This document shows positions 1-64,000 of a stretch of 64,000 nucleotides of DNA, piece after piece. Origin of the DNA: Amycolatopsis sp. WQ 127309 (lineage in GTDB: Bacteria; Actinomycetota; Actinomycetes; Mycobacteriales; Pseudonocardiaceae). Within the stretch, counting starts at the first letter, position 1, and each line of letters begins with the position of its first letter. The DNA is taken from contig NZ_CP095481.1 in assembly GCF_023023025.1 (NCBI RefSeq), positions 992,001 to 1,056,000 on the forward strand, in the 5' to 3' direction. The position numbers and the translations under genes were made by a program. The notes beneath the pieces were generated by a model. That model did no database searches. It saw nothing but the letters and a program-made list of their open reading frames with translations, and was not told the origin of the DNA.

Positions 1-206
1 CGGCGGTGGTCCGGTGCGACGGCATGACGGGCGTCGTCGTCGAGCGTTCGTTCTTCCAGCGCCGCGCGGGCTTGGTCACGGTGATCGCCCCGGTGGCCGC
101 GGGCAAGGGCCACTACAAAGTGCTGGACGTCGGCGAGACGGACGGGCTGACACTGGCCGACGAGGCACTTCCGGGGCTGCTGACGCCGTTCCTGGAGCGT
201 CGTTGA
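1..206 (+). CDS. PH domain-containing membrane protein, C-terminal end (partial)
   Basis: The reading frame is open at the window edge and stops at 204-206, so only about the last 67 residues are visible. The pattern ERSFFQRRAGLVTV, then GHYKVLDV, then LLTPFLERR is typical of the end of the last bacterial PH-like (bPH_2, YdbT-type) domain of actinobacterial membrane proteins. The membrane segments expected upstream lie outside the window. The next gene starts about 150 bp later behind its own leader, so this looks like the end of a transcription unit. The family call rests on pattern recognition of a short tail and is moderately secure; the cellular role is unknown. Confidence 0.6.
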   Translation, partial: AVVRCDGMTGVVVERSFFQRRAGLVTVIAPVAAGKGHYKVLDVGETDGLTLADEALPGLLTPFLERR

Positions 207-211
207 ACACC

Positions 212-224
212 GTTGTGCTACAAC
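212..224. promoter_or_regulatory. Small palindrome upstream of the IclR gene
   Basis: GTTGT-GCT-ACAAC is a 5-3-5 inverted repeat in the 150-bp gap before the IclR-family gene. IclR proteins usually bind short palindromes in their own promoter, so this is a candidate autoregulatory operator. It could equally be a weak hairpin after the preceding gene; no T-tract follows on the plus strand. Confidence 0.3.
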
Positions 225-357
225 AAAAATCACTTCGGCGAGCGCAAGTGGGAATCTGACCGGGATTCGGAAATGCTGGCTTTCGTTTCACGCAACGTGC
301 TAATTTATTCACCCCGTGTGATAGCGAAGGTCGTTTTTGTCTCACCGAGAGGTCATG

Positions 358-1143
358 ATGACGCCTGCCGTCAGTGCCGTCGACGGTTCCGCCACCACTT
401 CCCCCCGCCGTACCCCCGGGGCCAGCAGTTCCCGGAAGGTCCTGCAGCTGCTGCTCGCGTTCTCCGAGCGCCGGTGGGAGGCCAGCGTGGCCGAGCTCGC
501 CGCCACGATCGGCACCCCGGTCGCGACGACCTACCGCTACGTCGCCCTGCTCAAGGAGCTGCAGCTGCTCGAAGAGGGCACCGCCGGGCACTACCACCTG
601 ACCAGTCAGGTGATGCCGCTCGCGCGGGCCGCGCAGCTGGCGAACGACCTCGTCCGGCTGGCGAAGCCGGCCATGGAGGAAGCGGCCCGCGAACTCGGCG
701 AGACCGTGATGCTGTTCCAGCAGTTCGGTGACGCCGCCGTGTGCGCGGACCGCGTCGAGTGCGACCGCGCCATGCGGTTCACCTTCGAGCCCGGGCATTC
801 GGTGCCGCTCGGGCTCGGCGCGTCCGGCAAGATGCTGCTCGCGCTGCTGCCGGAGATCGAACGCGACCGGCGGCTGCCGCCGATCATCGACCAGTACGGC
901 ACCGGTGTGCGTGACGAGCTGAAGTTCGCGCAGGAGAACAGGTTCTCGGTCAGTTCCGGCGAAATCGACGAAGGTGTCTGGGCTTGTTCGGTCCCGGTGC
1001 CGACGATGGGCAGGCGGCCGACGGTGCTGACCGTGGCCGGTCCCGCCGCCCGGATCTCCGAAGGCGCCCGCGACGACGCGATCACGGCGTTGCGCGGCTA
1101 CGCCGACCGCATCCAGCGGACGATTTCGTCGTACTCGCTGTAA
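358..1143 (+). CDS. IclR family transcriptional regulator
   Basis: A 261-residue regulator with the usual IclR layout: an N-terminal winged helix (about residues 20-75, from SSRKVLQLLLAFSERRW to GTPVATTYRYVALLKELQLL) and a C-terminal effector-binding domain (about 90-255, with the GLGASGKMLLALLP segment lining the ligand pocket). The ATG at 358 is chosen because GAGAGG at 347-352 gives good spacing; the ATG at 355 and a TTG at 337 are alternatives. The upstream gap is A/T-rich for this genome. Such regulators control catabolic operons; the aminotransferase and CoA-transferase genes at 2673-5273 are possible targets, but this is inference from proximity only. Confidence 0.88.
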   Translation: MTPAVSAVDGSATTSPRRTPGASSSRKVLQLLLAFSERRWEASVAELAATIGTPVATTYRYVALLKELQLLEEGTAGHYHLTSQVMPLARAAQLANDLVRLAKPAMEEAARELGETVMLFQQFGDAAVCADRVECDRAMRFTFEPGHSVPLGLGASGKMLLALLPEIERDRRLPPIIDQYGTGVRDELKFAQENRFSVSSGEIDEGVWACSVPVPTMGRRPTVLTVAGPAARISEGARDDAITALRGYADRIQRTISSYSL

Positions 1144-1150
1144 AAATGCC

Positions 1151-1170
1151 GCGCGCCGGAGCCGGCGCGC
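1151..1170 (+). terminator. GC-rich hairpin after the IclR gene
   Basis: GCGCGCCGG and CCGGCGCGC form a perfect 9-bp inverted repeat with a nominal 2-base loop, 7 bases after the IclR stop codon. There is no T-run, so it is a candidate intrinsic or pause hairpin of the GC-rich actinobacterial kind rather than a classical terminator. Confidence 0.45.
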
Positions 1171-1186
1171 GAGTAGGAATGCGCGG

Positions 1187-1690
1187 GTGATCCGGCTCGC
1201 GCGCCCCGACGACCTGCCCGCCCTGATCGACGTCGAACGCGAGGCCGGGCAGCTCTTCCGCGACCTCGGCATGGCCGCGATCGCCGACGACGACCCGGGC
1301 TCGGTCGCGGAACTGTCGGTCTACCAGGCCGACGGCCGCGCCTGGGTGAGCGTCGACGCCGACGACCGCCCGGTCGCCTACCTCATCGCGGAGGTCGTCG
1401 ACGGACGCGCGCACATCGAACAGGTCTCGGTCCGGCCGAGCCACGCGCGACGCGGCCTGGGCAGCGCGCTGATCGAGACGCTCGCCGAGTGGGCGGCCGA
1501 GCGCGGTCTGCCGGCGCTCACGCTCACGACGTTCACCGAGGTGCCGTGGAACGCGCCCTACTACGAACGGCTGCGGTTCCGGGCCGTCGAGGACGCCGAA
1601 ATCGGCGACGGGCTGCGTGACATCCGCCGCTCCGAGGCCGCCCGCGGCCTGGACACCTGGCCGCGCGTCGCGCTGATCCGTCCGCTCTGA
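1187..1690 (+). CDS. GNAT family N-acetyltransferase
   Basis: A 167-residue single-domain protein of the acetyl-CoA-dependent GNAT superfamily. Motif A is clear: VSVRPSHARRGLGSALIETL has the Q/RxxGxG/A-type pyrophosphate loop (RRGLGS), preceded by the strand HIEQVSV. The C-terminal part (VPWNAPYYERLRFRAV) is the usual motif B with the conserved Tyr. It starts with GTG at 1187; no other in-frame start fits the beta-1 strand MIRLARPDDL. The substrate cannot be told from sequence. It follows the IclR gene by 43 bp, across a hairpin, and may be transcribed on its own. Confidence 0.85.
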   Translation: MIRLARPDDLPALIDVEREAGQLFRDLGMAAIADDDPGSVAELSVYQADGRAWVSVDADDRPVAYLIAEVVDGRAHIEQVSVRPSHARRGLGSALIETLAEWAAERGLPALTLTTFTEVPWNAPYYERLRFRAVEDAEIGDGLRDIRRSEAARGLDTWPRVALIRPL

Positions 1691-1743
1691 CCTGCACAAA
1701 TGCCCTTTTCTCCCCTACCTGGGGGATCCACTGGCGCGACCAG

Positions 1744-1759
1744 TCGAACATGTGTTCTA
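1744..1759. promoter_or_regulatory. LexA/SOS box-like palindrome
   Basis: TCGAAC-ATGT-GTTCTA matches the actinobacterial LexA (SOS) box TCGAAC-N4-GTTCGA at 11 of 12 defined positions. It lies about 75 bp upstream of the small gene at 1834, which has a strong GAGGAGG ribosome-binding site. Seen in the sequence: the motif and its position. Inferred: DNA-damage control of the downstream gene. Confidence 0.5.
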
Positions 1760-1833
1760 CTGTGCGGGCCGGTCCCGGAGGGGGAAGCTCCGCGGGCCGG
1801 CCCAATCTTTTCGGGGAGTTCTGAGGAGGCAGC

Positions 1834-2031
1834 GTGGCGGTCAAGATCACCCACCTGGCGAACGGCCAGCAAGTGCGTTTCGCGAACGCGGACGGCGCCC
1901 GCCGCTACGCCGAGATCATGGGCGGCGGCGTCGACAAGTGGCGGTTCACGGTGGTGCCCGAAGACCTCGCGCTCCGGAAAATGTCGGACTCGGTCGTTAA
2001 CGTGCCGGTATGGCGTATGACTTCCAGGTGA
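1834..2031 (+). CDS. Small conserved-looking protein, possibly SOS-controlled
   Basis: A 65-residue protein of unknown function starting at GTG 1834, seven bases after a near-ideal GAGGAGG ribosome-binding site. The sequence (KITHLANGQQVRFANADGA, then DKWRFTVVPED) is soluble, has regular strong G/C third positions, and reads like a small one-domain protein rather than a random frame. It overlaps the start of the VOC gene at 2010 by 22 bases in another frame, so the two may be co-transcribed. An SOS-box-like palindrome and a GGGCCGG/CCGGCCC hairpin lie in its leader (1764-1802). I do not recognise the family. Confidence 0.6.
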   Translation: MAVKITHLANGQQVRFANADGARRYAEIMGGGVDKWRFTVVPEDLALRKMSDSVVNVPVWRMTSR

Positions 2032-2447
2032 CCGTCGACTCAGCCGACCCGCACGTGCTCGCCGACTGGTGGGCCGAGACGCTCGGCTGGGCCGTGGAAC
2101 CGACTGATGAAGACTTCATCCGCGAGATGATCGCGAAGGGTTACGCGAGCGACGCGGAGACGAAGATGCACAACGGGGCACTGGTGTGGAAGACGGGTGC
2201 CGCCATCCGGCACCCGGATTCCCCACCAGAAGGCCCGCCGAAGCGGGTGCTGTTCCAGCTGGTTCCGGAACCCAAGACCGTGAAGAACCGCCTCCACTTG
2301 GATGTCTGGGTAGGCGCGGCCAACGTCGACGCGACGGTGGAGAAGCTGACCACGAGGGGCGCGAAGTTCCTGCACCGCGGACAGCAGGGACCACACAGCT
2401 GGGTGACGGTGGCGGACCCGGAGGGCAACGAGTTCTGCGTGTCCTGA
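2010..2447 (+). CDS. VOC family (glyoxalase-like) protein
   Basis: A 145-residue protein of the vicinal oxygen chelate fold. It begins with the classic first beta strand and helix FQVTVDSADPHVLADWWAETLGW and ends with the second module RLHLDVWV...TTRGAKFLHR and the terminal VADPEGNEFCVS, where the Glu of PEGNEFC is the usual metal ligand position. VOC proteins of this glyoxalase_6 group are common in actinomycetes, mostly with unknown substrates (bleomycin-resistance or dioxygenase-like). It overlaps the preceding small gene by 22 bases and is followed by two hairpins that separate it from the convergent aminotransferase gene. Confidence 0.85.
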   Translation: MAYDFQVTVDSADPHVLADWWAETLGWAVEPTDEDFIREMIAKGYASDAETKMHNGALVWKTGAAIRHPDSPPEGPPKRVLFQLVPEPKTVKNRLHLDVWVGAANVDATVEKLTTRGAKFLHRGQQGPHSWVTVADPEGNEFCVS

Positions 2448-2556
2448 CGTTCGCGACGTTCGCCCAGCTCGCGACCGGCCCGCCCGCACGATCGGCGAGC
2501 AGCCTCGGCGCGCCGAGGGCAGGAGCAGCAGGCCCGCACAACCGCGACCGGGGCCA

Positions 2557-2574
2557 GCTCACGCGATCGTGAGC
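2557..2574. terminator. Perfect hairpin between convergent genes
   Basis: GCTCACG and CGTGAGC form a perfect 7-bp stem with a CGAT loop. It lies in the gap between the convergent VOC and aminotransferase genes, in a stretch with repeated AGGCCCGCAC and CGTGAGCGG words. It probably contributes to transcription termination or is a small dispersed repeat. Confidence 0.4.
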
Positions 2575-2627
2575 GGCGGGCTCCGGCACCGCGAAGGCCA
2601 GCGGCAGGCCCGCACGACCGTGAGCGG

Positions 2628-2660
2628 GCGCATCCAGGGCGTCGGAGGCCTTGGATGCGC
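2628..2660. terminator. Bidirectional terminator hairpin
   Basis: GCGCATCCAGGGC (2628-2640) and GCCTTGGATGCGC (2648-2660) pair over 13 positions with one G-T wobble and a 7-base loop. It ends 12 bp from the aminotransferase stop codon (minus strand) and lies about 180 bp after the VOC stop codon (plus strand), so it can serve both convergent genes. There is no T-tract, as is usual in this G+C range. Confidence 0.5.
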
Positions 2661-2672
2661 CGCTCGGCGGCG

Positions 2673-3938
2673 TCAGCGCAGGCGGTCCAGGGCCTTGGGC
2701 AGCGCCGTGGCCAGTAGGTCCAACTCCGGTTCCGCCGCGATCAGCGGCGGTGACACGGCGATCCCGCGGCCGAGGTTGCGCACGATCACGCCCTCGTCCC
2801 GGCACGCGCGCTGCAGCTTGACCGGAGCGCCCGGGTCGGCGTCCATGACGTCGCCCGTCAGCTCCACCGCGGCGAGGAAGCCCAGCCCGGCGCGGACCTC
2901 CGCCACCAGCGGGTGGTCGCTGACCCCCGACACGGCGTCGGCGAGTGGCTTCTCGAGTTCGCGGCCGCGCGGGATCAGGCCGTCGCGCTCGTAGATGTCC
3001 AGCGTGGCGAGGCCGGCCGCGCAGGCGACGGGGTGTCCGGCGTACGTCGCGCCGTGGCGGAAGATCGGGGCGCCGGGCGCGCCGGTGAAGAACGGTTCCG
3101 CCACGCGCGGCGCCACGACCAGCGCGCCGAGCGGGATGGTCCCGCCGGTGATGCCCTTCGCCGTCGTGATCATGTCGGGTTGCACCGACCACCGGTCGAT
3201 GCCGAACCACGTGCCGAGCCGGCCCCACGCGGCGATGACGCAGTCCGCGACGAACAGCACGTCGTGGCGGCGGCAGATCTCCGCGACGGCCTCGATGTAC
3301 CCCTCCGGCGGCAGCAGCACGCCACCCGCGCCGATCACCGGCTCGCAGAAGAAGGCCGCCACCCGCGACGCGCCCACCCGCTGGATCTCGGCCTCGAGCG
3401 CGCCGGCGTCGTCGAACGGGACGTGCGAGAACTCCGGCGGCTGCGGGCCGACGCCGGCCGCGTTGGCCGGGATGCCGCCGACGGCCGTGCCGAACCCGTG
3501 CGTGCCGTGGTAGCCCTGTGTCCGGCCGATGACGTGCACCTTCTCCGGCCGCCCGGTCTGCGCGAAGTAGGCGCGCGCGAGCTTCACGGCGGTGTCGATG
3601 ACGTCCCCGCCGCCCGATCCGAAGAACACCTTCGAGCCGGGGGTCGGCGCCAGCTCGGCGACGCGGTCGGCCAGCTCGATCGCCGGCTCGTTCGCGTTGT
3701 AGCCGAACAGGTTGTACGAGTCGAGCGCCCGCAGCTGCTTGCCGACGGCCTCGGTGATCTCCGGCCGCCCGTGCCCGAAGTTGGCGTACCAGAGCGACGC
3801 GGTGGCATCGAAGTACCGCCGCCCGGCGTCGTCCCAGACGTAGGAGCCCTCGCCGCGGGTGATGACCATCCGATCCCCGTCGACGGCCCCCATATCGGCA
3901 AACGGGTGCCAGAGGGCGTGCTTCGGTTGTGCTGACAT
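2673..3938 (-). CDS. PLP-dependent class III aminotransferase with unusual active-site motif
   Basis: A 421-residue fold-type I aminotransferase of the omega-amino acid:pyruvate/putrescine group. Recognisable parts are HPFADMGAVD near the N-terminus, the cofactor phosphate loop FFGSGGGDVIDTAVKLA, GYHGTHGFGTAVGG, and the Schiff-base lysine in MITTAKGITGG. The motif that normally reads D-E-V-I-T-G-F-G-R reads ADCVIAAWGRLG here, so the Glu after the PLP-binding Asp is Cys. The PLP Asp and Lys are kept, so it is probably active with an altered amine donor pocket. The ATG at 3938 follows GAGGACC. It is transcribed after the CoA-transferase gene (144-bp gap). Confidence 0.85.
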   Translation of the reverse strand: MSAQPKHALWHPFADMGAVDGDRMVITRGEGSYVWDDAGRRYFDATASLWYANFGHGRPEITEAVGKQLRALDSYNLFGYNANEPAIELADRVAELAPTPGSKVFFGSGGGDVIDTAVKLARAYFAQTGRPEKVHVIGRTQGYHGTHGFGTAVGGIPANAAGVGPQPPEFSHVPFDDAGALEAEIQRVGASRVAAFFCEPVIGAGGVLLPPEGYIEAVAEICRRHDVLFVADCVIAAWGRLGTWFGIDRWSVQPDMITTAKGITGGTIPLGALVVAPRVAEPFFTGAPGAPIFRHGATYAGHPVACAAGLATLDIYERDGLIPRGRELEKPLADAVSGVSDHPLVAEVRAGLGFLAAVELTGDVMDADPGAPVKLQRACRDEGVIVRNLGRGIAVSPPLIAAEPELDLLATALPKALDRLR

Positions 3939-4082
3939 CGGTCCTCCTCAGGTCCCGCCCCCATCCTTACCAGGGCGAAGCAGTCGGCGCGAACACTCCA
4001 TCGTGCACAGTTCGGCGGCCGGACCTGGCCGGAACGGCACTGCAACCCGTAACACCGACGCCGCCCGGCACGGGCTGACCCC

Positions 4083-5273
4083 TCACTCCAGGAACTCCGC
4101 GATCTCCGCCTCCGAATAACCCAGCTCCGCCAGCACCTCCGCGGTGTGCTGGCCCAGCGTCGGCGGCGCGGACGTCGGCCGCGCGGGGGTGTCCGACGCC
4201 TTCACCGGGAACCCGTTGCCCACGTACGTGCCCACCGTCGGGTGCGGCAGCCGCACCACCTGGTCGCGCGCGGCCGTCCAGGGGTCCGCGTAGACGTCGT
4301 CGAGCTCGTTGATCGGGGCCGCCGGGATGCCCGCCTCGTCGAACGCCTTCAGCCAGTCCGCCGCCGCGCGGGTCAGGAGCACCGGCTCCAGCAGCGCGTT
4401 CAACGGATCCCGGTGCGCCGCGCGCGCGGCGTTCGAAGAGAACCGCGGGTCCGCGGCGATGTCCAAGCCGAGCACGCCGCAGAACGCGTGCCACAGCTTT
4501 TCGCTGCCCACCGCGATGATCAGCCAGCCGTCGGACACGGGGTACGCCTGGTACGGGACGATGCTCGGGTGCGCCGAACCCATCCGGCGCGGGCGCGGCG
4601 CGTCGTAGAACACCGCGCCCGCCGCGTAGACGTGCCAGGCCAGCTGACTGTCCAAAAGGGACACGTCGAGGTACTGGCCGCGGCCGGTGGTGTGGCGGGC
4701 CTGCAGCGCCATCAGCACCCCGATGATCGCCCACGTCCCGGCGTTGAGGTCGGCCACCGGCAGCCCGACCTTCGCCGGCGCGCCGTCGGGCTCGCCGGTC
4801 AGCGACATGACGCCGCCGAGGGCCTGCGCGACCAGGTCGTAACCGGCGCGGTCGCGGTAGGGCCCGGTCTGCCCGAACCCGGTGATCGACACGTGGATCA
4901 GCCGCGGGTTCACCGCCGACAGCTCCGCGTAGCCGATCCCCCACTTCTCCAGCGTCCCCGGGCGGAAGTTCTCGACGAGCACGTCGGCGCCGGCGACCAG
5001 CCGGCGCAGTGCGTCCCGCCCGCGGTCGCTCTTGAGGTCGAGGACGATCCCGCGCTTGTTCCGGTTCGCCGCGAGGTAGTAGACGGCCTCGTCGCCGACG
5101 AACGGCGGGCCCCAGCCGCGGGTGTCGTCGCCGTGGCCCGGCGGCTCGACCTTCACCACGTCGGCGCCCATCTCGCCGAGGTGCTGCGTGCAGTACGGCC
5201 CGGCGAGGATGCGGGAGAGGTCGACGACCTTGATCCCGTCCAGCGGCCGGAATCCGTCAGGGGCAGGGGGCAT
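4083..5273 (-). CDS. CaiB/BaiF family (class III) CoA-transferase
   Basis: A 396-residue family III CoA-transferase moving CoA between carboxylates. The N-terminus LDGIKVVDLSRILAGPYCTQ, the block GADVVKVEPPGHGDDTR with the catalytic Asp region, LVENFRPGTLEKWG, and HVSITGFGQTGPY are all family signatures. The ATG at 5273 is chosen because GAGGAG precedes it and the protein then begins MPPAPDGFRPLDG; the frame stays open upstream but without family similarity. It is divergent from the GH27 gene across a 151-bp gap. With the downstream aminotransferase it suggests catabolism of an amino acid-derived or branched carboxylate; the substrate is unknown. Confidence 0.9.
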   Translation of the reverse strand: MPPAPDGFRPLDGIKVVDLSRILAGPYCTQHLGEMGADVVKVEPPGHGDDTRGWGPPFVGDEAVYYLAANRNKRGIVLDLKSDRGRDALRRLVAGADVLVENFRPGTLEKWGIGYAELSAVNPRLIHVSITGFGQTGPYRDRAGYDLVAQALGGVMSLTGEPDGAPAKVGLPVADLNAGTWAIIGVLMALQARHTTGRGQYLDVSLLDSQLAWHVYAAGAVFYDAPRPRRMGSAHPSIVPYQAYPVSDGWLIIAVGSEKLWHAFCGVLGLDIAADPRFSSNAARAAHRDPLNALLEPVLLTRAAADWLKAFDEAGIPAAPINELDDVYADPWTAARDQVVRLPHPTVGTYVGNGFPVKASDTPARPTSAPPTLGQHTAEVLAELGYSEAEIAEFLE

Positions 5274-5424
5274 CAACGGCTCCTCGTCGGGCTCGGCGTC
5301 CGCCCCTTTGTACCTCGCGCACCCGGGTAAGGGATTTCCTACCAACGGACCTAGACGACGATCACCCCCATCGTGTTGATTGTTGAGCGAGTCTGTGCAG
5401 AGTTGCGCACTCCGGGAGGGAACA

Positions 5425-5913
5425 ATGCGTCGTCTTGTGGGAATGGCGGCCGCGCTGGCCGTCTGCGCCACGCTGGTCACGGTCACCCAAGCCGCGGCCG
5501 CGGAGCCCCAGTACTTCGCCGCCCAGCGCGTCGGCGACCGCCCGCCGATGGGCTGGAACAGCTGGAACAAGTTCGGCTGCGCCATCAACGAGGACCTGGT
5601 CCGCGGCGCGGCCGACGCGCTCGTGTCGTCCGGCATGAAGGACGCGGGCTACCAGTACGTCAACATCGACGACTGCTGGGCCGAACAGAACCGCACGGCC
5701 GACGGCAAGCTCGAACCGAACCACGAGAAGTTCCCGCACGGCATCAAGGCGCTCGCCGACTACGTCCACGGCCTCGGCCTCAAGCTCGGCATCTACACCA
5801 GCGCCGGCACGCTGACCTGCCAGAAGACCATGCCGGGCGCCCTCGACCACGAAGACGCGGACGCGCAGTCGTTCGCCGACTGGGGCGTCGACTACGTCAA
5901 GTACGACTTCTGA
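5425..5913 (+). pseudogene. Secreted GH27 alpha-galactosidase, N-terminal part, cut by the AICE
   Basis: The N-terminal part of a secreted GH27 glycoside hydrolase, preceded by GGAGGG and starting at ATG 5425. A Sec signal peptide ([18 protein letters not shown], cleavage after AAAA near residue 26) leads into the (beta/alpha)8 barrel: [38 protein letters not shown] and finally [10 protein letters not shown]. Residue 161, the Asp of K-Y-D, is the GH27 nucleophile. There the integrative element enters: one foreign codon (Phe) and a TGA at 5911-5913 end the frame. The remaining two thirds of the gene resume at 16848. If made, the fragment lacks the acid/base residue and should be inactive. Confidence 0.93.
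5901..5907 (+). repeat. attL core, GTACGAC
   Basis: The seven bases are identical to 16848-16854. They span the last base of the Lys codon and the Tyr and Asp codons of the GH27 active-site motif. Bases before it (GACTACGTCAA) are host gene; bases after it (TTCTGAAACC) are element. The strand-exchange region is therefore within this 7-bp core, a normal overlap length for tyrosine recombinases. Confidence 0.85.
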
Positions 5914-5921
5914 AACCTGGC

Positions 5922-5936
5922 GCTTCTGACCTGGGG
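5922..5936 (+). repeat. Element-end inverted repeat, left copy
   Basis: GCTTCTGACCTGGGG, 15 bases inside the left core, is the imperfect inverse of CCCCAGGTCAGAGC at 16817-16830, which lies 17 bases inside the right core. The one-base difference is an extra T. Placed symmetrically at both ends, these are candidate integrase or Xis binding sites next to the cores. Confidence 0.6.
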
Positions 5937-5974
5937 ACTTTCGGTGCGCCGGGGCTTTGACCAGGTGTTTTACG

Positions 5975-6035
5975 CCGGTTGCGTCCGGTTGCGTCCGGTT
6001 AGGTCCGGTCGTTTGACGGCCTGGTGACGGCCTGG
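5975..6035 (+). repeat. Left arm region: 10-bp tandem repeats and two GACGGCCTG copies
   Basis: Four tandem 10-bp units (CCGGTTGCGT, CCGGTTGCGT, CCGGTTAGGT, CCGGTCGTTT) occupy 5975-6014. They are followed by GACGGCCTG at 6015-6023 and 6026-6034. The same nonamer occurs three times at the right end (16756-16783) in the same orientation. This is the pattern expected for arm-type integrase sites flanking a core, so I assign it to attL; the role is inferred. Confidence 0.6.
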
Positions 6036-6224
6036 CTGGCCGGGCCTGCTCGGTCCAGAGAGTGAGTTGGTAGTGGCTGAACAGGGCGATCTGGTTCGGA
6101 CTGAGCTGGCGGCTGGACATGTGTCGAGTCCTCTCGTTTGTTCAGCTCTTCACGGCTCGCTAGCCGATGAGTCGAGTCGGAACCGGATTGCCTATTTGCT
6201 GCCTTTCCCTCGCCCCTGCCGCCT

Positions 6225-6288
6225 CTAGCGGTGAGCTGGCCGGGTCAAGGCACGCTTTCCCGCCTTGACGCGGCCAGCTCACCGCTAG
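6225..6288. repeat. 27-bp inverted repeat, very strong stem-loop
   Basis: Arms 6225-6251 and 6262-6288 pair at 26 of 27 positions around a 10-base loop (ACGCTTTCCC); each arm starts or ends with CTAGCGGTGAGCTGGCC or its inverse. It lies in the gene-free left end of the element (5914-6504). Candidates are a single-strand origin for rolling-circle replication, a transfer (clt) site, or a barrier to host transcription entering the element. Confidence 0.7.
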
Positions 6289-6377
6289 ACGCTGCGATGC
6301 GAGGGAACCTCTGGGGAGCCGCGTTGCGTCGTCGTCAGAGTGTTGCGGGGCAGCGATCATGCCGGGACACTTAATGC

Positions 6378-6420
6378 GGCCCCCGGCGCCACTCCCTCCC
6401 CCTCGGTGGCGCCGGGGGCC
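6378..6420 (+). terminator. 15-bp perfect GC-rich hairpin
   Basis: GGCCCCCGGCGCCAC (6378-6392) and GTGGCGCCGGGGGCC (6406-6420) pair perfectly around a pyrimidine-rich 13-base loop, followed by TCTTGG. It reads as a strong terminator upstream of the ANTAR-like gene, 85 bases before its start. The whole gap 5914-6504 holds only the arm repeats, this hairpin and the 27-bp stem-loop. Confidence 0.6.
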
Positions 6421-6504
6421 TCTTGGTCCGTGCCGAAAGTGCGGGATATCGGGGTGCCTGATCCAGTCGTCCTGCGTTCGGCGGGTGCCTGACTCAAGCT
6501 GACG

Positions 6505-6753
6505 GTGGTGACGAGTCCGATGGTGTTTCCGAGCGGCATGGATGGGCCCGACGACCGCTTGGTGCGCCTGTGGTTTGCTCACTGTTGGCGCGCAGTGGAC
6601 GACCTGATCGCCGTTGAACGGGCCACCGGAGTACTGATGGAGCGACGAGGCTGCGAGCCGACGCAGGCACGGGCGATCCTCTTGCGCGAAGCTAACGCGG
6701 CCCACCTGGCGCTGGAGGATATGGCCCGTGTGGTTGTCGCGCGACGGTGGTAG
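6505..6753 (+). CDS. ANTAR domain-like small protein
   Basis: An 82-residue protein, or shorter if it starts at the ATG at 6538. The region AVERATGVLMERRGCEPTQA followed by ILLREANAAHLALEDMARVV resembles the three-helix ANTAR RNA-binding domain (A-x-G-x-L-M-x-R-x-G plus a helix with the D-x-A motif). ANTAR proteins are usually antiterminators that bind paired stem-loops. No sensor domain is fused, so it would be a stand-alone ANTAR. Two large hairpins lie just upstream, but their loops (10 and 13 bases) are not the usual hexaloops. This is the first gene of the element; the GTG start is uncertain. Confidence 0.55.
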   Translation: MVTSPMVFPSGMDGPDDRLVRLWFAHCWRAVDDLIAVERATGVLMERRGCEPTQARAILLREANAAHLALEDMARVVVARRW

Positions 6754-6818
6754 TCGCCCTGCACTCAGCCAGGTTCCGGCCCTTCTGGTTGGGGCCTGCA
6801 TGTCAGTATCGTCAGAGG

Positions 6819-7319
6819 ATGGACCAGCCAGACCATGACCTGGCGAGGTTTCAGTCTCTGAACCAGCGTGAGGCTGCGGCTGACGCCCGTGACACCGAGT
6901 CCGTTGAGGGCGATCGGCTCACTGATGAACATGACCGGGCTGTCGATTGGCGCGATGACATAGCCCGTGCCAGAGGTCGGGCTTATGCACTGAGAATCAA
7001 GGTGGACGAGCAGATCCAGCGCCGCGTCGAGCTGTTGGCGCGGTCGCGGGAGATATTGGATCGCTTGCTGCGACGGCTGAACCGGATCGACGCTGCACGC
7101 GACGCCCCCGCCGTGTGGGCAGATCGGGAACGGGTCGAGGTTGAGTCGGCCAAGGCAGACAGCGCGTCGCTCGGCTCGGCGGATGTGGCTGCGGGGAACG
7201 ATGGTGTTCCGGCGGCGCGCGTGCGGGTGCCGAGTCGTCGGCGGGCTCGCCCGGCGGCCGGCCGGAGCGGAGCGGGAGGCCGGTCCGCCAAGGGCGGGAG
7301 CCCGCCGCACGCAAGGTGA
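6819..7319 (+). CDS. Hypothetical coiled-coil protein of the element
   Basis: A protein of about 166 residues from ATG 6819 that I do not recognise. Residues 1-100 are highly charged and predicted helical (ARFQSLNQREAAADARDT, later VDEQIQRRVELLARSREILD), consistent with a coiled coil; the last 60 residues are Arg/Gly/Ala-rich and likely disordered. The frame is also open upstream to 6747, where it would overlap the ANTAR-like gene, so the start is unsure; the AGAGG directly before ATG 6819 is too close to be a good ribosome-binding site. It probably forms an operon with the ANTAR-like gene and ends at a perfect hairpin. Confidence 0.5.
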   Translation: MDQPDHDLARFQSLNQREAAADARDTESVEGDRLTDEHDRAVDWRDDIARARGRAYALRIKVDEQIQRRVELLARSREILDRLLRRLNRIDAARDAPAVWADRERVEVESAKADSASLGSADVAAGNDGVPAARVRVPSRRRARPAAGRSGAGGRSAKGGSPPHAR

Positions 7320-7326
7320 CCCGTGC

Positions 7327-7345
7327 GCGCCGCCGCAGGCGGCGC
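7327..7345. terminator. Hairpin terminator between convergent genes of the element
   Basis: GCGCCGCC-GCA-GGCGGCGC is a perfect 8-bp stem with a triloop, 8 bases after the stop of the plus-strand gene at 7319 and about 55 bases from the end of the minus-strand phosphatase gene. It also marks where base composition drops from very G+C-rich to about half A+T. Confidence 0.6.
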
Positions 7346-7398
7346 CTTGATCCCATAGAGCCAAATTCGGCAACCCAATGCCAGACGCTAGCTGCCAT

Positions 7399-8184
7399 CT
7401 AGCGCAACCGATCGAGCAATGCAAGTTCGAGCCCTGGCGCTGTGGCGATTGTGGCAGTGGAACTGAAGTCGTGGCGCACGCCGGTCGCATCGACAACCAA
7501 CGCGCCAGCTTCTCTAGCGATCAAAACACCTGCCGCAGTGTCCCACGGCTTGTTAGCGAGTATGACGCACGCGTCCGTCCGGCCGTCTGCAACAAACGCT
7601 AGATCGAGCGCAGCAGATCCCCACATGCGAACACGCTCGACCTGTTCAGCAAGCATTCGAGTCACGGCGAACCGTCGTTCATTCTTCTTGGCGGCACCCG
7701 AACCGGTTGCGTAATCGCCTATTGAAACAATAGCGCGATCAATCTCGGTAACACTACTTGAATTGATCGGCTCTCCGTTGCAGAATGATCCGCCACCTTT
7801 AGAGCCGTAGTAATTGAGACCAAGGAATGGTGCCGTTATGACACCAATGACAGGCTCACCCCTATGAATCAAAGCTAACTGACTCGCACAAAGAGGAATT
7901 CTGTGCGCGAAGTTCGAAGTGCCATCTATCGGATCGAGGGCCCAGACAAACTCCTCAGATTCGTCTACCGAGCCGCCACCCTGCTCTTCGCCTAGGAAGT
8001 TAAAGTCCGGAGTCTTCTCCTCAAGGAAAGTGCGGACTTGTTCTTGAATCTTAATGTCCATGTCGGTGACAAGATCCCTATCGCCCTTCAAATGCACGCC
8101 ACCAGGGCCATCCTTTAACATAAGTTTGCTACCAATGGCAACCGCCTCCTGTGCAACAGCAAGAAGCTCTTTCAGGGCCTTCAT
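7399..8184 (-). CDS. Inositol monophosphatase-family enzyme (AICE cargo)
   Basis: A 261-residue member of the Li+-sensitive, Mg2+-dependent IMPase/FBPase/CysQ superfamily. All metal ligands are visible: Glu of FLGEEQGG, the ALDPIDGTSNF motif, and the second site KPWDTAAGVLIAREAG. The substrate could be inositol-1-phosphate, another sugar phosphate or 3'-phosphoadenosine phosphates; sequence alone does not decide. The start is ATG 8184, sharing ATGA with the stop of the upstream HTH-DUF5919 gene, so the two are translationally coupled. Base composition is near 50% G+C with A/T third positions, unlike every neighbour, which marks the pair as recently acquired cargo. Confidence 0.88.
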   Translation of the reverse strand: MKALKELLAVAQEAVAIGSKLMLKDGPGGVHLKGDRDLVTDMDIKIQEQVRTFLEEKTPDFNFLGEEQGGGSVDESEEFVWALDPIDGTSNFAHRIPLCASQLALIHRGEPVIGVITAPFLGLNYYGSKGGGSFCNGEPINSSSVTEIDRAIVSIGDYATGSGAAKKNERRFAVTRMLAEQVERVRMWGSAALDLAFVADGRTDACVILANKPWDTAAGVLIAREAGALVVDATGVRHDFSSTATIATAPGLELALLDRLR

Positions 8185-9104
8185 TTCAACACATCCGAAC
8201 CGCGCTCCCACATGGTCTCAAACACGGACGAAAAAGTATGAAAAAGTCCAGAAGGATGCTCATCCTGTCGTTCCAAAACCAGCGTTGGTGATTCAACACC
8301 TCTCGCATCAGGCAGGTAAGGCTGAACTATGCACAGGGTGTTGTCGATTACCGTGATATTGAATCGAACCGCTTCATCGTAGGTGCGAATATGCAAATTT
8401 GCACACGCATCATCCGAAAGCTTTGTTCGCAGTCGGCGCAATGCGTCGATATTCAGTTTGGTTAGCGTGATCAACACGCCATCAGGATGCGATTCTTCAC
8501 GCTCGCGTGATTTAATATTATAGCCGTCAGGATCAAGAAAGAGACATTTGACTATTGTTCCACGCTCAAGGAGTTCCTTCAATGCGCGATCCGAATACTG
8601 TTGACAAAGCATATTTAAAGAAAGTCCAACCATGCTGATATTCTCGGCATCATCAAACAGTTCATGCGGAGGCATTTCGTGCGCGAATTGTGGTCGAGTT
8701 TCAAATACGGCGGTAACGTCAGCCACTCCATCGCGCACGGAAGCAACCTGATTTGCGGTCTCGGCAATCAATATAGGCGACTTCGTGACGGGCGGTTCTG
8801 GCACGAAACCAATTCCTCCCGAATGTTTTTGGAAAAGCTGCTCGACCGTCCATCCGGGAAACATACTTTCCAGTATTCGACAGTGATGCGGATAAGGCAG
8901 GCCGATGATGTCACCCGCGAGCCAGCGATAAAACTGCGCTTTTTTTGGAAAGCTGTCCACGAGATCGTGATCAATTGCTTTGGCAAGCTTATTGTATTCT
9001 CGACAAAACATCCGATGGTTCTGCAAGTGACGCTGCCTGAGGAGCACTTTAAGCACGTTGGAGTGCTCTACCACGGCCGATCCCGCTCCCTCGATCTCTG
9101 TCAT
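8181..9104 (-). CDS. HTH regulator-like protein with C-terminal DUF5919 domain (AICE cargo)
   Basis: A 307-residue protein in two parts. Residues 15-95 (LLRQRHLQNHRMFCREYNKL to PHHCRILESMFPGWTVEQLF) resemble the atypical HTH region of actinobacterial regulators. Residues 150-305 (ISMVGLSLNMLCQQYSDRAL, KCLFLDPDG, HIRTYDEAVRFNITVIDNTL, CIVQPYLPDARGVESPTLVL) match what I recall as DUF5919, a PLD-like fold without catalytic His-Lys pairs. It overlaps the phosphatase gene by ATGA. In 8401-8460, 31 of 60 bases are G or C, far below the flanks. It could sense a signal and regulate the tandem repeats in its promoter; defence or metabolic signalling roles are speculation. Confidence 0.75.
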   Translation of the reverse strand: MTEIEGAGSAVVEHSNVLKVLLRQRHLQNHRMFCREYNKLAKAIDHDLVDSFPKKAQFYRWLAGDIIGLPYPHHCRILESMFPGWTVEQLFQKHSGGIGFVPEPPVTKSPILIAETANQVASVRDGVADVTAVFETRPQFAHEMPPHELFDDAENISMVGLSLNMLCQQYSDRALKELLERGTIVKCLFLDPDGYNIKSREREESHPDGVLITLTKLNIDALRRLRTKLSDDACANLHIRTYDEAVRFNITVIDNTLCIVQPYLPDARGVESPTLVLERQDEHPSGLFHTFSSVFETMWERGSDVLK

Positions 9105-9120
9105 GCAACCATCCTACCAG

Positions 9121-9181
9121 CTAGATGAGACATAGACGAGACTAGATGAGCAGTAGACGGTCTAGAGGAGACATACAGGGC
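9121..9181 (+). repeat. Three 20-21-bp tandem repeats (CTAGATGAG...) in the cargo/pra promoter gap
   Basis: Units start at 9121, 9142 and 9162 with CTAGATGAGACATAGACGAG, CTAGATGAGCAGTAGACGGT and CTAGAGGAGACATACAGGGC. They fill the gap between the minus-strand HTH-DUF5919 gene and the plus-strand pra gene. Regular two-turn spacing suggests a multi-site operator for an element-coded regulator, or iterons for the initiator. Confidence 0.65.
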
Positions 9182-9265
9182 GTCTTAATGGGACCGTCGT
9201 CGGCCGATAGTAGTGGTGGGGCCACTGCTGTGGTGGTCACCGCTACTAGAGAGGTTTCACACGAG

Positions 9266-9736
9266 ATGGCTATCACCAGGGATCACAGGTTCGCGATCGA
9301 GTTCCACGACGCTTTCCCCCAGGGGTTGGTGTTGGTGGGTGAGGTGTCGCCGGACAACGAGTATCAGTCGCGCGAAGACAAGGCGGCTGGTCGTCCGGTG
9401 CGTCAGCGGGTGGACGAGTTGACCGGTAAGCGGCAGTGGGTGTGCACGGTGACGGACCCGGACGAGATCAAGGCCAAGCGGGCGTCATTTGAGGTGACGT
9501 TGATTGCGGATGTTCAGCCGGTGCCGACGACGTCGGAGGTTCTGCCCGGTATGCGTCCGGTCGAGCTGGACGGGCTGACGGCGCAGCCGAAGGTGGCGGG
9601 GCAGGGCGAGTTCAAGTACCAGTCCTACGCGTTCCGTGCGACGGGTTTCAAGGCTGCTGCCAGCGGAGGAAACCGGGGTTCGGCTGGGAAGACGGCCGGG
9701 GGTCCGGCGCAGGAGCAGCAGAGCAAGGCGGCGTAA
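9266..9736 (+). CDS. pra: Pra-like activator of AICE replication, integration and excision
   Basis: A 156-residue protein resembling the Pra activator family known from pSAM2-type elements: it starts MAITRDHRFAIEFHDAFPQG, continues LVLVGEVSPDNEY and RQWVCTVTDPDEIKAKRAS, and ends GEFKYQSYAFRATGFKAA followed by a low-complexity tail. Pra switches on rep, xis and int expression, so it is the expected trigger of element excision. ATG 9266 is chosen because the family similarity starts there and AGAGAGG precedes it by about 11 bases; the frame is open further upstream through the tandem repeats. First gene of the long plus-strand element operon. Confidence 0.75.
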   Translation: MAITRDHRFAIEFHDAFPQGLVLVGEVSPDNEYQSREDKAAGRPVRQRVDELTGKRQWVCTVTDPDEIKAKRASFEVTLIADVQPVPTTSEVLPGMRPVELDGLTAQPKVAGQGEFKYQSYAFRATGFKAAASGGNRGSAGKTAGGPAQEQQSKAA

Positions 9737-9766
9737 TCGCGGTCGGGTTGAGTTGGATTCGGTGCG

Positions 9767-10210
9767 ATGGAAACCAAGAAAGTGGTTCGGGACTGGGAAG
9801 AGGCGTATCGCCGGTATCGGGCTGCCTCGGATGAGGTCGCGCGGGTACGGGCGTTCGATCCGGCTGTCTTAAATGAGATGGCGGATGCGTCTCATGCGGT
9901 GGCGGTCGCCTGGCGGCGCATCACGGTGGGTGCGAACCTGCCGTGGTGGTCGTTGGCGGCGACGTTGTCGGCGGCGGAGGCGTTCGAGGGGCAGACGCAG
10001 TTCTGGCGGCGGCGAGCGAAAGGAACGGCTCCTCCGGATCGGCCGGCGGGGCCAATCGCGGGAGGTAGCGAGGCTCGTGGGGAGTGGTTCACCGACCACG
10101 ATCCGCGTGGGTTGCCGGGACATTCTCCCGTCGTTTCGGGTGATGCGGCACCGCTTCGTCGTGGTCCGTCGCCGGTGCGTCGGCCTCGTCCGGACGGCCG
10201 GGGTGCGTGA
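9767..10210 (+). CDS. Hypothetical AICE protein
   Basis: A 147-residue protein that I do not recognise. The N-terminal 85 residues (VVRDWEEAYRRYRAASDEVA, then AVAVAWRRITVGANLPWWSL, AAEAFEGQTQFWRRRAKGT) are helical and amphipathic; the rest is Pro/Gly/Arg-rich and probably unstructured. It sits between pra and the first HTH gene, with 30 bp after pra and a 1-base overlap (TGATG) with the next start, so it is part of the same operon. Similar anonymous genes follow pra in other actinomycete elements, as far as I recall. No ribosome-binding site stands out. Confidence 0.6.
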   Translation: METKKVVRDWEEAYRRYRAASDEVARVRAFDPAVLNEMADASHAVAVAWRRITVGANLPWWSLAATLSAAEAFEGQTQFWRRRAKGTAPPDRPAGPIAGGSEARGEWFTDHDPRGLPGHSPVVSGDAAPLRRGPSPVRRPRPDGRGA

Positions 10211-10512
10211 TGGCGGAGTGCGAACGGGTGCTGTTTGAGGATGTGGAGGCGGGCACGTTCGTGCCGGTCGGGGTGCTGGTGACGCGAGTGCGTCATCTGC
10301 GCGGTCTGACGCAGCGGGAGGCGTCGGACCAGATTGGTATTGATATTCGAGCGTTGTCGTTGATCGAGACTGGTCGACGTACGGTCAAGGCAGTAGGGAT
10401 GTTGATCAGTCTCGCTGACGGCCTGGAGGTACCGCGCACGCAGTTTTTGGAATGGGTGACCAGCGAAATGGAGTTTCACCACACCGGGCTGCGCGGGCCG
10501 AACAGTGAATGA
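10210..10512 (+). CDS. Small XRE-type HTH protein 1
   Basis: A 100-residue protein with a central XRE/Cro-like helix-turn-helix (about residues 22-75): LVTRVRHLRGLTQREASDQI for helices 1-2 and IDIRALSLIETGRRTVKAVG for recognition helix and turn. The start ATG 10210 overlaps the preceding TGA (TGATG). It is the first of four small HTH genes stacked in this operon. Likely a DNA-binding regulator of element functions; targets are unknown. Confidence 0.75.
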   Translation: MAECERVLFEDVEAGTFVPVGVLVTRVRHLRGLTQREASDQIGIDIRALSLIETGRRTVKAVGMLISLADGLEVPRTQFLEWVTSEMEFHHTGLRGPNSE

Positions 10513-10792
10513 CACCAGGTTTCCGATCAAGCTGCGTGACGCTCAAGCGGATCTGTTGCGGCGAATGCCGTGCCGGGAGACGCCGTGGGCGGAGTGGGTG
10601 GACTTTCACCGCTACAACGCCCGGATGTTCGCCGCGATCGCTGAGACCGACCCGGCCCACAAGTGGGAAGCGTTGGCCTGTCACGGTATTCAGTTGCGGT
10701 GTGTGGAGCGGCTGACCAAGCGTCCGGAGTGGAAAGAGGACTACCAGGTCACACCGAACGACGGCGAGTCGAGCCACGGGGAGGTGTTGTGA
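10505..10792 (+). CDS. Small AICE protein, resembles the AMED_5909 family
   Basis: A 95-residue protein from GTG 10505, overlapping the previous stop by 8 bases and the next ATG by 1 base. The segment PWAEWVDFHRYNARMFAAIA with ETDPAHKWEALACHG looks like the small AMED_5909-type proteins I recall from actinomycete mobile regions; no function is established. It has no HTH and separates HTH protein 1 from HTH protein 2. The tight overlaps on both sides support it as a real, co-translated gene. Confidence 0.6.
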   Translation: MNDTRFPIKLRDAQADLLRRMPCRETPWAEWVDFHRYNARMFAAIAETDPAHKWEALACHGIQLRCVERLTKRPEWKEDYQVTPNDGESSHGEVL

Positions 10793-11094
10793 TGGACAGT
10801 CGTATCGGTCCGGGTCGTCGCCCGCTTGCGGTGTGGCTTCCCACGGTCCCGCCGATGCGGTTCGGTGTGTGGGTGGACAGGGCGTGTGCCGCACACGGGT
10901 GGTCGCACAAGGAGCTGTCGAGGCGTTCGGGGGTGTCGACGAACACGATCTACGCGATGGTCTATGCGCAGCGGGAATCGTGGTCACTGGCACACGTAGC
11001 CGCATTGGCGGACGCGTTCGGTGTTGACCGGGCAGTACCTGCGCTGCTGGCCCTTCGCGAGTTTGAAAGGGGTTTCGATGACGAGCGACGTTGA
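10792..11094 (+). CDS. Small XRE-type HTH protein 2
   Basis: A 100-residue protein starting at ATG 10792, which shares its A with the preceding TGA. An HTH lies at about residues 25-80: RFGVWVDRACAAHGWSHKEL then SRRSGVSTNTIYAMVYAQRE, followed by LAHVAALADAFGV. Its 3' end overlaps the next HTH gene by 17 bases in another frame. Part of the four-gene HTH stack. Confidence 0.72.
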   Translation: MDSRIGPGRRPLAVWLPTVPPMRFGVWVDRACAAHGWSHKELSRRSGVSTNTIYAMVYAQRESWSLAHVAALADAFGVDRAVPALLALREFERGFDDERR

Positions 11095-11404
11095 TTCGAT
11101 GGTTGCGCTGTCCGCAGGATCGACGTGGATGGTCTGCGCCGGACCCGAGGAGACGCTGCCCGTGCCGGATACGCGCATGGTCGGCGGGTGGATTCGCTGG
11201 CACCGCACCCGTGCCCGACTGTCGCAGAAGGCGACGGCAATACGGATGGGTACCTCGACAGACACACTGGTGGCAGTGGAGACAGGCCGGCGGGCTCTGA
11301 TTCAGATGGAGACGGCGGTACGGATCGCGGACGCGCTGCGCCTGTCGCGGGAGGAACTGGTAATCCGGGCTGTCTGGGACTTCCGCACGGTGGAGGACCG
11401 GTGA
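11078..11404 (+). CDS. Small XRE-type HTH protein 3
   Basis: A 108-residue protein starting at ATG 11078 behind GAAAGGGG. The XRE domain spans about residues 35-90: MVGGWIRWHRTRARLSQKAT, RMGTSTDTLVAVETGRRALI, ETAVRIADALRLSREELV. The 35-residue N-terminal extension is unremarkable. Overlaps: 17 bases with HTH 2 and 4 bases (GTGA) with HTH 4. Probably a DNA-binding regulator; target unknown. Confidence 0.75.
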   Translation: MTSDVDSMVALSAGSTWMVCAGPEETLPVPDTRMVGGWIRWHRTRARLSQKATAIRMGTSTDTLVAVETGRRALIQMETAVRIADALRLSREELVIRAVWDFRTVEDR

Positions 11405-11655
11405 GTGGCGGGGTGCCGGTCGGGAATTGGCTGCGAGCGCGACGCCAAGAGCTGAGGCAGAGCCCTGAGGCGATAGCACTACGGGCGGGTCTGTCCAAAT
11501 CGCACGTGGTGAACCTGGAAAACGGAAACCGGAAGCTGCGCAACGCGAAGGTCATGTTGCACCTGTCGAGCGCTCTCGGGGTGTCGCCGTCGTCGCTGTG
11601 GCTGTGCGTGGTGCAGGAGATCGAGCGAGAGGAGAACAAGATCTTCGGTCGTTGA
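11401..11655 (+). CDS. Small XRE-type HTH protein 4
   Basis: An 84-residue protein that is little more than one XRE domain: VGNWLRARRQELRQSPEAIA, LRAGLSKSHVVNLENGNRKL, HLSSALGVSPSSLW. The GTG at 11401 forms a GTGA overlap with the preceding stop. It closes the HTH stack and is followed by two long hairpins, so the first part of the operon may end here. A Cro/C1-like switch partner role is plausible but unproven. Confidence 0.75.
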   Translation: MSGGVPVGNWLRARRQELRQSPEAIALRAGLSKSHVVNLENGNRKLRNAKVMLHLSSALGVSPSSLWLCVVQEIEREENKIFGR

Positions 11656-11686
11656 TTCGCAAGCGTAACTGAATATCGACAATTCC

Positions 11687-11727
11687 GCGCGTGAGGACGT
11701 GCGATAAACAAACGCGTCCTCACGCGC
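11687..11727. repeat. 13-bp perfect inverted repeat
   Basis: GCGCGTGAGGACG (11687-11699) and CGTCCTCACGCGC (11715-11727) pair perfectly; a T-G and a G-C pair extend the stem to 15. It lies in the 156-bp gene-free gap between the HTH stack and the transfer/replication genes. Candidate terminator of the HTH operon or part of the replication origin. Confidence 0.6.
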
Positions 11728-11744
11728 ACAATCGACCTGTTAAA

Positions 11745-11788
11745 GCGCAGAACCGGCCCCTGGCTACCAACCTGTTCCGGTTCTGCGC
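11745..11788. repeat. 12-bp perfect inverted repeat
   Basis: GCGCAGAACCGG (11745-11756) and CCGGTTCTGCGC (11777-11788) pair perfectly around a 20-base loop, 24 bases before the next start codon. With the preceding 13-bp repeat it makes a double stem-loop just upstream of the zinc-ribbon/tra/rep genes. Terminator, antiterminator or origin roles are all open. Confidence 0.6.
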
Positions 11789-11811
11789 CTGTTCACTGGA
11801 GTAAGCGAACA

Positions 11812-11991
11812 ATGCAAACAATAAATGATGACAACCAACGCCCGTCAACCGGGGTCACCCGGATGCGCTGCGCGAAATGTAGGAGGTTCGCCCGTCTGCT
11901 GCCGGGCGAGGACCGTTGTGCCCCGTGCCTGGGGATGTTGCCGCTGCTGCTGGTGCTGCCGAGTGCTGGGGTGCGGGGTGGTCGCCGATGA
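11812..11991 (+). CDS. 59-residue zinc-ribbon protein upstream of the transfer gene
   Basis: A short ORF from ATG 11812 to TGA 11991 encoding 59 residues. It contains two Cys pairs, MRCAKCRRFARLLPGEDRCA followed by PC, that is C-A-K-C-x13-C-A-P-C, a zinc-ribbon-like knuckle. The stop codon overlaps the start of the FtsK-like gene in ATGA, which argues that it is a real, coupled gene. Upstream, ACTGGAG lies about 12 bases before the ATG. Small zinc-ribbon proteins are common partners of transfer or replication proteins in mobile elements; its exact role is unknown. The C-terminus is hydrophobic (MLPLLLVLPSAG). Confidence 0.65.
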   Translation: MQTINDDNQRPSTGVTRMRCAKCRRFARLLPGEDRCAPCLGMLPLLLVLPSAGVRGGRR

Positions 11992-13571
11992 ACGCACACG
12001 CGGTGATGATGGTGACGCTGGTCGGCGGCGGCCTGGCGGTGCTGCTGTGGGTCCTGGCGAAGATCGGTCGTGCCCTGGCCGGTCTGGCCGAGTTGCTGGC
12101 GGCCGTGGCGGTCGTCGGGATCGCGCTGTGGGGCCTGCTGCAGGCAGTGGGCTGGATTGTTCGGCAACTGGTCACGCACAGGCGGACCTGCGTGACCTTG
12201 GTGGCCGCGTGGGCCTGGTGGCACTGGCTGGGCTGGGTGTCTCTCGCCATCACGGTCGCGGTGCTGGGCCTGGTCCAGCTCGTCTGGTGGCGGCTGGACG
12301 CGGTGGGCTATGACCAGTGGTGCGGCCGGTGGGTGCGCTCGTGGTGGCTGCGGTGGACGCTGTACGGGCAGAAACTCGGTGGCTGGCTGACCGCCTGCGG
12401 CTTGGTGGTCCGGGACGCCTCGGTGCCGGTGGATGTGACGGTGTCGCTGATCGGGCGTCGACGCAATTCGGTGTCGCGCAGTGAGAAGCGCGCCGATGCG
12501 GTGGCGGTGCCCAAGTTGCTGTCCGTGCGTTCCGGTCCTTCTTGGGATGAGGTGCGGGTTCGGCTGGTGGCCGGCCAGACCCCCGAGGAGTTCGACCAGG
12601 CGGCCCGCGCGCTGGCGGTGGCTCGGAAGGTCACCCGCTGCCAGATTCGCGAGCTGGAACCGGACGTCGTGTCGATCGACTACATGCGCCGGGACCTGCT
12701 GGCCTCGCCGGTGACGTGCCTGCCAGTGCCGGACCTGGTCGCGGTCGATGGCACCGGGGTGGATCTGCGGGCCGTCTATGCGGGGTCGACGGAGTATGGC
12801 AAGCCGTGGCGGCTCCCGCTGGTCGGCACGGGGTCTCACACGCTGGTGGCCGGGGCTACGGGGTCGGGGAAGAACTCGGTGATGTGGTGCCCTCTGGTCG
12901 CGGCCGCGTCGGCGATCCGGGCCGGTGTTATCCGGGTGTCGGGGATTGACCCGAAGGCCATGGAGCTGTCCTACGGGCGTGGGATCTTCGCCCGTTACGG
13001 CCGGTCCGGGAAAGAGGCCTTGGAGGTCTTGGACGCGCTGTTGGATGAGCTGGAGAACCGCAAGCGTGTCTTTGCCGGGAACACGCGTGAGGTGCCGATC
13101 TCGGCCGAGTATCCGGTGGAGCTGCTGGAGTTCGACGAGATCGGGGCGTTGACCAAGTACACCGACCGCAAAACCCGTGAGTCCATTGTGGAGAAGCTGG
13201 CGATCCTGACCACCCAAGGTCGGGCGCTGGGGTTCACGGTGCGGGGGTATGTGCAGGAGCCGACGAAGGACACGGTTCCGGTGCGGGAGCTGCTGCCCCG
13301 GCGGATCGCCATGCGGCTTACGTCGAGGACGCAGGTTCCGATGGTAATGGGTGACGGCGCGTATGAGCGGGGCGCGTGGGCCAACCGCATCCCCGAGTCG
13401 GCGGCGGGTGTCGGCTACGTCTGGGGCGAAGGCATCCGCGAACCCCTGCGGGTCCGTGCTGGGTGGGTGCCGGATCAGACGATCAAACAGTTGGAGCACT
13501 ACGTCACCAACGGTGGTGCCCAGGTGGTCAACCTGGCCGATCGGCGCGCGGGCGAAGGGAGGTCGGCATGA
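11988..13571 (+). CDS. FtsK/SpoIIIE-like conjugal transfer ATPase (TraSA/TraB type)
   Basis: A 527-residue DNA translocase of the kind that alone moves double-stranded DNA of actinomycete elements between hyphae. Two or three membrane segments lie in residues 5-105 (MVTLVGGGLAVLLWVLAKIG, VAVVGIALWGLLQAVGWIV, VSLAITVAVLGLVQLVWW). The motor follows, with Walker A GATGSGKNS at about 289-297 and Walker B LLEFDEIGAL near 382. A C-terminal gamma-like region is not evident. The ATG at 11988 overlaps the zinc-ribbon gene (ATGA); its stop overlaps the rep start (ATGA), so the three are translationally coupled. Hexameric pore formation is family knowledge. Confidence 0.9.
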   Translation: MNAHAVMMVTLVGGGLAVLLWVLAKIGRALAGLAELLAAVAVVGIALWGLLQAVGWIVRQLVTHRRTCVTLVAAWAWWHWLGWVSLAITVAVLGLVQLVWWRLDAVGYDQWCGRWVRSWWLRWTLYGQKLGGWLTACGLVVRDASVPVDVTVSLIGRRRNSVSRSEKRADAVAVPKLLSVRSGPSWDEVRVRLVAGQTPEEFDQAARALAVARKVTRCQIRELEPDVVSIDYMRRDLLASPVTCLPVPDLVAVDGTGVDLRAVYAGSTEYGKPWRLPLVGTGSHTLVAGATGSGKNSVMWCPLVAAASAIRAGVIRVSGIDPKAMELSYGRGIFARYGRSGKEALEVLDALLDELENRKRVFAGNTREVPISAEYPVELLEFDEIGALTKYTDRKTRESIVEKLAILTTQGRALGFTVRGYVQEPTKDTVPVRELLPRRIAMRLTSRTQVPMVMGDGAYERGAWANRIPESAAGVGYVWGEGIREPLRVRAGWVPDQTIKQLEHYVTNGGAQVVNLADRRAGEGRSA

Positions 13572-15229
13572 CCACCACGGAAGATCCCCAGGTCGGGGCC
13601 ATGCCGGCATCGGGTCAGGCGTCCCCGGTGGAACGGGTCCGGGGCGCGCTGGCCGCTGACGTGGTCAAGGCGACGGCGGAGAAGCACGGGGTGTGTGTCC
13701 GGCCGTTCACGATGGAAGTCGGGGACACCGAAACCGGGGAGGTCCGCTACGTCCCGGTGCCGTGTGGGTCCGCTGTGGAGTCGGTGTGTCTGCCGTGTGC
13801 GCGGAAGGCGAAAGCGTTGCGGCAGGCCCAATGCCGGGAAGGCTGGCACCTGACCGAAGAACCGGTGATCACCCGGGAGAAGCCGTCGGAGACGCAAACC
13901 GAGTTGTTGACCTACCGGGCTGACCTGGCGGGGCACTACCGGGACGTAGTGGCAGCCGGTGATGAGGCGGAGGCGGAGGAACTGCGCGCCGAAGTGGCCA
14001 CTGTAGACGTCGAGTTGCGGGAGTCGGGGATGACGGGGCGCCTGCCCGCGCTCGACGTGCCGGACCGGAAGGCGGTGAAGCGGTCGACGAAGCGGCGGCA
14101 GGACGCTCCGAACCTGCCTCGGCGGAAGGTGGCCAAGACGACGGTGGGGCGGGAGTTCGCGGGGAAGTTCCGGCCGTCGATGTTTGTCACGCTGACCTGT
14201 GACACCTACGGCCGGGTCCGGCCTGATGGGTCCCCGGTTGACCCGGCGAGCTATGACTATCGCCGGGCGGCTCGGGATGCGGTGCACTTCGCGGCGCTGG
14301 TGGATCGGTGGTGGCAGAACCTGCGCCGTGTCGTGGGCTGGGATGTGCAGTACTTCGCGACGGTGGAGCCGCAGAAGCGGGCCGCTCCGCACCTGCACAC
14401 GGCGTTGCGCGGGGCGATCTCGCACGACACCATCCGGTTGGTCACCGAAGCCACCTACCATCAGGTGTGGTGGCCCGCTCATGACGAACTGGTCTACACG
14501 GACCGGAAACCGTTGTGGGACCCGGATAGTCGTTCCTTTGTGGACCCGGAGACGCGGGAGGCGCTGACGTCGTGGGATGACGCGGTGGAGGCGGTGACCG
14601 AACCGGCGCACGTGGTGAGGTTCGGTGCCCAGGTGCACTCCAAGGGCATCCTCGGTGGGACGGAGGAAGCTGGCCGGCATATCGGCTATCTCACGAAGTA
14701 CTTGACGAAGTCCACGGGTGAGGTCGTCGACGCCGACACCTTGGGTCAGCGGGATCACCACGAACTGTTGCACGCCCACTTGGCGGTGACGCCGTGTTCG
14801 CCGCGCTGTGCGGTGTGGCTGCTGTATGGGATCAATCCGAAGGGAGCGAACGGGAAGACGACTCCGGGGCACTGCAATGGGCGTGCGCATCGCCGGTCGA
14901 CGTTGGGGCTTCCGGGTCGGCGGGTGTTGGTGTCGCGCAAGTGGTCGGGCAAGACGGTGGCTGAGCACAAGGCGGATCGGCGGGGGTTCGTGTTGTCGGC
15001 GTTGGCGGCGGTCGGAATCGTCAAGCCGGAACCGGCTCCGGATCGGTTCGTGTGGCGCAAGGTCGAGCCCGGGGACACGCATTGCCCGCCTCGGGATCAT
15101 CTGGTGATGCGGGCGATCGCGGAGCGGATTACGTGGCAGGCGGAGTACACGCGGGCGATGCTGGCCGCTGCTGATCCACCAGGTCCGGAAACTTCGGCAA
15201 CTGCGACGACGACCGTGGAGGCGGCCTGA
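13568..15229 (+). CDS. repSA: RepSA-type rolling-circle replication initiator
   Basis: A 553-residue initiator like RepSA of pSAM2. The rolling-circle motifs are present: motif I FVTLTCDTYG (about residues 205-214), motif II PHLHTAL with the His-x-His metal site (about 275-277), and motif III GYLTKYLTKS with Tyr candidates and Lys (about 373-382). A Cys-rich N-terminal segment (VCLPCARKAKALRQAQC) and C-terminal Cys/His residues (HLAVTPCSPRCAVW) may form zinc sites. Together with the Tra protein it would replicate the excised circle. Its start overlaps the tra stop. The double-strand origin is not located; rep genes of this kind often hold it inside or just after the gene. Confidence 0.9.
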   Translation: MTTTEDPQVGAMPASGQASPVERVRGALAADVVKATAEKHGVCVRPFTMEVGDTETGEVRYVPVPCGSAVESVCLPCARKAKALRQAQCREGWHLTEEPVITREKPSETQTELLTYRADLAGHYRDVVAAGDEAEAEELRAEVATVDVELRESGMTGRLPALDVPDRKAVKRSTKRRQDAPNLPRRKVAKTTVGREFAGKFRPSMFVTLTCDTYGRVRPDGSPVDPASYDYRRAARDAVHFAALVDRWWQNLRRVVGWDVQYFATVEPQKRAAPHLHTALRGAISHDTIRLVTEATYHQVWWPAHDELVYTDRKPLWDPDSRSFVDPETREALTSWDDAVEAVTEPAHVVRFGAQVHSKGILGGTEEAGRHIGYLTKYLTKSTGEVVDADTLGQRDHHELLHAHLAVTPCSPRCAVWLLYGINPKGANGKTTPGHCNGRAHRRSTLGLPGRRVLVSRKWSGKTVAEHKADRRGFVLSALAAVGIVKPEPAPDRFVWRKVEPGDTHCPPRDHLVMRAIAERITWQAEYTRAMLAAADPPGPETSATATTTVEAA

Positions 15230-15252
15230 CCAAGCAGCGAGGGGAGGCGGGG

Positions 15253-15495
15253 ATGACGGTGCATGTTCGGGTGGTGGAGCTGGAAGGGCTGTGGGGGCCG
15301 GAAGAACTGGGGGCTTTTCTCGGCATTCCGGAGAAGACATTGCGGGATTGGCGATTGAGGGGATACGGCCCTGCGTTCATCAAGCTGGGTAAGCACGTCC
15401 GGTATGACCCGGCGGTGGTGCGGGCGTGGGTAGTCGAGCTGAGCGATTCTGGCGAGGATGACGCTTCGGAAATTCCGATGATGAGGAAGGGGTAA
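15253..15495 (+). CDS. xis: Excisionase (Xis), MerR-like HTH
   Basis: An 80-residue basic protein with a winged HTH of the excisionase/MerR type: LWGPEELGAFLGIPEKTLRD then WRLRGYGPAFIKLGKHVRYD and VVRAWVVEL. This is the standard Xis of actinomycete elements, which bends attL/attR and directs integrase to excision. The ATG at 15253 is preceded by GAGGGGAGG. It follows repSA by 23 bp and precedes int by 4 bp, the usual rep-xis-int order. Confidence 0.88.
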   Translation: MTVHVRVVELEGLWGPEELGAFLGIPEKTLRDWRLRGYGPAFIKLGKHVRYDPAVVRAWVVELSDSGEDDASEIPMMRKG

Positions 15496-15499
15496 GAGG

Positions 15500-16773
15500 A
15501 TGGGTCACATTCAGGACCGGTGGTTTCGGGACCAGGTCGACCCGGTCACTGGTGACGTTGTGCTGAACAAGAAGAACAAGCCAGTGCAGGAGCGGACCGA
15601 GCTGCACGGGAAGGGGCTGCGGTACAAGGTCCGTTATCTGGACCCGGACAAGATCGAGCGGTCCCGTTCGTTTCCGGACGGGAAACTGACTGAGGCGCAG
15701 AAGTATCTGACAAAAATGGAAACGCGTTGTACGACGGTACCTACGCGGACCCGAGGGCAGGTGAGGTTCAGTTCGGCAAATACGCATGGGAGGTGCTGGC
15801 CGGCCGATCCAGGGACGAGTCTACCGTGGCTAATATCAAATCCCGAATGGAAAGTCAGGTCATTCCGTTTCTTGGACGGAAGCTGCTGCGGTCGTTCACC
15901 ACCCCGGAGGTGATCCGGAAATGGCTGGCATGGATGGCCGATCAGGACAACCCGATTTCAGTGAACTACCAGCGGCAGGTGTTCGACCTGGTGTCATCAA
16001 TCCTTGATGCTGCCGCCGCCGATGGGAGGATCAAAAAGAACCCGTGCCGAGATAAGTCGGTCACGGCTCCGGTACCTGTGGCGCGAAAGGTGACGCCGTG
16101 GAAGGAGTCTCGGCTTCACCGTGTCGAGTTGGCACTACCGGCTCGACACAAGCCGTGCGCTACGCTCGGGGCCGGCCTCGGGCTGCGGCAGGGTGAGATT
16201 TTCGCCTTCAGCCCGGACAACATCGACCGTGAACGGATGGAATACCGCTGCACACGGCAGATGGTCATGCTAAACGGGGTGCGAAAGTTCAAACTTCCTA
16301 AAGGGCACAAGACCCGGGTGATTCCACTGGGATATGGCGTGCTGGACGAAATCGACGCGTACATGGAGGAGTTTCCGCCAGTAGCGGTCACGCTGCCATG
16401 GGCAGAGCAGGACTCGAAAGAGTTCGAGACGGTGAACGTGCTCATGGTCAACGGTGCTGGGGAGCTGTATACGCGGCAGGCGTTCTGCAACGTCATCTGG
16501 CGGCCCACGTTCAAGCGAGCCGGACTGTCCTACGAAAACCGTGAGGATGGGATGCACGCGCTGCGGCACCTGTTCGCCTCAGCCATGCTCGAACGCGGGG
16601 TGTCGATCAAAGCGTTGGCCGCGTTTCTCGGGCACTCCTCGGAGGCGTTCACGCTCAAGGTGTACACGCACCTCATGCCCTCCAGCTTCGACCGGGCTCG
16701 GGATGCGATCGATGATCTGGTCAGGCCGCGCCGGAGCCCGGAGAATCGCCGTGGGGACGGCCTGACGGCCTGA
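15500..16773 (+). pseudogene. int: Tyrosine integrase (Int) with one-base frameshift
   Basis: The gene starts at ATG 15500 in one frame (MGHIQDRWFRDQV, KGLRYKVRYL, AQKYLTKMETR) and continues from about 15727 in another (LYDGTYADPRAGEVQFGKYA onward). Joining the two needs one extra base between 15726 and 15727 and gives about 424 residues, the normal length. The arm-binding/SAM-like N-terminus is in the first part. The catalytic set is in the second: Arg in GLRQGE (about 229), Lys in LPKGHKTRV, HALRH (about 352-356), GHSS, and nucleophile Tyr in KVYTHLM (about 388). If the shift is real, the element cannot make full Int and is locked in place; it could also be a sequencing error. TTG 15727 could start a truncated catalytic fragment. 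Confidence 0.85.
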
Positions 16774-16783
16774 CGACGGCCTG
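16756..16783 (+). repeat. Right arm region: three GACGGCCTG copies
   Basis: GACGGCCTG occurs at 16756-16764, 16764-16772 and 16775-16783, covering the int stop codon. Two more copies lie at the left end (6015-6034) in the same direction. No other tight cluster of this nonamer was noticed in the element, so these are good candidates for arm-type integrase sites. Confidence 0.6.
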
Positions 16784-16816
16784 AGCTACTGATAGCCCAT
16801 CCAGGCGGGGCGAGAT

Positions 16817-16830
16817 CCCCAGGTCAGAGC
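16817..16830 (-). repeat. Element-end inverted repeat, right copy
   Basis: CCCCAGGTCAGAGC is the inverse of GCTTCTGACCTGGGG at 5922-5936 apart from one extra T there. It lies 17 bases inside the right core, mirroring the left copy 14 bases inside the left core. Confidence 0.6.
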
Positions 16831-16847
16831 ACATTTCGGTGTCATTC

Positions 16848-16854
16848 GTACGAC
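16848..16854 (+). repeat. attR core, GTACGAC
   Basis: Second copy of the 7-bp core. What follows (AACTGCAACAACGAGGGC) is host gene encoding Asn-Cys-Asn-Asn-Glu-Gly, the continuation of the GH27 active-site strand. What precedes (GGTGTCATTC) is element. Confidence 0.85.
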
Positions 16855-18336
16855 AACTGCAACAACGAGGGCCGCGACGCGATCGAGCGCTACACGAAGA
16901 TGGGCGAAGCGATCGAGAAGACCGGTCACCCGATGGTCTACGCGCTCTGCGAATGGGGCGAGAACGACCCGTGGACCTGGGGCCGCGACGCCGGCGCGCA
17001 GCTGTGGCGCACCACCGGCGACATCAGCGACAACTGGGGCAGCATGACCGGCATCCTCGACCAGCAGGTCGGCTTGGAGAAGTACGCCGGTCCGGGCGGC
17101 TGGAACGACCCGGACATGCTCGAGGTCGGCAACGGCGGCATGACCGACGCCGAGTACCGCTCGCACTTCTCGCTCTGGGCGTTGCTGAACGCACCGCTGC
17201 TGGCCGGGAACGACCTGCCCGCGATGTCGCCCGCGACCAAGAAGATCCTGGAGAACAAGGACGTCATCGCGCTCGACCAGGACTGGGCGGGCACGCAGGG
17301 CCACAAGATCCGCGACGACGGCGACACCGAGGTCTGGGCCAAGCCGATGTCCGACGGCTCGGCCGCGGTGGTGCTGTTCAACCGCGGTTCCGCGACGGCG
17401 GCGATGAGCACGACGGCGAAGGACCTCGGCCTCAAGGCGCGCGACTACCGCGTCCGCGACCTCTGGAGCGGCACCGAAACCGAGACCGCCGGCACTGTCC
17501 GCGCCGCCGTACCCTCCCACGGCTCGGCCGTGTTCCGCGTCTGGCCCGCCACCCACCCGGCGGCCGCACCGCTGACGACGCTGGCCCTGCCGAGCCCGGA
17601 CTACGTGCCCGCCGACCGGCCGCTGACCACGACGCTGAAGGTGACCAACGACGGCAGCACGCCGATCGCGGACGTCCGCACCAGCGTCACGGCGCCCGCG
17701 GGCTGGAAGCTGGACGGGCCCGGTTCGTTCACGGTGCCGGTCGTCCTGCCGGGCAAGTCCTGGCAGAAGCAGGTCACCTTCAAGCCGGCGGCTCCGGCCG
17801 GCGACCACGTCACGCTCACCGCGAAGGCGAGCTACCTGACCCTGTGGGGCAAGCGCGACCTGACGTCGGAAGGCACGTCACCGCTCGTCTCGCGGCCGGC
17901 GGCGGGGACGACGGCGTTGTCGAAGGCGCCGTGGATGTCGTCCGACAACGGCTGGGGCCCGGTCGAACGCGGCACGAGCAACGGCGAGGCCCAAGCGGGT
18001 GACGGCCACAAGATCACCATCGCCGGCACCGGCTACGACGACGGGATCGGCGCCCACGCGCCGTCGAGCGTGCGGATCTACGTCGGCGCCGGCTGCACGT
18101 CGGTCAGCGCGCTGGTCGGGCTGGACGACGAGAACTCCGGTGGCAGCGCGGGGTTCCGCATTCTCGGTGACGGCAAGGAGCTGGCCGCCACCGGCGTCAT
18201 GCACCCCGGCGACCAGGCGCGGCCGCTGACCGCGCAGCTCTCCGGCGTCCAGGTGCTGGAGCTGTCGGTCGACGACGGCGGCGACGGCAACACCAACGAC
18301 CACGCCGACTGGGCGAACGCCACGGTCACCTGCTGA
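16848..18336 (+). pseudogene. GH27 alpha-galactosidase, C-terminal part with NEW3 and NPCBM domains
   Basis: The remaining 493 residues of the split enzyme (residues 162-654 of the rejoined protein), with no start codon or promoter of its own in the right place. It holds MVYALCEWGENDPWTWG, the acid/base motif GGWNDPDMLEVGNG, and the end of the barrel; then a C-terminal beta domain (LFNRGSATAAMSTTAKDLGL), a NEW3-type domain (about TLALPSPDYVPADRPLTTTL to HVTLTAKASY) and a terminal NPCBM carbohydrate-binding domain (SSDNGWGPVERGTSNGEAQA to HADWANATVTC). It ends in an 11-bp convergent overlap with the GntR gene. It would be functional only after exact excision of the element. Confidence 0.93.
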
Positions 18337-19006
18337 GGTCGATGAGCCAGGCTTCGGCGTCGCGGAGGTAGCGGTCCAACGCGGCCTCCGCGACGTCGAA
18401 CCGGCCGCAGCGCAGGTCTTCCAAGATCTGCTCGTGGCAGTCGAGGAACGGCTCGTAGAACTCACGGGTGTTCTCGTTGAGCACGAAGAACAACCGGGTC
18501 TCGGCGAGCACCTGGCGCATCGTGGCGGAGATCCGCTCGCTGCCGGCGAGGTCGGCCAGCGCCTGGTGGAAGTGGATGCTCGCGGTGCCGACCGCCGGCC
18601 AGTCCTCGGCCGCCGCCGCCGCGCGGCCGCTCCGCAACGCGCCCTCGGCCGCCGTCAGGTCCACAGTGGATCGCTCGGCCGCGCGGCGCAGGGCACCGCA
18701 TTCGGTGGCCCGGCGCACGACGTAGAGGTCTTCGATGTCCTCTGTGGTCAGTTCGCGCACGAACACGCCGCGGTTCAGCTCGTGCACGGCCAGCCGTTCG
18801 TGGGCCAGCAGCTGGAACGACTCGCGCAGCGTGTTGCGCGAGACGCCCAGCGCCGAGCTGATCACCGGCTCGGAAAGCCGTTCACCGGGGGCGAAGACGC
18901 CGTCCGTGATGTACTGGCGCAGGATCGCGGCCACCCGCTCGGCCGTGCCGCTGCGCGCGAGCAGGTGCCGCTCGCGCTCCAGCCCCGATGCGTCCACAGT
19001 GGACAT
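18326..19006 (-). CDS. FCD domain GntR family regulator
   Basis: A 226-residue regulator: N-terminal winged HTH (about residues 20-85, RVAAILRQYITDGVFAPGER, then LGVSRNTLRESFQLLAHERL) and C-terminal all-helical FCD ligand domain (about 95-220) with the metal/effector residues in FHQALADLAGS and DCHEQILEDL. ATG 19006 lies within a TCCACAGTGGA palindrome. It is the last gene of the minus-strand operon that starts at 25157, 10 bp after the SDR stop, so it is probably the local repressor; the 25-bp palindrome at 25169 is its likely operator. Its 3' end overlaps the GH27 gene. Confidence 0.9.
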   Translation of the reverse strand: MSTVDASGLERERHLLARSGTAERVAAILRQYITDGVFAPGERLSEPVISSALGVSRNTLRESFQLLAHERLAVHELNRGVFVRELTTEDIEDLYVVRRATECGALRRAAERSTVDLTAAEGALRSGRAAAAAEDWPAVGTASIHFHQALADLAGSERISATMRQVLAETRLFFVLNENTREFYEPFLDCHEQILEDLRCGRFDVAEAALDRYLRDAEAWLIDLSR

Positions 19007-19016
19007 CGGAACTCCG

Positions 19017-19802
19017 CTACCTGACGCCGAGTTCGAAGTCGAGGCTGTACCGGTTCCCCGGCATCGCCCCCGCGGCCTTCGCGCCGTCGATCGGCAGCAC
19101 GACGCCGTTGACGAACCGCGACTCGTCGCTGGCCAGGAACACCACGGCCTTCGCGACTTCCCACGCCTCGCCGACGCGCGCCGCCGGGGTGCTCGCGACG
19201 AGCTGGTGCTGCTTGGCTTCGAACTCCTCCGCCGAGGCGAGCGTACCGCGCAGCATGTCGGTGTCGATCGCGCCCGGGTTCACCGTGTTGGCGCGGATGC
19301 CCTGGTGCGCGTGGGCGACGGCGATCGACTTGGTCAGCCCGACCAGCGCGTGCTTGGTGGCGTTGTACACCGGGTCGCCCGGGCGGCCCATCACGCCGCC
19401 GTTCGACGACGTCGTGACGATGCTGCCCGCCTTGCGCTCGAGCATGTGCGGCAGCACGGCGCGGGTGCCGAGGAACGCCGCGCGCACGTTGAGCGCGAAG
19501 ATGTGGTCGAAGTCGGCCAGCGTCGTGTCGACGAGCGGTTTGCCGAGGTGGATGCCGACGTTGTTGAACAGCACGTCGATCCGGCCGGTCTCGGCGACGA
19601 CGCCGTCGACGAACGCGCCGACTTGGTCCTCGTCGGTGGCGTCCACTATGGAGTGCTGGCAGCCCTCCAGCGTCTCGGCGGGCTCGCGGATGTCCGACGC
19701 GAACACCGTCGCGCCCTCGGCGAGGAACTCCTTCACCGTGGCGAGGCCGATGCCCCGTGCGCCGCCGAAGACGACCGCCACCTTGCCGGCCAACCGACCC
19801 AT
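19017..19802 (-). CDS. SDR family NAD(P)-dependent oxidoreductase
   Basis: A 261-residue classical short-chain dehydrogenase. Visible are the dinucleotide loop GGARGIGLATVKEF, the Asp at the end of beta-2 (VFASDIRE) favouring NAD(H), NNVGIHLG, the catalytic Ser in IVTTSSNGG, Tyr and Lys in VYNATKHALVG, and the substrate-loop motif NPGAIDTDM. ATG 19802 overlaps the TGA of the upstream hydantoinase B gene by one base. In this operon it may oxidise a hydroxyl made during ring or side-chain breakdown; the substrate is unknown. Confidence 0.9.
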   Translation of the reverse strand: MGRLAGKVAVVFGGARGIGLATVKEFLAEGATVFASDIREPAETLEGCQHSIVDATDEDQVGAFVDGVVAETGRIDVLFNNVGIHLGKPLVDTTLADFDHIFALNVRAAFLGTRAVLPHMLERKAGSIVTTSSNGGVMGRPGDPVYNATKHALVGLTKSIAVAHAHQGIRANTVNPGAIDTDMLRGTLASAEEFEAKQHQLVASTPAARVGEAWEVAKAVVFLASDESRFVNGVVLPIDGAKAAGAMPGNRYSLDFELGVR

Positions 19803-21502
19803 CACTTACCCGCTCTCAGTCGTGCTGTCTGCTCTTCGTCCACCACGTAGTCCTCGGGCAGCCGGACGAGTGTGTCCGCCTTCCCGAGGTACCGCACTTC
19901 GACGCCGTACACCTCGCGCGCCGCCTCCGCCGAGACGTACCCCTCGACGACGTCCGTGAGCACGGCCGCCACCGGCCGTTCGCGCGGCGGCCCGTAACCG
20001 CCACCGCCGGGGAGCGTGACGTCCACAACGGACTCCGCGGCGAGGGTAACGCGGCTCTTCGCCGGCAGGTCGGCTCCGCCGCGCAAGCCGAACCGTCCGG
20101 GTGAGCCCGCGCCGCCACCGTCCACACCGGACGCCGCCGCGCGCACGCGGTCGACGTTCCCGTTGACGCTCCAGGAATCCACGTCGCGTGCCACCATCGT
20201 GGTCACCTGTCCGAGGCCGCCGCGCCGGCGTCCCGCACCGCCGGAGTCCACCCGCAGTTCCCGGGAGCGTTGCACGAGCGGCGCCATGGTCTCGATGACC
20301 TCGGTCGGCGTCGAGCGCAGCCCGCTCGGGAAGCCGGTGGTGTTCAGGCCGTCCTTGGCCGCCCGCGCGCCCATGCCGCCGGTCTGGAAGACGTTGAGCA
20401 TGAACCCGGGGCCGCGCCAGATGGTCATCCACAGCGCGTCCGCGCTCGGCGCGATCGCCGCGCCGGGCAGCGCGCCGATCAGCAGCGACGGCAGGAAGTG
20501 CCCGATCAGGTGCCGCGACGCGACCGGCGCCGGCGGCAGGCAGTTCAGCACCGAACCCTCGGGCGCGGTCACGCGCACCGGCCGGAACGAGCCGGCGTTG
20601 TGCGGCACCTCCGGCGCGATCGCCGCCTTGACCGCGAACGACGCGTACGCCCGGGTGTAGTTCAGCACGACGTTGATCCCGCGCCGGCTCTGCGGCGACG
20701 ATCCCGCGAAGTCGAGGTGGATCTCGTCACCGTCCACAGTGGCCGTGACACGCAGGACGATCTCTTCGTCGTCGAAGCCGTCGGTGACGATCTCGTTGGT
20801 GTAGGTGCCGTCCGGCAGCTCCCGCAGCGCGTCCCGCAGGGCCTTCTCGGAGCGGTTCATGATCTCGGCGGCGACGTCGTCGAGGGTGTCGAGCCCGAAC
20901 TCGTCCAGCAGCCGGACCAGGCTCGCGGCACCGACCTCGTTGCCGGTGACCTGCGCGTACAGGTCGCCGATGGTCTCCTCCGGCGTGCGGACGTTGACGC
21001 GGATCAGCCGTTCCAGGTCGGTGTTGACCTCGCCCGCGCGCAGGAACTTGAGGATCGGCAGGCGCAGGCCTTCCTCGAAGACCTCGTGCGCCTCGGCCGA
21101 CACCAGCCGGCCGCCGATGTCGGGCGCGTGGCAGCACGACGCGAACCACGCGACCACCCGGCCGGCCCGGAACACCGGCGTCGCGACGGTGATGTCGTTG
21201 ATCTGCCCGGCGGTCTGCCACGGGTCGTTGGTGAGCAGTACATCCCCGGGTTCGAGCTGCTCCGGTGGGTACGCGGCGACGAAGTGGTGCATGCCGGTGG
21301 CCATCGCGTTGATGTGGCCGGGCGTGCCGCCGACGGACTGGCCGATCATCTCGCCGCGCGAGTCGAACACCGCGCACGCCAGGTCGAGCGATTCTCGGAC
21401 CACGGCGGAGAAGGCCGTGTTGACCAGCGCGTTCTGCTGTTCGGCGAGGATCGAGTGCAGCCGGTTGGCGAACAGCCCGACGACGATGGGATCGACCGTC
21501 AC
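19802..21502 (-). CDS. Hydantoinase B / oxoprolinase family protein
   Basis: A 566-residue protein of the N-methylhydantoinase B/acetone carboxylase alpha-like family. Typical blocks are NRLHSILAEQQNALVNTAFS, the block MATGMHHFVAAYPPEQLEPG followed by DVLLTNDPW (metal-binding DP), FASCCHAPDIGG and GGAGRRRGGLGQ near the C-terminus. It forms a complex with the HyuA-like ATPase encoded just upstream, hydrolysing or carboxylating cyclic amides or ketones at the cost of ATP. GTG 21502 and the hyuA stop overlap in GTGA. The precise substrate is not readable from sequence. Confidence 0.88.
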   Translation of the reverse strand: MTVDPIVVGLFANRLHSILAEQQNALVNTAFSAVVRESLDLACAVFDSRGEMIGQSVGGTPGHINAMATGMHHFVAAYPPEQLEPGDVLLTNDPWQTAGQINDITVATPVFRAGRVVAWFASCCHAPDIGGRLVSAEAHEVFEEGLRLPILKFLRAGEVNTDLERLIRVNVRTPEETIGDLYAQVTGNEVGAASLVRLLDEFGLDTLDDVAAEIMNRSEKALRDALRELPDGTYTNEIVTDGFDDEEIVLRVTATVDGDEIHLDFAGSSPQSRRGINVVLNYTRAYASFAVKAAIAPEVPHNAGSFRPVRVTAPEGSVLNCLPPAPVASRHLIGHFLPSLLIGALPGAAIAPSADALWMTIWRGPGFMLNVFQTGGMGARAAKDGLNTTGFPSGLRSTPTEVIETMAPLVQRSRELRVDSGGAGRRRGGLGQVTTMVARDVDSWSVNGNVDRVRAAASGVDGGGAGSPGRFGLRGGADLPAKSRVTLAAESVVDVTLPGGGGYGPPRERPVAAVLTDVVEGYVSAEAAREVYGVEVRYLGKADTLVRLPEDYVVDEEQTARLRAGK

Positions 21503-23529
21503 ACTGTCACCTCCAGCCCCGCGTCACCTCGGACGACGCAGCAGGCACCGGGCGGGACGACCACAGTGGACTCGCGTTCCTCCACGATGGCCGGACCATC
21601 GACACGGTCACCGGGCTCGAGCCGGTACCGATCGAAGACGATCGTGTCGACAAATCCACCTGCCGAAGGAAAGTAGGCCTTCCGACTGCCCTTGTGCGCA
21701 TCTCCCGCGGACTCGGCCGAGGCCAGGCGGAGCGTGACGTCCGGGGCCGGGCCACTGGAGACGACCCGCCAGTTCAGCACCTCGACGCCGACGTCGGGCC
21801 CGGAGCGCCGGTAGAGCGCGCGGTAGGTGCGCGTGAACTCGTCGATCAGCGTGTCCGGCCAGCTGCCGTCGTGGACCGGCACGCGGATCTCGTACCCCTG
21901 CCCGGAATATCGCATCTCGGCGATCCGCCGGTGCGTCACACTGTCCACACCAGACTTCGCGAGCAGCGCCGCGCCCTCGGCCTCCATCTCGGCGAACAGC
22001 GCGTCGACCTGGCCCCACGACAGGTCGAGCACGGCCGCGCGGGCCGACCGGACGAAGTCGAACGCCAGCGGCGCGGTCAGGAACCCGGCCGCGCTGAGCA
22101 CCCCCGCGGCCGGCGGCGCGACGATCGACGGCGCCCCGAGCGCGCGGGCGACCCCGACGCCGTGCACCGGGCCCGCGCCGCCGAAGGTGTACATCGGCAG
22201 CTTCGCGGGATCCTGCCCGCGTTCGACGGCGTGCACGCGCGCGGCGTTCGCCATGTCCTCGTTGACGCTCGTGTGGATGCCCCACGCGGCTTCTTCGACG
22301 CTGACGCCCAGCTTTTCGGCAATGCGACCTATCGCTTCACGCGCCGCCGACGCGTCGAGCGTCATCCCACCACCCAGGAAGTAATCCGGGTCGAGGTAGC
22401 CGAGCACCAGGTCGGCGTCGGTGACCGTGGGTTCGGTGCCGCCGCGGCCGTAACACGCGGGCCCGGGTTCGGACCCGGCCGAATCGGGGCCGACGGTCAG
22501 CAACCCCAGCGCGTCGATCCGGGCGATCGACCCGCCGCCGACGCCGATCTCGATCATGTCGATGACCGGCACCTGCACCGGCAAGCCGGACCCGGGCAGC
22601 AGCCGGTACTTCCGGTCCACTTCGAACTGGTGCGTCACCAGCGGCGCACCGCCGGCGATCAGGCAGAGTTTCGCCGTCGTGCCGCCCATGTCGAAAGCCA
22701 GCAGCTCCGCCGGGCCGATCGACGCGGCGGCGATCGCGCCGCCGGCCGGGCCGGACTCGAGGATCCGGATCGGGTACCGGGCCGCGGTGTCCACAGTGGC
22801 CAGACCGCCGTTGGACAGCATGATGTGCGGCGCGCCGGCGACGCCGAGCCGGCGCAGCCGGTGTTCGAGATCGCGCAGGTACCGTTCGGTGAGGTCCTGG
22901 ACGTAGACGTTCGCGACCGTGGTCGACGCGCGCTCGAACTCGCGGATCTCGGGCACGACCTCCGACGACAGCGCGACCCGCAGGCCGGGCGCGACGTCGG
23001 CGAGGACCTCGGCCGCGCGCCGCTCGTGGGCCGGGTTGGTGAACGCGTGCAGGAAGCAGATCGCGACGGCGTCGATCCCCCGGTCCGCCAGTTCACGGCC
23101 AAGCCTTGCGACGTACGCCTCGTCGAGTCCGATGTGGACGGACCCGTCGGCGAAGATCCGTTCCGGGACGTCGAAGCGCAGGTGCCGCGGGACCAGCGGC
23201 CCGGGCAGTTCGATGAGCAGGTCGTACAGCTCGTACCGGTGCTCGCGCCGCATTTCGAGGACGTCGCGGAACCCGGCGGTCGCGAGCAGCGCCGTGCGCG
23301 AGCCCTTGCGCTCGATCAGCGCGTTGGTCACCAGCGTCGTCCCGTGCACGACCTGCTCGACGTCGCTCGCGGCGATCCCGGCGTCGGCGAAGAGGGCGGC
23401 CAGGCCCTCCTCGACCGCGCGGGCCGGCTCGTCGTGCGTGGTCAGCACCTTGCCGACGGCGACGATCCCGGTACCGTCCACCGCGCAGAGATCGGTGAAC
23501 GTGCCGCCGATGTCGACACCGACCTTCAT
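21499..23529 (-). CDS. Hydantoinase A / oxoprolinase family ATPase
   Basis: A 676-residue actin-fold ATPase subunit. The N-terminus KVGVDIGGTFTDLCAVD is the phosphate-1 loop; EQVVHGTTLVTNALIERKGS, LLAFDMGGTTAKLCLI (second phosphate loop) and YTFGGAGPVHG are family hallmarks. ATG 23529 is chosen, eight codons after an upstream in-frame start, because it gives an exact ATGA overlap with the TPP-enzyme stop and starts at the family's N-terminus. It works with the HyuB-like protein. Homologues include 5-oxoprolinase, N-methylhydantoinase and acetone carboxylase subunits. Confidence 0.9.
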   Translation of the reverse strand: MKVGVDIGGTFTDLCAVDGTGIVAVGKVLTTHDEPARAVEEGLAALFADAGIAASDVEQVVHGTTLVTNALIERKGSRTALLATAGFRDVLEMRREHRYELYDLLIELPGPLVPRHLRFDVPERIFADGSVHIGLDEAYVARLGRELADRGIDAVAICFLHAFTNPAHERRAAEVLADVAPGLRVALSSEVVPEIREFERASTTVANVYVQDLTERYLRDLEHRLRRLGVAGAPHIMLSNGGLATVDTAARYPIRILESGPAGGAIAAASIGPAELLAFDMGGTTAKLCLIAGGAPLVTHQFEVDRKYRLLPGSGLPVQVPVIDMIEIGVGGGSIARIDALGLLTVGPDSAGSEPGPACYGRGGTEPTVTDADLVLGYLDPDYFLGGGMTLDASAAREAIGRIAEKLGVSVEEAAWGIHTSVNEDMANAARVHAVERGQDPAKLPMYTFGGAGPVHGVGVARALGAPSIVAPPAAGVLSAAGFLTAPLAFDFVRSARAAVLDLSWGQVDALFAEMEAEGAALLAKSGVDSVTHRRIAEMRYSGQGYEIRVPVHDGSWPDTLIDEFTRTYRALYRRSGPDVGVEVLNWRVVSSGPAPDVTLRLASAESAGDAHKGSRKAYFPSAGGFVDTIVFDRYRLEPGDRVDGPAIVEERESTVVVPPGACCVVRGDAGLEVTV

Positions 23530-25157
23530 CCGGCGGTCTTCCGGTACCACCGCGGCGACGTGTTCAGCGGCGGCTTCAGCTTGGCCTTCACCACCAGCAC
23601 GTTCGGCTCGTCCGACTCGACGAACTCGCCGAGCAGCCGCCGGAACGCGCGCCCGAACCCGGAGACGCGGTCGGCGTGCACCCCGAAGGAGCGGGCCAGG
23701 CCGACGAAGTCCGGGCTGTCCCAGTCGACCCCGCGACGCGGCACGCCTTCCTGCTCCTGGTCGTAACGCAGCATGCCGTAGCCGCCGTCGTCGACCAGGA
23801 CGACCGTGACCGGCAGCTGTTCCTGCGCGAGCGTCGCGAGATCACCGCAGGCGTAGAGGAAACCGCCGTCGCCGGTGATGCAGATGGCGCGGCCGGCCCC
23901 CGCCGCGGCGGCGCCGAGCGACGCGGGGAAGCCGTAGCCGAGGGTGCCCCAGCCCATCGGGTAGGCGAGCTTGCGCGGCGCCCGCACCCGGTGGAAACCG
24001 CCGACCCAGTAGCCGGCGACGCACATGTCGGACACCAGCACGGCGTCCATCGGCAGCACTTCGTCCAAAGTGGACAGGAAGTCGTAGGCCTGCGGTTCCT
24101 CGTCGCGGATCCGCTGGCGCACCCGGCGGCCGATGCCGGCCAGCCGCAGCGTGATGTCGTCGAGGCCGTCGCGCTGCTTCGGCAGCAGCCGCTCGATGAT
24201 CGCGCGCGCGTCACCGACCAGCGTCAGGTCCGGCGGGTAGTTCTTGGCGGCGTCGTCGGCATCGACGTTGATCGCGATGAGCGTGGGCGGCTGGGGCATC
24301 AGCCAGTTCTGCGTCATCAGGCCGTCGAAGTCGGTGCCGATGGCGAGCACGACGTCGGCCTCGTCCCACAGCTCGCCGACCTCCGGCGTGTGCACCGGGT
24401 TCGGCGCCAGGCAGGGGTGGTCGAGCGGCAGCAGGCCGCGGGCGGCGAACGTGGTGATCACCGGCGCGGCCAGCTTTTCGGCGAGCGCGCCGATGGCCTC
24501 GCCCGCGCCCGAGCGCAGGGCGCCGCCGCCGGCCCAGATCAGCGGGCGCTGCGCGTCGGACAGCAGCGCTTCGGCCCGGGCGAGGTCGGGGACGTCGCCG
24601 TCGGGCTTGCGGTGCGGCGCGGGCGACCGCCGGTGCGGCACGGCCTCGCGCAGGTAGTCGGTCGGCACGCCGAAGTACACCGGCCCGCTCTGCGGCTGCA
24701 GCGCGAGCCGGACCGCACGGTGCACGGTGGTGCCGATCTGGTCGGCCGCACGGACGGTGAAGCCGCCCTTGGTGATCGGCGCGAACATGGCCTGCTGGTC
24801 CGACGTCTCGTGCAGCACGCCGCGGACGACGCCGGGCCGCCGCAGCGTCGAGGGGATGTCCGTGGCGATGATCAGCACCGGCGCGGCGGAGGCCATGGCC
24901 TCGCCGACGGCGCCGAGCGTGTTGGCGGCGCCGGGCCCGGTGGTCACCAGCGCGACGCCGAGCTTCCCGGTGGCGCGGGCGTACCCGTCGGCGGCGTACC
25001 CGGCCGTCTGCTCGTGGCGGACGCCGATGATCTTGATGCCGGCCTCGGCGAACGCCTCCCACAACGGCAGGTTGTGCACTCCCGGCAGGCCGAAGGCGAT
25101 CTCCGTGCCCAACGCCTTCAAAGCGTCCGCCAGCTCCCGCGCACCACTCACAGCCAC
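23526..25157 (-). CDS. Thiamine pyrophosphate-dependent enzyme (acetolactate synthase/decarboxylase family)
   Basis: A 543-residue three-domain TPP enzyme. The cofactor-activating Glu is in VRHEQTAGYAADGYARATG; the central domain has TTFAARGLLPLDHP; the C-terminal TPP motif starts GDGGFLYACGDLATLAQ and ends VLVDDGGYGM, with Asp-Asp in place of the usual Asn-Asn. No FAD site is evident. Such stand-alone enzymes act as 2-oxoacid decarboxylases or carboligases. GTG 25157 is the first start after the 25-bp palindrome. Its stop overlaps the hyuA start (ATGA). First gene of the proposed operon 25157 to 18326. Confidence 0.88.
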   Translation of the reverse strand: MAVSGARELADALKALGTEIAFGLPGVHNLPLWEAFAEAGIKIIGVRHEQTAGYAADGYARATGKLGVALVTTGPGAANTLGAVGEAMASAAPVLIIATDIPSTLRRPGVVRGVLHETSDQQAMFAPITKGGFTVRAADQIGTTVHRAVRLALQPQSGPVYFGVPTDYLREAVPHRRSPAPHRKPDGDVPDLARAEALLSDAQRPLIWAGGGALRSGAGEAIGALAEKLAAPVITTFAARGLLPLDHPCLAPNPVHTPEVGELWDEADVVLAIGTDFDGLMTQNWLMPQPPTLIAINVDADDAAKNYPPDLTLVGDARAIIERLLPKQRDGLDDITLRLAGIGRRVRQRIRDEEPQAYDFLSTLDEVLPMDAVLVSDMCVAGYWVGGFHRVRAPRKLAYPMGWGTLGYGFPASLGAAAAGAGRAICITGDGGFLYACGDLATLAQEQLPVTVVLVDDGGYGMLRYDQEQEGVPRRGVDWDSPDFVGLARSFGVHADRVSGFGRAFRRLLGEFVESDEPNVLVVKAKLKPPLNTSPRWYRKTAG

Positions 25158-25168
25158 GGCCCGGATAC

Positions 25169-25193
25169 TGCCAGATCGTTGAACGATCTGGCA
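25169..25193. promoter_or_regulatory. 25-bp perfect palindrome, candidate GntR operator
   Basis: TGCCAGATCGTT (25169-25180), a central G, and AACGATCTGGCA (25182-25193) form a perfect 12-1-12 palindrome. It fills most of the 43-bp gap between the FAD oxidoreductase stop and the GTG of the TPP gene, where a repressor would block transcription or translation initiation. The FCD-GntR protein at the end of the same operon is the obvious candidate binder. As RNA it could also form a hairpin ending the FAD oxidoreductase message. Confidence 0.6.
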
Positions 25194-25200
25194 ATCGGCC

Positions 25201-26379
25201 CTAGACGATGTGGTGCTCGGCCGGTGCGCTACCGGCCGCCGCGAACCGGCGGACGTCCAGCTCGGCGACGTCGGCCGACGTCGGTCGCCCCAGGTAGAGG
25301 TCCCGGACCAGCTCGCCGGTGGCCGGGCCCATCTGGAAGCCGTGGCCGGAGAAGCCGGTCGCGTAGAAGAACCGCGACAGGAGGACGCTTTCCCCGATGA
25401 TCTGGTTGCGGTCCGGCGTCATCTCGTACAACCCCGCCCACGCCGTGCGGATGCCGGCGTCCAGCACCGCGGGGATCCGGCGCCCGGCCAGCTCGGCCAG
25501 CCGCGGCAGCCACTCGCCCGCCTCGTAGCGGGTGCCGAAGCCCGGGAAGCCGTCGTCCTCGCAAAAGGACATCGCCAGGCCTGCACCTTCGCGGTGGAAG
25601 TAGAACGCCGACGGCAGCTCGATGGCCAGCGGCACCGACTCCGGCAATCCGGGCACCGGGCCGGTGAAGACGACCTGCCGCCGGAACGGGCGCACCGGCA
25701 GGTCCAGCCCGGCCAGCTCGCCGACCCGCCCCGACCACGCGCCCGCCGCGCACACGACGGCGCCGGTCCGCACGAACCCCGCCGTCGTGCGGACGCCCGT
25801 CAGAGCGTCACCGTCCCGTTCGACCCCGGTGACCTCGACGCCGGTCCGGAGCTGCGCGCCGCACGCGCGCGCAGCTCTCGCGTAGCCCTGCACGACCGCG
25901 TCCGGCGTCGCCTTCGCGTCGTCCGGCGACCAGAGCGCCGCGACGACGCCGTCCGGCTCGAGCAGCGGGAGGACGTCCCGCACTTCCGCGGGGTCGAGCA
26001 GGTAGCTCCGGACGCCGTGCGCGCGCTGCAGCTCCGCGCAATGTCCGATTGCGGGCACGTCCGCCGGGTCGGTGATCAGGTAGAGGTAGCCGTCGCGGCG
26101 GAAGTCGATCTCGACGCCGAACCGCTCCCGGAAAGCGCTGTACTCCGCGAGCCCGCGCAGCCCGAGCTCGACGTTCACGGGCTTGGTGAACGACGACCGG
26201 ATGCCGCCCGCGGCCTTCGCCGTCGAGCCCCCGCCCAGGCCGTCGCGCTCCAGCAGCAGGACGTCGACGTCGGCCTCGGCCAACCGGAACGCGCAGCTCA
26301 CCCCGATCACCCCGCCGCCGATCACGACGACTTCGGCGAACTGTGGCAGAGACGTTTCCCCGGCGCCGCGGACGGTCAT
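25201..26379 (-). CDS. FAD-dependent oxidoreductase of the DAO (D-amino acid/sarcosine oxidase) family
   Basis: A 392-residue flavoprotein. The Rossmann motif VVVIGGGVIGVSCAFRLAEA is near the N-terminus, followed by LLLERDGLGGGSTAKAAGGI, which includes the flavin-binding Ser/Thr. The C-terminus has TPDRNQIIGE and FFYATGFSGHGFQMGPATGE, the usual FAD-closing motif. The start ATG 26379 is set by this motif; the frame is open far upstream but antisense to the next gene. It oxidises amino or imino acids, probably feeding the TPP and hydantoinase-like enzymes in the same direction. It is divergent from the acyltransferase gene at 26476. Confidence 0.88.
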   Translation of the reverse strand: MTVRGAGETSLPQFAEVVVIGGGVIGVSCAFRLAEADVDVLLLERDGLGGGSTAKAAGGIRSSFTKPVNVELGLRGLAEYSAFRERFGVEIDFRRDGYLYLITDPADVPAIGHCAELQRAHGVRSYLLDPAEVRDVLPLLEPDGVVAALWSPDDAKATPDAVVQGYARAARACGAQLRTGVEVTGVERDGDALTGVRTTAGFVRTGAVVCAAGAWSGRVGELAGLDLPVRPFRRQVVFTGPVPGLPESVPLAIELPSAFYFHREGAGLAMSFCEDDGFPGFGTRYEAGEWLPRLAELAGRRIPAVLDAGIRTAWAGLYEMTPDRNQIIGESVLLSRFFYATGFSGHGFQMGPATGELVRDLYLGRPTSADVAELDVRRFAAAGSAPAEHHIV

Positions 26380-26475
26380 ACTCGCCAATGTAGAACGTGA
26401 TCCACCGGTGGCACCCGAACGCGTAGAGTCGGCCCACCGGGGCAGCGACGCTCCGCGCGCGGAAGGTGATGCCCG

Positions 26476-27840
26476 ATGCCGATGATGCCGGTGACCGACT
26501 CGATGTTCCTCCTGGTGGAGACGCGCGAGCATCCGATGCACGTCGGCGGCCTGCAGCTGTTCAAGAAGCCCGAGGGCGCTGGCCCCGACTACCTGAGCGG
26601 CCTCCGGCGGAACCTGCTCGACTCGGACAACATGCGGCCGGTCTTCCGCCGCCGCCCCGCCCGCCCGGTGAACACGCTCGGGCACGTGGCCTGGTCGACC
26701 GACGCCGACCTCGAGCTCGACTACCACTTCCGGCACTCCGCGCTGCCGCAGCCGGGCCGGATCCGCGAACTGCTGGAGCTCACCAGCCGCTGGCACAGCA
26801 CGCTGCTCGACCGGCACCGGCCGCTGTGGGAGATCCACCTCGTCGAAGGCCTGGCCGACGGGCGGTTCGCCGTCTACACCAAGGTCCACCACGCGCTGAT
26901 GGACGGCGTCTCGGCGCTGCGTCACCTGCAGGGCACGCTGTCGGACGACCCGTCGGACATGGACTGCCCGCCGTGGTGGGGCACGCGGCGCAAACCGGGC
27001 GAAGGCCGCACCAAGCGCCCCCGGTCCCTGCTGGACAGCGCCGGCAAGACGGTCAACCAGATCGCGAGCCTGGCGCCGGCCGCGGTGAAGGTGGCGCGGG
27101 AAGCGTTCAGCGAGCACACGGTGACCCTGCCGGGTCAGGCGCCGCGGACGATGTTCAACGTGCCGATCGGCGGCGCGCGCCGGTTCGCGGCGCAGTCGTG
27201 GTCGCTCGACCGCGTGCGGCAGGTGGCCAACGCGGCCGGGGTGTCGCGCAACGACGTCGTGCTCGCGATGTGCTCGGGCGCGCTGCGGGACTACCTCATC
27301 GAGCAGCGCGCGCTGCCGGACGCGCCGATGATCGCGATGGTGCCGGTTTCGCTTCGCCGCAAGACCGACCCGGGCGAGGCGACGGGCAACAACATCGGCG
27401 CCCTGCTGTGCAACCTGGCCACCGACCTGCCGGACGCGGGCAAGCGGCTCGTCGCGATCCACCAGTCGATGCGCAACGGCAAGCGGCTGTTCTCGGAGCT
27501 GACGCCGCTGCAGACGCTGCTGCTGTCCGGGATCAACGTGGCGCAGCTGGGCGTCTCGCCGATCCCCGGCGTCGTCAACAACACGCGGCCGCCGTTCAAC
27601 CTGGTGATCTCGAACGTCCCCGGCCCGCGCAAGCAGATGTACTGGAACGGCGCGCAGCTCGACGGCATCTACCCGGCGTCGGTGCTGCTCGACGGCCAGG
27701 CCGTGAACATCACGCTGACCAGCAACGGCGACAACCTCGACTTCGGCATCATGGGGTGCCGCCGCAGCGTGCCGCACCTGCAGCGGATCCTCACGCACCT
27801 CGACACGGCGCTGGTGGAGCTGGAAGCCGCCGTCAAGTAG
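26476..27840 (+). CDS. Wax ester synthase/diacylglycerol acyltransferase (WS/DGAT)
   Basis: A 454-residue acyl-CoA:alcohol/diacylglycerol O-acyltransferase of the bacterial WS/DGAT family, responsible for storage lipid synthesis. The active-site motif HHALMDG (HHxxxDG) is at about residues 137-143, with PLWEIHLVEGLADGRFAVY just before it. The C-terminal half has VPVSLRRKTDPGEATGNNIG, NVPGPRKQMYWNGA and LTSNGDNLDFGIMG, all conserved in the family. ATG 26476 fits the family N-terminus MPVTDSMFLLVETREHPMHV. It is convergent with an aldo/keto reductase; only a palindrome lies between the stops. Confidence 0.93.
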   Translation: MPMMPVTDSMFLLVETREHPMHVGGLQLFKKPEGAGPDYLSGLRRNLLDSDNMRPVFRRRPARPVNTLGHVAWSTDADLELDYHFRHSALPQPGRIRELLELTSRWHSTLLDRHRPLWEIHLVEGLADGRFAVYTKVHHALMDGVSALRHLQGTLSDDPSDMDCPPWWGTRRKPGEGRTKRPRSLLDSAGKTVNQIASLAPAAVKVAREAFSEHTVTLPGQAPRTMFNVPIGGARRFAAQSWSLDRVRQVANAAGVSRNDVVLAMCSGALRDYLIEQRALPDAPMIAMVPVSLRRKTDPGEATGNNIGALLCNLATDLPDAGKRLVAIHQSMRNGKRLFSELTPLQTLLLSGINVAQLGVSPIPGVVNNTRPPFNLVISNVPGPRKQMYWNGAQLDGIYPASVLLDGQAVNITLTSNGDNLDFGIMGCRRSVPHLQRILTHLDTALVELEAAVK

Positions 27841-27844
27841 GTCT

Positions 27845-27857
27845 GTCCACAGTGGAC
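27845..27857. repeat. GTCCACAGTGGAC palindrome, member of an iterated family
   Basis: A perfect 6-1-6 palindrome occupying the gap between the convergent acyltransferase and aldo/keto reductase stops. The same core occurs repeatedly elsewhere in the window, mostly inside coding sequence (for example 18993, 20733, 21561, 22791, 31166, 58619). It is too short for a strong terminator. Confidence 0.55.
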
Positions 27858-28816
27858 TAGGCGACACCTTCCGGCGCGGCGCCGGCGATCTGCACGGCGC
27901 CGGCAGCGATGCGGTCGATCTCGGCCAGGTCGTCCGGCGTCAGCGTGATGTCCGCGGCGGCGAGGCTCGCCTCGATGTGCTGCGGCCGGCGCGCCCCGAC
28001 GATCGCGGCGTGCACTCCCGGCCGGGCGAGCGTCCAGGCGATGGCGAGCTGGCCGACTTCGACGTCCCGCTGGGCCGCGAACGCTGTGAGTTCGTCGACG
28101 ATCTTGAGGTTGCGGCGCAGGTTGTCGCCCTGGAACGCGGATGAGCGTGACCGCCAGTCGCTGGTTTCGAAGGTGCTGTCCGGGGTGACCGCGCCGGTGA
28201 GCAGGCCACTGCCGAGCGGGCTGTAGACGAACACGCCGATGTCGTGCTCGCGGGCGTAGGGCAGCGGATCGGTCTCGATGCCGCGCCGGAACAGGTGGTA
28301 CGGCGGCTGGAGCGTCTCGACCGGCCGCGTCTCGTCGAACGCCGCCAGCTGCGCGGCGTCGTAGTTGGAGACGCCGACGTGCCGGACCTTGCCGGCGTCG
28401 ACGAACTCCTGAAGCAGACCGGCGACGTCGGCCGCCGGGGTGTCGGGGTCGGGCCAGTGCACCTGGTAGACGTCGATGTGGTCGCGCCCGAGGTTGCGCA
28501 GGCTCTCGTCGAGCCCCTGGGTGAGCCACGCGCGCCGCGAGTCGCGCGGCCGCTGCGCCCGCGGGTTGATGCCGCCCTTGGTGGCGACGACGACGTCTTT
28601 CTCCGTTCGCAGCGCCCGCCCCAGCAGCACTTCGGACCGGCCGCGGCCGTAGGCCTGCGCGGTGTCGAAGAAGTTCACGCCGAGCGCGCGGGCGTGGTGG
28701 ATCGCCGCGATCGCGGTGTCCTCGTCGAAGGCGCCCCAGTCGCCGCCGAGCTGCCACGTCCCGAAGGCGATCTTCGAGACTTCGAGGCCGCTGCGGCCCA
28801 AGATCGTCGTACGCAT
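27857..28816 (-). CDS. Aldo/keto reductase
   Basis: A 319-residue NADPH-dependent (beta/alpha)8 oxidoreductase. The catalytic residues appear in order: Asp in GVNFFDTAQAYGRGRSE (Tyr in AQAYG), Lys in VVVATKGGIN, and His in DVYQVHWPDP. The cofactor end is SPLGSGLLTGAVTP and IVGARRPQHIEASL. ATG 28816 starts RTTILGRSGLEVSKIAFGTW, the family N-terminus. It is divergent from the ArsR-like gene at 28924 (107-bp gap) and may be controlled by it. The substrate is unknown. Confidence 0.9.
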   Translation of the reverse strand: MRTTILGRSGLEVSKIAFGTWQLGGDWGAFDEDTAIAAIHHARALGVNFFDTAQAYGRGRSEVLLGRALRTEKDVVVATKGGINPRAQRPRDSRRAWLTQGLDESLRNLGRDHIDVYQVHWPDPDTPAADVAGLLQEFVDAGKVRHVGVSNYDAAQLAAFDETRPVETLQPPYHLFRRGIETDPLPYAREHDIGVFVYSPLGSGLLTGAVTPDSTFETSDWRSRSSAFQGDNLRRNLKIVDELTAFAAQRDVEVGQLAIAWTLARPGVHAAIVGARRPQHIEASLAAADITLTPDDLAEIDRIAAGAVQIAGAAPEGVA

Positions 28817-28923
28817 GCGTCCAGCACAGCACAGACGTCGGACCACTGCACCGATCTTCCCGGCGAGCGAAACCCCCAAATAACTCTTTGACAGTTGCGC
28901 CGGCATCCCCGAAACTCGGGAGC

Positions 28924-29439
28924 ATGTCCCTCGACGACCTCCGGGTCCTGGCCCACCCGTTGCGCATGCGGATCCTCTCGCTGCTGACGGGCACGGCGAT
29001 GAGCGCGGCGGAGGCGGCGCGCGAGCTGGGCGAAACCCAGGCGAACATCAGCTACCACTTCCGCCGCCTGCACGACGCGGGCCTGCTGGAGGTCGCGGAA
29101 GAGGTCCGCATCCGCGGCGGCCGGGCCAAGCGCTACCGCCACGACCCCGACTCCGGACGGCGCCTCACGTCCCGCGACCCCGTCGAGGAGCAGATGCTGA
29201 CGAGGGCGATAGCGAGCGAGCTCCTCCGCCGAGCGGAGTCGCGAGCCTCAGGCCGCCCGGCGTCACTCTCGGACGCGGACCTGTGGCTGGCCCCGGAGGT
29301 GTGGTCGGACCTCCTGGCCCGAGCGAAGGAACTGAGCCACGAACTCCACACCGCGGCGCAGCCCCCGAGAACGCCGGGCACGGTCCGCGTCAGCGTCAGC
29401 ATGGCGCTCTTCGAACTGAAGCCGGGAGAAGCACCGTGA
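28924..29439 (+). CDS. ArsR-like winged-helix regulator
   Basis: A 171-residue regulator. Residues 3-75 form a winged helix: LRVLAHPLRMRILSLLTGTA, then LGETQANISYHFRRLHDAGL and a basic wing VRIRGGRAKRYRH. The rest (LTRAIASELLRRAESRASGR, LTARAKELS-type helix) is a helical dimerisation region. It has no Cys pairs for metal. It is followed by the MFS exporter gene in the same direction and lies divergent from an aldo/keto reductase, so it likely controls one or both. Confidence 0.82.
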   Translation: MSLDDLRVLAHPLRMRILSLLTGTAMSAAEAARELGETQANISYHFRRLHDAGLLEVAEEVRIRGGRAKRYRHDPDSGRRLTSRDPVEEQMLTRAIASELLRRAESRASGRPASLSDADLWLAPEVWSDLLARAKELSHELHTAAQPPRTPGTVRVSVSMALFELKPGEAP

Positions 29440-29750
29440 CCACCGGATCCGAGCCGGCCCGAAGAGCAGCCCCCACCCGTCCCGGGGGGCGTCCCCGATC
29501 CCAGCGTACCGCCGCCTGCCTGCGAAAACGGGGGGTGCGGAAATCTGTGGACAACTTCGTCCCTGTGGACAGCGAACTTGACATCGGCGCCGAACCGGGT
29601 CCGCTTCCCGAACTGGACCTTGCGCGACGCGTCCGATCGGCGCCAGCCCGCCGCGACGTCGTCCGGGCCGGCACCGGCCATGCACCGCAGAAGTTCCCGA
29701 CGGGCGCCGTGTCCGAACCAGACCCGACCCCGGCGAAGGAGACGCGATGA
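29436..29750 (+). CDS. Doubtful 104-residue ORF between ArsR and MFS genes
   Basis: The frame begins with GTG in a GTGA overlap with the ArsR stop and ends in an ATGA-type overlap with the MFS start, exactly bridging the 307-bp gap. The translation is Arg/Pro-rich with no recognisable domain (for example KSVDNFVPVDSELDIGAEPG in the middle), and third positions are less biased than in neighbours. The neat overlaps are the only argument for it. The gap may instead be a plain intergenic stretch carrying CTGTGGACA words. Confidence 0.3.
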   Translation: MTTGSEPARRAAPTRPGGRPRSQRTAACLRKRGVRKSVDNFVPVDSELDIGAEPGPLPELDLARRVRSAPARRDVVRAGTGHAPQKFPTGAVSEPDPTPAKETR

Positions 29751-30991
29751 GCGTGCCATTGCTCGCTCCGTTGCGGGAGCACCGGTTCCGGGCGCTCGTC
29801 ACCGGCCGGACCTTCGCCGACTTCGGCAACGCCGTCGCGCCCTTCGCGCTGGCCTTCGCCGTGGTCGACCTGACCGGGTCGGCCGTGGACCTCGGGATCG
29901 TCGTCGGGGCTCGGTCGATCGCCAACATCCTGCTCGTGCTGTTCGGCGGGATGCTCGCCGACCGGTTGCCGCGGTCGGTGATCCTGCAAGGCACCGAAAC
30001 CGCCGCCGCGCTCACGCAGGCCACCATCGCCGCGAGTGTCCTCTGTGGATTCGCTTCCGTGCCGCTGCTGGTCGGGCTCAGCCTCGTCAACGGCGCCGTC
30101 TCGGCCATCTCGCTGCCCGCCGCCGCGTCGCTGACGCCGTTGACCGTGCCCGGCGAACTCCTCACCCAGGCGAACGCGCTGGTCCGGCTCCTGTCGAACG
30201 TCGGCCGGATCGCCGGGGCCAGCCTCGCCGGCGTCCTGGTCGCCTTCGCCGGTTCCGGATGGGCGCTCGCCGGAAACGCGCTGCTGTTCGTCGCCGCCGC
30301 GCTGTCCTACCACCGGATCCGGCTGCCGAGCGGCGATCGCATCCCCGGCAGCCGCCCGCTCGCCGAACTCGCCGAGGGCTGGCGCGAATTCCGCTCCCGG
30401 TCGTGGGTGTGGCTGGTGGTGCTGCAGTTCATGCTGGTCAACGCGGTCAACTCGGGCGCGATCGTGGTGATCGGCCCGCTGGTCGCCGACGACACGTTCG
30501 GCCGCACCGGCTGGGGTCTCGCCCTCGCGGTCCAGACGGCCGGGGCGCTGCTCGGCGGCGTCCTCGCGGCCCACTGGCGACCGCGGCGGATGCTGTTCCT
30601 CGGCGTCGCGCTGGTCATGGCGGACGCGCTCCCGATGATCGCACTCGGCGTGACGCCCTACCTGGCGCCGCTGCTGCTCGCGATGTTCCTCGGCGGCGTC
30701 GCGCTCGAGCAGTTCTCCGTCGCGTGGGACGTGTCGCTGCAGGAGAACATCCCGCCGGAGAAGCTCGCCCGCGTGTACTCCTACGACATGCTCGGCTCGT
30801 TCCTCGCGCTGCCGCTCGGCCAGATCAGCGCGGGCCCGCTGGCCGAGCACGCCGGCCGCGAGACGACGCTGGTCGGCGGCGCGGTGCTGGTCGTCGTCAC
30901 GACCGCGCTCGTGCTGTGCAGCCCGCAGATCCGCGGCCCGGTCAGGCGGACGCCGGTCGTACCAGCAGGAGGTTCAGCAGGCTCGCGCTGA
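29747..30991 (+). CDS. MFS transporter
   Basis: A 414-residue, 12-helix major facilitator protein of the enterobactin exporter/MFS_3-like group. It starts LLAPLREHRFRALVTGRTFA, with FGGMLADRLPRSVILQGTET as the loop 2-3 motif A and LPAAASLTPLTVPGELLTQA between helices 4 and 5. Helices are clear in ARSIANILLVLFGG, ALLFVAAAL and MLVNAVNSGAIVVIGPL. It probably exports a drug or small metabolite under the ArsR-like regulator. Its 3' end overlaps the convergent MaoC-like gene by 50 bp. Confidence 0.88.
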   Translation: MSVPLLAPLREHRFRALVTGRTFADFGNAVAPFALAFAVVDLTGSAVDLGIVVGARSIANILLVLFGGMLADRLPRSVILQGTETAAALTQATIAASVLCGFASVPLLVGLSLVNGAVSAISLPAAASLTPLTVPGELLTQANALVRLLSNVGRIAGASLAGVLVAFAGSGWALAGNALLFVAAALSYHRIRLPSGDRIPGSRPLAELAEGWREFRSRSWVWLVVLQFMLVNAVNSGAIVVIGPLVADDTFGRTGWGLALAVQTAGALLGGVLAAHWRPRRMLFLGVALVMADALPMIALGVTPYLAPLLLAMFLGGVALEQFSVAWDVSLQENIPPEKLARVYSYDMLGSFLALPLGQISAGPLAEHAGRETTLVGGAVLVVVTTALVLCSPQIRGPVRRTPVVPAGGSAGSR

Positions 30992-31421
30992 ACACCACGT
31001 CGCCGTCGTCGTCGACGAACTCGACCCGCGTGCGCAGCACTCCCCGGTCCGGCTTCGAGCGCGAAACCCGGGCCTCGGCCACGGTCGCGCGCAGCCGCAG
31101 CACCGCCCCGGGCCGAATAGGACGCGGCCAGCGCAGCTCGTCCACCCCGGGACTGCCCAGACTGGCCACAGTGGACAAGTAGTGCGCCGCGTAGAGCCGC
31201 ATCATCAGGCTCGCCGTGTGCCAGCCGCTCGCGATCAGCCCGCCGAACGGGCCGGCCGCCGCCGCGGCCGGGTCGACGTGGAAGCTCTGCGGGTCGTACC
31301 GCTCGGCGAACTCCAGGATCTCGGCCTCGGTCACCTCGACGCTCCCGCAGTCGTAGGTCGCGCCGGGAACGTAGTCCGCGAAGTAGCGGTCGCCGATCGG
31401 GGTGCCGAACTCGCTCGTCAT
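30942..31421 (-). CDS. MaoC-like (R)-hydratase domain protein
   Basis: A 159-residue single hot-dog protein of the MaoC dehydratase group. The hydratase motif EILEFAERYDPQSFHVDPAA carries the catalytic Asp and His, followed by GGLIASGWHTASLMMRLYA, the conserved Gly-x-x-x-S-G-x-x-x helix. The ATG at 31421 gives the usual N-terminus (FGTPIGDRYFADYVPGA). It likely hydrates enoyl-CoA or a similar thioester. It is divergent from the ArsR gene at 31487 (65-bp gap) and convergently overlaps the MFS gene by 50 bp. Confidence 0.88.
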   Translation of the reverse strand: MTSEFGTPIGDRYFADYVPGATYDCGSVEVTEAEILEFAERYDPQSFHVDPAAAAAGPFGGLIASGWHTASLMMRLYAAHYLSTVASLGSPGVDELRWPRPIRPGAVLRLRATVAEARVSRSKPDRGVLRTRVEFVDDDGDVVFSASLLNLLLVRPASA

Positions 31422-31486
31422 GGCCGCAGGGTGCCACAAGAACACTTCGATCCGGAGCGAACGGTTCCGCGGCTACGCTCGGCGCC

Positions 31487-32165
31487 ATGCCCGGCGAACC
31501 CGACATCGCCTCGGTCGCCCAGGCGATCGGCGAACCGGCACGGGCCGCGATGCTCCTGCAACTGATGGACGGCGCCGCGCACTCCGCCCGGGCCTTGGCG
31601 ACCGTGGCCGGGATCGCGCCGTCCACCGCGAGTTCGCACCTGCGCCGGCTCCGCGACGCGGGACTGGTGCGAGCGACCGACGCGGGGCGTCAGCGCCTGC
31701 ACCGGCTGGCCGGCCCGGAGGTCGCGCAGCTCGTCGAAGTGTTGGCCGCCGTCGCCCCCACCCCGCTTGCCCGAGCGACTACAACCCGACCCACCGACGG
31801 GACCGTTGCTGCGGGCCCGGGTCTGCTACGGCCACGTGGGCGGCCAGCTCGGCGTCGACATCGCGGCGCTACTGCGCAAGGACGGCGTGATCGACGACCT
31901 GACCCCGGGCGAATCCGGCACGGTCCGCACCTTCGACCAGCCGCTGCTGACCGCCCTCGGCATCACCACGCTGCCGGACGCGCGGCCCGGCGTCCGGGCA
32001 TGCCTCGACTGGTCGCACGGCACCGTCCACCTAGCCGGAGCGTTGGGCGCGGCACTGTTCACAGCGTTGCTCGACGACGGCTGGGTGCGCCGCAGCCCCG
32101 GTGGCCGGGCACTGCGAATCACCGAACCGGGACGCCGCCGCTTCACCGAACTCGGCATCGGCTGA
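31487..32165 (+). pseudogene. ArsR family regulator with a one-base frameshift
   Basis: The frame from ATG 31487 encodes a clear ArsR HTH (ASVAQAIGEPARAAMLLQLM, GIAPSTASSHLRRLRDAGLV, QRLHRLAGPEVAQLVE) up to about residue 90. From about 31764 the conserved C-terminal part is in the next frame (LLRARVCYGHVGGQLGVDIA, RACLDWSHGTVHLAGALGAA, RRSPGGRALRITEPGRRRF) and stops at 32165. Removing one C from the C-rich run 31755-31764 joins them into about 225 residues, the usual length of this ArsR subtype. This is either a real inactivating insertion or a homopolymer sequencing error. Divergent neighbour: the MaoC-like gene. Confidence 0.78.
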
Positions 32166-32169
32166 CGGC

Positions 32170-32256
32170 ACGCGCATCAGAGTCGGACTGCGATGGCTTG
32201 ACGCTCCCCCGGCCCCGCCCCGCGCATAAGTGCCGGACCACGATGGCATGTCACTG
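32170..32256 (+). repeat. Degenerate direct repeat in intergenic gap
   Basis: CGCGCATCAGAGTCGGACTG (from 32170) and CGCGCATAAGTGCCGGACCA (from 32220) begin two related stretches of about 34 bases, both continuing with CGATGGC and TTGACGC/ATGTCAC; a weaker third copy follows near 32305. They fill most of the 223-bp gap 32166-32388, which otherwise shows no gene. Confidence 0.4.
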
Positions 32257-32388
32257 CGCTGTTCAGCCGCAACGGCTGTCACGTTCGCGCTACCCACCCG
32301 CGCCGCCATCAACGTCAGGCCACGACGGCTGCCATGCCACCGGCCCGGCGCGGATCTCAAGACCAGGTCGCGAAGGCCATTGCTCGCG

Positions 32389-32646
32389 CTATCGGCCCGC
32401 GCGGGGCTCCGGGGTCAGGTCGCGGTGACCGTCCAGGCGCCACCAGCTCTCGAGCGTCTCGCGGAGCGCCTTGAGCAGCTCGCCGCCCGTCTCCAGGGGG
32501 ACCAGCGCGGCCGGGCCGTCGCCGACTCTCAAGCCCGCGGCCAGCCGGTCGCCCTGCTCGACCAGCCCGACGACCACCCGCGTCGGTTCCCCGGTGACGT
32601 CGACGGTCGGAATAGCTCGTTCGTACCGCCAGCCTTGAGCGTTCAC
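32389..32646 (-). CDS. Small hypothetical protein
   Basis: An 85-residue protein from GTG 32646, not recognised. The sequence YERAIPTVDVTGEPTRVVVG then QGDRLAAGLRVGDGPAALVP, ending LRETLESWWRLDGH, has a plausible alternation of beta strands and a C-terminal helix, and third positions are G/C-biased as in real genes here. It sits between the frameshifted ArsR gene and the amidase gene, 56 bp upstream of the amidase stop on the same strand. No ribosome-binding site is strong. Confidence 0.5.
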   Translation of the reverse strand: MNAQGWRYERAIPTVDVTGEPTRVVVGLVEQGDRLAAGLRVGDGPAALVPLETGGELLKALRETLESWWRLDGHRDLTPEPRAGR

Positions 32647-32702
32647 CCGGCCGACAGTGGCACAGCTTTCCCTGCCGCGGCCGGGGTTTCACCCTTACGT
32701 GG

Positions 32703-34085
32703 TCAGGCGGGCGCCCACGGCCGCACTTCCTCCAGCAGCTTCGCGACGGCCAGCACGAGGTCGTCCGAGTGCCGCGGCCCGACGATCTGCAAGCCGACCG
32801 GCAAGCCCGCCGACGTCTTCCCGGCCGGCACGCTGATCGCGGGCTGCTGGGTCATGTTGAACGGGTACGTGAACGGCGTCCACTCCGGCCACTCGCTCAG
32901 CCCGCTGCCCGGCGGCACGTTGTGGCCCGCCTCGAACGCGGGGATCGGGACGGTCGGCGTGATCAGCACGTCGTAGCGCGTGTGGAATTCGCCCATCAGG
33001 ATGCCCAGCGCGGCGCGCTCGGCGGTCGCGTCGAGGTAGTCGCTCGCCGACCACGTCTTGCCGAGCTCCCAGACCTTGCGCAGGCCGGGATCGGTGCGGT
33101 CCTCGGACCCCGGCGGGAAGCTGTCGAGCAGCTTCGCCGCGCCGGAGGACCACAGCACGTCGAACGCCGGCTTCGGGTCGGCGAACCCGGGGTCGGTCTC
33201 TTCGACGTGCAGCCCGGCGTCGCCGAGCGCGCGCACGGCCGCCGCGATGATCGCGGCCACCTCCGGGTCGACGTCGACGTAGCCGAGCGTCGGCGAGAAC
33301 GCGGCGATCAGGCCCCGCACGTCCCGCCGGACCGCCTCGCGGAACGACGTCACCGGCGGCGCCAGCGCGGCCGGGTCGCGGTGGTCGGGGATCGACAGCA
33401 CGTCCATCAGCAGCGCGGTGTCGTCGACCGACCGCGCCATCGGGCCGGCGTGCGACAGCGGCCCGAACGGGCTCGCCGGGTACAGCGCGATCCGGCCGTG
33501 GGTCGGCTTCAGCCCGACGATCCCGCAGAACGACGCCGGGATCCGCACCGAGCCACCGCCATCCGTGCCGACGGACAGCTCACCCATCCCGGCGGCGACC
33601 GCCGCGGCGCTGCCGCCGCTGGAGCCGCCCGAGGTCTTCGTCGGGTCGGCCGGGTTGCGCGTGATGCCCTGCAGCGGGCTGTCGGTGACGCCCTTCCAGG
33701 CGATCTCCGGCGTGGTCGTCTTGCCCAGCAAGACGAGGCCGGCCTCACGCATCCGCGCCGCGACCGGGCTGTCGACGTCCCACGGCTGGTCCGGGTCGAT
33801 GCTCTTCGAGCCCCGGACGGTCGGCCAGCCCTGCGTCAGGAACATGTCCTTGATCGAGGACGGCACGCCGTCGAGCAGGCCGATCGGGTTGCCGTCGCGC
33901 CAGCGGATCTCGGACGCCTTGGCCTGTTCCAGCGCCCCGTCGGCGTCGACGAGGGTGTAGGCGTTGCACTCACCGTCCCGGGCCTCGATGGCCTGCAGCG
34001 CGTTCTGCGTCGCCTCGACCGGTGAGAGCTCACCGCTCGAGTAGGCGGCGACGAGCTCGCTGGCGGTCAGCATCCTGTCGTTCAT
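32703..34085 (-). CDS. Amidase (amidase signature family)
   Basis: A 460-residue amidase-signature hydrolase. The Ser-cisSer-Lys triad is visible: Lys in DGVPSSIKDMF, and the Gly/Ser-rich signature KTSGGSSGGSAAAVAAGMGE with both serines, followed by GTDGGGSVRIPASFCGIVGL. The C-terminus NMTQQPAISVPAGKTSAGLP with VGLQIVG is also typical. It hydrolyses a carboxamide to acid and ammonia. ATG 34085 overlaps the stop of the hydroxyacid dehydrogenase gene (ATGA), so both come from the promoter with the ATTGTCAACAAT site at 35107. Confidence 0.92.
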   Translation of the reverse strand: MNDRMLTASELVAAYSSGELSPVEATQNALQAIEARDGECNAYTLVDADGALEQAKASEIRWRDGNPIGLLDGVPSSIKDMFLTQGWPTVRGSKSIDPDQPWDVDSPVAARMREAGLVLLGKTTTPEIAWKGVTDSPLQGITRNPADPTKTSGGSSGGSAAAVAAGMGELSVGTDGGGSVRIPASFCGIVGLKPTHGRIALYPASPFGPLSHAGPMARSVDDTALLMDVLSIPDHRDPAALAPPVTSFREAVRRDVRGLIAAFSPTLGYVDVDPEVAAIIAAAVRALGDAGLHVEETDPGFADPKPAFDVLWSSGAAKLLDSFPPGSEDRTDPGLRKVWELGKTWSASDYLDATAERAALGILMGEFHTRYDVLITPTVPIPAFEAGHNVPPGSGLSEWPEWTPFTYPFNMTQQPAISVPAGKTSAGLPVGLQIVGPRHSDDLVLAVAKLLEEVRPWAPA

Positions 34086-35080
34086 CCGGCTCCCTGGTTC
34101 CCCGACGGCACGTACCCGAGCGTCTTGTCGACGACGTTGCGCAGCGGCTCCCCAGCGCGCCAGCGGCGGAAGTTCTCAGCGAACACCTCGACCAACGTGG
34201 TGCGCCAGCCGATGAAGTCCCCGGACATGTGCGGCGAGAGCAGCACGTCCGGCATGGTCCATAGTGGACTCTCGGGCGGCAGCGGCTCGGTGTCGAACAC
34301 GTCGAGCGCAGCTCCGGCGATGGCACGCTCCGTCAGCGTGGCGACCAGGTCGGACGTGACCACCAGCTCGCCCCGCCCGACGTTCACGAACCGCGCGGAC
34401 GGCTTCATCGCGGCGAACGCGCGCGCGTCGAACATTCCCTTGGTGTTCTCGGTCAGCGGCGCGACCGCGACAACGTAGTCGGCCTCGGGCAGGTACTCGG
34501 TGAGCTGCGCGGAGTCGTGCACGACACCGAAGTCGGGGTCACCGGTCCGGGCCCGGCGCCCAGCGCCGCTCACCCGCATCCCGGCCGCGCGCAGCAGCCG
34601 CGCGATGGCCCGCCCGATCGGTCCGGTGCCGACGACCACCGCCGTGCGCCCGGCGATCCGCTCGCTCTCGCGGTGCAGCCAGCGGCCCTCGCGCTGCAGG
34701 TCGTGCGAGCGCGCGAAGTCCTTGGCGAAGGTGAGCACGACGCCCAGCACGTACTCCGCGATGGCGTCGTCGAAGACGCCCCGCGAGTTGGTCAGGACGA
34801 CGTCGCTCTCCACGAGCCCCGGGAACAGCACCGGGTCGACGCCGGCGCTGGCGATATGCAGCCAGCGCAGCCGGTCGGCCGCGTACCAGGCGCCCGGCAC
34901 GGCCGTCGAGAGGAAGTCGTAGACGAACAGCGCGTCCGCTCCGGACAGCGCTTCGGACAATCCCGCCGCATCCGTGTAACGCACGACCGCCCCGGATTCG
35001 ACTGCACGCATGTCCGGTGGGCGGTGCTCGCCGCAGAGCACGGCCAGGACGGGAGTTTCCCGGTTTTCCGAGGCGATCAC
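34082..35080 (-). CDS. D-2-hydroxyacid dehydrogenase (NAD-binding)
   Basis: A 332-residue D-isomer-specific 2-hydroxyacid dehydrogenase. The NAD fold has VVVGTGPIGRAIARLLRAAG, the catalytic Arg in FVNVGRGELVV, Glu in LDVFDTEPLPPESPLW and His in VLLSPHMSGD. The subfamily resembles glyoxylate/hydroxypyruvate reductase-like proteins of GhrA type. It reduces or oxidises a 2-oxo/2-hydroxy acid in the cytoplasm. It heads the minus-strand pair with the amidase and is divergent from the racemase-like gene at 35185, sharing the operator-like palindrome at 35107-35120. Confidence 0.9.
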   Translation of the reverse strand: MIASENRETPVLAVLCGEHRPPDMRAVESGAVVRYTDAAGLSEALSGADALFVYDFLSTAVPGAWYAADRLRWLHIASAGVDPVLFPGLVESDVVLTNSRGVFDDAIAEYVLGVVLTFAKDFARSHDLQREGRWLHRESERIAGRTAVVVGTGPIGRAIARLLRAAGMRVSGAGRRARTGDPDFGVVHDSAQLTEYLPEADYVVAVAPLTENTKGMFDARAFAAMKPSARFVNVGRGELVVTSDLVATLTERAIAGAALDVFDTEPLPPESPLWTMPDVLLSPHMSGDFIGWRTTLVEVFAENFRRWRAGEPLRNVVDKTLGYVPSGNQGAG

Positions 35081-35106
35081 GTTGACACGGTAAAAGCGGC
35101 TCGTAT

Positions 35107-35120
35107 GATTGTCAACAATC
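35107..35120. promoter_or_regulatory. GATTGT-CA-ACAATC operator-like palindrome (site 1)
   Basis: A perfect 6-2-6 inverted repeat in the divergent promoter region between the D-2-hydroxyacid dehydrogenase/amidase pair and the racemase-like gene. Its core ATTGTCAACAAT recurs at 40784 and, with one base changed, at 35952. It resembles operators of FadR/FCD-type GntR proteins, and such a gene lies at 36733. Confidence 0.65.
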
Positions 35121-35184
35121 CGAGGAACGACCCCCGGAGCACCGGACGTGTCATCAAGTTCAGACGTATTCCGGAGGCTGAGCC

Positions 35185-35925
35185 TTGGATTTCGACTTCC
35201 TGGCGTTCGAAGGCCCGCTGGCGCAGCGCGGCATCGGGGTGATCGCTCCCTTTGACCTCGCCCTCGAGCGCGAGCTCTGGCGCTGGGTACCGATGGAGGT
35301 GTCGCTGCACCTCGCCCGCACGCCGTACGAGCCCGTGCCGGTCAGCATGGAGATGGCGCGCCTCGTCAGTGACAGCCACCACCTGGCCAGTGCCACCCGC
35401 GACGTGCTGCACGTCGAGCCCGAGGTCGTCGCCTACCTCTGCACGTCGGGCAGCTTCGTCAACGGCGTCGACTACGAACGCTCGCTGACCAAGGCGATCT
35501 GCGACGCCGGCGCGCCAGACGCCGTCACCACCTCGGGCGCGCTGGCCGAGGTGCTGCACCAGCTCGACCTGCACCGCGTCTCGGTGCTCACGCCGTACGA
35601 CGCCGACCTGACCCGGGCACTGCACGACTTCCTCGGGGAGCTGAACGTCGAGACCGTCGCCAGCGACCACCTCGGGCTGGGCGGCGGGATCTGGAAGGTC
35701 AGCTACCGGACCATCGCCGAGCACATCCTCGCCGCCGATCACGGCGACGCCGAGGCGATCTTCGTCAGCTGCACCAACCTCCCCACCTACGACCTGATCG
35801 AGCCGCTCGAGACCGCGCTCGGCAAACCGGTGCTCACGGCCAACCAGCTGACCATGTGGGCCTGCCTGCGCCGCATGAACCTCCCCATCGTCGGCCCGGG
35901 GAAGTGGCTTCGTGACGTGTCGTGA
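35185..35925 (+). CDS. Asp/Glu racemase superfamily, maleate isomerase/arylmalonate decarboxylase-like protein 1
   Basis: A 246-residue protein of the Asp/Glu/hydantoin racemase superfamily in the maleate cis-trans isomerase branch. Both catalytic cysteines are present: Cys in VVAYLCTSGSFVNG (about residue 92) and Cys in AIFVSCTNLPTYD (about 195). It starts at TTG 35185, seven bases after GGAGG. Enzymes of this branch isomerise maleate or decarboxylate malonates without cofactor; the real substrate here is open. It is followed 59 bp later by a related gene, with an operator-like palindrome in the gap. Confidence 0.85.
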   Translation: MDFDFLAFEGPLAQRGIGVIAPFDLALERELWRWVPMEVSLHLARTPYEPVPVSMEMARLVSDSHHLASATRDVLHVEPEVVAYLCTSGSFVNGVDYERSLTKAICDAGAPDAVTTSGALAEVLHQLDLHRVSVLTPYDADLTRALHDFLGELNVETVASDHLGLGGGIWKVSYRTIAEHILAADHGDAEAIFVSCTNLPTYDLIEPLETALGKPVLTANQLTMWACLRRMNLPIVGPGKWLRDVS

Positions 35926-35950
35926 AGGGTTTCCTTGACCATCCCTCTAG

Positions 35951-35964
35951 GATTGTCGACAATT
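35951..35964. promoter_or_regulatory. ATTGTCGACAAT operator-like palindrome (site 2)
   Basis: A perfect 12-bp palindrome at 35952-35963 within GATTGTCGACAATT, placed 21 bases before the GTG of the second racemase-like gene, just upstream of its GGAGG. It differs from sites 1 and 3 by one central base. Confidence 0.65.
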
Positions 35965-35984
35965 TGCGTCTCTCCGGAGGTTCC

Positions 35985-36731
35985 GTGACCACCATCGGCT
36001 TCATCTACCCCGACCACGCGGCCGAAGACGACTACCCGCTCGCCGAGCAGCTGCTCGGCGGGACGGCCGCCGCCGAAGGCGGCATCCGGCTCGCGGTCGA
36101 GCACATCTACGGCACCGACAAGCACGCGGTCGCCGAGTTGCTGGACCTCGGCAGCGAGACCCGCCTCGCCGACGGTGCCGCCCTGCTCAAGAAGCACGAG
36201 CCCGACGCCGTCATCTGGGCCTGCACCAGCGGCAGCTTCGTCTACGGCTGGGACGGCGCCCAAGACCAGATCGACCGGCTGAGAACCGTCGCCGGCGTGC
36301 CCGCCTCCAGTACCTCCTTCGCGTTCGTGCACGCCGCGCGCGCCCTCGGCGTCAAGCGGGTCGCCGTCGCCGCCAGCTACCCGGACGACATCGCCCGGCT
36401 GTTCGCGGACTTCCTCGAGGCCGGCGGCATCGAGGTCGTCTCGATGGCCGCCGCCGACATCGTCACCGCGGCCGAGGTCGGCGCGCTGCCACCGGAGGCC
36501 GTCGTCGAGCTCGCCGTGCGCCACGACCACCCGGACGCCGACGCGGTGCTGGTACCGGACACCGCGATGCGAACCCTCCAGGAGATCAACACCCTCGAAG
36601 CCGCCCTGAGGAAGCCCGTGCTGACCGCCAACCAGGTCACCGTCTGGGAAGGCCTGCGCCTGACCGGGCGGCACCGCCTCGTCCGCTCCCTAGGCGCGCT
36701 CTTCCGGCATGTCCCGGACCGGAGCGCCTGA
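35985..36731 (+). CDS. Asp/Glu racemase superfamily, maleate isomerase-like protein 2
   Basis: A 248-residue relative of the preceding protein. Cys is present in AVIWACTSGSFVYGWD (about residue 80); the position of the second Cys reads LVPDTAMRTLQEIN, with Asp-Thr instead of Cys-Thr, so the two-base mechanism of racemases and maleate isomerase is probably lost and a decarboxylase- or lyase-like reaction, or a non-catalytic partner role, is possible. GTG 35985 is chosen because CTCCGGAGG precedes it and the palindrome lies upstream; the frame is open to 35922. It is followed by the FCD-GntR gene with a 1-base gap. Confidence 0.83.
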   Translation: MTTIGFIYPDHAAEDDYPLAEQLLGGTAAAEGGIRLAVEHIYGTDKHAVAELLDLGSETRLADGAALLKKHEPDAVIWACTSGSFVYGWDGAQDQIDRLRTVAGVPASSTSFAFVHAARALGVKRVAVAASYPDDIARLFADFLEAGGIEVVSMAAADIVTAAEVGALPPEAVVELAVRHDHPDADAVLVPDTAMRTLQEINTLEAALRKPVLTANQVTVWEGLRLTGRHRLVRSLGALFRHVPDRSA

Positions 36732-36732
36732 C

Positions 36733-37443
36733 ATGGCGCTCCCACCGGGCATGCTCCCCGCGATCGAGCCGGTCAGCCGCGAGTCGACGGCCGCCGTCAT
36801 CGCGCGCCAGCTGCGTGACGCGATCATGACCGGCACCCTGCCGCCGGGCACCCAGCTCGGCGAGACCGACCTGGCCGCCCGGTTCCAGGTGTCACGGGGG
36901 CCGCTCCGGGAAGCCATGCAGCATCTCGTGTCCGAAGGGCTGTTGCGCAGTGAACGGCACCGCGGGCTGTTCGTGATCGACCTCGAGCCCGGCGACGTCT
37001 ACGACATCTACGCCGCCCGCTCCGCCATCGAACGCGCCGCGATGCTGCGCGCCATCCGCGGCGGCGAACGCGACCGGATCGCGCAGGTGCTCGAGCGGAC
37101 CGTCGTCGAGATGGCGGCCGCCGCGAGCGACGACGACCCGAGCGCGCTTTCGACGGCGGACCTGAAGTTCCACGAGGCCCTGATCAACGCCTCCGGCAGC
37201 AAGCGGCTCGTCCGGATGGCCCGGACCCTGCTCATCGAGACCCGGATGTGCCTGACCGCGCTCCAGGGCACCTACCAGCGGGTCGAAGAGCGCGTGGACG
37301 AGCACACGAAGCTCATCCAGGCCCTCCGCGAGGGCGACGAGGAGACGGCGCTCGCCCTCTTGGACGCGCACATGGAGGACGCGGTGCAGCGCCTCGCACC
37401 GGGCACCAGCCTCGTGGAAGGACACGCCCCACCGGTGCCCTGA
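36733..37443 (+). CDS. FCD domain GntR family regulator of the second catabolic region
   Basis: A 236-residue GntR protein with a winged HTH (about residues 15-80: AVIARQLRDAIMTGTLPPGT, ARFQVSRGPLREAMQHLVSE) and an FCD domain (about 90-225) containing the ligand residues in KFHEALINASGS and DEHTKLIQALREGD. It starts one base after the racemase-like gene's stop and is co-transcribed with it. The three ATTGTC(A/G)ACAAT sites at 35107, 35951 and 40784 surround this gene and are its best candidate targets, giving autoregulation plus control of the amidase and aminotransferase operons. Confidence 0.92.
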   Translation: MALPPGMLPAIEPVSRESTAAVIARQLRDAIMTGTLPPGTQLGETDLAARFQVSRGPLREAMQHLVSEGLLRSERHRGLFVIDLEPGDVYDIYAARSAIERAAMLRAIRGGERDRIAQVLERTVVEMAAAASDDDPSALSTADLKFHEALINASGSKRLVRMARTLLIETRMCLTALQGTYQRVEERVDEHTKLIQALREGDEETALALLDAHMEDAVQRLAPGTSLVEGHAPPVP

Positions 37444-37509
37444 CGCTCGGCCGAGCACCCGCGTCGCCGGCCCGATCACGCGGCTTCCCCGCGCTCGCAA
37501 CGAGGACGC

Positions 37510-37614
37510 CCGTGATCGGAGAGCCGACACGTGTGATCGCAGGCGCGACACGCGTGATCGGAGCGTCGGCACGCGTGAGCGCAACGTCGACACGGGTATC
37601 AGTGGGGTCGGCTC
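37510..37614. repeat. Tandem 21-bp degenerate repeat, five units
   Basis: Units start at 37510, 37531, 37552, 37573 and 37594, for example GTGTGATCGCAGGCGCGACA, GCGTGATCGGAGCGTCGGCA and GCGTGAGCGCAACGTCGACA (first 20 bases of each). The last unit is degenerate. They lie in the 253-bp gap between the convergent GntR and DUF4262 genes. The 21-bp period is two helical turns and also seven codons, so any frame through it shows a heptapeptide repeat; no ribosome-binding site or start suggests a gene. Confidence 0.7.
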
Positions 37615-37696
37615 GCGCACCCGGACGGGCGGCAGGCGTACCTGGACGGACCGCACGGGGACCGGGAAACAGCCGACCGGCAACGCGCACTCGCAG

Positions 37697-38161
37697 TCAG
37701 CGGACATGGCGGACCCCCAGGACCGGCTGGCCGCCGCGGCCGTCGCGGAAGTCGGGCGACCAGGGCCAGCGGCCCCGGTCGTCCGCGTGGACCAGTTGCA
37801 GCGCCCGGATTTCCGGCCCGTACAACGCGACCGCGAACACCAGGTGCGCCGACGGCTCGGCGAGCGGGACGACCTCGATCAGCGGGCCACCTCGCAGCGG
37901 GATGCGTTCACCGGGCTCGGGTGGTGCCGCGTGCAGCGCATGGCTCGCCATGTCGTTGAGCAGGTTTGCCGCTACCCGCAACGGAAGCCCGGTGGCGACC
38001 AGCTCGGGCAGGCCGTACCCGCTGAGCCCGATCGTGTAGGCCCACGGCGGGTACGGCCCGGCGCTTTCCACGCCCTGCACGAGCCAGCCCCGGTCGGCCA
38101 CGCCATCGCGAAGCCGTTCCAGGTACCCGGATCTGTCCGGGTCTTCGCACTGCTGACACAT
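37697..38161 (-). CDS. DUF4262 domain-containing protein
   Basis: A 154-residue protein. The core GWLVQGVESAGPYPPWAYTI, then GLSGYGLPELVATGLPLRVA and LLNDMASHALH matches the DUF4262 family, common in actinomycetes and of unknown function. The N-terminus has a Cys pair (CQQCEDPD). The gene is transcribed after the dehydrogenase gene at 38221 on the same strand (59-bp gap with GAGGAGACACC before the ATG), but a link to that operon is not evident. Confidence 0.82.
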   Translation of the reverse strand: MCQQCEDPDRSGYLERLRDGVADRGWLVQGVESAGPYPPWAYTIGLSGYGLPELVATGLPLRVAANLLNDMASHALHAAPPEPGERIPLRGGPLIEVVPLAEPSAHLVFAVALYGPEIRALQLVHADDRGRWPWSPDFRDGRGGQPVLGVRHVR

Positions 38162-38220
38162 CGGTGTCTCCTCCCCCTCGGTGGACTGGGGACCACCGTG
38201 CCGGAGGGCACCGACAAAAC

Positions 38221-39279
38221 TCAGCCCAGTGCTTCGGCCACTGCCGTGCCGAGCCGTTCTGTGGTATCGCTGCCGCCGAGGTCCGGCGTGCGCACCCGGC
38301 CCTCGTCGAGCACCCGGTCCACCGCGGCGCGGATTGCTTGCGCGGCAACGGTTTCGCCCAGGTGTTCGACCAGCATCGCGGCCGCCAGGATCTGTGCCAC
38401 GGGGTTGGCAATGCCTTGCCCGGCGATGTCCGGAGCGCTCCCGTGGACCGCCTCGAACATCGACGGGGATTCACCCGATGGGTTGATGTTGCCGGACGGT
38501 GCCATGCCAAGGCCGCCCGTGATCGCGGCCGCGAGGTCGCTCAGGATGTCGCCGAAGAGGTTCGACCCCACGATGACGTCGAGCCGGTCCGGTGCCTGGA
38601 CCATGCGCGCGGCCAAGGCATCCACGTGCATCTGTTCACTGTGGACGTCCGGGTACTCGGCCGCGACCTCGGCGAAGATCTCGTCCCAGAACGGCATCGA
38701 GTGGATGAGCCCGTTGGACTTCGTCGCCGAGCAGACGCGCGAAGACCGCGTCCGCGCGAGCTCGAAGGCGTACCGGATGATCCGTTCGACGCCGACGCGG
38801 GTGAACACCGACTCCTGCAGCACGAACTCGTCCGGCCGGCCGGCGTTGTGCCGGCCGCCGATCGCGGAGTACTCCCCTTCGGAGTTCTCCCGGACGATCA
38901 CCAGCTCCAGCTCCTCGGCCTTCCGCCCGGCCAGCACCGACGTCGTGCCCGGCAGCAGCCGCACCGGGCGCAGGTTGACGTACTGGGAGAACGCGCGCCG
39001 CAGCGGGATCAGCAGGCCCCACAGGGAAACGTGGTCCGGGACGCCGGGGAAGCCGACCGCGCCGAGCAGGATCCCGTCGAACGCCGAGAGCTGCGCGACG
39101 CCGTCGTCCGGCATCATCGACCCGAGCTGGGCGTACCGCTCGCAGCTCCAGTCAAACTCGGTCCACTCCAGGGAAAAGCCGAACTTCGAAGAAGCGGCGT
39201 CGAGGACTTTGCGGGCCTCGACGGTGACGTCCACGCCGATGCCGTCGCCGGGGATGCTCGCGATGCGGTAGGAGCTCAC
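38221..39279 (-). CDS. Tartrate/D-malate dehydrogenase-type (isopropylmalate dehydrogenase family) decarboxylating enzyme
   Basis: A 352-residue beta-decarboxylating dehydrogenase. IASIPGDGIGVDVTVEA is the family start; LRPVRLLPG has the substrate Arg; VIVRENSEGEYSAIGGR is the form seen in tartrate/D-malate dehydrogenases (TtuC/DmlA) rather than LeuB. The metal Asp pair is in GSNLFGDILSDLAAAITG and the NAD motif in FEAVHGSAPDIAGQGIANP. It oxidises and decarboxylates a 2-hydroxy dicarboxylate. GTG 39279 overlaps the aldehyde dehydrogenase stop (GTGA). Operon with 39276, controlled from site 3 at 40784. Confidence 0.9.
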   Translation of the reverse strand: MSSYRIASIPGDGIGVDVTVEARKVLDAASSKFGFSLEWTEFDWSCERYAQLGSMMPDDGVAQLSAFDGILLGAVGFPGVPDHVSLWGLLIPLRRAFSQYVNLRPVRLLPGTTSVLAGRKAEELELVIVRENSEGEYSAIGGRHNAGRPDEFVLQESVFTRVGVERIIRYAFELARTRSSRVCSATKSNGLIHSMPFWDEIFAEVAAEYPDVHSEQMHVDALAARMVQAPDRLDVIVGSNLFGDILSDLAAAITGGLGMAPSGNINPSGESPSMFEAVHGSAPDIAGQGIANPVAQILAAAMLVEHLGETVAAQAIRAAVDRVLDEGRVRTPDLGGSDTTERLGTAVAEALG

Positions 39280-40739
39280 AGGGCCACCGCGATGTACTTG
39301 GTCTCCAGGAACTCTTCGATGCCGAACGAGCCGCCCTCGCGGCCGAGCCCGGACGCCTTGATCCCGCCGAACGGCGCCGCCGGGTTCGACACGATGCCCT
39401 GGTTCAGCCCGATCATCCCGGCTTCTAGCGCCTCGGAGACCCGCAGCGCCCGCTTGAGATCGCTGGTGTAGACGTAGGAGACGAGCCCGAACTCGGTGTC
39501 GTTCGCCTTCGCCACCACTTCTTCTTCGGTGTCGAACGCGGAGATCGGCGCGACCGGCCCGAAGATCTCTTCGTGCGTCAGACGCGCTTCCTGCGGGACG
39601 TCGGTGAGCACGGTCGCCTGGTAGAAGTGGCCCGGACCGTCTACGCCGGCGCCGCCGGTGAGCACCTTCGCGCCGCGGTCGGTGGCGTCCTTGACCAGCT
39701 CGGTCACCTTGGCGACGGCGGCCTCGTCGATCAGCGGGCCGACGACGACGTCCTTCTCGGTGCCGCGGCCCATCGGCAGGGCCTGCATGCGCTCGGTCAG
39801 CCGTCGCGAGAACTCTTCGACGACGCCGCGCTGCACGTAGAACCGGTTCGCCGCGGTGCACGCCTCGCCGATGTTGCGCATCTTCGCGAGCATCGCGCCT
39901 TCGATGGCCGCGTCCATGTCGGCGTCCTCGAAGACCAGGAACGGCGCGTTGCCGCCCAGCTCCATCGACGTCCGCAGCACCTTGTCGGCGCACTGTTCGA
40001 GGAGCTTCCGGCCGACGCCGGTGGAGCCGGTGAAGGACAGCTTGCGGGCGCGGCCGTCGCGGATCAGCGGCTCCATCACGCCGCCGGAGTCGCTGGTCGT
40101 GACGACGTTGAGGACGCCGGCGGGCAGCCCGGCCTCCGCGAGGATGCCGGCCAGCGCGAGCATCGACAGCGGCGTCTGCGCGGCGGGCTTGATCACCGAC
40201 GTGCAGCCCGCGGCGATCGCCGGGCCGATCTTGCGGGTGCCCATCGCCATCGGGAAGTTCCACGGCGTGATCAGCAGCGTCGGGCCGACCGGCTGCTTGG
40301 TGATGAGGAAGCGGCCGGTGCCGTTGGGCGCGGTCGCGTAGCCGCCCCCGATCCGGACGGCCTCCTCGGCGAACCAGCGGAAGAACTCGGCGGCGTAGGC
40401 GATCTCGCCCTTCGACTCCGCCAGCGGTTTGCCCATCTCGAGCGTCATGAGCAGGGCGAGCTCGTCCTGGCGCGCCATCAGCAGCTCGTACGCCCGGCGC
40501 AGGATCTCGCCGCGTTCGCGGGGCGCCATCTTCGCGAAGTCCGCCTGCGCGGCGACGGCGGCGTCCAGGGCGGCGACGCCGTCCGCCGGGGAGGCGTCGG
40601 CGACCTGGCACAGCTCCCGGCCGGTCGCCGGATCCACGACCGGGAAGGACTTCCCGGCCTCGGCGGCGACCCACTTGCCGCCGATGAACAGTTCCTTGCC
40701 GACCGCGTCGACGACGCCGGACTCGGTGCTCACGCTCAT
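39276..40739 (-). CDS. gabD: NAD(P)-dependent succinate-semialdehyde dehydrogenase family protein
   Basis: A 487-residue aldehyde dehydrogenase of the GabD group. TLLITPWNFPMAMGTRKIGP, the nucleotide loop FTGSTGVGRKLLEQC, catalytic Glu in SMELGGNAPFLVF, catalytic Cys in NIGEACTAANRFYV, and FGGIKASGLGREGGSFGIEE are present. It probably oxidises succinate or malonate semialdehyde produced by the aminotransferase encoded divergently at 40833. The pair shares a 93-bp promoter gap with the ATTGTCAACAAT palindrome. Confidence 0.9.
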   Translation of the reverse strand: MSVSTESGVVDAVGKELFIGGKWVAAEAGKSFPVVDPATGRELCQVADASPADGVAALDAAVAAQADFAKMAPRERGEILRRAYELLMARQDELALLMTLEMGKPLAESKGEIAYAAEFFRWFAEEAVRIGGGYATAPNGTGRFLITKQPVGPTLLITPWNFPMAMGTRKIGPAIAAGCTSVIKPAAQTPLSMLALAGILAEAGLPAGVLNVVTTSDSGGVMEPLIRDGRARKLSFTGSTGVGRKLLEQCADKVLRTSMELGGNAPFLVFEDADMDAAIEGAMLAKMRNIGEACTAANRFYVQRGVVEEFSRRLTERMQALPMGRGTEKDVVVGPLIDEAAVAKVTELVKDATDRGAKVLTGGAGVDGPGHFYQATVLTDVPQEARLTHEEIFGPVAPISAFDTEEEVVAKANDTEFGLVSYVYTSDLKRALRVSEALEAGMIGLNQGIVSNPAAPFGGIKASGLGREGGSFGIEEFLETKYIAVAL

Positions 40740-40783
40740 CCCGACTGCTCCTCACGTGTTGTCCCGAGGGCCATGCTATGGAT

Positions 40784-40795
40784 ATTGTCAACAAT
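40784..40795. promoter_or_regulatory. ATTGTCAACAAT operator-like palindrome (site 3)
   Basis: A 5-2-5 palindrome (ATTGT-CA-ACAAT) in the divergent promoter gap between gabD-like 40739 (minus) and the aminotransferase gene 40833 (plus), followed by a further half-site CGACAA. Same core as site 1. Confidence 0.65.
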
Positions 40796-40832
40796 CGACA
40801 ACCCACTCAGACCGACCAAGGAGCACGCTGCC

Positions 40833-42089
40833 ATGGCCCAGCTATCTCCGCTGCTCAAGCAGGCAACGCCCGTCGTGGTCGACCACGGTGAAGGGGTTTA
40901 CCTCTACGACGTCGACGGCAACCGGCACCTCGACTTCACCGCCGGGATCGGCGTCACGAGCACCGGGCACTGCCACCCGCACGTCGTACGAGCAGCGCAG
41001 GAGCAGATCGGCAAGCTCGTCCACGGGCAGTACACGACGGTGATGCACCAGCCGCTGCTCGAACTGACCAAGCGCCTCGGCGACGTCCTGCCGAGTGGCC
41101 TCGACTCGCTCTTCTACGCGAACTCCGGCAGCGAAGCCGTCGAAGCCGCTTTGCGGCTCTCGCGGCAGGCGACGAAGCGCCCGAACGTCATCGTCATGCA
41201 GGGCGGCTTCCACGGCCGGACCGTCGCGGCGGCGTCGATGACGACGTCCGGGACGCGGTTCAGCGCCGGCATCGGCCCGCTGATGGCCGGCGTGCACGTC
41301 GCGCCGTTCCCCTACGCCTTCCACTACGGCTGGGACGAGCAGACCGCGACGAAGTTCGCGCTGCGCGAGCTGGACTTCCTGTTCCAGACGGTCAGCGCGC
41401 CCAACGAGACCGCCGCGATCTTCGTCGAGCCGGTGCTCGGCGAGGGCGGCTACGTCCCGGCGAACACCGAGTTCATGGCGGGACTGCGCGAGCGCGCCGA
41501 CCGGCACGGGATCCTGCTGGTCGTCGACGAGATCCAGACCGGCTTCGGCCGCACCGGGAAGTTCTGGGGGCACGACCACTTCGACGTCTCCCCCGACATC
41601 GTGCTCATCGCGAAGGGCCTGGCGAGCGGCTTCCCGCTCTCCGGCATCGCCGCTTCGCAGGAGCTGATGGCGAAGGCGCTCCCGGGCTCGCAGGGCGGGA
41701 CGTACGGCGGCAACGCCGTTTCGTGCGCCGCCGCGATCGCGACGCTCGAGGTGATCCAGCAGGAGAACCTGGTGGAGAACGCCGCGACGCGCGGGCGGCA
41801 GCTGCTCGACGGCGCGCGGCTCGTCGCGGACAAGACGCCGGCGATCGGCGAGGTGCGCGGGCTCGGGCTGCTGGTCGGCTCGGAGTTCACGACCGCCGAC
41901 GGCGAGCCGGACCCGGCGACCGCGGCGGCCGCGCAGCAGGCCGCGGCCAAGAACAACCTGCTGCTGCTCACCTGCGGGCCCTACATGAACGTGGTCCGGA
42001 TGGTGCCGCCGCTGGTGGTCACCGCCGAGCAGGTCGACGACGCGCTGCGCATCTGGGGCGAGGTCGTCGCGTCCGTCACGGGGAGCTGA
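40833..42089 (+). CDS. Class III aminotransferase, 4-aminobutyrate/acetylornithine type
   Basis: A 418-residue PLP enzyme. Key motifs are ANSGSEAVEAALRLSRQATK for the phosphate loop, GGFHGRTVAAASMTTSG, the PLP Asp in VVDEIQTGFGRTGKFWGHD and the Schiff-base Lys in IVLIAKGLASGFPLSGIA. It is close in layout to GABA transaminases. The amine is transferred to 2-oxoglutarate or pyruvate to give a semialdehyde, matching the divergent semialdehyde dehydrogenase. ATG 40833 follows AAGGAG at 40818-40823. The next gene (DUF3830) starts 2 bp after its stop. Confidence 0.9.
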   Translation: MAQLSPLLKQATPVVVDHGEGVYLYDVDGNRHLDFTAGIGVTSTGHCHPHVVRAAQEQIGKLVHGQYTTVMHQPLLELTKRLGDVLPSGLDSLFYANSGSEAVEAALRLSRQATKRPNVIVMQGGFHGRTVAAASMTTSGTRFSAGIGPLMAGVHVAPFPYAFHYGWDEQTATKFALRELDFLFQTVSAPNETAAIFVEPVLGEGGYVPANTEFMAGLRERADRHGILLVVDEIQTGFGRTGKFWGHDHFDVSPDIVLIAKGLASGFPLSGIAASQELMAKALPGSQGGTYGGNAVSCAAAIATLEVIQQENLVENAATRGRQLLDGARLVADKTPAIGEVRGLGLLVGSEFTTADGEPDPATAAAAQQAAAKNNLLLLTCGPYMNVVRMVPPLVVTAEQVDDALRIWGEVVASVTGS

Positions 42090-42091
42090 GG

Positions 42092-42589
42092 ATGGCCCGG
42101 TACGTCACGATCACCCTCGACAAACGCGGGATCGCCTGCCGGGCCCGGCTGCTGGACGACGAGGCGCCGCGCACCTGCAAGGCGGTGTGGGACGCGTTGC
42201 CGCAGAGTGGTTCCGCCTACCACGCGAAGTACGCGCGCAACGAGGTCTACACGCTCGTGCCACCGTTCGCGGAGCCGAAGCCGGGGCGGGAGAACCCGAC
42301 GATCACGCCGATCCCCGGGGACGTCCTGTACTTCGGCTTCGAAGCGTGGGAGATCGGCAACCCCGCGTACGGCTACGACGACGGCAGCGAGGCCCACAGC
42401 GACCAGGGTGCGACCGACCTCGCGATCTTCTACGGGCGGAACAACCTGCTGATCAACGGCGACGCGGGCTGGGTGCCGGGCAACGTGTTCGCCACGATCG
42501 AGGAGGGCCTGGCCGAGATGGCGGCCGCCGCTCAGGACCTCTGGCTACGGGGTGTCGAAGGCGAGACGCTCTCGTTCGCGCGGGCCTGA
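42092..42589 (+). CDS. DUF3830 family protein (cyclophilin-like fold)
   Basis: A 165-residue protein of the DUF3830 family: YVTITLDKRGIACRARLLDD, EAPRTCKAVWDALPQSGSAY, PGDVLYFGFEAWEIGNP and YGRNNLLINGDAGWVPGNVF are characteristic. The fold is cyclophilin-like; no reaction is established, but the family is often seen beside racemase-like and amide-degrading enzymes, as here. It is translated right after the aminotransferase, its ribosome-binding site GGGAG lying within that gene's end, and the operon closes at a strong terminator 15 bp later. Confidence 0.85.
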   Translation: MARYVTITLDKRGIACRARLLDDEAPRTCKAVWDALPQSGSAYHAKYARNEVYTLVPPFAEPKPGRENPTITPIPGDVLYFGFEAWEIGNPAYGYDDGSEAHSDQGATDLAIFYGRNNLLINGDAGWVPGNVFATIEEGLAEMAAAAQDLWLRGVEGETLSFARA

Positions 42590-42603
42590 AACCCTTACCC
42601 GCC

Positions 42604-42646
42604 AAGGGGACGCCGGGTGCGAATACCGCACCCGGCGTTCCCCTTT
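42604..42646 (+). terminator. Strong intrinsic terminator after DUF3830
   Basis: AAGGGGACGCCGGGTGCG pairs with CGCACCCGGCG plus TTCCCCTT with one bulged T and a short AATAC loop, and TTTT follows at 42644-42647. This is one of the most classical terminators in the window. Confidence 0.8.
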
Positions 42647-42659
42647 TCACGCCTTCCGC

Positions 42660-42985
42660 CACTCGAAAGGGTGATCGTCGGAGTTTCACCTTTCGTGGCC
42701 GGTGATCACCAGATCGAGCTACGTGACAGCCCAGGTTGCCGGATCAAGCCCGGCATCACCGACAGTGATGATCGGTCCAGTTGCTACCCAGAGTGGTTGA
42801 CCGCCGACCAGGGCACCCCGGCCTCAAACACGAAGGGATTACGTGTTTAGCATGGGAAGATTCCGCGACGGCGGGATTCCCGGAATTCGCCTCTTTGACA
42901 GGTCGCCAGCACGGTGAAAACCTGATTCAGCTCCTCGCGAGAGCAACTCCAGGGAATCAGGAATCATTCATTAAGGAGCCTTTCC
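42660..42985 (+). other. Structured noncoding leader upstream of a 30-codon ORF
   Basis: About 326 bases with no convincing gene but several hairpins: CGAAAGGGTGA/TCACCTTTCG (42664-42695), the palindrome GGTGATCACC (42701-42710), GCATCAC/GTGATG (near 42756-42774), AAACACG/CGTGTTT (42826-42848) and CCTGATTC/GAATCAGG (42921-42961), the last just ahead of the ribosome-binding site. TTGACA at 42895-42900 is a possible -35 but no good -10 follows. I recognise no known riboswitch. It may be a long 5' leader or a small RNA. Confidence 0.45.
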
Positions 42986-43078
42986 ATGCAGATGTTCGCC
43001 CAGCACGCGCACCACGCCCACGACATCCTCACGGGCGTTCTCGCGCACCTGGCGCACGTCCTCGGCTGGCTGGTCTGA
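42986..43078 (+). CDS. 30-residue His-rich peptide
   Basis: ATG 42986 to TGA 43076-43078. An AAGGAG at 42973-42978 gives near-ideal spacing, and 29 of the 30 sense codons end in G or C, as real genes do here. The peptide (MQMFAQHAHHAHDILTGVLA, then HLAHVLGWLV) is His-rich at the N-terminus and forms an amphipathic hydrophobic helix at the C-terminus, so membrane association or metal binding is possible. It is followed within 13 bases by a 16-bp terminator stem and preceded by a structured leader, so it looks like an independent mini-gene. No family is recognised; function unknown. Confidence 0.6.
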   Translation: MQMFAQHAHHAHDILTGVLAHLAHVLGWLV

Positions 43079-43090
43079 CCTAGGTGACCG

Positions 43091-43126
43091 AACGGCCCGG
43101 TCGCGGGAAACCGCGGCCGGGCCGTT
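43091..43126. terminator. 16-bp hairpin with GAAA tetraloop, shared terminator
   Basis: AACGGCCCGGTCGCGG (43091-43106), GAAA, and CCGCGGCCGGGCCGTT (43111-43126) pair with a single T-G wobble. It lies 12 bases after the 30-codon ORF and abuts the stop of the convergent aldo/keto reductase gene, so it serves both. TTT follows on the plus strand. Confidence 0.85.
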
Positions 43127-43948
43127 TCACGCGATCGCGGACAACCGCGCGAAATCGTCGTCGGAAAGCTCGATTTCCGACGCGCTGCAATTCTCGTCGA
43201 GGTGTTCGGACGACGACGTCCCGGGAATCGGGATGACGACCGGGGACCGGCGCAGCAGCCAGGCGAGGGACACCTGAGCGGGTGTCGCGCCGAGATCGGC
43301 CGCGACCTTACCGAGCACCCCGCCGGCCGTCGCGTGCCCACCGTTCGCGATCGGCAGCCACGGGATGAACGCGATCCCTTCGCGCGTGCAGTGGTCGAGG
43401 ACGTCGTCGGACGCCCGGTCGGTCAGGTTGTAGCGGTTCTGCACGCTCGCGATGGGCGCGACGGTCCGGGCTTCTTCGAGCTGCGCGACGCTGACCTCGG
43501 ACAGCCCGATCCGCGCGACCTTGCCCTCCTCCCGCAATCGCGCGAGCGCGCCGACCTGGTCCGCGAGCGGCACCTGCGGGTCGAGCCGGTGCAGCTGCAG
43601 CAGGTCCAGGCGGTCGACGCGCAGGCGTCGCAGCGAGAGCTCCGCCTGTTGCCGGAGGTACTCGGGCCGGCCGAGCGGGACCCACTCGCCGCGGCTCGGG
43701 CGCGCGTGTCCGCACTTCGTCGCCACGAGCAGCCCCGGGTACGGGTGGAGCGCCTCGGCGAGCAGCTCCTCGTTCCGCCCCAGGTCGTAGGCGTCGGCGG
43801 TGTCGAAGAACGTCACGCCGAGCTCCGCCGCCCGGCGCGCGACCGCCGCGGCCCCGGCCGGCACGTGGTCCCACCCGGTCAGCCGCATGGCGCCGAAACC
43901 CAGGCGCCGCACGGAAAAGCCGTCGTCGAAGGTGTACGTCGATGTCAT
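43127..43948 (-). CDS. Aldo/keto reductase
   Basis: A 273-residue aldo/keto reductase of the AKR5/YajO-like type. The N-terminus FSVRRLGFGAMRLTGWDHVP, catalytic Asp/Tyr in VTFFDTADAYDLGRNEELLA, Lys in LLVATKCGHARP and His in LDLLQLHRLDP are present; IPIPGTSSSEHLDEN closes the cofactor site. ATG 43948 matches the family start; an open frame upstream has no similarity. It is divergent from the glcD-like gene (157-bp gap with a 6-6-6 inverted repeat at 43987). Confidence 0.9.
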   Translation of the reverse strand: MTSTYTFDDGFSVRRLGFGAMRLTGWDHVPAGAAAVARRAAELGVTFFDTADAYDLGRNEELLAEALHPYPGLLVATKCGHARPSRGEWVPLGRPEYLRQQAELSLRRLRVDRLDLLQLHRLDPQVPLADQVGALARLREEGKVARIGLSEVSVAQLEEARTVAPIASVQNRYNLTDRASDDVLDHCTREGIAFIPWLPIANGGHATAGGVLGKVAADLGATPAQVSLAWLLRRSPVVIPIPGTSSSEHLDENCSASEIELSDDDFARLSAIA

Positions 43949-43986
43949 GCCGGAAGCCTCGCCCCGCCGGCCGTCACCCACCAGAG

Positions 43987-44004
43987 ATTTAGACTGAGCT
44001 AAAT
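43987..44004. promoter_or_regulatory. ATTTAG-N6-CTAAAT inverted repeat
   Basis: A 6-6-6 inverted repeat in the divergent gap between the aldo/keto reductase and glcD-like genes, in an unusually A/T-rich stretch. Likely an operator for a regulator not encoded next to it. Confidence 0.45.
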
Positions 44005-44105
44005 TCTGACCCGCCCGCCAAATGTGAAACATCTTCATAGCGGCGTACTGGCGGTACGTACTACGCTGCGGTAACCACAGCAACGGCGCGGAGGAGAGAC
44101 TCTCG

Positions 44106-45491
44106 ATGGGCGACGTGGCGGCACAGCTGGCCGAGATCGTCGGGGACAAGAACCTGCTCACGGGCGAGGCGATCTCCGAGGACTACGCGCACGACGAAGC
44201 GCTGACGGCGGAGCCGCAGAAACCCGCGTACGTCGCGAAGCCGGCAACGGCCGAAGAAGTCGCGGAGCTGCTGAAGGCGGCTACAGAGCACAGCATCCCG
44301 GTGACCGCACGCGGCTCCGGCAGCGGACTGTCCGGCGCCGCGCGGCCGCGCGAGGACGGCCTCGTCATCTCCTTCGAGCGGATGAACTCCGTGCTCGAGA
44401 TCGACACCGGCAACCACGTCGCCGTCGTGCAGCCCGGGGTCACGCTCGCCGAACTCGACGTCAAGACGGCCGAAGCCGGGCTCAGCTACACCGTCTACCC
44501 CGGCGAGCTGAGTGCGAGCGTCGGCGGGAACGTCGGCACCAACGCCGGCGGGATGCGCGCGGTGAAGTACGGCGTCACCCGCAACAACGTCCTCGGCCTG
44601 CAGGCCGTGCTGCCGACCGGCGAGATCCTCCGCACCGGCGGCAAGACGTCGAAGGTGTCGACCGGCTACGACCTCACCCAGCTGATCATCGGCTCCGAGG
44701 GCACCCTCGCACTGGCCACCGAGGTCATCGTCAAGCTGCACCCGCGGCTGACGCACGGCGCCACCGTGCTCGCGCCGTTCGGCAACTTCGACCAGGTCAT
44801 GGCCGCCGTGCCGGAGATCCTCTCCAGCGGGCTCGCGCCGCACATCCTCGAATACATCGACAACCTGACGATGGCTGCGATCGTCTACAACGAGAAGCTC
44901 GAGCTCGGCGTACCGGACAAGATCCGCGAAACGACCGAGGCGTACCTCGTCGTCGCGCTGGAGAACCGCGAAGCGCAGCGCCTGGAGCAGGACGTCGAGA
45001 CCGTCGGCGAGCTGCTCGGCGAGCTCGGCGCGACCGACGTCTACGTCCTCGACGGCGGCGCCGCGCGCAAGCTCATCGAAGCGCGCGAGAAGGCCTTCTG
45101 GACCGCGAAGGCGGCCGGCGCGGACGACGTCATCGACGTCGTCGTGCCGCGCACCGCGATGCCGGAGTTCATCAAGAAGGCGCGGGAGCTCGCGATGGCC
45201 GCGGGCGGCGGCGCGATCGGCTGCGGGCACGCCGGCGACGGCAACGTGCACCTCGGGATCTTCTGCAAAGACACCGGCAAGCGGAAGCAGCTGCTCACCG
45301 ACGTCTTCGCGCACGCCATGGAGCTGGGCGGCGCGATCTCCGGCGAGCACGGCCTCGGCCGCACCAAGGCCGGCTACTACCAGGAACTCGAAGACCCGGC
45401 GAAGATCGCGTTGATGCGCCGGATCAAGCAGAGCTTCGACCCCGCCGGGATCCTCAACCCCGGCGTTCTCTTCACCGAAGGAACCGCATGA
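44106..45491 (+). CDS. FAD-linked oxidase, glycolate/D-lactate dehydrogenase (GlcD) type
   Basis: A 461-residue FAD-binding (PCMH/VAO-fold) oxidase. The FAD domain shows VTARGSGSGLSGAARPREDG and PGELSASVGGNVGTNAGGMR with KYGVTRNNVLGLQAVLPTGE; the C-terminus has GCGHAGDGNVHLGIF (metal His) and GEHGLGRTKAGYY, both typical of GlcD/D-lactate dehydrogenases. It oxidises a 2-hydroxy acid to the 2-oxo acid. The ATG at 44106 follows GGAGGAGAG. Its stop overlaps the start of the TPP enzyme (ATGA), which may use the 2-oxo acid product. Confidence 0.92.
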   Translation: MGDVAAQLAEIVGDKNLLTGEAISEDYAHDEALTAEPQKPAYVAKPATAEEVAELLKAATEHSIPVTARGSGSGLSGAARPREDGLVISFERMNSVLEIDTGNHVAVVQPGVTLAELDVKTAEAGLSYTVYPGELSASVGGNVGTNAGGMRAVKYGVTRNNVLGLQAVLPTGEILRTGGKTSKVSTGYDLTQLIIGSEGTLALATEVIVKLHPRLTHGATVLAPFGNFDQVMAAVPEILSSGLAPHILEYIDNLTMAAIVYNEKLELGVPDKIRETTEAYLVVALENREAQRLEQDVETVGELLGELGATDVYVLDGGAARKLIEAREKAFWTAKAAGADDVIDVVVPRTAMPEFIKKARELAMAAGGGAIGCGHAGDGNVHLGIFCKDTGKRKQLLTDVFAHAMELGGAISGEHGLGRTKAGYYQELEDPAKIALMRRIKQSFDPAGILNPGVLFTEGTA

Positions 45492-47047
45492 GCGAGCTGA
45501 ACGGCGCCCAGTCCCTGATCCGCACCCTGGTCGACGCCGACGTCGAAGTGTGCTTCGCGAACCCCGGCACGTCGGAGATGCACTTCGTCGCCGCGTTGGA
45601 CACCGTCCCGGAGATGCGGGGCGTGCTCGCGCTGTTCGAGGGCGTCGTCACCGGTGCCGCCGACGGTTACGCGCGCATCGCCGGCAAGCCCGCCGCGACG
45701 CTGCTGCACCTCGGCCCGGGCCTCGGCAACGGCCTGGCGAACCTGCACAACGCGCGCCGCGCGAACACGCCGATCGTCAACGTCGTCGGCGACCACGCGA
45801 CCTACCACAAGCAGTACGACGCGCCGCTCGAGTCGGACATCGAGTCCATCGCGAGCTCGCTCGAAGGCTGGGTGCGCCGCTCGGAGCACACCAAGGACGT
45901 CGGGGCGGACGCCGCCGCCGCGGTCGCCGCGGCGCAGGACGCGCCCGGCCGCGTCGCCACGCTGATCCTCCCCGCGGACGCTTCGTGGGGCGAAGGCGGC
46001 GAGACGTGCGCGCCGATCCCGCCGCGCGTGCCGCAGGCGGTGGACGCGACCACGGTGAAAGACGTCGCCGCGGTGTTCGGCACCGGCGAACCAGTCGCGC
46101 TGCTGATCGGCGGCGCCGCGTGCCACGAAGAGGGGCTCCGCGCGGCCAGCCGGATCGCGGCCGCGACCGGCGCGAAGGCGTTCGTCGAGACGTTCCCCTC
46201 CCGGCTCGAGCGCGGCGAGGGACTGCCGACGATCGAGCGGCTCGGGTACCTCGCCGAGCAGGTCACCTACCAGCTCGACGGGATCAAGCACATCGTCGTC
46301 GCCGGCACGAAGGCGCCGGTGTCGTTCTTCGCCTACCCGGGCAAGCCGAGCGACCTGGTGCCGGAAGGTGCCCAGGTGCACACGCTTGCGTCGCTCGGAC
46401 AGGACGTCACGCGCGCGCTGACCGACGTCGCCGACCTCGTCGCCGCGGACACCGAACCGGTGCTGCAGCAGGCGTCCCGGCCCGCGCTGCCGAGCGGCCC
46501 GCTGACCCCGCAGAACTGGGTCGACGTCATCGGCGCGCTGCTGCCGGAGAACGCGATCATCGCCGACGAGGCGAACACGTCCGGCCTGATGCTGCCGACG
46601 GCGACGGCGGGCGCGCCGCGCCACGACGTCCTGACGCTGACCGGCGGCGCGATCGGCTACGGCATGCCGGTGGCGACCGGTGCGGCCGTGGCGGCGCCGG
46701 ACCGTCCCGTGCTCAACCTGCAGTCCGACGGCAGCGCGCTCTACACGATCTCCGCGCTGTGGACGCAGGCGCGCGAAAACCTGAACGTGACGACGGTGCT
46801 GCTCAACAACCGCGCGTACGCGATCCTGCGGCTGGAGCTGCAGCGCGTCGGGGCGCAGGGCGGCCCGAAGGCGAACGAGCTGCTCGACCTTTCGCGGCCG
46901 GACATGGACTTCGTGAAGATCGCGGAGGGCATGGGCGTGCCCGCGACCCGCGCGACGACCGCCGAGGAGCTCGCCGAGCAGCTGCAGCGCGCGTTCGCCG
47001 AACCCGGGCCGCACCTTATCGACGCCGCGGTGCCGCCGTTGCTCTGA
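45488..47047 (+). CDS. TPP-dependent acetolactate synthase-like enzyme
   Basis: A 519-residue TPP enzyme. The N-terminal domain has EVCFANPGTSEMHFVAALDT and the activating Glu in LALFEGVVTGAADGYARIAG; the C-terminal TPP motif is QSDGSALYTISALWTQ followed by VLLNNRAYAILRLEL, with SDG in place of GDG. The closest recognisable group is the acetolactate synthase large-subunit-like/benzoylformate decarboxylase-like set without a regulatory subunit. It is translationally coupled to the GlcD-like gene, suggesting oxidation of a hydroxy acid then decarboxylation or carboligation. Confidence 0.88.
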   Translation: MSELNGAQSLIRTLVDADVEVCFANPGTSEMHFVAALDTVPEMRGVLALFEGVVTGAADGYARIAGKPAATLLHLGPGLGNGLANLHNARRANTPIVNVVGDHATYHKQYDAPLESDIESIASSLEGWVRRSEHTKDVGADAAAAVAAAQDAPGRVATLILPADASWGEGGETCAPIPPRVPQAVDATTVKDVAAVFGTGEPVALLIGGAACHEEGLRAASRIAAATGAKAFVETFPSRLERGEGLPTIERLGYLAEQVTYQLDGIKHIVVAGTKAPVSFFAYPGKPSDLVPEGAQVHTLASLGQDVTRALTDVADLVAADTEPVLQQASRPALPSGPLTPQNWVDVIGALLPENAIIADEANTSGLMLPTATAGAPRHDVLTLTGGAIGYGMPVATGAAVAAPDRPVLNLQSDGSALYTISALWTQARENLNVTTVLLNNRAYAILRLELQRVGAQGGPKANELLDLSRPDMDFVKIAEGMGVPATRATTAEELAEQLQRAFAEPGPHLIDAAVPPLL

Positions 47048-47057
47048 ACCGGGCTAT

Positions 47058-47082
47058 CCTCGCCGTCGAACCGACGGCGAGG
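47058..47082 (+). terminator. 11-bp hairpin before the methyltransferase gene
   Basis: CCTCGCCGTCG, loop AAC, CGACGGCGAGG: a perfect stem beginning 11 bases after the TPP-enzyme stop and ending 8 bases before the methyltransferase start. It overlaps a -10-like TATCCT at 47055, so it may instead shape the leader of the methyltransferase message. Confidence 0.5.
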
Positions 47083-47089
47083 AGCGGCG

Positions 47090-47887
47090 ATGACCGACCA
47101 GCACGCGCAGCGTGGCATCGATCTCGAGCGCCCGAACGCGGCACGCGTGTACGACTACATGATCGGCGGCAAGCTCAACTACGCCGTCGACCGGATGTTC
47201 GCCGACCAGATCCTGGGCGTGCTGCCGAACGCGCGGCACATGGCGGTGGTCAACCGGGCGTGGCTGCGCCGGGCCGTGCGGTTCGGCGCGGAACAGGGCA
47301 TCCGGCAGTTCCTCGACATCGGGTCGGGCATGCCGACGGTCGGGCACGTGCACGAGGTCGTCCAGGGGATCGACCCGGAGTCACAGGTCGTGTACGTCGA
47401 CAACGAGCCGATCGCCGTCGCGCACAGCGAGATCGTGCTGGAGGGCAACGACAACGCGGCCATGGTGCAGGCCGACGCCGAATACGTGGACGACGTGCTG
47501 GAGCACCCGACGACCGAGTCGATGCTGGACTTCGACCAGCCGGTGATGATCATCATGGCCGCGTTCGTGCACTTCATCCCCGACTCCCGCGATCCGGCCG
47601 GCCTGATCGCGCAGTACTTCGACGCGTTCCCGCCGGGCAGCTACCTGGCGTTGTCGTCGGGCACGTGGGAAGGCCAGGGCGAGGAGTCGCAGCGCTCGGT
47701 CGCGCTGTACGAGAAGAGCGGCACGCCGCTGACCCTGCGCTCCCCCGACGAGATGCGCGCGCTGGTGAACGGGTTCGAAATCCTGCCGCCGGGTGTCGTG
47801 TTCACGCCGGAGTGGCGCCCGGACGGGCCGCTCGAAGACCCGCCCGCGCTGTCCGGCGGTCTGTCGCTGGTGGCGCGCAAGGCCTGA
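47090..47887 (+). CDS. SAM-dependent methyltransferase (DUF574/Methyltransf_19), copy 1
   Basis: A 265-residue protein of the actinobacterial DUF574 methyltransferase family. Diagnostic parts are GIDLERPNAARVYDYMIGGK, the AdoMet loop QFLDIGSGMPTVGHVHEV, acidic VVYVDNEPIAVAHSE, and the late AAFVHFIPDSRDP segment. Targets of this family are unknown. Its leader GGGCTATCCTCG matches that of the following paralogue, so each copy seems to have its own promoter. The two proteins share nearly all motifs, evidence of tandem duplication. Confidence 0.9.
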   Translation: MTDQHAQRGIDLERPNAARVYDYMIGGKLNYAVDRMFADQILGVLPNARHMAVVNRAWLRRAVRFGAEQGIRQFLDIGSGMPTVGHVHEVVQGIDPESQVVYVDNEPIAVAHSEIVLEGNDNAAMVQADAEYVDDVLEHPTTESMLDFDQPVMIIMAAFVHFIPDSRDPAGLIAQYFDAFPPGSYLALSSGTWEGQGEESQRSVALYEKSGTPLTLRSPDEMRALVNGFEILPPGVVFTPEWRPDGPLEDPPALSGGLSLVARKA

Positions 47888-47934
47888 CGCGGGCCGGGCT
47901 ATTCTCGCGTCACACCTGAGCCCGGGAGCGGCGG

Positions 47935-48741
47935 ATGACCGAAGACGAACTCGCTAGGCGCGGCATCGACCTCGACAAGCCGAACGCCGCGCGTGTGTAC
48001 GACTACATCCTCGGCGGCGAGCTGAACTACGCCGTCGACCGGATGTTCGCCGAGCAGGTGCTGACGGCGCAGCCGAACGCGCGGGAGCGCGCGCAGCTCA
48101 ACCGGCAGTGGCTGCGCCGGGCGATCCGGTTCGGGATGGACCAGGGCATCCGGCAGTTCCTCGACATCGGTTCGGGCATGCCGACCGTGGGGCACGTGCA
48201 CGAGGTGGCGCAGGCCGCCGACCCGACGTCCCGGGTCGTCTACGTGGACAACGAGCCGGTCGCGGTCGCGCACAGCGAGATCGTGCTGGAGGACAACGAG
48301 AACGCGGCGATGGTCTACGCCGACGCCGAGTTCCCGGACGACGTCCTCGAGCACGACACCACCGAGATGATGCTGGACCTGGACCAGCCGGTGATGGTGG
48401 TGATGGCGCTGTTCGTGCACTTCATCCCGGACGAGCGCGAACCCGCCCGGCTGCTCGCGGCCTACCGCGACGCGCTCGCGCCCGGCAGCTACCTGGCGCT
48501 GTCGTCGGCCACGCACGAGCGGCAGAGCGACGAGACCGCGCGCGCGGTGGCGATGTACAAGAAGAGCTCCAACCCGGTGATCCCGCGCTCGGCCGACGAG
48601 CTGCGAGCCCTGGTCGACGGCTTCGAGATCGTCGACCCCGGCGTCGTGTTCATCCCGCAGTGGCGCCCGGACGCCGCCGACGACATGCCGGAAGACCCGA
48701 CGGAGTGCGGCGGGCTGGCGCTGGTGGCGCGCAAGAACTGA
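47935..48741 (+). CDS. SAM-dependent methyltransferase (DUF574/Methyltransf_19), copy 2
   Basis: A 268-residue paralogue of the preceding gene with the same blocks: GIDLDKPNAARVYDYILGGE, QFLDIGSGMPTVGHVHEVAQ, VVYVDNEPVAVAHSEIVLED and LFVHFIPDEREPARLL. Differences are concentrated in the C-terminal third. The leader has GGGCTATTCTCG, a -10-like TATTCT at 47900, corresponding to TATCCT in copy 1. GGGAGCGGCGG precedes the ATG. It ends at a strong hairpin shared with the convergent MFS gene. Confidence 0.9.
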   Translation: MTEDELARRGIDLDKPNAARVYDYILGGELNYAVDRMFAEQVLTAQPNARERAQLNRQWLRRAIRFGMDQGIRQFLDIGSGMPTVGHVHEVAQAADPTSRVVYVDNEPVAVAHSEIVLEDNENAAMVYADAEFPDDVLEHDTTEMMLDLDQPVMVVMALFVHFIPDEREPARLLAAYRDALAPGSYLALSSATHERQSDETARAVAMYKKSSNPVIPRSADELRALVDGFEIVDPGVVFIPQWRPDAADDMPEDPTECGGLALVARKN

Positions 48742-48749
48742 CGGCGTGC

Positions 48750-48785
48750 GCCGCGGGTCCGGGTTTCGCCACCCGGACCCGCGGC
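48750..48785. terminator. 15-bp perfect bidirectional terminator
   Basis: GCCGCGGGTCCGGGT (48750-48764), loop TTCGCC, ACCCGGACCCGCGGC (48771-48785). It lies between convergent methyltransferase copy 2 and the MFS gene, 9 bases after the first stop and touching the second. Confidence 0.8.
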
Positions 48786-50227
48786 TACGCGACGCCGACC
48801 AGGACCGGCGCCACCTTCGTCTTCGGAACCAAAGCCGCCAGCGCGACGCCCGCCAGTGCGGCGCACGCGGCCACCGCGAACGTCGCGCGGAAGCCGCCCA
48901 GCGACGGCACCGCCAGGCCGCCGACGCTGATCGTCAGCTGGGCCAGCATCGCGGCCATCACCGCGCTCGAGACCGCCGTGCCGACCGAGCGCATCAGGGC
49001 GTTCAGGCCGTTCGCGGACGCCGTTTCGGTGACCGGCACCGAGCCCATGATCAGCGCGGGCATCGCCGCGTAGGCGATCCCCACGCCGGCGCCGATGATC
49101 ACCGAGGCCGTGATGAGCTCGAGCGCGTTGTCCATCAGCACGATCGCGAACGCGTAGCCGACGGCGATCACCAGCGCGCCGCTCATCAGCGTCGGCCGCG
49201 GGCCGAACCGGGTGATGAGCCGCGCCGACACCGGCGAGAGCAGCATCATCACCAGGCCGTTCGGCGCGAGCGTGAGCCCGGATTCGACCATGGTCTGACC
49301 GAGCCCGTAGCCGGTCGACGACGGCGCCTGCAGCAGCTGCGGGAACGACAACGCCATGGCGTACAACGCGAAGCCGACCATGATCGACGCCAGGTTCGTG
49401 AACAGCACCGGACGGCGGGAGGAGACGCGCAGGTCGACCAGCGGGTCGCGACGGCGCAGCTGGTAGGCGCCCCAGCCGACCAGGATGACGACGGCCAGCG
49501 CGGCCAGGCCGAGCGTCGGCGCGCTGGTCCAGCCCCACGTACCGCCCTTCACCACGGGCAACAGCAGGCAGAGCAGGCCGGCGGCCAGGCCGAGCGCGCC
49601 GAAGTAGTCGAACGGCGCGGGCGTGCGCAGCGACGACTCCGGCACCACGGTGAGGATCAGCAGCGCGCAGGCCAGGCCGAGCCCGGCGGCCGTCCAGAAC
49701 AGCACGTGCCAGTCGGCGTTCTCGGCGACGAGCGCCGCGACCGGCAGCCCGATCGCGCCGCCCACCCCGAGCGTCGCGCTCATCAAGGAGATCGCGCCGC
49801 CGACGCGTTCGGGCGGGAGCTCGTCACGCATGATGCTGATGCCGAGCGGGATCACGCCCATCGCGCAGCCCTGGAGCCCGCGGCCGAGGATCTGGAACGC
49901 GAGCGCGCTGGTCGTCGCGGACACGACGGAACCGGCGACGAGCACGGCGAGGCTGATGAGGATCATCCGCCGCTTGCCGTAGAGGTCCCCGAGCCGGCCG
50001 CTGACCGGCGTGATCACCGCCGCGGCGAGCAGCGTCACCGTGACCACCCACGACGCGTCGGCGGCCGACGCGTGCAGCAGCTTCGGGAACACCGGGATCA
50101 GCGGCACGACCAGGGTCTGCATGAACGACGCCACCAGCCCGCACGAAGCGAGGACGACGACGATCGCGCGGCCGGACCCTTCGGGACGGGACACCACACC
50201 CCCAGATGTGTAGTTAGTACGCATCAT
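48785..50227 (-). CDS. DHA2-type MFS drug exporter
   Basis: A 480-residue, 14-helix major facilitator protein. Motif A GRLGDLYGKRRMILISLAVL lies between helices 2 and 3, motif B-like LGRGLQGCAMGVIPLG in helix 4, and motif C-like SATLGVGGAIGLPVAALVAE in helix 5, the set expected of a proton-driven multidrug antiporter. It starts at the tandem ATGATG at 50227/50224. No regulator gene adjoins it; the upstream gap is only 66 bp from the DUF3761 gene, so the two may share transcription. Confidence 0.88.
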   Translation of the reverse strand: MMRTNYTSGGVVSRPEGSGRAIVVVLASCGLVASFMQTLVVPLIPVFPKLLHASAADASWVVTVTLLAAAVITPVSGRLGDLYGKRRMILISLAVLVAGSVVSATTSALAFQILGRGLQGCAMGVIPLGISIMRDELPPERVGGAISLMSATLGVGGAIGLPVAALVAENADWHVLFWTAAGLGLACALLILTVVPESSLRTPAPFDYFGALGLAAGLLCLLLPVVKGGTWGWTSAPTLGLAALAVVILVGWGAYQLRRRDPLVDLRVSSRRPVLFTNLASIMVGFALYAMALSFPQLLQAPSSTGYGLGQTMVESGLTLAPNGLVMMLLSPVSARLITRFGPRPTLMSGALVIAVGYAFAIVLMDNALELITASVIIGAGVGIAYAAMPALIMGSVPVTETASANGLNALMRSVGTAVSSAVMAAMLAQLTISVGGLAVPSLGGFRATFAVAACAALAGVALAALVPKTKVAPVLVGVA

Positions 50228-50293
50228 GCAACTTCATGCACTGTACCTACGTGCTGGGGGATTCCGATCCATTCGTGCTCGATGCCGCACATC

Positions 50294-50800
50294 TCACAGC
50301 CAGGTGCGCACTCCACCGTGCCCCGAGCAGGTCCCGGAGTGGTTCTGGCTGTAGCTGTAGGTGCCGTCCTTGCAGAGAGCGGTCGCGCCTGCGGGGCTGC
50401 TGCCGGGCCGGTGCACGCAGTTGCCGTCGACGTTCCGGTAGTAGTCGGCACCGCACGCGGCAGGTTGCGGCGCGGGCTTGGCCGTGGTCTTCGGCGCCTG
50501 GGCCTTCGCCGCGGTCGTCTTCGGAGCGACGGCTTTCGGCGCGACGGCCTTGGGGGCGACGGTGTTCGGCGCGGCCGGAACCGTCGTGGCGACCGGCACT
50601 TCGGACGTCGTCGGCAATGCGGAGGTGGCCGGCGCCTCGGTCGTGACCGGAACGGAATACGTCGGCGTCGAATAGCTCGATGTCGTCGGCGCGATCACCC
50701 CGACGTTGCCGGTGTCCTTGTACTGCTGCGGACCCGCGCCGCAACCCGCGACCAGCAGTCCCGCCGCCAGGACCAACCCGAGCTTCTTACCCACTACCAC
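50294..50800 (-). CDS. DUF3761 domain lipoprotein
   Basis: A 168-residue secreted lipoprotein. Signal peptide KKLGLVLAAGLLVAGCG has a lipobox (LVAGC, Cys about residue 20). A long Thr/Pro/Ala-rich linker with repeated VAPKAVAPKAVAPK follows, likely spanning the cell wall, then a C-terminal domain with four Cys (CGADYYRNVDGNCVHR, ATALCKDGTYSYSQNHSGTC) and the ending SGHGGVRTWL, which matches the DUF3761 family. Function is unknown. GTG at 50800 or the in-frame GTG six bases later could start it. Confidence 0.82.
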   Translation of the reverse strand: MVVGKKLGLVLAAGLLVAGCGAGPQQYKDTGNVGVIAPTTSSYSTPTYSVPVTTEAPATSALPTTSEVPVATTVPAAPNTVAPKAVAPKAVAPKTTAAKAQAPKTTAKPAPQPAACGADYYRNVDGNCVHRPGSSPAGATALCKDGTYSYSQNHSGTCSGHGGVRTWL

Positions 50801-50935
50801 TCCTCAGCCAAGCGAATCAATGCCGCCTAGTCGGTGCCCGGAAACCGTTTGTTACAGCGAAAATCGCACGCGAAGTCCATTACGCTGTGAGCAAATCCCG
50901 CCCCGCTCGCCCGCGCTCGCCCCTAATCTCTCGGC

Positions 50936-51637
50936 ATGGAGCTCGTCGAGATCACCCCGCGGCTGCACCTGATCCGGGACGCCTTCGTCCAGGCCTACCT
51001 CTGGCAGGACGACGACGGCCTGACGCTGATCGACACCGGCCTCGCCGGCTGGGCGCCCGGTATCACCGCCGCGATCCGCTCCGCGGGCCGCGATCCCGGT
51101 GAGCTGCGCCGGATCGTGCTGACCCACTACCACTCCGACCACACCGGCGCGGCCGCCGATCTCCGCGCCGCGGGCGGGGTCGAGGTGCTCGCGCACCGGG
51201 CGGACGCGCCGGCGGTGCGCGGCGAGCAGCCCGCCACCCCGCCGGTGCTGCTCGACTGGGAGCGTCCGCTGTACGAGCAGACCGGCGCCGAGACCAAGGG
51301 GCTCACCGGGCCGCCCTGCGCCGTCGACCGCGAACTGGCCGACGGCGACGAACTCGGCTTCGGCGGCGGCGCGAAGGTCCTCGCGATCCCCGGGCACACC
51401 GACGGCAGCATCGCGATCCACCTCCCGGCGCACGGCGTCCTGTTCACCGGCGACTCGGTCTCGCAGATGGACGGCGTCGCCATCCCCGGCGTGTTCAACA
51501 CGGATCGCCCGCGCCTGCTGGAGTCGTTCCGCAGGCTGGCCGCGCTGGACGTCGACATCGCGTGCTTCGGCCACATGGATCCGTTCACCGAGCACGCCGG
51601 CAAACGCTTGCGCGCCGCTCTCGACGGGCTGGCCTGA
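50936..51637 (+). CDS. MBL fold metallohydrolase
   Basis: A 233-residue metallo-beta-lactamase-fold hydrolase. The zinc motif HYHSDHTGAAADL (HxHxDH) is at about residues 63-68, the third His in IPGHTDGSIAIHLP, Asp in LFTGDSVSQMDG, and a late His in CFGHMDPFTEHAG. Substrate may be a thioester or lactone; unspecific from sequence. It lies 21 bp upstream of the histidine kinase gene in the same direction, possibly co-transcribed. Confidence 0.9.
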   Translation: MELVEITPRLHLIRDAFVQAYLWQDDDGLTLIDTGLAGWAPGITAAIRSAGRDPGELRRIVLTHYHSDHTGAAADLRAAGGVEVLAHRADAPAVRGEQPATPPVLLDWERPLYEQTGAETKGLTGPPCAVDRELADGDELGFGGGAKVLAIPGHTDGSIAIHLPAHGVLFTGDSVSQMDGVAIPGVFNTDRPRLLESFRRLAALDVDIACFGHMDPFTEHAGKRLRAALDGLA

Positions 51638-51657
51638 ATCCGCCCTAGACTCGCCGG

Positions 51658-52716
51658 ATGTCCTGGTTACGGCGGTACGTCACCGAACTCGCGGTCACCG
51701 TCGCCGTGCTCGCGGGCTCGCTGTTCGCCGTCCTGAGCGACACCGCGGAGCCCGGGAACCACGTCGTGCTCGGCTGGGTGCTGACCATCGCCGGCTGCGC
51801 CGCGCTGTTCCTGCGCCGCCGGTACCCGCTGGGCGTCGCCGGGTTCGCGCTGGTCTGCTGCGCGCTCTACTACCCGCTCACCGATCCGGACGGGCTGGTG
51901 CTGCTGGCCTTCGCCTACACGCTCTACACGGCCGCCGCGGCCGGGCGGATCCGCGGCGCCGCGCTGCTGGTCGTCGCGGCGATGGCCGGCGTCGTGGTCG
52001 GCGAGATCAGCTCACGGTCCGGGCGGCACGTCGACAACTTCGCGTTCTTCCTGATGACGGGCTGGTTCGTCGCACTGGTCGCGGGCGGCGCGGTCGCGCA
52101 CTTCCGCGCCGCGGCCGAGCGCACCAAAGCGGCCGAAGCGCGGACCGACGAGCGCCTCCGGATCGCGCGCGAGCTGCACGACGCGCTGGGTCACCACCTC
52201 GCGCTGATCAACGTCCAGGCCGGGGCCGCGCTGCACCGCCGTGATCCGGAGCAGGCCGAAGAAGCGCTCGCGGCGATCAAGGACGCGAGCAAGACGGCGT
52301 TGCAGGAGCTGCGCGCGACCCTCGGCATGCTGCGCCAGAGCAACGGGCCCGCGCTTTCCCGCGTCGCGGAGCTGGCCGAATCGGCCGGCGCGTCCGGGCT
52401 GACCGTGCGCACCGAGATCGACGGCGTCGCCCGGGACCTGCCGCCGGACGTCGAGCACGCCGCGTTCCGCGTCGTCCAGGAAGCTCTGACGAACGTCGCG
52501 AAGCACGCCGCCGCGAAGACCGTCGTCGTCCGGCTGGGCTACGGCGAAACCGAGCTGTCCGTGCAGGTCGACGACGACGGGCGCGGCGGCACCGCCCCGG
52601 CGGGCAACGGCATCCGCGGCATGACCGAGCGCGCGCGGGCACTCGGCGGCGACGTGACCGCCGCGCCCCGTGAAGGTGGCGGCTACCGCGTGCGCGCCCG
52701 GCTTCCGGTGCGATGA
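51658..52716 (+). CDS. Sensor histidine kinase, HisKA_3 (NarL/DesK type)
   Basis: A 352-residue membrane sensor kinase. Four or five membrane helices fill residues 8-150 (VTVAVLAGSLFAVLS, VLTIAGCAALFLRRRYPLG, LLVVAAMAGVVVGEIS, FFLMTGWFVALVAGGAVAHF) with no large extracellular domain. The HisKA_3 box ELHDALGHHLALINVQAGAA has the phospho-acceptor His; HATPase_c shows VQEALTNVAKHAAAKTV and DDDGRGGTAPAGNGIRGM. It pairs with the LuxR-type response regulator that starts 7 bp after its stop. The signal may be a membrane stress. Confidence 0.92.
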   Translation: MSWLRRYVTELAVTVAVLAGSLFAVLSDTAEPGNHVVLGWVLTIAGCAALFLRRRYPLGVAGFALVCCALYYPLTDPDGLVLLAFAYTLYTAAAAGRIRGAALLVVAAMAGVVVGEISSRSGRHVDNFAFFLMTGWFVALVAGGAVAHFRAAAERTKAAEARTDERLRIARELHDALGHHLALINVQAGAALHRRDPEQAEEALAAIKDASKTALQELRATLGMLRQSNGPALSRVAELAESAGASGLTVRTEIDGVARDLPPDVEHAAFRVVQEALTNVAKHAAAKTVVVRLGYGETELSVQVDDDGRGGTAPAGNGIRGMTERARALGGDVTAAPREGGGYRVRARLPVR

Positions 52717-52723
52717 TGGGCCG

Positions 52724-53392
52724 ATGATCCGGGTCCTGCTCGTCGACGACCAGCGGCTCGTCCGCGCCGGCTTCCGGTCCATTTTGGACGGCGAGAACGA
52801 CATCGACGTCGTCGCCGAAGCCGCCGACGGACGCGAAGCTCTGCAGGCCGCGCACGACCACCGCCCGGACGTCGTCCTGATGGACATCCGGATGCCGGTA
52901 CTAGACGGCCTGGCCGCCACCCGGCACCTGCTGGCCGACCCGGGGATGACCGGCACCAAGGTCGTCATCCTCACCACTTTCGACCTCGACGAAGACGTCT
53001 ACGGCGCCCTTCGCGCGGGAGCGAGCGGGTTCCTGGTCAAGGACACCGAGCCCGCCGAACTGATCCACGCGGTGCGCGTGGTCGCCCGCGGGGACGCGCT
53101 GCTGGCGCCGTCCGTCACGCGGCGGCTGATCTCCGAGTTCGCCGCGCGCGTCACCCGGCCGACGCCGTCACCGGCGCTCGACCGGCTCACCGACCGCGAA
53201 CGCGAAGTGCTCTCCCTGGTCGCCGCGGGCATGTCGAACGACGACATCGCGCGCGAACTCACCCTCAGCCCGGCGACGGCGAAAACGCACGTCAGCCGCA
53301 TCATGACCAAGACCGGCGCGCACGACCGCGCCCAGCTCGTCGTCCTCGCCTACGAGTCCGGCGCGGTGACGCCGCGCTGGCTCACCCCCTGA
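52724..53392 (+). CDS. LuxR/NarL-family response regulator
   Basis: A 222-residue response regulator: receiver domain with phospho-acceptor Asp in DVVLMDIRMPVLDGLAATRH, Thr in VVILTTFDLDEDVYG and Lys in GASGFLVKDTEPAEL; C-terminal LuxR HTH LTDREREVLSLVAAGMSNDD, IARELTLSPATAKTHVSRIM. ATG 52724 follows the kinase gene. The 22-bp palindrome directly after its stop, upstream of the MMPL gene, is its best candidate target. Confidence 0.93.
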   Translation: MIRVLLVDDQRLVRAGFRSILDGENDIDVVAEAADGREALQAAHDHRPDVVLMDIRMPVLDGLAATRHLLADPGMTGTKVVILTTFDLDEDVYGALRAGASGFLVKDTEPAELIHAVRVVARGDALLAPSVTRRLISEFAARVTRPTPSPALDRLTDREREVLSLVAAGMSNDDIARELTLSPATAKTHVSRIMTKTGAHDRAQLVVLAYESGAVTPRWLTP

Positions 53393-53393
53393 G

Positions 53394-53415
53394 CCGTACT
53401 CCCGCGGGAGTACGG
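53394..53415. promoter_or_regulatory. 22-bp perfect palindrome upstream of the MMPL gene
   Basis: CCGTACTCCCG (53394-53404) and CGGGAGTACGG (53405-53415) form an uninterrupted palindrome, starting 2 bases after the response regulator stop and 91 bp before the MMPL start. NarL-type regulators bind inverted repeats of this size. It could also end the regulator's message, but there is no loop, which argues for a protein-binding site. Confidence 0.6.
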
Positions 53416-53505
53416 GAAAGGCCTTAAGGGACACCGCTGGGTGCACGCGAAGTGCCCTCCGGAGCGCGACGCGCAGCAGGCCCGCACTCGCGATTCTTGT
53501 CCACC

Positions 53506-55611
53506 ATGGACACCATCACCCGCACCACCGGCGGCCGGCTGGCGCGCCTGGCCGGCTGGGCGCAACGCCACCGGTGGCTCGCCGTCGCACTCTGGGCCCT
53601 GGTCCTCCTCGCCGTCACGTTCACCTCCCGGCTCACCGGGAGCGCCTTCCACGACGACAACTCGCTGCCGGGCACCGAGTCGCAGCAGGTCGTCGACCTC
53701 CTGAAGACGACCACGCAGCCCGGGGCGGACGCGCAGATCGTCTTCAAGTCCGACAGCGGGCTCGCCGCCAGGCGTGCAGCGGTTGACAACGCTCTGATAA
53801 ATGTCCGATTGCAGCCGCACGTGCGGTCGGTGACCGGCCCGTTCGACAGCCCGGCGACGCTCTCGCGGGACGGCCGGATCGGCTACGCGACCGTCGCGTT
53901 CGACGCCGCGTCGGCCGACCTCCCCTACGACGACATCGTCAAGGTCGTCGACACCGCGAAGGCAGCCGACGGCGTCCAGGTGGCGCTCGCCGGTGACCCG
54001 ATCAAGCGGGTCTCCGAAGGCGGCGGCCCGGCGGAGGGCGTCGGCCTGCTCGCCGCGCTGGTCGTGCTCGTGTTCCTGTTCCGCTCGCTGCTCGCCGCGG
54101 GGCTGCCGGTCATCACCGCGGTGTTCGCGGTCGGAAGCACGCTCGGCGCGATCACGATCCTCTCGCACTACGTCGGCATCGCGAGCTACACGGCGCCGCT
54201 GATGATGCTGGTCGGGTTCGGCGTGGGCGTCGACTACTCGCTGCTCATCTTCTCCCGCTACCGCGCTGAGATCCTCGCCGGCCACGACCGCGACACAGCG
54301 GCACGGCGCGCGCTCGACACCGCCGGGCGGTCGGTGCTGTTCGCCGGAACGACGGTGATCATCGCGTTGCTCGGCCTGCTCGCTCTCGGACTCGGCGGGC
54401 TGCGGGGCGTCGCGCTGGCCGTCGCGCTCACCGTCCTCATGACGATGCTCGCGTCGGTGACGCTGCTGCCCGCGCTGCTGTCGCTGTTCGGCGAGCGGCT
54501 CGAACGCGGCATCCACAAGCACGCCGTGAAACGCTCGAAGGGGGCCGGGCCTGGAGCGAAGCCCCAGGTGACACCGCGCGAGCACGGCAACGCCTGGCGG
54601 CGGCTCGCCGACGGCGTCCAGCGGCGGCCGCTGGCCCCGCTGGCGATCGGCCTGATCGTGCTCCTCGGGCTGGCCATCCCGGCCGCGGGCATGCGGCTCG
54701 GCTTCGCCGACTCGGGCACGGACCCCGCCGGATCGACGACGCGCGAGGCGTACGACCTGATGGCCGAAGGGTTCGGGCCGGGCTTCAGCGGACCGCTCGC
54801 CGTCGTCACCGAAGACGGCGACCCCGTCGCGCTGCAGCAGCGGCTCGCGTCGACCCCCGGGATCGCCCGCGCGCTGCCGCCGACGGGCCTGACCGTGCTC
54901 GCGTTCCCGACGACGTCTCCCCAGGACGAAGCGACCGCCGAACTGGTGACGCGCCTCCGGACCGAGGTCTTGCCGTCTCTGCCGGGCCACTACCTGGTCG
55001 GCGGTTCGGTCGCGGCCGCGACGGACTTCGCCGACGCCGTCGCCGACCGGCTGCCGCTGTTCGTGCTGGTCGTCGTCGGGCTCTCGGCGTTGCTGCTGAT
55101 GGTCGTGTTCCGCTCGATCCTGATCCCGCTGAAGGCGGCGCTGCTGAACCTGCTGAGCATCGGCGCCTCGCTCGGCGTCATGACGCTGGTCTTCGGCGAC
55201 GGCTGGTTCGGCGCGCAGTCCGGCCCGATCGAGGCGTTCGTGCCGGTGATGATCTTCGCAATCGTCTTCGGGCTGTCGATGGACTACGAGGTGTTCCTGG
55301 TGTCGCGGATGCACGAGGAGTGGCGGCGCACCGGCGACGCGCGCCTCGCGGTGCGCGAAGGGCTCGCCGCGACCGGCGGCGTGATCACCGCCGCCGGCGC
55401 GATCATGGTGCTGGTGTTCGGCGCGTTCCTGCTCGACCCGTCCCGGATGCTGGCGCAGTTCGGGCTCGGCCTGGCGGTGGCGGTGCTGCTGGACGCGCTG
55501 CTGATCCGCTGCCTGCTCGTCCCGGCGATCATGCGCTTGCTCGGCGCGCGGGCCTGGTGGCTGCCGCGCGGGCTGGACCGGCGGCTCCCGCACGTCGCGC
55601 TGGAACCGTGA
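53506..55611 (+). CDS. MMPL family (RND-type) transporter
   Basis: A 701-residue membrane transporter of the MmpL/YdfJ type. Two repeats each have one isolated helix, a large periplasmic loop and five helices. Repeat 1 contains LAALVVLVFLFRSLLAAGLP and FGVGVDYSLLIFSRYRAE (conserved Asp-Tyr); repeat 2 contains VLVVVGLSALLLMVVFRSIL and FGLSMDYEVFLVSRMHEEW. Loop 1 starts after FTSRLTGSAFHDDNSLPG. It exports lipids or hydrophobic drugs by proton motive force. Start ATG 53506 fits the family N-terminus. It is probably induced by the neighbouring two-component system. Confidence 0.92.
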   Translation: MDTITRTTGGRLARLAGWAQRHRWLAVALWALVLLAVTFTSRLTGSAFHDDNSLPGTESQQVVDLLKTTTQPGADAQIVFKSDSGLAARRAAVDNALINVRLQPHVRSVTGPFDSPATLSRDGRIGYATVAFDAASADLPYDDIVKVVDTAKAADGVQVALAGDPIKRVSEGGGPAEGVGLLAALVVLVFLFRSLLAAGLPVITAVFAVGSTLGAITILSHYVGIASYTAPLMMLVGFGVGVDYSLLIFSRYRAEILAGHDRDTAARRALDTAGRSVLFAGTTVIIALLGLLALGLGGLRGVALAVALTVLMTMLASVTLLPALLSLFGERLERGIHKHAVKRSKGAGPGAKPQVTPREHGNAWRRLADGVQRRPLAPLAIGLIVLLGLAIPAAGMRLGFADSGTDPAGSTTREAYDLMAEGFGPGFSGPLAVVTEDGDPVALQQRLASTPGIARALPPTGLTVLAFPTTSPQDEATAELVTRLRTEVLPSLPGHYLVGGSVAAATDFADAVADRLPLFVLVVVGLSALLLMVVFRSILIPLKAALLNLLSIGASLGVMTLVFGDGWFGAQSGPIEAFVPVMIFAIVFGLSMDYEVFLVSRMHEEWRRTGDARLAVREGLAATGGVITAAGAIMVLVFGAFLLDPSRMLAQFGLGLAVAVLLDALLIRCLLVPAIMRLLGARAWWLPRGLDRRLPHVALEP

Positions 55612-55612
55612 C

Positions 55613-57127
55613 TCAGAGCCGCGTCGCCACCGCGGCGGCCAAGCTCCGGGCGGGGGCGCACAGGTCTTCCGGTCGCGCGTCGCTCTTGTCGACGTCGACC
55701 ACCAGCTCGTTCGTCTGCTGGTGCTTGGCGTCGACGTAGGTGCGGTAGACGATGGTCACGGTGCAGCTGGTGTCGCCGCGCTCCCGCGCCTGCACCCGGG
55801 CGGAGTAGCGGCCCAGCTGCACCGGCGTCCCCGGTTGCCGGATCTCGGCGGCGGTCCGGTCGAACAGGACCTTCACCAGCCCGGGCCGGTCGGGGTAGCT
55901 CCAGTCGCACGCCCAGTTCGCGAACCCGGGAATCCGCTCCACCGGGCCGGCCCCGAGTGCCTCGGTCGTCGCCGCGGTGTCCAGCAACGCGCAGGCGTCC
56001 TTGCTCGCCAAGGAGCCCGCGGGGAGCTGGCGCCGCGGGATCTGGCCGCGCCCCAAAGCCGTCCGGGCGCGGGCGGCGACCGCCTCGGCCATCCCGCAGA
56101 AGTCGTGCTTCGCCGCCGGGTCACCGTCCGCGCCGACAACCACCTGAGTCCCGGCGTCCGGCAGCAGCAGGATCCGGGTGCAGTGTCCCGGTTCGGCGGG
56201 CGGCCGCTGGACACCGAACCCGCCGTCCCACTGGACCGGCATGGGTTCTCGCGTCCCGGTGGCGAGTTCGACGCTGACGTCGACGTAGTCCGCGCGGTCC
56301 CCGGACGGGTACACGAGAGCGTCGCAGCGGTTGAAGTTCCCGAAGTCGTCCGATTGCTCGACCACGCCGTAGCCGCCGAGAGCGTCGGGAAAGGTCACCG
56401 CGCAGGGGTCCGCGGTGCGCGGCGCGCCCATGATCGACTCACCGGGCGCGGCCGCCGGACGCGCGGGAGAGAACACCGCACCGGCGACGACGAGCGCCGA
56501 GGCCGCGCCGGCCACCGAGCCCCACAACCACACCGGAGTCCGCGCCGGCCTCGGCGGGTACGACGCCCGCGGCAGCGCGAACCAGGCGGCCTCCGAGGTC
56601 TCCTTCACCTGCACCCGGCACGACCGGTAGGTCTCGGCTTCCGTGCTGTGCCGGACGACTTCGGCGTAGAACCAATCGGACGTGATGAGCGCGAGTTCGC
56701 CTTCGGATCCGGCCAGCGCCGCCTTCAGCTCGGCCGCGTCGAGCAGGCGGAACGCCTTGGTGATCGCCGGCGAGGTCGCCCCGCGGGCGTCGTGGACGAC
56801 CTCGCCGGCGTGCAGCGCCGCCCGGATCCGCATCCGCGCCTGCTCCCGCTGACCGGCGTTGTACCGCTGGATCCGCTCCGCCAGGACGTGCGGAACGCGC
56901 TCCACGAAAACCGACTTGGGCACCGACGCGGGCGCGAGGAGGAAGAAGCCGTCGCCGGTCCCCTCGCACCGCAGTTTGCGCCAGCGCACGCCGGATTCGC
57001 GGAACGCCACCTTCAAAGCCCGGTGCAGACCCGCTTTCATGGCGAGGAGATCGGGCGTCGTCCGCTTCTCGGCGCCGTAGCCTTGCACGTCGACCACGAA
57101 GATCGTTCGATGAACGGGTTCTTTCAC
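55613..57127 (-). CDS. Nucleotide cyclase-like domain with membrane anchor and extracellular domain
   Basis: A 504-residue protein in three parts. Residues 5-185 look like a class III nucleotidyl cyclase-like domain: TIFVVDVQGYG carries the first metal Asp position and CEGTGDGFFLLAP the Gly-Asp-Gly hairpin, with IRAALHAGEVVHDARG later; whether it makes cyclic nucleotides is unclear. One membrane helix follows (VWLWGSVAGAASALVVAGAV, about 205-225). The outer part (about 235-504), with paired Cys (DPCAVTF, KHDFCGMA, DACALLDTA, WACDWSYPDR), resembles DUF3558-like actinobacterial cell-envelope domains. It ends 1 bp from the convergent MMPL gene. A transmembrane signalling role is inferred. Confidence 0.7.
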   Translation of the reverse strand: MKEPVHRTIFVVDVQGYGAEKRTTPDLLAMKAGLHRALKVAFRESGVRWRKLRCEGTGDGFFLLAPASVPKSVFVERVPHVLAERIQRYNAGQREQARMRIRAALHAGEVVHDARGATSPAITKAFRLLDAAELKAALAGSEGELALITSDWFYAEVVRHSTEAETYRSCRVQVKETSEAAWFALPRASYPPRPARTPVWLWGSVAGAASALVVAGAVFSPARPAAAPGESIMGAPRTADPCAVTFPDALGGYGVVEQSDDFGNFNRCDALVYPSGDRADYVDVSVELATGTREPMPVQWDGGFGVQRPPAEPGHCTRILLLPDAGTQVVVGADGDPAAKHDFCGMAEAVAARARTALGRGQIPRRQLPAGSLASKDACALLDTAATTEALGAGPVERIPGFANWACDWSYPDRPGLVKVLFDRTAAEIRQPGTPVQLGRYSARVQARERGDTSCTVTIVYRTYVDAKHQQTNELVVDVDKSDARPEDLCAPARSLAAAVATRL

Positions 57128-57220
57128 CTCTCCGGAACTCCTTCTTGCCGTGGCAGGAAAATCGAGACAGTACCGGCCACGGCACGAGAGCTGGATGCAT
57201 TCAGCCCGATCGGGTGACGG

Positions 57221-59557
57221 TCAGCTCCCCCACGTCGTCGGCGTCTCGGACAGGCTGAAGTCCAGGGCACCGCCCGTACGCAGGAAGGACGCGTCGAGCT
57301 TCCAGTCCCGCTGCGGCCGGCCACCGCGGCGGACGTCCGCGACGTACTTGCCGCTGCCCGACGTCGTGATCCGGATCGGGGCCCCGGCCGCCGGCCGGAT
57401 CACCGCGCTCGGGAACAGCGGGCTCGACAGCAGCAGCTCGCCCGAGCCGGGCGTGCGCGGGTAGATGCCGAGCGCGGCGAAGACGTACCAGGCGGACATC
57501 GTGCCGAGGTCGTCGTTGCCGGGCAGGCCCGCCGGCCCGGTCGTGTACACCGAGTTCACCAGCTGCCGGACGGTCTCCTGCGTCTTCCACGGCCGGCCGA
57601 GTTCGTTGTACAACCAGGGCGCGTGGATGTCGGGCTCGTTCGTCGGGTCGTACTTGAGCGGGCCGCCGCCCTTGAGCAGCCAGTTCCCGTTCGCGTCGTG
57701 GAAGAAGCCGTCGAGGCGGGTGACGGCGGTCGCCTTGCCGCCCATCGCGTCGGCGAGGCCGGAGACGTCCTGCGGGACCATCCACGTGTAGGCCGCCGCG
57801 CTGCCCTGGGCGAAACCGCGGTCGCTCGCCGGGTCGAACGGCGTCACCCAGCTGCCATCGACGTTGCGGGCCTGCATGTAGCCGGTGGCCGGGTTGAAGA
57901 CGTTCCGCCAGTACGCACCCCGGGCGTGCAGCTCCGCGGCTTCGCGAGTGCGACCGAGCAGCTCTGCGAAATGTCCGATTGCGTAGTCCGCGACCGCGTC
58001 TTCGAGCGTCTCCGCGGCACCGCCCCAGCAGTGGCAGACGTCGTTGGGCGCGTAGTGCGAGGTCAGGTACTGCGCGAGGTTCGGGCGCTGGCCGACGCAC
58101 TGGCCGGGGCAGCCACCGTCCTGCAGGCCTTCCGGCCGCGGCACGGTCGCCTGCTTGTACAGCGAATCGAACGCGCCGCGGTAGTCGAAGTTGCGGACGC
58201 CCATCGCGTAGAACGTCGCGAGCGTCGCCGCCGTCGGATCGCCGGTCATCACGTGCGTCGCACCGTTGACGTGCACCCAGCGGTCCCAGACGCCGTCGTT
58301 CTGCTGCGCGTAGTTGTAGAGCGACTGCGCGAAGTTCCCGGCGACACGGGGTTCGAGCAGGGCCAGGAGCTGCACCTGCGCGCGGTACTGGTCCCAGCCG
58401 GAGAAGTTGGAGTACTGCGCGTCCTGCCCCCGGGCGACGCGGTGAGGCTTCTGGTCCATCCCCAGGTACTGGCCGTCGACGTCGCTCACGAGGTTCGGCT
58501 GCTGCAGGCCGTGGTAGAGCGCGGTGTAGAAGGTGACCTGCTGGTTGGCCGTGCCGCCGCCGACGGCCACGCGGTTCAGCTCGGTGTTCCACGCGCGTTT
58601 CGTTCCGGCCGCCACGCTGTCCACAGTGGACTTGATGGGCTGCTCGGCCCGCAGGTTGCGCTCCGCGCCGTCGAGCGAGACGTACGAGATCGCGATCCGC
58701 ATGGTGACCTTGCTGCCGGGCGCGAAGGTGACGTACCCGCCGGAGCCCCGGCCGGCGCGGTCGCTGCCGGTCGCGTACCCCTCGCCGCCGGTCTGGTCGA
58801 GGCCGCCCGGCTGCAGCGTCGCGTCCTTCCACGTCCCGGTGCCGGCGAACGGCTGGTCGAACTGCGCGGTGAAGTACAGGCGGTAGTAGGACTTGCGGTT
58901 GTTGACGCCGCCGTTCGCGCGGCGGCCGCAGAACGCGCCGGTGAGCACGGAGCCGGTGACCTTGCGGTTCGCCGGGTCGAGGTGCGTCTCGGCGTCCTCG
59001 CTGCCGTTGAGCGAGTTCGACGTCCGGAAGAGCAGGTTCGCGGGTTTGCCCGCCGGGTACTGCAGGGCGCCGATCGCGGTGCGTTCGGTGGCGGCGACGT
59101 CGGTGGTGACGCCGTTCGCGAGCCCGAGCTTGTAGCGCCCCGGCGTCGCGGCTTCGTCGGCGTGGCTGAAGTTGCTCGCGTAGATCGCGTCGGTGGTGTC
59201 GGCGGTCGGCGACGAGGTGACGTCCCCGGCGAACGGCAGGATCGGCACGTCCCCCGCGGCGCCCGGGTTGCAGCCCGCGCCGTTGACGTGGGTGAGGCTG
59301 AGGCCGCGGATCCGGGTGGTGTCGTACTGGTAGCCGTTGGCCGCCCCGGTGCTGGTCTGGTCCCCGCGCGTGCTGGTGGGGCTCCAGGCGAGCATCCCGA
59401 AGGGCGCGGTGGCGCCGGGGTAGGTGTTCCCGTCCCCGGCCGAGCCGATGAGGGGATCGACGAAGTCGGCGGGACTCAGCCCGGAGGCGGCCGACATCGT
59501 TGTCAGGCTGGAGGCGAGCAGGACGGCGGCGAGGACCACCGTGACGGGACGGCGCAT
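57221..59557 (-). CDS. Secreted GH92 family alpha-mannosidase
   Basis: A 778-residue exported GH92 glycosidase (Ca2+-dependent alpha-1,2-mannosidase family). Signal peptide MRRPVTVVLAAVLLASSLTT (cleavage near SAA-SG, about residue 24). The N-terminal lectin-like domain starts FVDPLIGSAGDGNTYPGATA; the catalytic (alpha/alpha)6 domain has FSGWDQYRAQVQLLALLEP, CHCWGGAAETLEDAVADYAI with the conserved Glu, YNELGRPWKTQETVRQLVN and GNDDLGTMSAWYVFAALGIY near the end. It trims mannose from fungal or plant glycans, comparable to the GH27 enzyme split by the AICE. ATG 59557 fits the signal peptide. Confidence 0.93.
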   Translation of the reverse strand: MRRPVTVVLAAVLLASSLTTMSAASGLSPADFVDPLIGSAGDGNTYPGATAPFGMLAWSPTSTRGDQTSTGAANGYQYDTTRIRGLSLTHVNGAGCNPGAAGDVPILPFAGDVTSSPTADTTDAIYASNFSHADEAATPGRYKLGLANGVTTDVAATERTAIGALQYPAGKPANLLFRTSNSLNGSEDAETHLDPANRKVTGSVLTGAFCGRRANGGVNNRKSYYRLYFTAQFDQPFAGTGTWKDATLQPGGLDQTGGEGYATGSDRAGRGSGGYVTFAPGSKVTMRIAISYVSLDGAERNLRAEQPIKSTVDSVAAGTKRAWNTELNRVAVGGGTANQQVTFYTALYHGLQQPNLVSDVDGQYLGMDQKPHRVARGQDAQYSNFSGWDQYRAQVQLLALLEPRVAGNFAQSLYNYAQQNDGVWDRWVHVNGATHVMTGDPTAATLATFYAMGVRNFDYRGAFDSLYKQATVPRPEGLQDGGCPGQCVGQRPNLAQYLTSHYAPNDVCHCWGGAAETLEDAVADYAIGHFAELLGRTREAAELHARGAYWRNVFNPATGYMQARNVDGSWVTPFDPASDRGFAQGSAAAYTWMVPQDVSGLADAMGGKATAVTRLDGFFHDANGNWLLKGGGPLKYDPTNEPDIHAPWLYNELGRPWKTQETVRQLVNSVYTTGPAGLPGNDDLGTMSAWYVFAALGIYPRTPGSGELLLSSPLFPSAVIRPAAGAPIRITTSGSGKYVADVRRGGRPQRDWKLDASFLRTGGALDFSLSETPTTWGS

Positions 59558-59631
59558 GGGCGGAGATTAACCCGCTCCGATGGCTTTCCGGCGAATTCGA
59601 AGTGGACAAGCTTCCGGACACCTACGAAAAG

Positions 59632-59682
59632 CCGTGAAGGCCTCCTTACCGGCTCTAACAGCCGGTAAGGAGGCCTTCACGG
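59632..59682. terminator. 23-bp perfect hairpin terminator
   Basis: CCGTGAAGGCCTCCTTACCG plus GCT (59632-59654), loop CTAAC, and its exact inverse (59660-59682). It lies just after the fadJ-like stop on the minus strand and upstream of the GH92 gene. On the minus strand it ends in CGG without a T-run. The GTGAAGGCCTCCTTAC word looks like a reused terminator motif of this genome, which I cannot verify here. Confidence 0.8.
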
Positions 59683-59689
59683 ACCTTGC

Positions 59690-61861
59690 TTATTCGTAGA
59701 TCTCGCCCTTGGCGGCCTTCTCCACCAGCGAAGCCGGCGGCTCGAAGTGGTCGCCGTACCGGGCGGCCAGCTCACGCGACCGGTCGACGAAGCCCTGCAG
59801 GCCACCGTCGTACTGGTTGATGTACTGGATGACACCGCCGGTCCACGCCGGGAAGCCGATGCCGAAGATGGAGCCGATGTTGGCGTCCGCGATCGACGTC
59901 AGCACGCCCTCGTCGAAGCACTTCACCGTCTCGAGCGCCTCGGCGAACAGCATCCGCTCCTTGAGGTCCTCGAACGGAACCTCGGCCGAGCCGGACTTGA
60001 ACGCGTCGCGCAGGCCCGGCCACAGCCCGGTGCGCTTGCCGTCCTCGCCGTACTCGTAGAAGCCCGCGCCCGTCGAGCGGCCCTTGCGGTCGAACTCCTC
60101 GACCATCCGGTCGATGACGCCCTCCGACGCGTGCGCCTTCCAGGTGCCGCCCGCGGCCTCGACCGCCTCGCGCGTCTCCTTGCGGATCTTGCGCGGCAGG
60201 GTCAGCGTCAGCTCGTCCATCAGCTGCAGCGGCGGCGCCGGGTAACCGGCCTGCGAACCCGCCTGCTCGATCGACGCCGGCTCGACGCCCTCGCCCAGCG
60301 CGGCGACGGCCTCGTTGATGAACGTGCCGATCACGCGCGAGGTGAAGAAGCCGCGGCTGTCGTTGACGACGATCGGGGTCTTCTTGATCTGCAGCGTGTA
60401 GTCGAAGACCTTCGCCAGCGTCGCCGGCGACGTCTTCTCGCCGCAGATGATCTCGACCAGCGGCATCTTGTCCACCGGGGAGAAGAAGTGGATCCCGATG
60501 AAGTCCTCGGTCCGCTGCACGCCCTCGGCGAGCGTGGTGATCGGCAGCGTCGAGGTGTTGGAGCCCAGCACCGCGTCGGCGTTGACGACGCTCTCGATCT
60601 CGCCGAACACCTTGTGCTTGAGCTCGACGCTCTCGAACACGGCCTCGATCACGAAGTCGACGCCCGCGAAGTCGGCCGGGTCGGCGGTCGGCGTGATCTT
60701 CGCCAGCAGCGCGTCCGACTTCTCCTGCGTCGTCTTGCCGCGCGAAAGGGCCTTCTGCTCGATCTTGGCCGCGTAGCCCTTGCCCTTCTCGGCCGCCTCC
60801 TGCGAGACGTCCTTGAGGACGACGTCGATGCCGGCCTTCGCCGACACGTACGCGATCGCGGCACCCATCATCCCGGCCCCCAGCACGCCGACCTTCTTGG
60901 CCGTGTACTTCTCGAAGCCGTCCGGCCGCGAGCCACCGGAGTTGATCGTCTGCAGGTCGAAGAAGAACGCCTTCGTCATGTTCTTCGAGACCTGGCCGGT
61001 GGCGAGGCTGATGAAGTAGCGCGTCTCGATGGTGATCGCGGTGTCGAAGTCGACCTGCGAGCCCTCGATGGCGGCGGCCAGGATCGCCCGCGGCGCCGGC
61101 ATGTTCGCGCCCTTGATCTGCTTGCGCAGGTTCGCCGGGAACGCGGGCAGGTTCGCCGCGAAGCTCGGGTTGGACGGCGTGCCGCCCGGGATCCGGTAGC
61201 CCTTGACGTCCCAGGGCTGGACGCCGCCTTCGGGGTTGGCCTTGATCCACGCCTTCGCGGCGGGGACGAGCTCCTCGACGGTGTCGACGACCTCGTGGAC
61301 CAGGCCCAGCTCCAGCGCCTTGCGCGGACGGTGGCGCTGGCCCTGCAGCAGGACGTTCAGCAGCGCGCTCTGGATACCCAGCAATCGGACAGTGCGCACA
61401 ACGCCGCCGCCGCCGGGCAGCAGGCCGAGCGTCACCTCGGGCAGGCCGATCTGGCTGCCCTTGGCGTCGGCCGCGATGCGGTGGTGCGTCGCCAGCGCGA
61501 TCTCCAGGCCACCGCCGAGCGCGGCGCCGTTGATCGCCGCGACGACCGGCTTGCCGAGCTGCTCGATCCGCCGCATCTGGCCCTTCATCAGGCCGGACGA
61601 CTCGGTGAACTCGACCGCGTTCTCGGGCTTGGCCTGGATGAGGTCGTTCAGGTCGCCGCCGGCGAAGAAGGTCTTCTTCGCGGAGGTGATGACGACGCCG
61701 GTGATGGAGTCCTTCTCGGCCTCCAGGCGGTCCACGGTCACGCCGAGCGACTCGCGGAAGTCGGCGTTCATGGTGTTCGCCGACTGCTTCGGGTCGTCGA
61801 GGGTCAGCGTGACGATGCCGTCCTCGTCCTGCTCCCAGCGGATGGTCTTGCTCTCAGCCAT
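59690..61861 (-). CDS. fadJ: Fatty acid oxidation multifunctional enzyme (enoyl-CoA hydratase/3-hydroxyacyl-CoA dehydrogenase)
   Basis: A 723-residue FadB/FadJ-type alpha subunit. The hydratase domain (about 1-190) has AAINGAALGGGLEIALATHH for the oxyanion hole and IGLPEVTLGLLPGGGG with catalytic Glu. The dehydrogenase (about 320-600) has the NAD loop VGVLGAGMMGAAIAYVSAKA, SNTSTLPIT and catalytic His in IGIHFFSPVDKMPLVEI, then GFFTSRVIGTFINEAVAALG. ATG 61861 is 8 bp after the thiolase stop. With FadA it forms the beta-oxidation complex converting enoyl-CoA to acetyl-CoA. The frame is open upstream but antisense-like. Confidence 0.93.
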   Translation of the reverse strand: MAESKTIRWEQDEDGIVTLTLDDPKQSANTMNADFRESLGVTVDRLEAEKDSITGVVITSAKKTFFAGGDLNDLIQAKPENAVEFTESSGLMKGQMRRIEQLGKPVVAAINGAALGGGLEIALATHHRIAADAKGSQIGLPEVTLGLLPGGGGVVRTVRLLGIQSALLNVLLQGQRHRPRKALELGLVHEVVDTVEELVPAAKAWIKANPEGGVQPWDVKGYRIPGGTPSNPSFAANLPAFPANLRKQIKGANMPAPRAILAAAIEGSQVDFDTAITIETRYFISLATGQVSKNMTKAFFFDLQTINSGGSRPDGFEKYTAKKVGVLGAGMMGAAIAYVSAKAGIDVVLKDVSQEAAEKGKGYAAKIEQKALSRGKTTQEKSDALLAKITPTADPADFAGVDFVIEAVFESVELKHKVFGEIESVVNADAVLGSNTSTLPITTLAEGVQRTEDFIGIHFFSPVDKMPLVEIICGEKTSPATLAKVFDYTLQIKKTPIVVNDSRGFFTSRVIGTFINEAVAALGEGVEPASIEQAGSQAGYPAPPLQLMDELTLTLPRKIRKETREAVEAAGGTWKAHASEGVIDRMVEEFDRKGRSTGAGFYEYGEDGKRTGLWPGLRDAFKSGSAEVPFEDLKERMLFAEALETVKCFDEGVLTSIADANIGSIFGIGFPAWTGGVIQYINQYDGGLQGFVDRSRELAARYGDHFEPPASLVEKAAKGEIYE

Positions 61862-61869
61862 TAGTGTCC

Positions 61870-63081
61870 TCACACCCGCTCGATGATGGTGGCGACGCCC
61901 ATGCCGCCGCCGATGCACAGGGTCACCAGGGCGCGGCGCGCCTGGCGGCGTTCGAGCTCGTCGACCACGGTGCCGACCAGCATCGCGCCGGTGGCGCCGA
62001 GCGGGTGACCCATGGCGATCGCGCCGCCGTTGACGTTGACCTTCTCCTCGTCGAGGTGCAGGTCCTTGATCCACTTGAGCACGACGGACGCGAACGCCTC
62101 GTTGAGCTCCCACAGGTCGATGTCCTCGGGCTTGAGGCCCGCGGTCTTCAATACTTTTTCGGTGGCCGGGGTCGGACCGGTGAGCATGATCGTCGGCTCG
62201 GAGCCGATCGACGCGGTCGCCACGATCCGGGCGCGCGGCGTCAGCCCGAAGGTCTTGCCGATCTGCTCGGAGCCGACGAGCACCAGCGCGGCGCCGTCGA
62301 CGATGCCGGAGGAGTTGCCGCCGGTGTGGACGTGGTTGATCTTCTCGACCGAGTGGTACTTCTGCAGCGCGACGGCGTCGAAGCCGCCCAGCTCGCCGAT
62401 GCCGGCGAACGCGGGCTTGAGCTTGCCGAGGCTCTCGACGGTGGAGCCGGGGCGGCGGTGCTCGTCGTGGTCCAGGACGGTCACGCCGTTGATGTCCTTG
62501 ACCGGGACGACGGACTTGGCGAAGTAGCCGCCGGACCAGGCCGCCTCGGCCCGTTCCTGCGAGCGCACGGCCCACGCGTCGACGTCTTCGCGCGAGAAGC
62601 CCTCGATGGTCGCGATCAGGTCGGCACCGGTGCCCTGCGGGACGATGTAGTTGTCGTACGCGGTGGCCGGGTCCATGAACAGCGCGCCGCCGTCGGAGCC
62701 CATCGGTACACGCGACATCGACTCGACGCCGCCGGCGATGATCAGGTTGTCCCAGCCGGAGCGGACCTTCTGCGCGGCGGTGTTGGTGGCTTCCAGGCCG
62801 GAGGCGCAGAAGCGGTTGAGCTGCACGCCCGCGACGGTCTCGGGCAGGCCCGCGTTCAGCGCGGCGGTGCGCGCGATGACCGCGCCCTGCTCGCCGACCG
62901 GCGAGACGACGCCGAGCACGACGTCGTCGATCACGGCGGGGTCGAGGTTCGGGTGGCGGACCTTGAGCTCTTCGATCAGGCCGACCACCAGGTCGACCGG
63001 CTTGGTGCCGTGCAGGGCACCGCCCTTGTTCTTGCCGCGAGGCGTGCGGATCGCCTCGTAGATGTAGGCCTCGCTACTCAC
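61870..63081 (-). CDS. fadA: Acetyl-CoA C-acetyltransferase (thiolase)
   Basis: A 403-residue thiolase. Nucleophile Cys is in [18 protein letters not shown] (about residue 93), the His in [18 protein letters not shown] and the second Cys in [19 protein letters not shown] 63081 is preceded by GAGGAG and starts [16 protein letters not shown], the family N-terminus. It cleaves 3-ketoacyl-CoA in the last step of beta-oxidation and is first in the two-gene operon with fadJ. The promoter gap faces a divergent TetR gene and holds a TAATGG/CCATTA palindrome. Confidence 0.93.
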
Positions 63082-63146
63082 AGAACACTCCTCGCGAGCG
63101 GATGGGACGTCTTCGTACCCTGACCGATGATACCGGCCAGTAGCGC

Positions 63147-63158
63147 TAATGGCCATTA
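63147..63158. promoter_or_regulatory. TAATGGCCATTA palindrome, candidate TetR operator
   Basis: A perfect 12-bp palindrome in the 148-bp divergent gap between fadA and the TetR gene, flanked by AGCGC and ACATAT. Placed about 65 bp upstream of the fadA start, it is a good candidate for TetR-mediated control of beta-oxidation. Confidence 0.5.
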
Positions 63159-63229
63159 ACATATCTCCGGATAACCCCATGGTGTCAATGGGTTGCCGTT
63201 GTGCTGTTAGCCGCTATCGTCGACTCACC

Positions 63230-64000
63230 ATGACCGACTCCGTACGTGCCGCGCGACCGCGCGACCGCAAGGCCCAGCTGGCCGCGGTCGCCGCCGGGCT
63301 GTTCCGCGCGCGCGGCTTTCCCGGGGTAGGCATCAAGGACATAGCGGACGCGGCGGGCGTCACCGGGCCGGCGTTGTACCGGCACTTCGCGGACAAGCAG
63401 GCGATCCTCGCGTACGTCGTCCTGAGCGGTTTCGAGGACTTGGAGGCGGCGACGGCTTCGGCGCTGTCGGACGCGGTTCCGCCCGTTGACCAGCTGGAAG
63501 ACCTGCTCACGAGGCTCGCGGCGCAGGCCGTCGAGCGCCGGGAGATCGCGGCGCTGTGGCGCTGGGAAGGCCGTCACCTCCCGAAGGAAGACCAGCGGGA
63601 GATCGCCCGCAGGTCGACGCTGGCGCTGGCGTCGTGGTCGAAGGCACTGCTGGTCCAGCGCCCGGATCTGCCGGCCGAAGACGCCGAGCTGCTGTGCTGG
63701 GCGGCGCTGTCGGTGTTCGGCAGCGTGTCGGTCCACCACACCGCCGTGGCCCGCCGCCGCTTCGCCCAGCTGCTGGTCGAGCTGGCCCTGGGTGTGCTGA
63801 ACGCCACACTCCCGCTGCCCGCCTCCGCGCCTTCGGATACGCCCTCGTTGCGCTTGGGTACGCCGTCCCGCCGAGAGCAGGTCCTGGCGGAGGCCACGGC
63901 CCTGTTCGCCCAACGAGGCTTCCACGACGTGAGCATGGAGGACATCGGAGCGGCGGCGGGCATAGCCGGCCCGAGCGTCTACCGCCACTTCCCGAGCAAA
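63230..64000 (+). CDS. TetR family regulator with two TetR-type DNA-binding domains (partial)
   Basis: The frame opens at ATG 63230 and is still open at the window end (257 codons visible). An N-terminal TetR HTH spans about residues 12-60 (LAAVAAGLFRARGFPGVGIK, DAAGVTGPALYRHFADKQAI), followed by a ligand domain with WRWEGRHLPKEDQREIARRS. A second TetR HTH begins near residue 213: REQVLAEATALFAQRGFHDV, AAAGIAGPSVYRHFPSK. Tandem TetR modules in one chain are a known but less common actinobacterial layout. Divergent from fadA-fadJ, so probably a repressor of fatty acid breakdown sensing acyl-CoA; its C-terminus is missing. Confidence 0.88.
   Translation, partial: MTDSVRAARPRDRKAQLAAVAAGLFRARGFPGVGIKDIADAAGVTGPALYRHFADKQAILAYVVLSGFEDLEAATASALSDAVPPVDQLEDLLTRLAAQAVERREIAALWRWEGRHLPKEDQREIARRSTLALASWSKALLVQRPDLPAEDAELLCWAALSVFGSVSVHHTAVARRRFAQLLVELALGVLNATLPLPASAPSDTPSLRLGTPSRREQVLAEATALFAQRGFHDVSMEDIGAAAGIAGPSVYRHFPSK

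Follow-up and report, generated by a model that had tools for sequence, protein, structure and literature searches.

Recurrent insertion of a predicted AICE lineage at the catalytic codons of GH27 alpha-galactosidase genes

Introduction

In the 64,000-nt stretch of Amycolatopsis DNA analysed here (the window), a gene for a secreted GH27 alpha-galactosidase lies in two pieces with an AICE of ~11 kb between them, and the break falls at the codons of the catalytic residue. This arrangement raises the question of how the element came to occupy these codons, whether they are a preferred target or one of many loose sites, and whether the interruption could be reversed.

A GH27 gene split at its catalytic motif

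The gene is interrupted at Lys159-Tyr160-Asp161. Its 5′ part, recognised by its intact homologues (5425..5913, + strand), ends in KYDF* with a stop codon contributed by the element. The 3′ part (16855..18336, + strand) encodes the rest of the Melibiase_2 domain (PF16499) together with Melibiase_C, NPCBM_assoc and NPCBM, and the motif at the junction is the K-Y-D-x-C of the GH27 catalytic Asp. Both junctions carry GTACGAC, at the attL core (5901..5907, + strand) and at the attR core (16848..16854, + strand). At attL this heptamer covers the third base of the Lys159 codon and the codons of Tyr160 and Asp161. The direct repeat is 7 bp in full, the next base differing on each side. The window holds 19 copies of this heptamer where 7 are expected, so a 7-bp repeat alone would prove little. 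When the two flanks were joined by script, one GH27 frame of 655 codons, ...VDYVKYDNCNNEG..., was obtained with no internal stop. Alignment of the joined catalytic part with the rice alpha-galactosidase 1UAS (E 7.5e-131) placed Asp161 opposite residue 130, Asp130, which we take to be the nucleophile of the rice enzyme.

Intact GH27 orthologues lacking the insertion were looked for and found, among them one in a syntenic relative, G066 (~94% identical DNA), whose junction matches. In G066 the alignment of the left flank (94.6% over the 1.8 kb next to the junction) ends at L169:10668, and that of the right flank (94.0% over 9.2 kb) begins at L169:10662; the overlap of the two is exactly the 7-bp core. 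The same 7-bp overlap was found in two less similar genomes, G042 and G010, and KYDNC stands at the junction in all of the 30 intact homologues that scored best. These results confirm the claims of a first-pass annotation that the element was inserted exactly at the Tyr and Asp codons of KYDNC, that the flanks join in frame and that the full-length product is lost in the present state. Its further claim, that exact removal would rejoin the frame, agrees with joined flanks that are open throughout.

The inserted element

The element measures 10,947 bp from core to core. Searches against Pfam recognised the three modules of a pSAM2-type AICE, which bears out its earlier identification as an AICE: a FtsK/SpoIIIE-domain transfer protein, Tra (ORF as listed 11916..13571, +; PF01580, E 1.3e-8), a RepSA replication initiator (ORF as listed 13376..15229, +; PF20199, E 1.8e-97) and a tyrosine integrase (PF00589, E 7.4e-15). 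The integrase ORF is split by a frameshift of 1 nt, the N-terminal part (15500..15726, +) and the catalytic part (15727..16773, +) lying in different frames. Between RepSA and the integrase is an HTH_17 Xis-like protein (15253..15495, +; PF12728), presumably the directionality factor. The cargo consists of an inositol monophosphatase-family protein (7399..8211, − strand; PF00459) and a DUF5919 protein (8181..9104, −; PF19319). Three HTH (XRE-like) regulators (10207..10512, 11078..11404 and 11401..11655, all +) and a small protein of the AMED_5909 family (10505..10792, +; NF041510) were also found, as was a 34-nt inverted repeat with a 10-nt loop (6218..6295, no strand), which may be a replication or transfer site. 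Rfam gave no match in positions 5000-19000 of the window, PADLOC gave none among seven element proteins and a scan of IMG/VR found no relative of the element. The first-pass annotation did not have the integrase frameshift, the inverted-repeat arms that flank the core or the five further elements described below.

The putative attachment site

The attP arms form inverted repeats centred on the 7-bp core, as for the overlap region of a tyrosine recombinase. The right core-type arm (TTCTGAAACCT; 5908..5918, +) is the inverted partner of the left arm beside attR (16837..16847, +). Right arms approximate to NNNTGANACC, and the TGA of this arm is in frame, so that the host ORF stops at KYDx*. When nine overlaps were scored together, the 7-bp centre gave 61 matches versus 18-33 at 16 other centres; for three of the nine (GH18 twice, and MFS), symmetry was considered in choosing the position inside a longer repeat. 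None of 5000 shuffles scored as high as 61. The six GH27 elements alone gave 42 at the centre and ≤25 elsewhere. The elements are related, so these arm statistics come from non-independent observations. A short overlap common to attP and attB, bracketed by inverted core-type arms, is consistent with a tyrosine-recombinase attachment site.

Further elements in GH27 genes

Other elements ending in GTACGAC at GH27 genes were also sought, and five were found in the KYD motif. A. saalfeldensis has two (C40 and C48), which occupy separate GH27 genes, and Crossiella, Lentzea flava and G215 have one apiece. Since G215 is from another genus of the family, GH27 insertions occur in four genera (Amycolatopsis, Crossiella, Lentzea and the genus of G215). 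All six GH27 elements have GTACGAC at both ends, all have a left junction of KYD-x-stop with the in-frame stop two codons past Asp, and in all six cases both halves of the GH27 gene are still open. The repeat is 12 bp in Crossiella (GTACGACAACTG), 9 bp in A. saalfeldensis C48 and 8 bp in L. flava and G215, with 7 bp shared by all six. In Crossiella each half is at the end of a different contig, and the two were paired by inference.

A pattern search over 390 genomes gave ten matches, of which five were element junctions in GH27, from at least 4 of the 390 genomes. These counts are lower bounds because the pattern required CCAGG ahead of the core, which is missing at the L. flava junction. As for the other matches, G188 and G230 are GH27 genes unsplit at the motif, and G153, G201 and G327 had no GH27 or integrase match. 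In Saccharopolyspora subtropica (L094) a related integrase adjoins a GH27 gene that is likewise unsplit.

Choice of target

Among the 30 best-scoring intact homologues, TACGAC is present in 29 and the full GTACGAC in 20, the other ten having A for G in the last position of the Lys codon. Conservation of the full heptamer is not unusual (rank 305 of 1170 windows). The proposal that the active-site codons serve as a conserved landing pad is supported, but the word 'guaranteed' in the first-pass annotation is too strong in view of the ten homologues with A.

The GH27 specificity might be incidental, the integrase accepting many loose coding sites of which GH27 is one. Close relatives do occupy other genes (a GH18 chitinase, an MFS transporter and another ORF), and among 22 more distant loci the integrase adjoins a whole acyl-CoA dehydrogenase gene in six and a whole aldehyde dehydrogenase gene in one. 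However, six elements, two of them in one genome, share the same 7 bp at the same codons, and elements with other targets have other overlaps, which makes incidental specificity quite unlikely. The near relatives that split the GH18 or MFS gene do so with a different overlap; this points to DNA sequence as what would set the target. A tree-based count of the origins of GH27 targeting was set aside, since it scored rows of unknown target as non-GH27. One Streptomyces survey, in the part available, describes integrase sequence and site as uncorrelated and counts protein-coding genes as 14 of 51 insertion sites (PMC9513070).

ARAGORN, which would miss tRNA fragments, found no tRNA gene in the 64,000-nt window or in 30 loci taken with their 1.5-kb flanks, and at 62 of 80 loci there was none in the 1 kb next to the integrase end. 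A tRNA gene as the insertion site was ruled out by this lack of tRNA genes in the window and at the relatives' loci. The general statement that AICEs use tRNA genes also needs qualification. According to the available portion of one survey, it describes the vast majority of the tyrosine-integrase AICEs covered there, which lie at tRNA 3′ ends with the pSLS subfamily excepted (PMC3218068), but protein-coding sites are known (PMC9513070, PMC3218068), including those of some serine-integrase AICEs (PMC3218068).

State of the integrase

Compared with five aligned relatives, the integrase at the locus is frameshifted by 1 nt. A programmed frameshift was ruled out, as none of the five shares the shift; it could be a sequencing error. 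In L. flava the integrase is decayed, and in the remaining four GH27 elements (A. saalfeldensis C40 and C48, Crossiella and G215) it is open.

These findings bear on the earlier suggestion of a genetic switch, in which controlled excision, as in active lysogeny or regulated gene integrity, would toggle the alpha-galactosidase and the element would be kept for that purpose. The intact rejoined frame, the open halves in all six cases, the four open integrases, the Xis-like gene (with matches in those same four elements) and precedents such as the prophage in S. aureus hlb (PMC6597384, as far as the available text goes) are in its favor. However, open halves fit recent insertion too, the insertions are uncommon in the pattern search, and of the relatives searched L. 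flava alone had matches to the IMPase/DUF5919 cargo. With one integrase decayed and the one at the locus frameshifted, where regulated gene integrity and active lysogeny call for a functional recombinase, the suggestion finds no support here, and we regard such a switch as very unlikely.

Discussion

As judged from these comparisons, the elements represent a lineage of AICE integrases whose attachment site recurs at catalytic codons. Very probably, the tyrosine integrase of a pSAM2-type AICE carried out recombination between attP and an attB within the GH27 gene. The attB core is GTACGAC at the Lys-Tyr-Asp codons, and the right attP arm supplies the in-frame TGA that ends the host ORF at KYDx*; strand exchange would take place across the 7-bp overlap. 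The KYDNC motif would act as a conserved landing pad recurring in GH27 paralogues, and a different integrase with a different 7-bp overlap would take relatives to other genes. Precise excision should regenerate the GH27 gene. At this locus, where the integrase is frameshifted, the element is unlikely to excise unless helped in trans, so that the enzyme is probably in effect knocked out. That the two halves were never one gene, but met through an assembly join or ancient fusion, is next to impossible: the shortness of the 7-bp repeat and the many copies of the heptamer in the window would suit this reading, but the exact 7-bp overlap at empty sites together with KYDNC in 30 of 30 homologues excludes a join, the syntenic, uninterrupted homologue in G066 rules out an assembly artefact, the source genome is a single contig and there are five parallel cases at other loci.

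The element has the same three modules as pSAM2-type AICEs, RepSA, FtsK/Tra and Int (PMC3218068, in the part available). In contrast to those at tRNA 3′ ends, the GH27 lineage splits a coding gene internally. AICE03 in rlmN likewise lies in a coding gene, with a direct repeat of 11 nt compared with 7 bp here, and in its family divergence of the integrase is accompanied by a change of site; the available portion of that account makes no mention of a catalytic-codon target (PMC9513070). Among the matches listed from the open-licence literature, no title or abstract start reported an AICE in an alpha-galactosidase gene.

Secreted-enzyme genes are interrupted by phages as well, the phage in geh (lipase) being one case. 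Another is phiSa3 in hlb, a phage whose excision on cues is the subject of the available part of its description (PMC6597384); the GH27 element is an AICE. In regulated gene integrity elements, as described in the available part of one account, the 3′ coding sequence is not replaced and the gene is therefore disrupted, as in the GH27 case (PMC10111431); the difference is that the recombinase is broken at the GH27 locus.

The locus offers a natural case in which the 7-bp overlap of an integrase falls on the very codons that specify an enzyme's catalytic residue, and the case recurs across four genera. Two ideas can be tested. In one, an attachment site stays available from host to host because the active site encoded there is constrained at the protein level; in the other, AICEs switch landing pads by swapping the integrase together with the overlap. 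An unlikely but broader proposal is that the catalytic-motif DNA of secreted-glycosidase paralogues provides multi-copy landing pads, allowing several elements per genome without tandem arrays, as in A. saalfeldensis, and that in carriers of an intact integrase the insertion may turn off extracellular polysaccharide hydrolysis in a reversible way, the in-frame stop coming from the attP arm. Where a GH27 gene of Pseudonocardiaceae is annotated in two pieces, an inserted element may be the cause.

An alpha-galactosidase gene divided at its KYD codons

The window (G000:C1:992001-1056000) lies within a single-contig genome of 11.13 Mb. Its GH27 gene is split into one piece at 5425-5907 and another at 16855-18336; the distance from one GTACGAC copy to the other is 10,947 bp. 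Joining the pieces by script gave a 655-codon frame whose N-terminus resembles a signal peptide on visual inspection. The unjoined 5′ part terminates at KYDF*, and the 3′ piece supplies the rest of Melibiase_2 followed by Melibiase_C, NPCBM_assoc and NPCBM. In an alignment, Asp161 of KYD stands opposite residue 130 of 1UAS, which we take to be the nucleophile of the rice alpha-galactosidase.

Insertion into a GH27 gene, as the first-pass annotation had proposed, is confirmed by three relatives in which the site is empty. In G066 the element's left flank, at ∼94% identity across kilobases, aligns as far as L169:10668, and its right flank, equally similar, begins to align at L169:10662. The two alignments share precisely the 7-bp core. 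The same 7-bp overlap was found in G042 (identity 88-89% beside the junction) and G010 (80% left, 73% right).

GH27 matches at E ≤ 1e-40 were obtained in 61 of 80 genus genomes. All 30 of the best intact loci among them have KYDNC at the junction; TACGAC is present in 29 and GTACGAC in 20 of them. The site is therefore a conserved landing pad, but not one whose conservation is guaranteed, as had been claimed. Site conservation was ranked over sliding windows of the same 30 loci scored against their consensus. The 6-mer TACGAC ranked 34 of 1171 windows (97%) and the 21-mer around it 74 of 1156 (identical in 50% of homologues, against a median of 3%), while the full heptamer ranked only 305 of 1170 (67%, median 47%). 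When the joined sequence of the window itself served as the reference, the ranks were 272 of 1170 for the heptamer and 440 of 1156 for the 21-mer. The strength of conservation depends on whether the 6-mer, the heptamer or the 21-mer is counted. Two further GH27 genes in the same genome (L032 and L033) have GTACGAC at KYD and neither is split there; one carries the full GTACGACAACTGC.

Parallel insertions in GH27 genes

Searches with the integrase as query covered 80 genus genomes, 390 family genomes (four candidates scored per genome) and GTDB r220 contigs, from which the best 80 of 203 loci were taken. Loci were tested with GH27 or, for 30 ORFs from 22 loci, with Pfam. Five more elements ending in GTACGAC at GH27 genes were found: C40 (9,794 bp) and C48 (15,774 bp) in Amycolatopsis saalfeldensis DSM 44993 (scored as the same genus as the window's genome), one in Lentzea flava (12,704 bp), one in Crossiella sp. 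S99.2 (its right junction in L041 and its left one in L184, ∼500 bp from a contig end) and one of about 18.5 kb in G215. Four of the best 80 of 203 GTDB r220 loci carry GH27 insertions (L040, L041, L042 and L101). A pattern search for an element end joined to the GH27 core returned ten matches in 9 of the 390 family genomes, five of which, in 4 genomes, are element junctions in GH27.

All six elements have GTACGAC at both ends, a right flank starting with AACTGC, a left junction reading KYD-x-stop and both GH27 halves open. The residue x is F in the window and C40, L in C48, N in Crossiella, M in L. flava and I in G215. The direct repeat exceeds 7 bp in four (Crossiella 12, C48 9, L. flava and G215 8 each). 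The two A. saalfeldensis elements sit in two different GH27 genes, and the gene holding C48 shares its neighbourhood with the window's GH27 gene. A single inherited insertion might be read from that shared neighbourhood; independent insertions are more likely, because G066, G042 and G010 are all empty there and the window integrase is nearer to that of C40 (86%) than to that of C48.

In L. flava (L101, L185) the integrase is decayed, with an in-frame TGA and no match for its first 153 residues, and both GH27 halves are open despite this. In Saccharopolyspora subtropica (L094 2716-5306) a related integrase adjoins a GH27 gene on the other strand, and the gene is not split internally.

AICEs are known from protein-coding genes, at 14 of 51 insertion sites in one survey (PMC9513070), and a prophage inside a secreted-enzyme gene, hlb, is described in PMC6597384. 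What appears to be new, relative to the open-licence literature searched, is an AICE attachment site that has a glycosidase family's catalytic codon at its centre and is reused across genera.

Core site and related elements with other targets

A tyrosine-recombinase core site can be laid out as inverted arms around a 7-bp overlap. The attP arms form inverted repeats about the 7 bp, with 61 of 108 positions pairing in nine elements that are related to one another, versus 18-33 at 16 other centres; shuffled controls averaged 28.2 (sd 4.6) and none of 5000 reached 61. In both GH18 elements, and in the one that targets an MFS gene, the 7 bp was picked inside a longer repeat. The 7 bp would thus be the overlap of such a core site, with an arm on either side. 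The stop of KYDx* is a TGA belonging to the right arm, and therefore no special origin of the stop is required.

Elements with similar arms and a different overlap hit other genes. With GATCTCG, two elements closely related to the window's (L038 1423-13489 and L037 1396-11244) split a GH18 chitinase gene in G030 and G067; the gene is on the opposite strand and is cut at NEIV*. Its Pfam GH18 match is just under the cut-off, and its best solved relative is an exochitinase (E 9.5e-63). With GTCGATG, an element in G061 (L039 8365-17002) interrupts the domain-coding part of an MFS transporter gene, both halves of the gene matching MFS_1. Its integrase match stops at residue 373 of 421, and this element may also be defective. 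In L. albidocapillata (L043 about 6769; L153), GTACGTC, one base off GTACGAC, occupies the expected place in an ORF that gave no Pfam match; the element's integrase clusters with that of L. flava.

RepSA and Tra of the window element share 90% identity with their counterparts in the G030 GH18 element, slightly more than the 88% shared with those of C40. Its integrase is closest to that of C40, which stands at 71% to the integrases of the GH18 elements. This fits an exchange of integrase accompanied by a change of target. AICE03 behaves likewise according to PMC9513070; that paper nevertheless states that insertion site and integrase sequence are uncorrelated overall.

A census of the listed integrase matches from the genus, family and GTDB searches, at a minimum of about 54% identity, comprised 16 distinct loci. 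The targets were GH27 in six, GH18 in two, MFS in one and the ORF without a Pfam match in one (L043 = L153). Two loci have a non-tRNA site beside the integrase (L044 = L006, with an 18-base repeat, and L007, which also contains that sequence). The other four are L152 and three partial matches, namely L091 (A. circi), which had no GH27 match within the DNA examined, and one place each in G029 and G025. Pfam was also run at 22 loci, most of them more distant relatives; six of these have an intact acyl-CoA dehydrogenase gene next to the integrase, and one has an aldehyde dehydrogenase gene there.

Modules and state of the element

Pfam identified RepSA, FtsK/SpoIIIE, a tyrosine integrase, one HTH_17 protein and three HTH regulators, a set that includes the modules by which PMC3218068 defines an AICE; the assignment as an AICE therefore stands. 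The RepSA, Tra and Xis-like ORFs are all open. The integrase (15500-16773) is split by a one-nucleotide frameshift, with residues 1-77 in one frame and the catalytic part in another. The shift occurs in none of five aligned relatives; it could reflect either mutation or an error in sequencing. With the integrase frameshifted, the suggested genetic switch is unsupported in this genome.

A 34-nt inverted repeat with a 10-nt loop (6218-6295), which may serve as a single-strand origin or in transfer, was matched only in L036 and L039 among nine loci searched. The element also carries a cargo pair (7399-9104), assigned by Pfam as an inositol-monophosphatase-family protein and a DUF5919 protein, and the same pair is present in the L. 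flava GH27 element (L185 6802-8492) at 49-51% identity.
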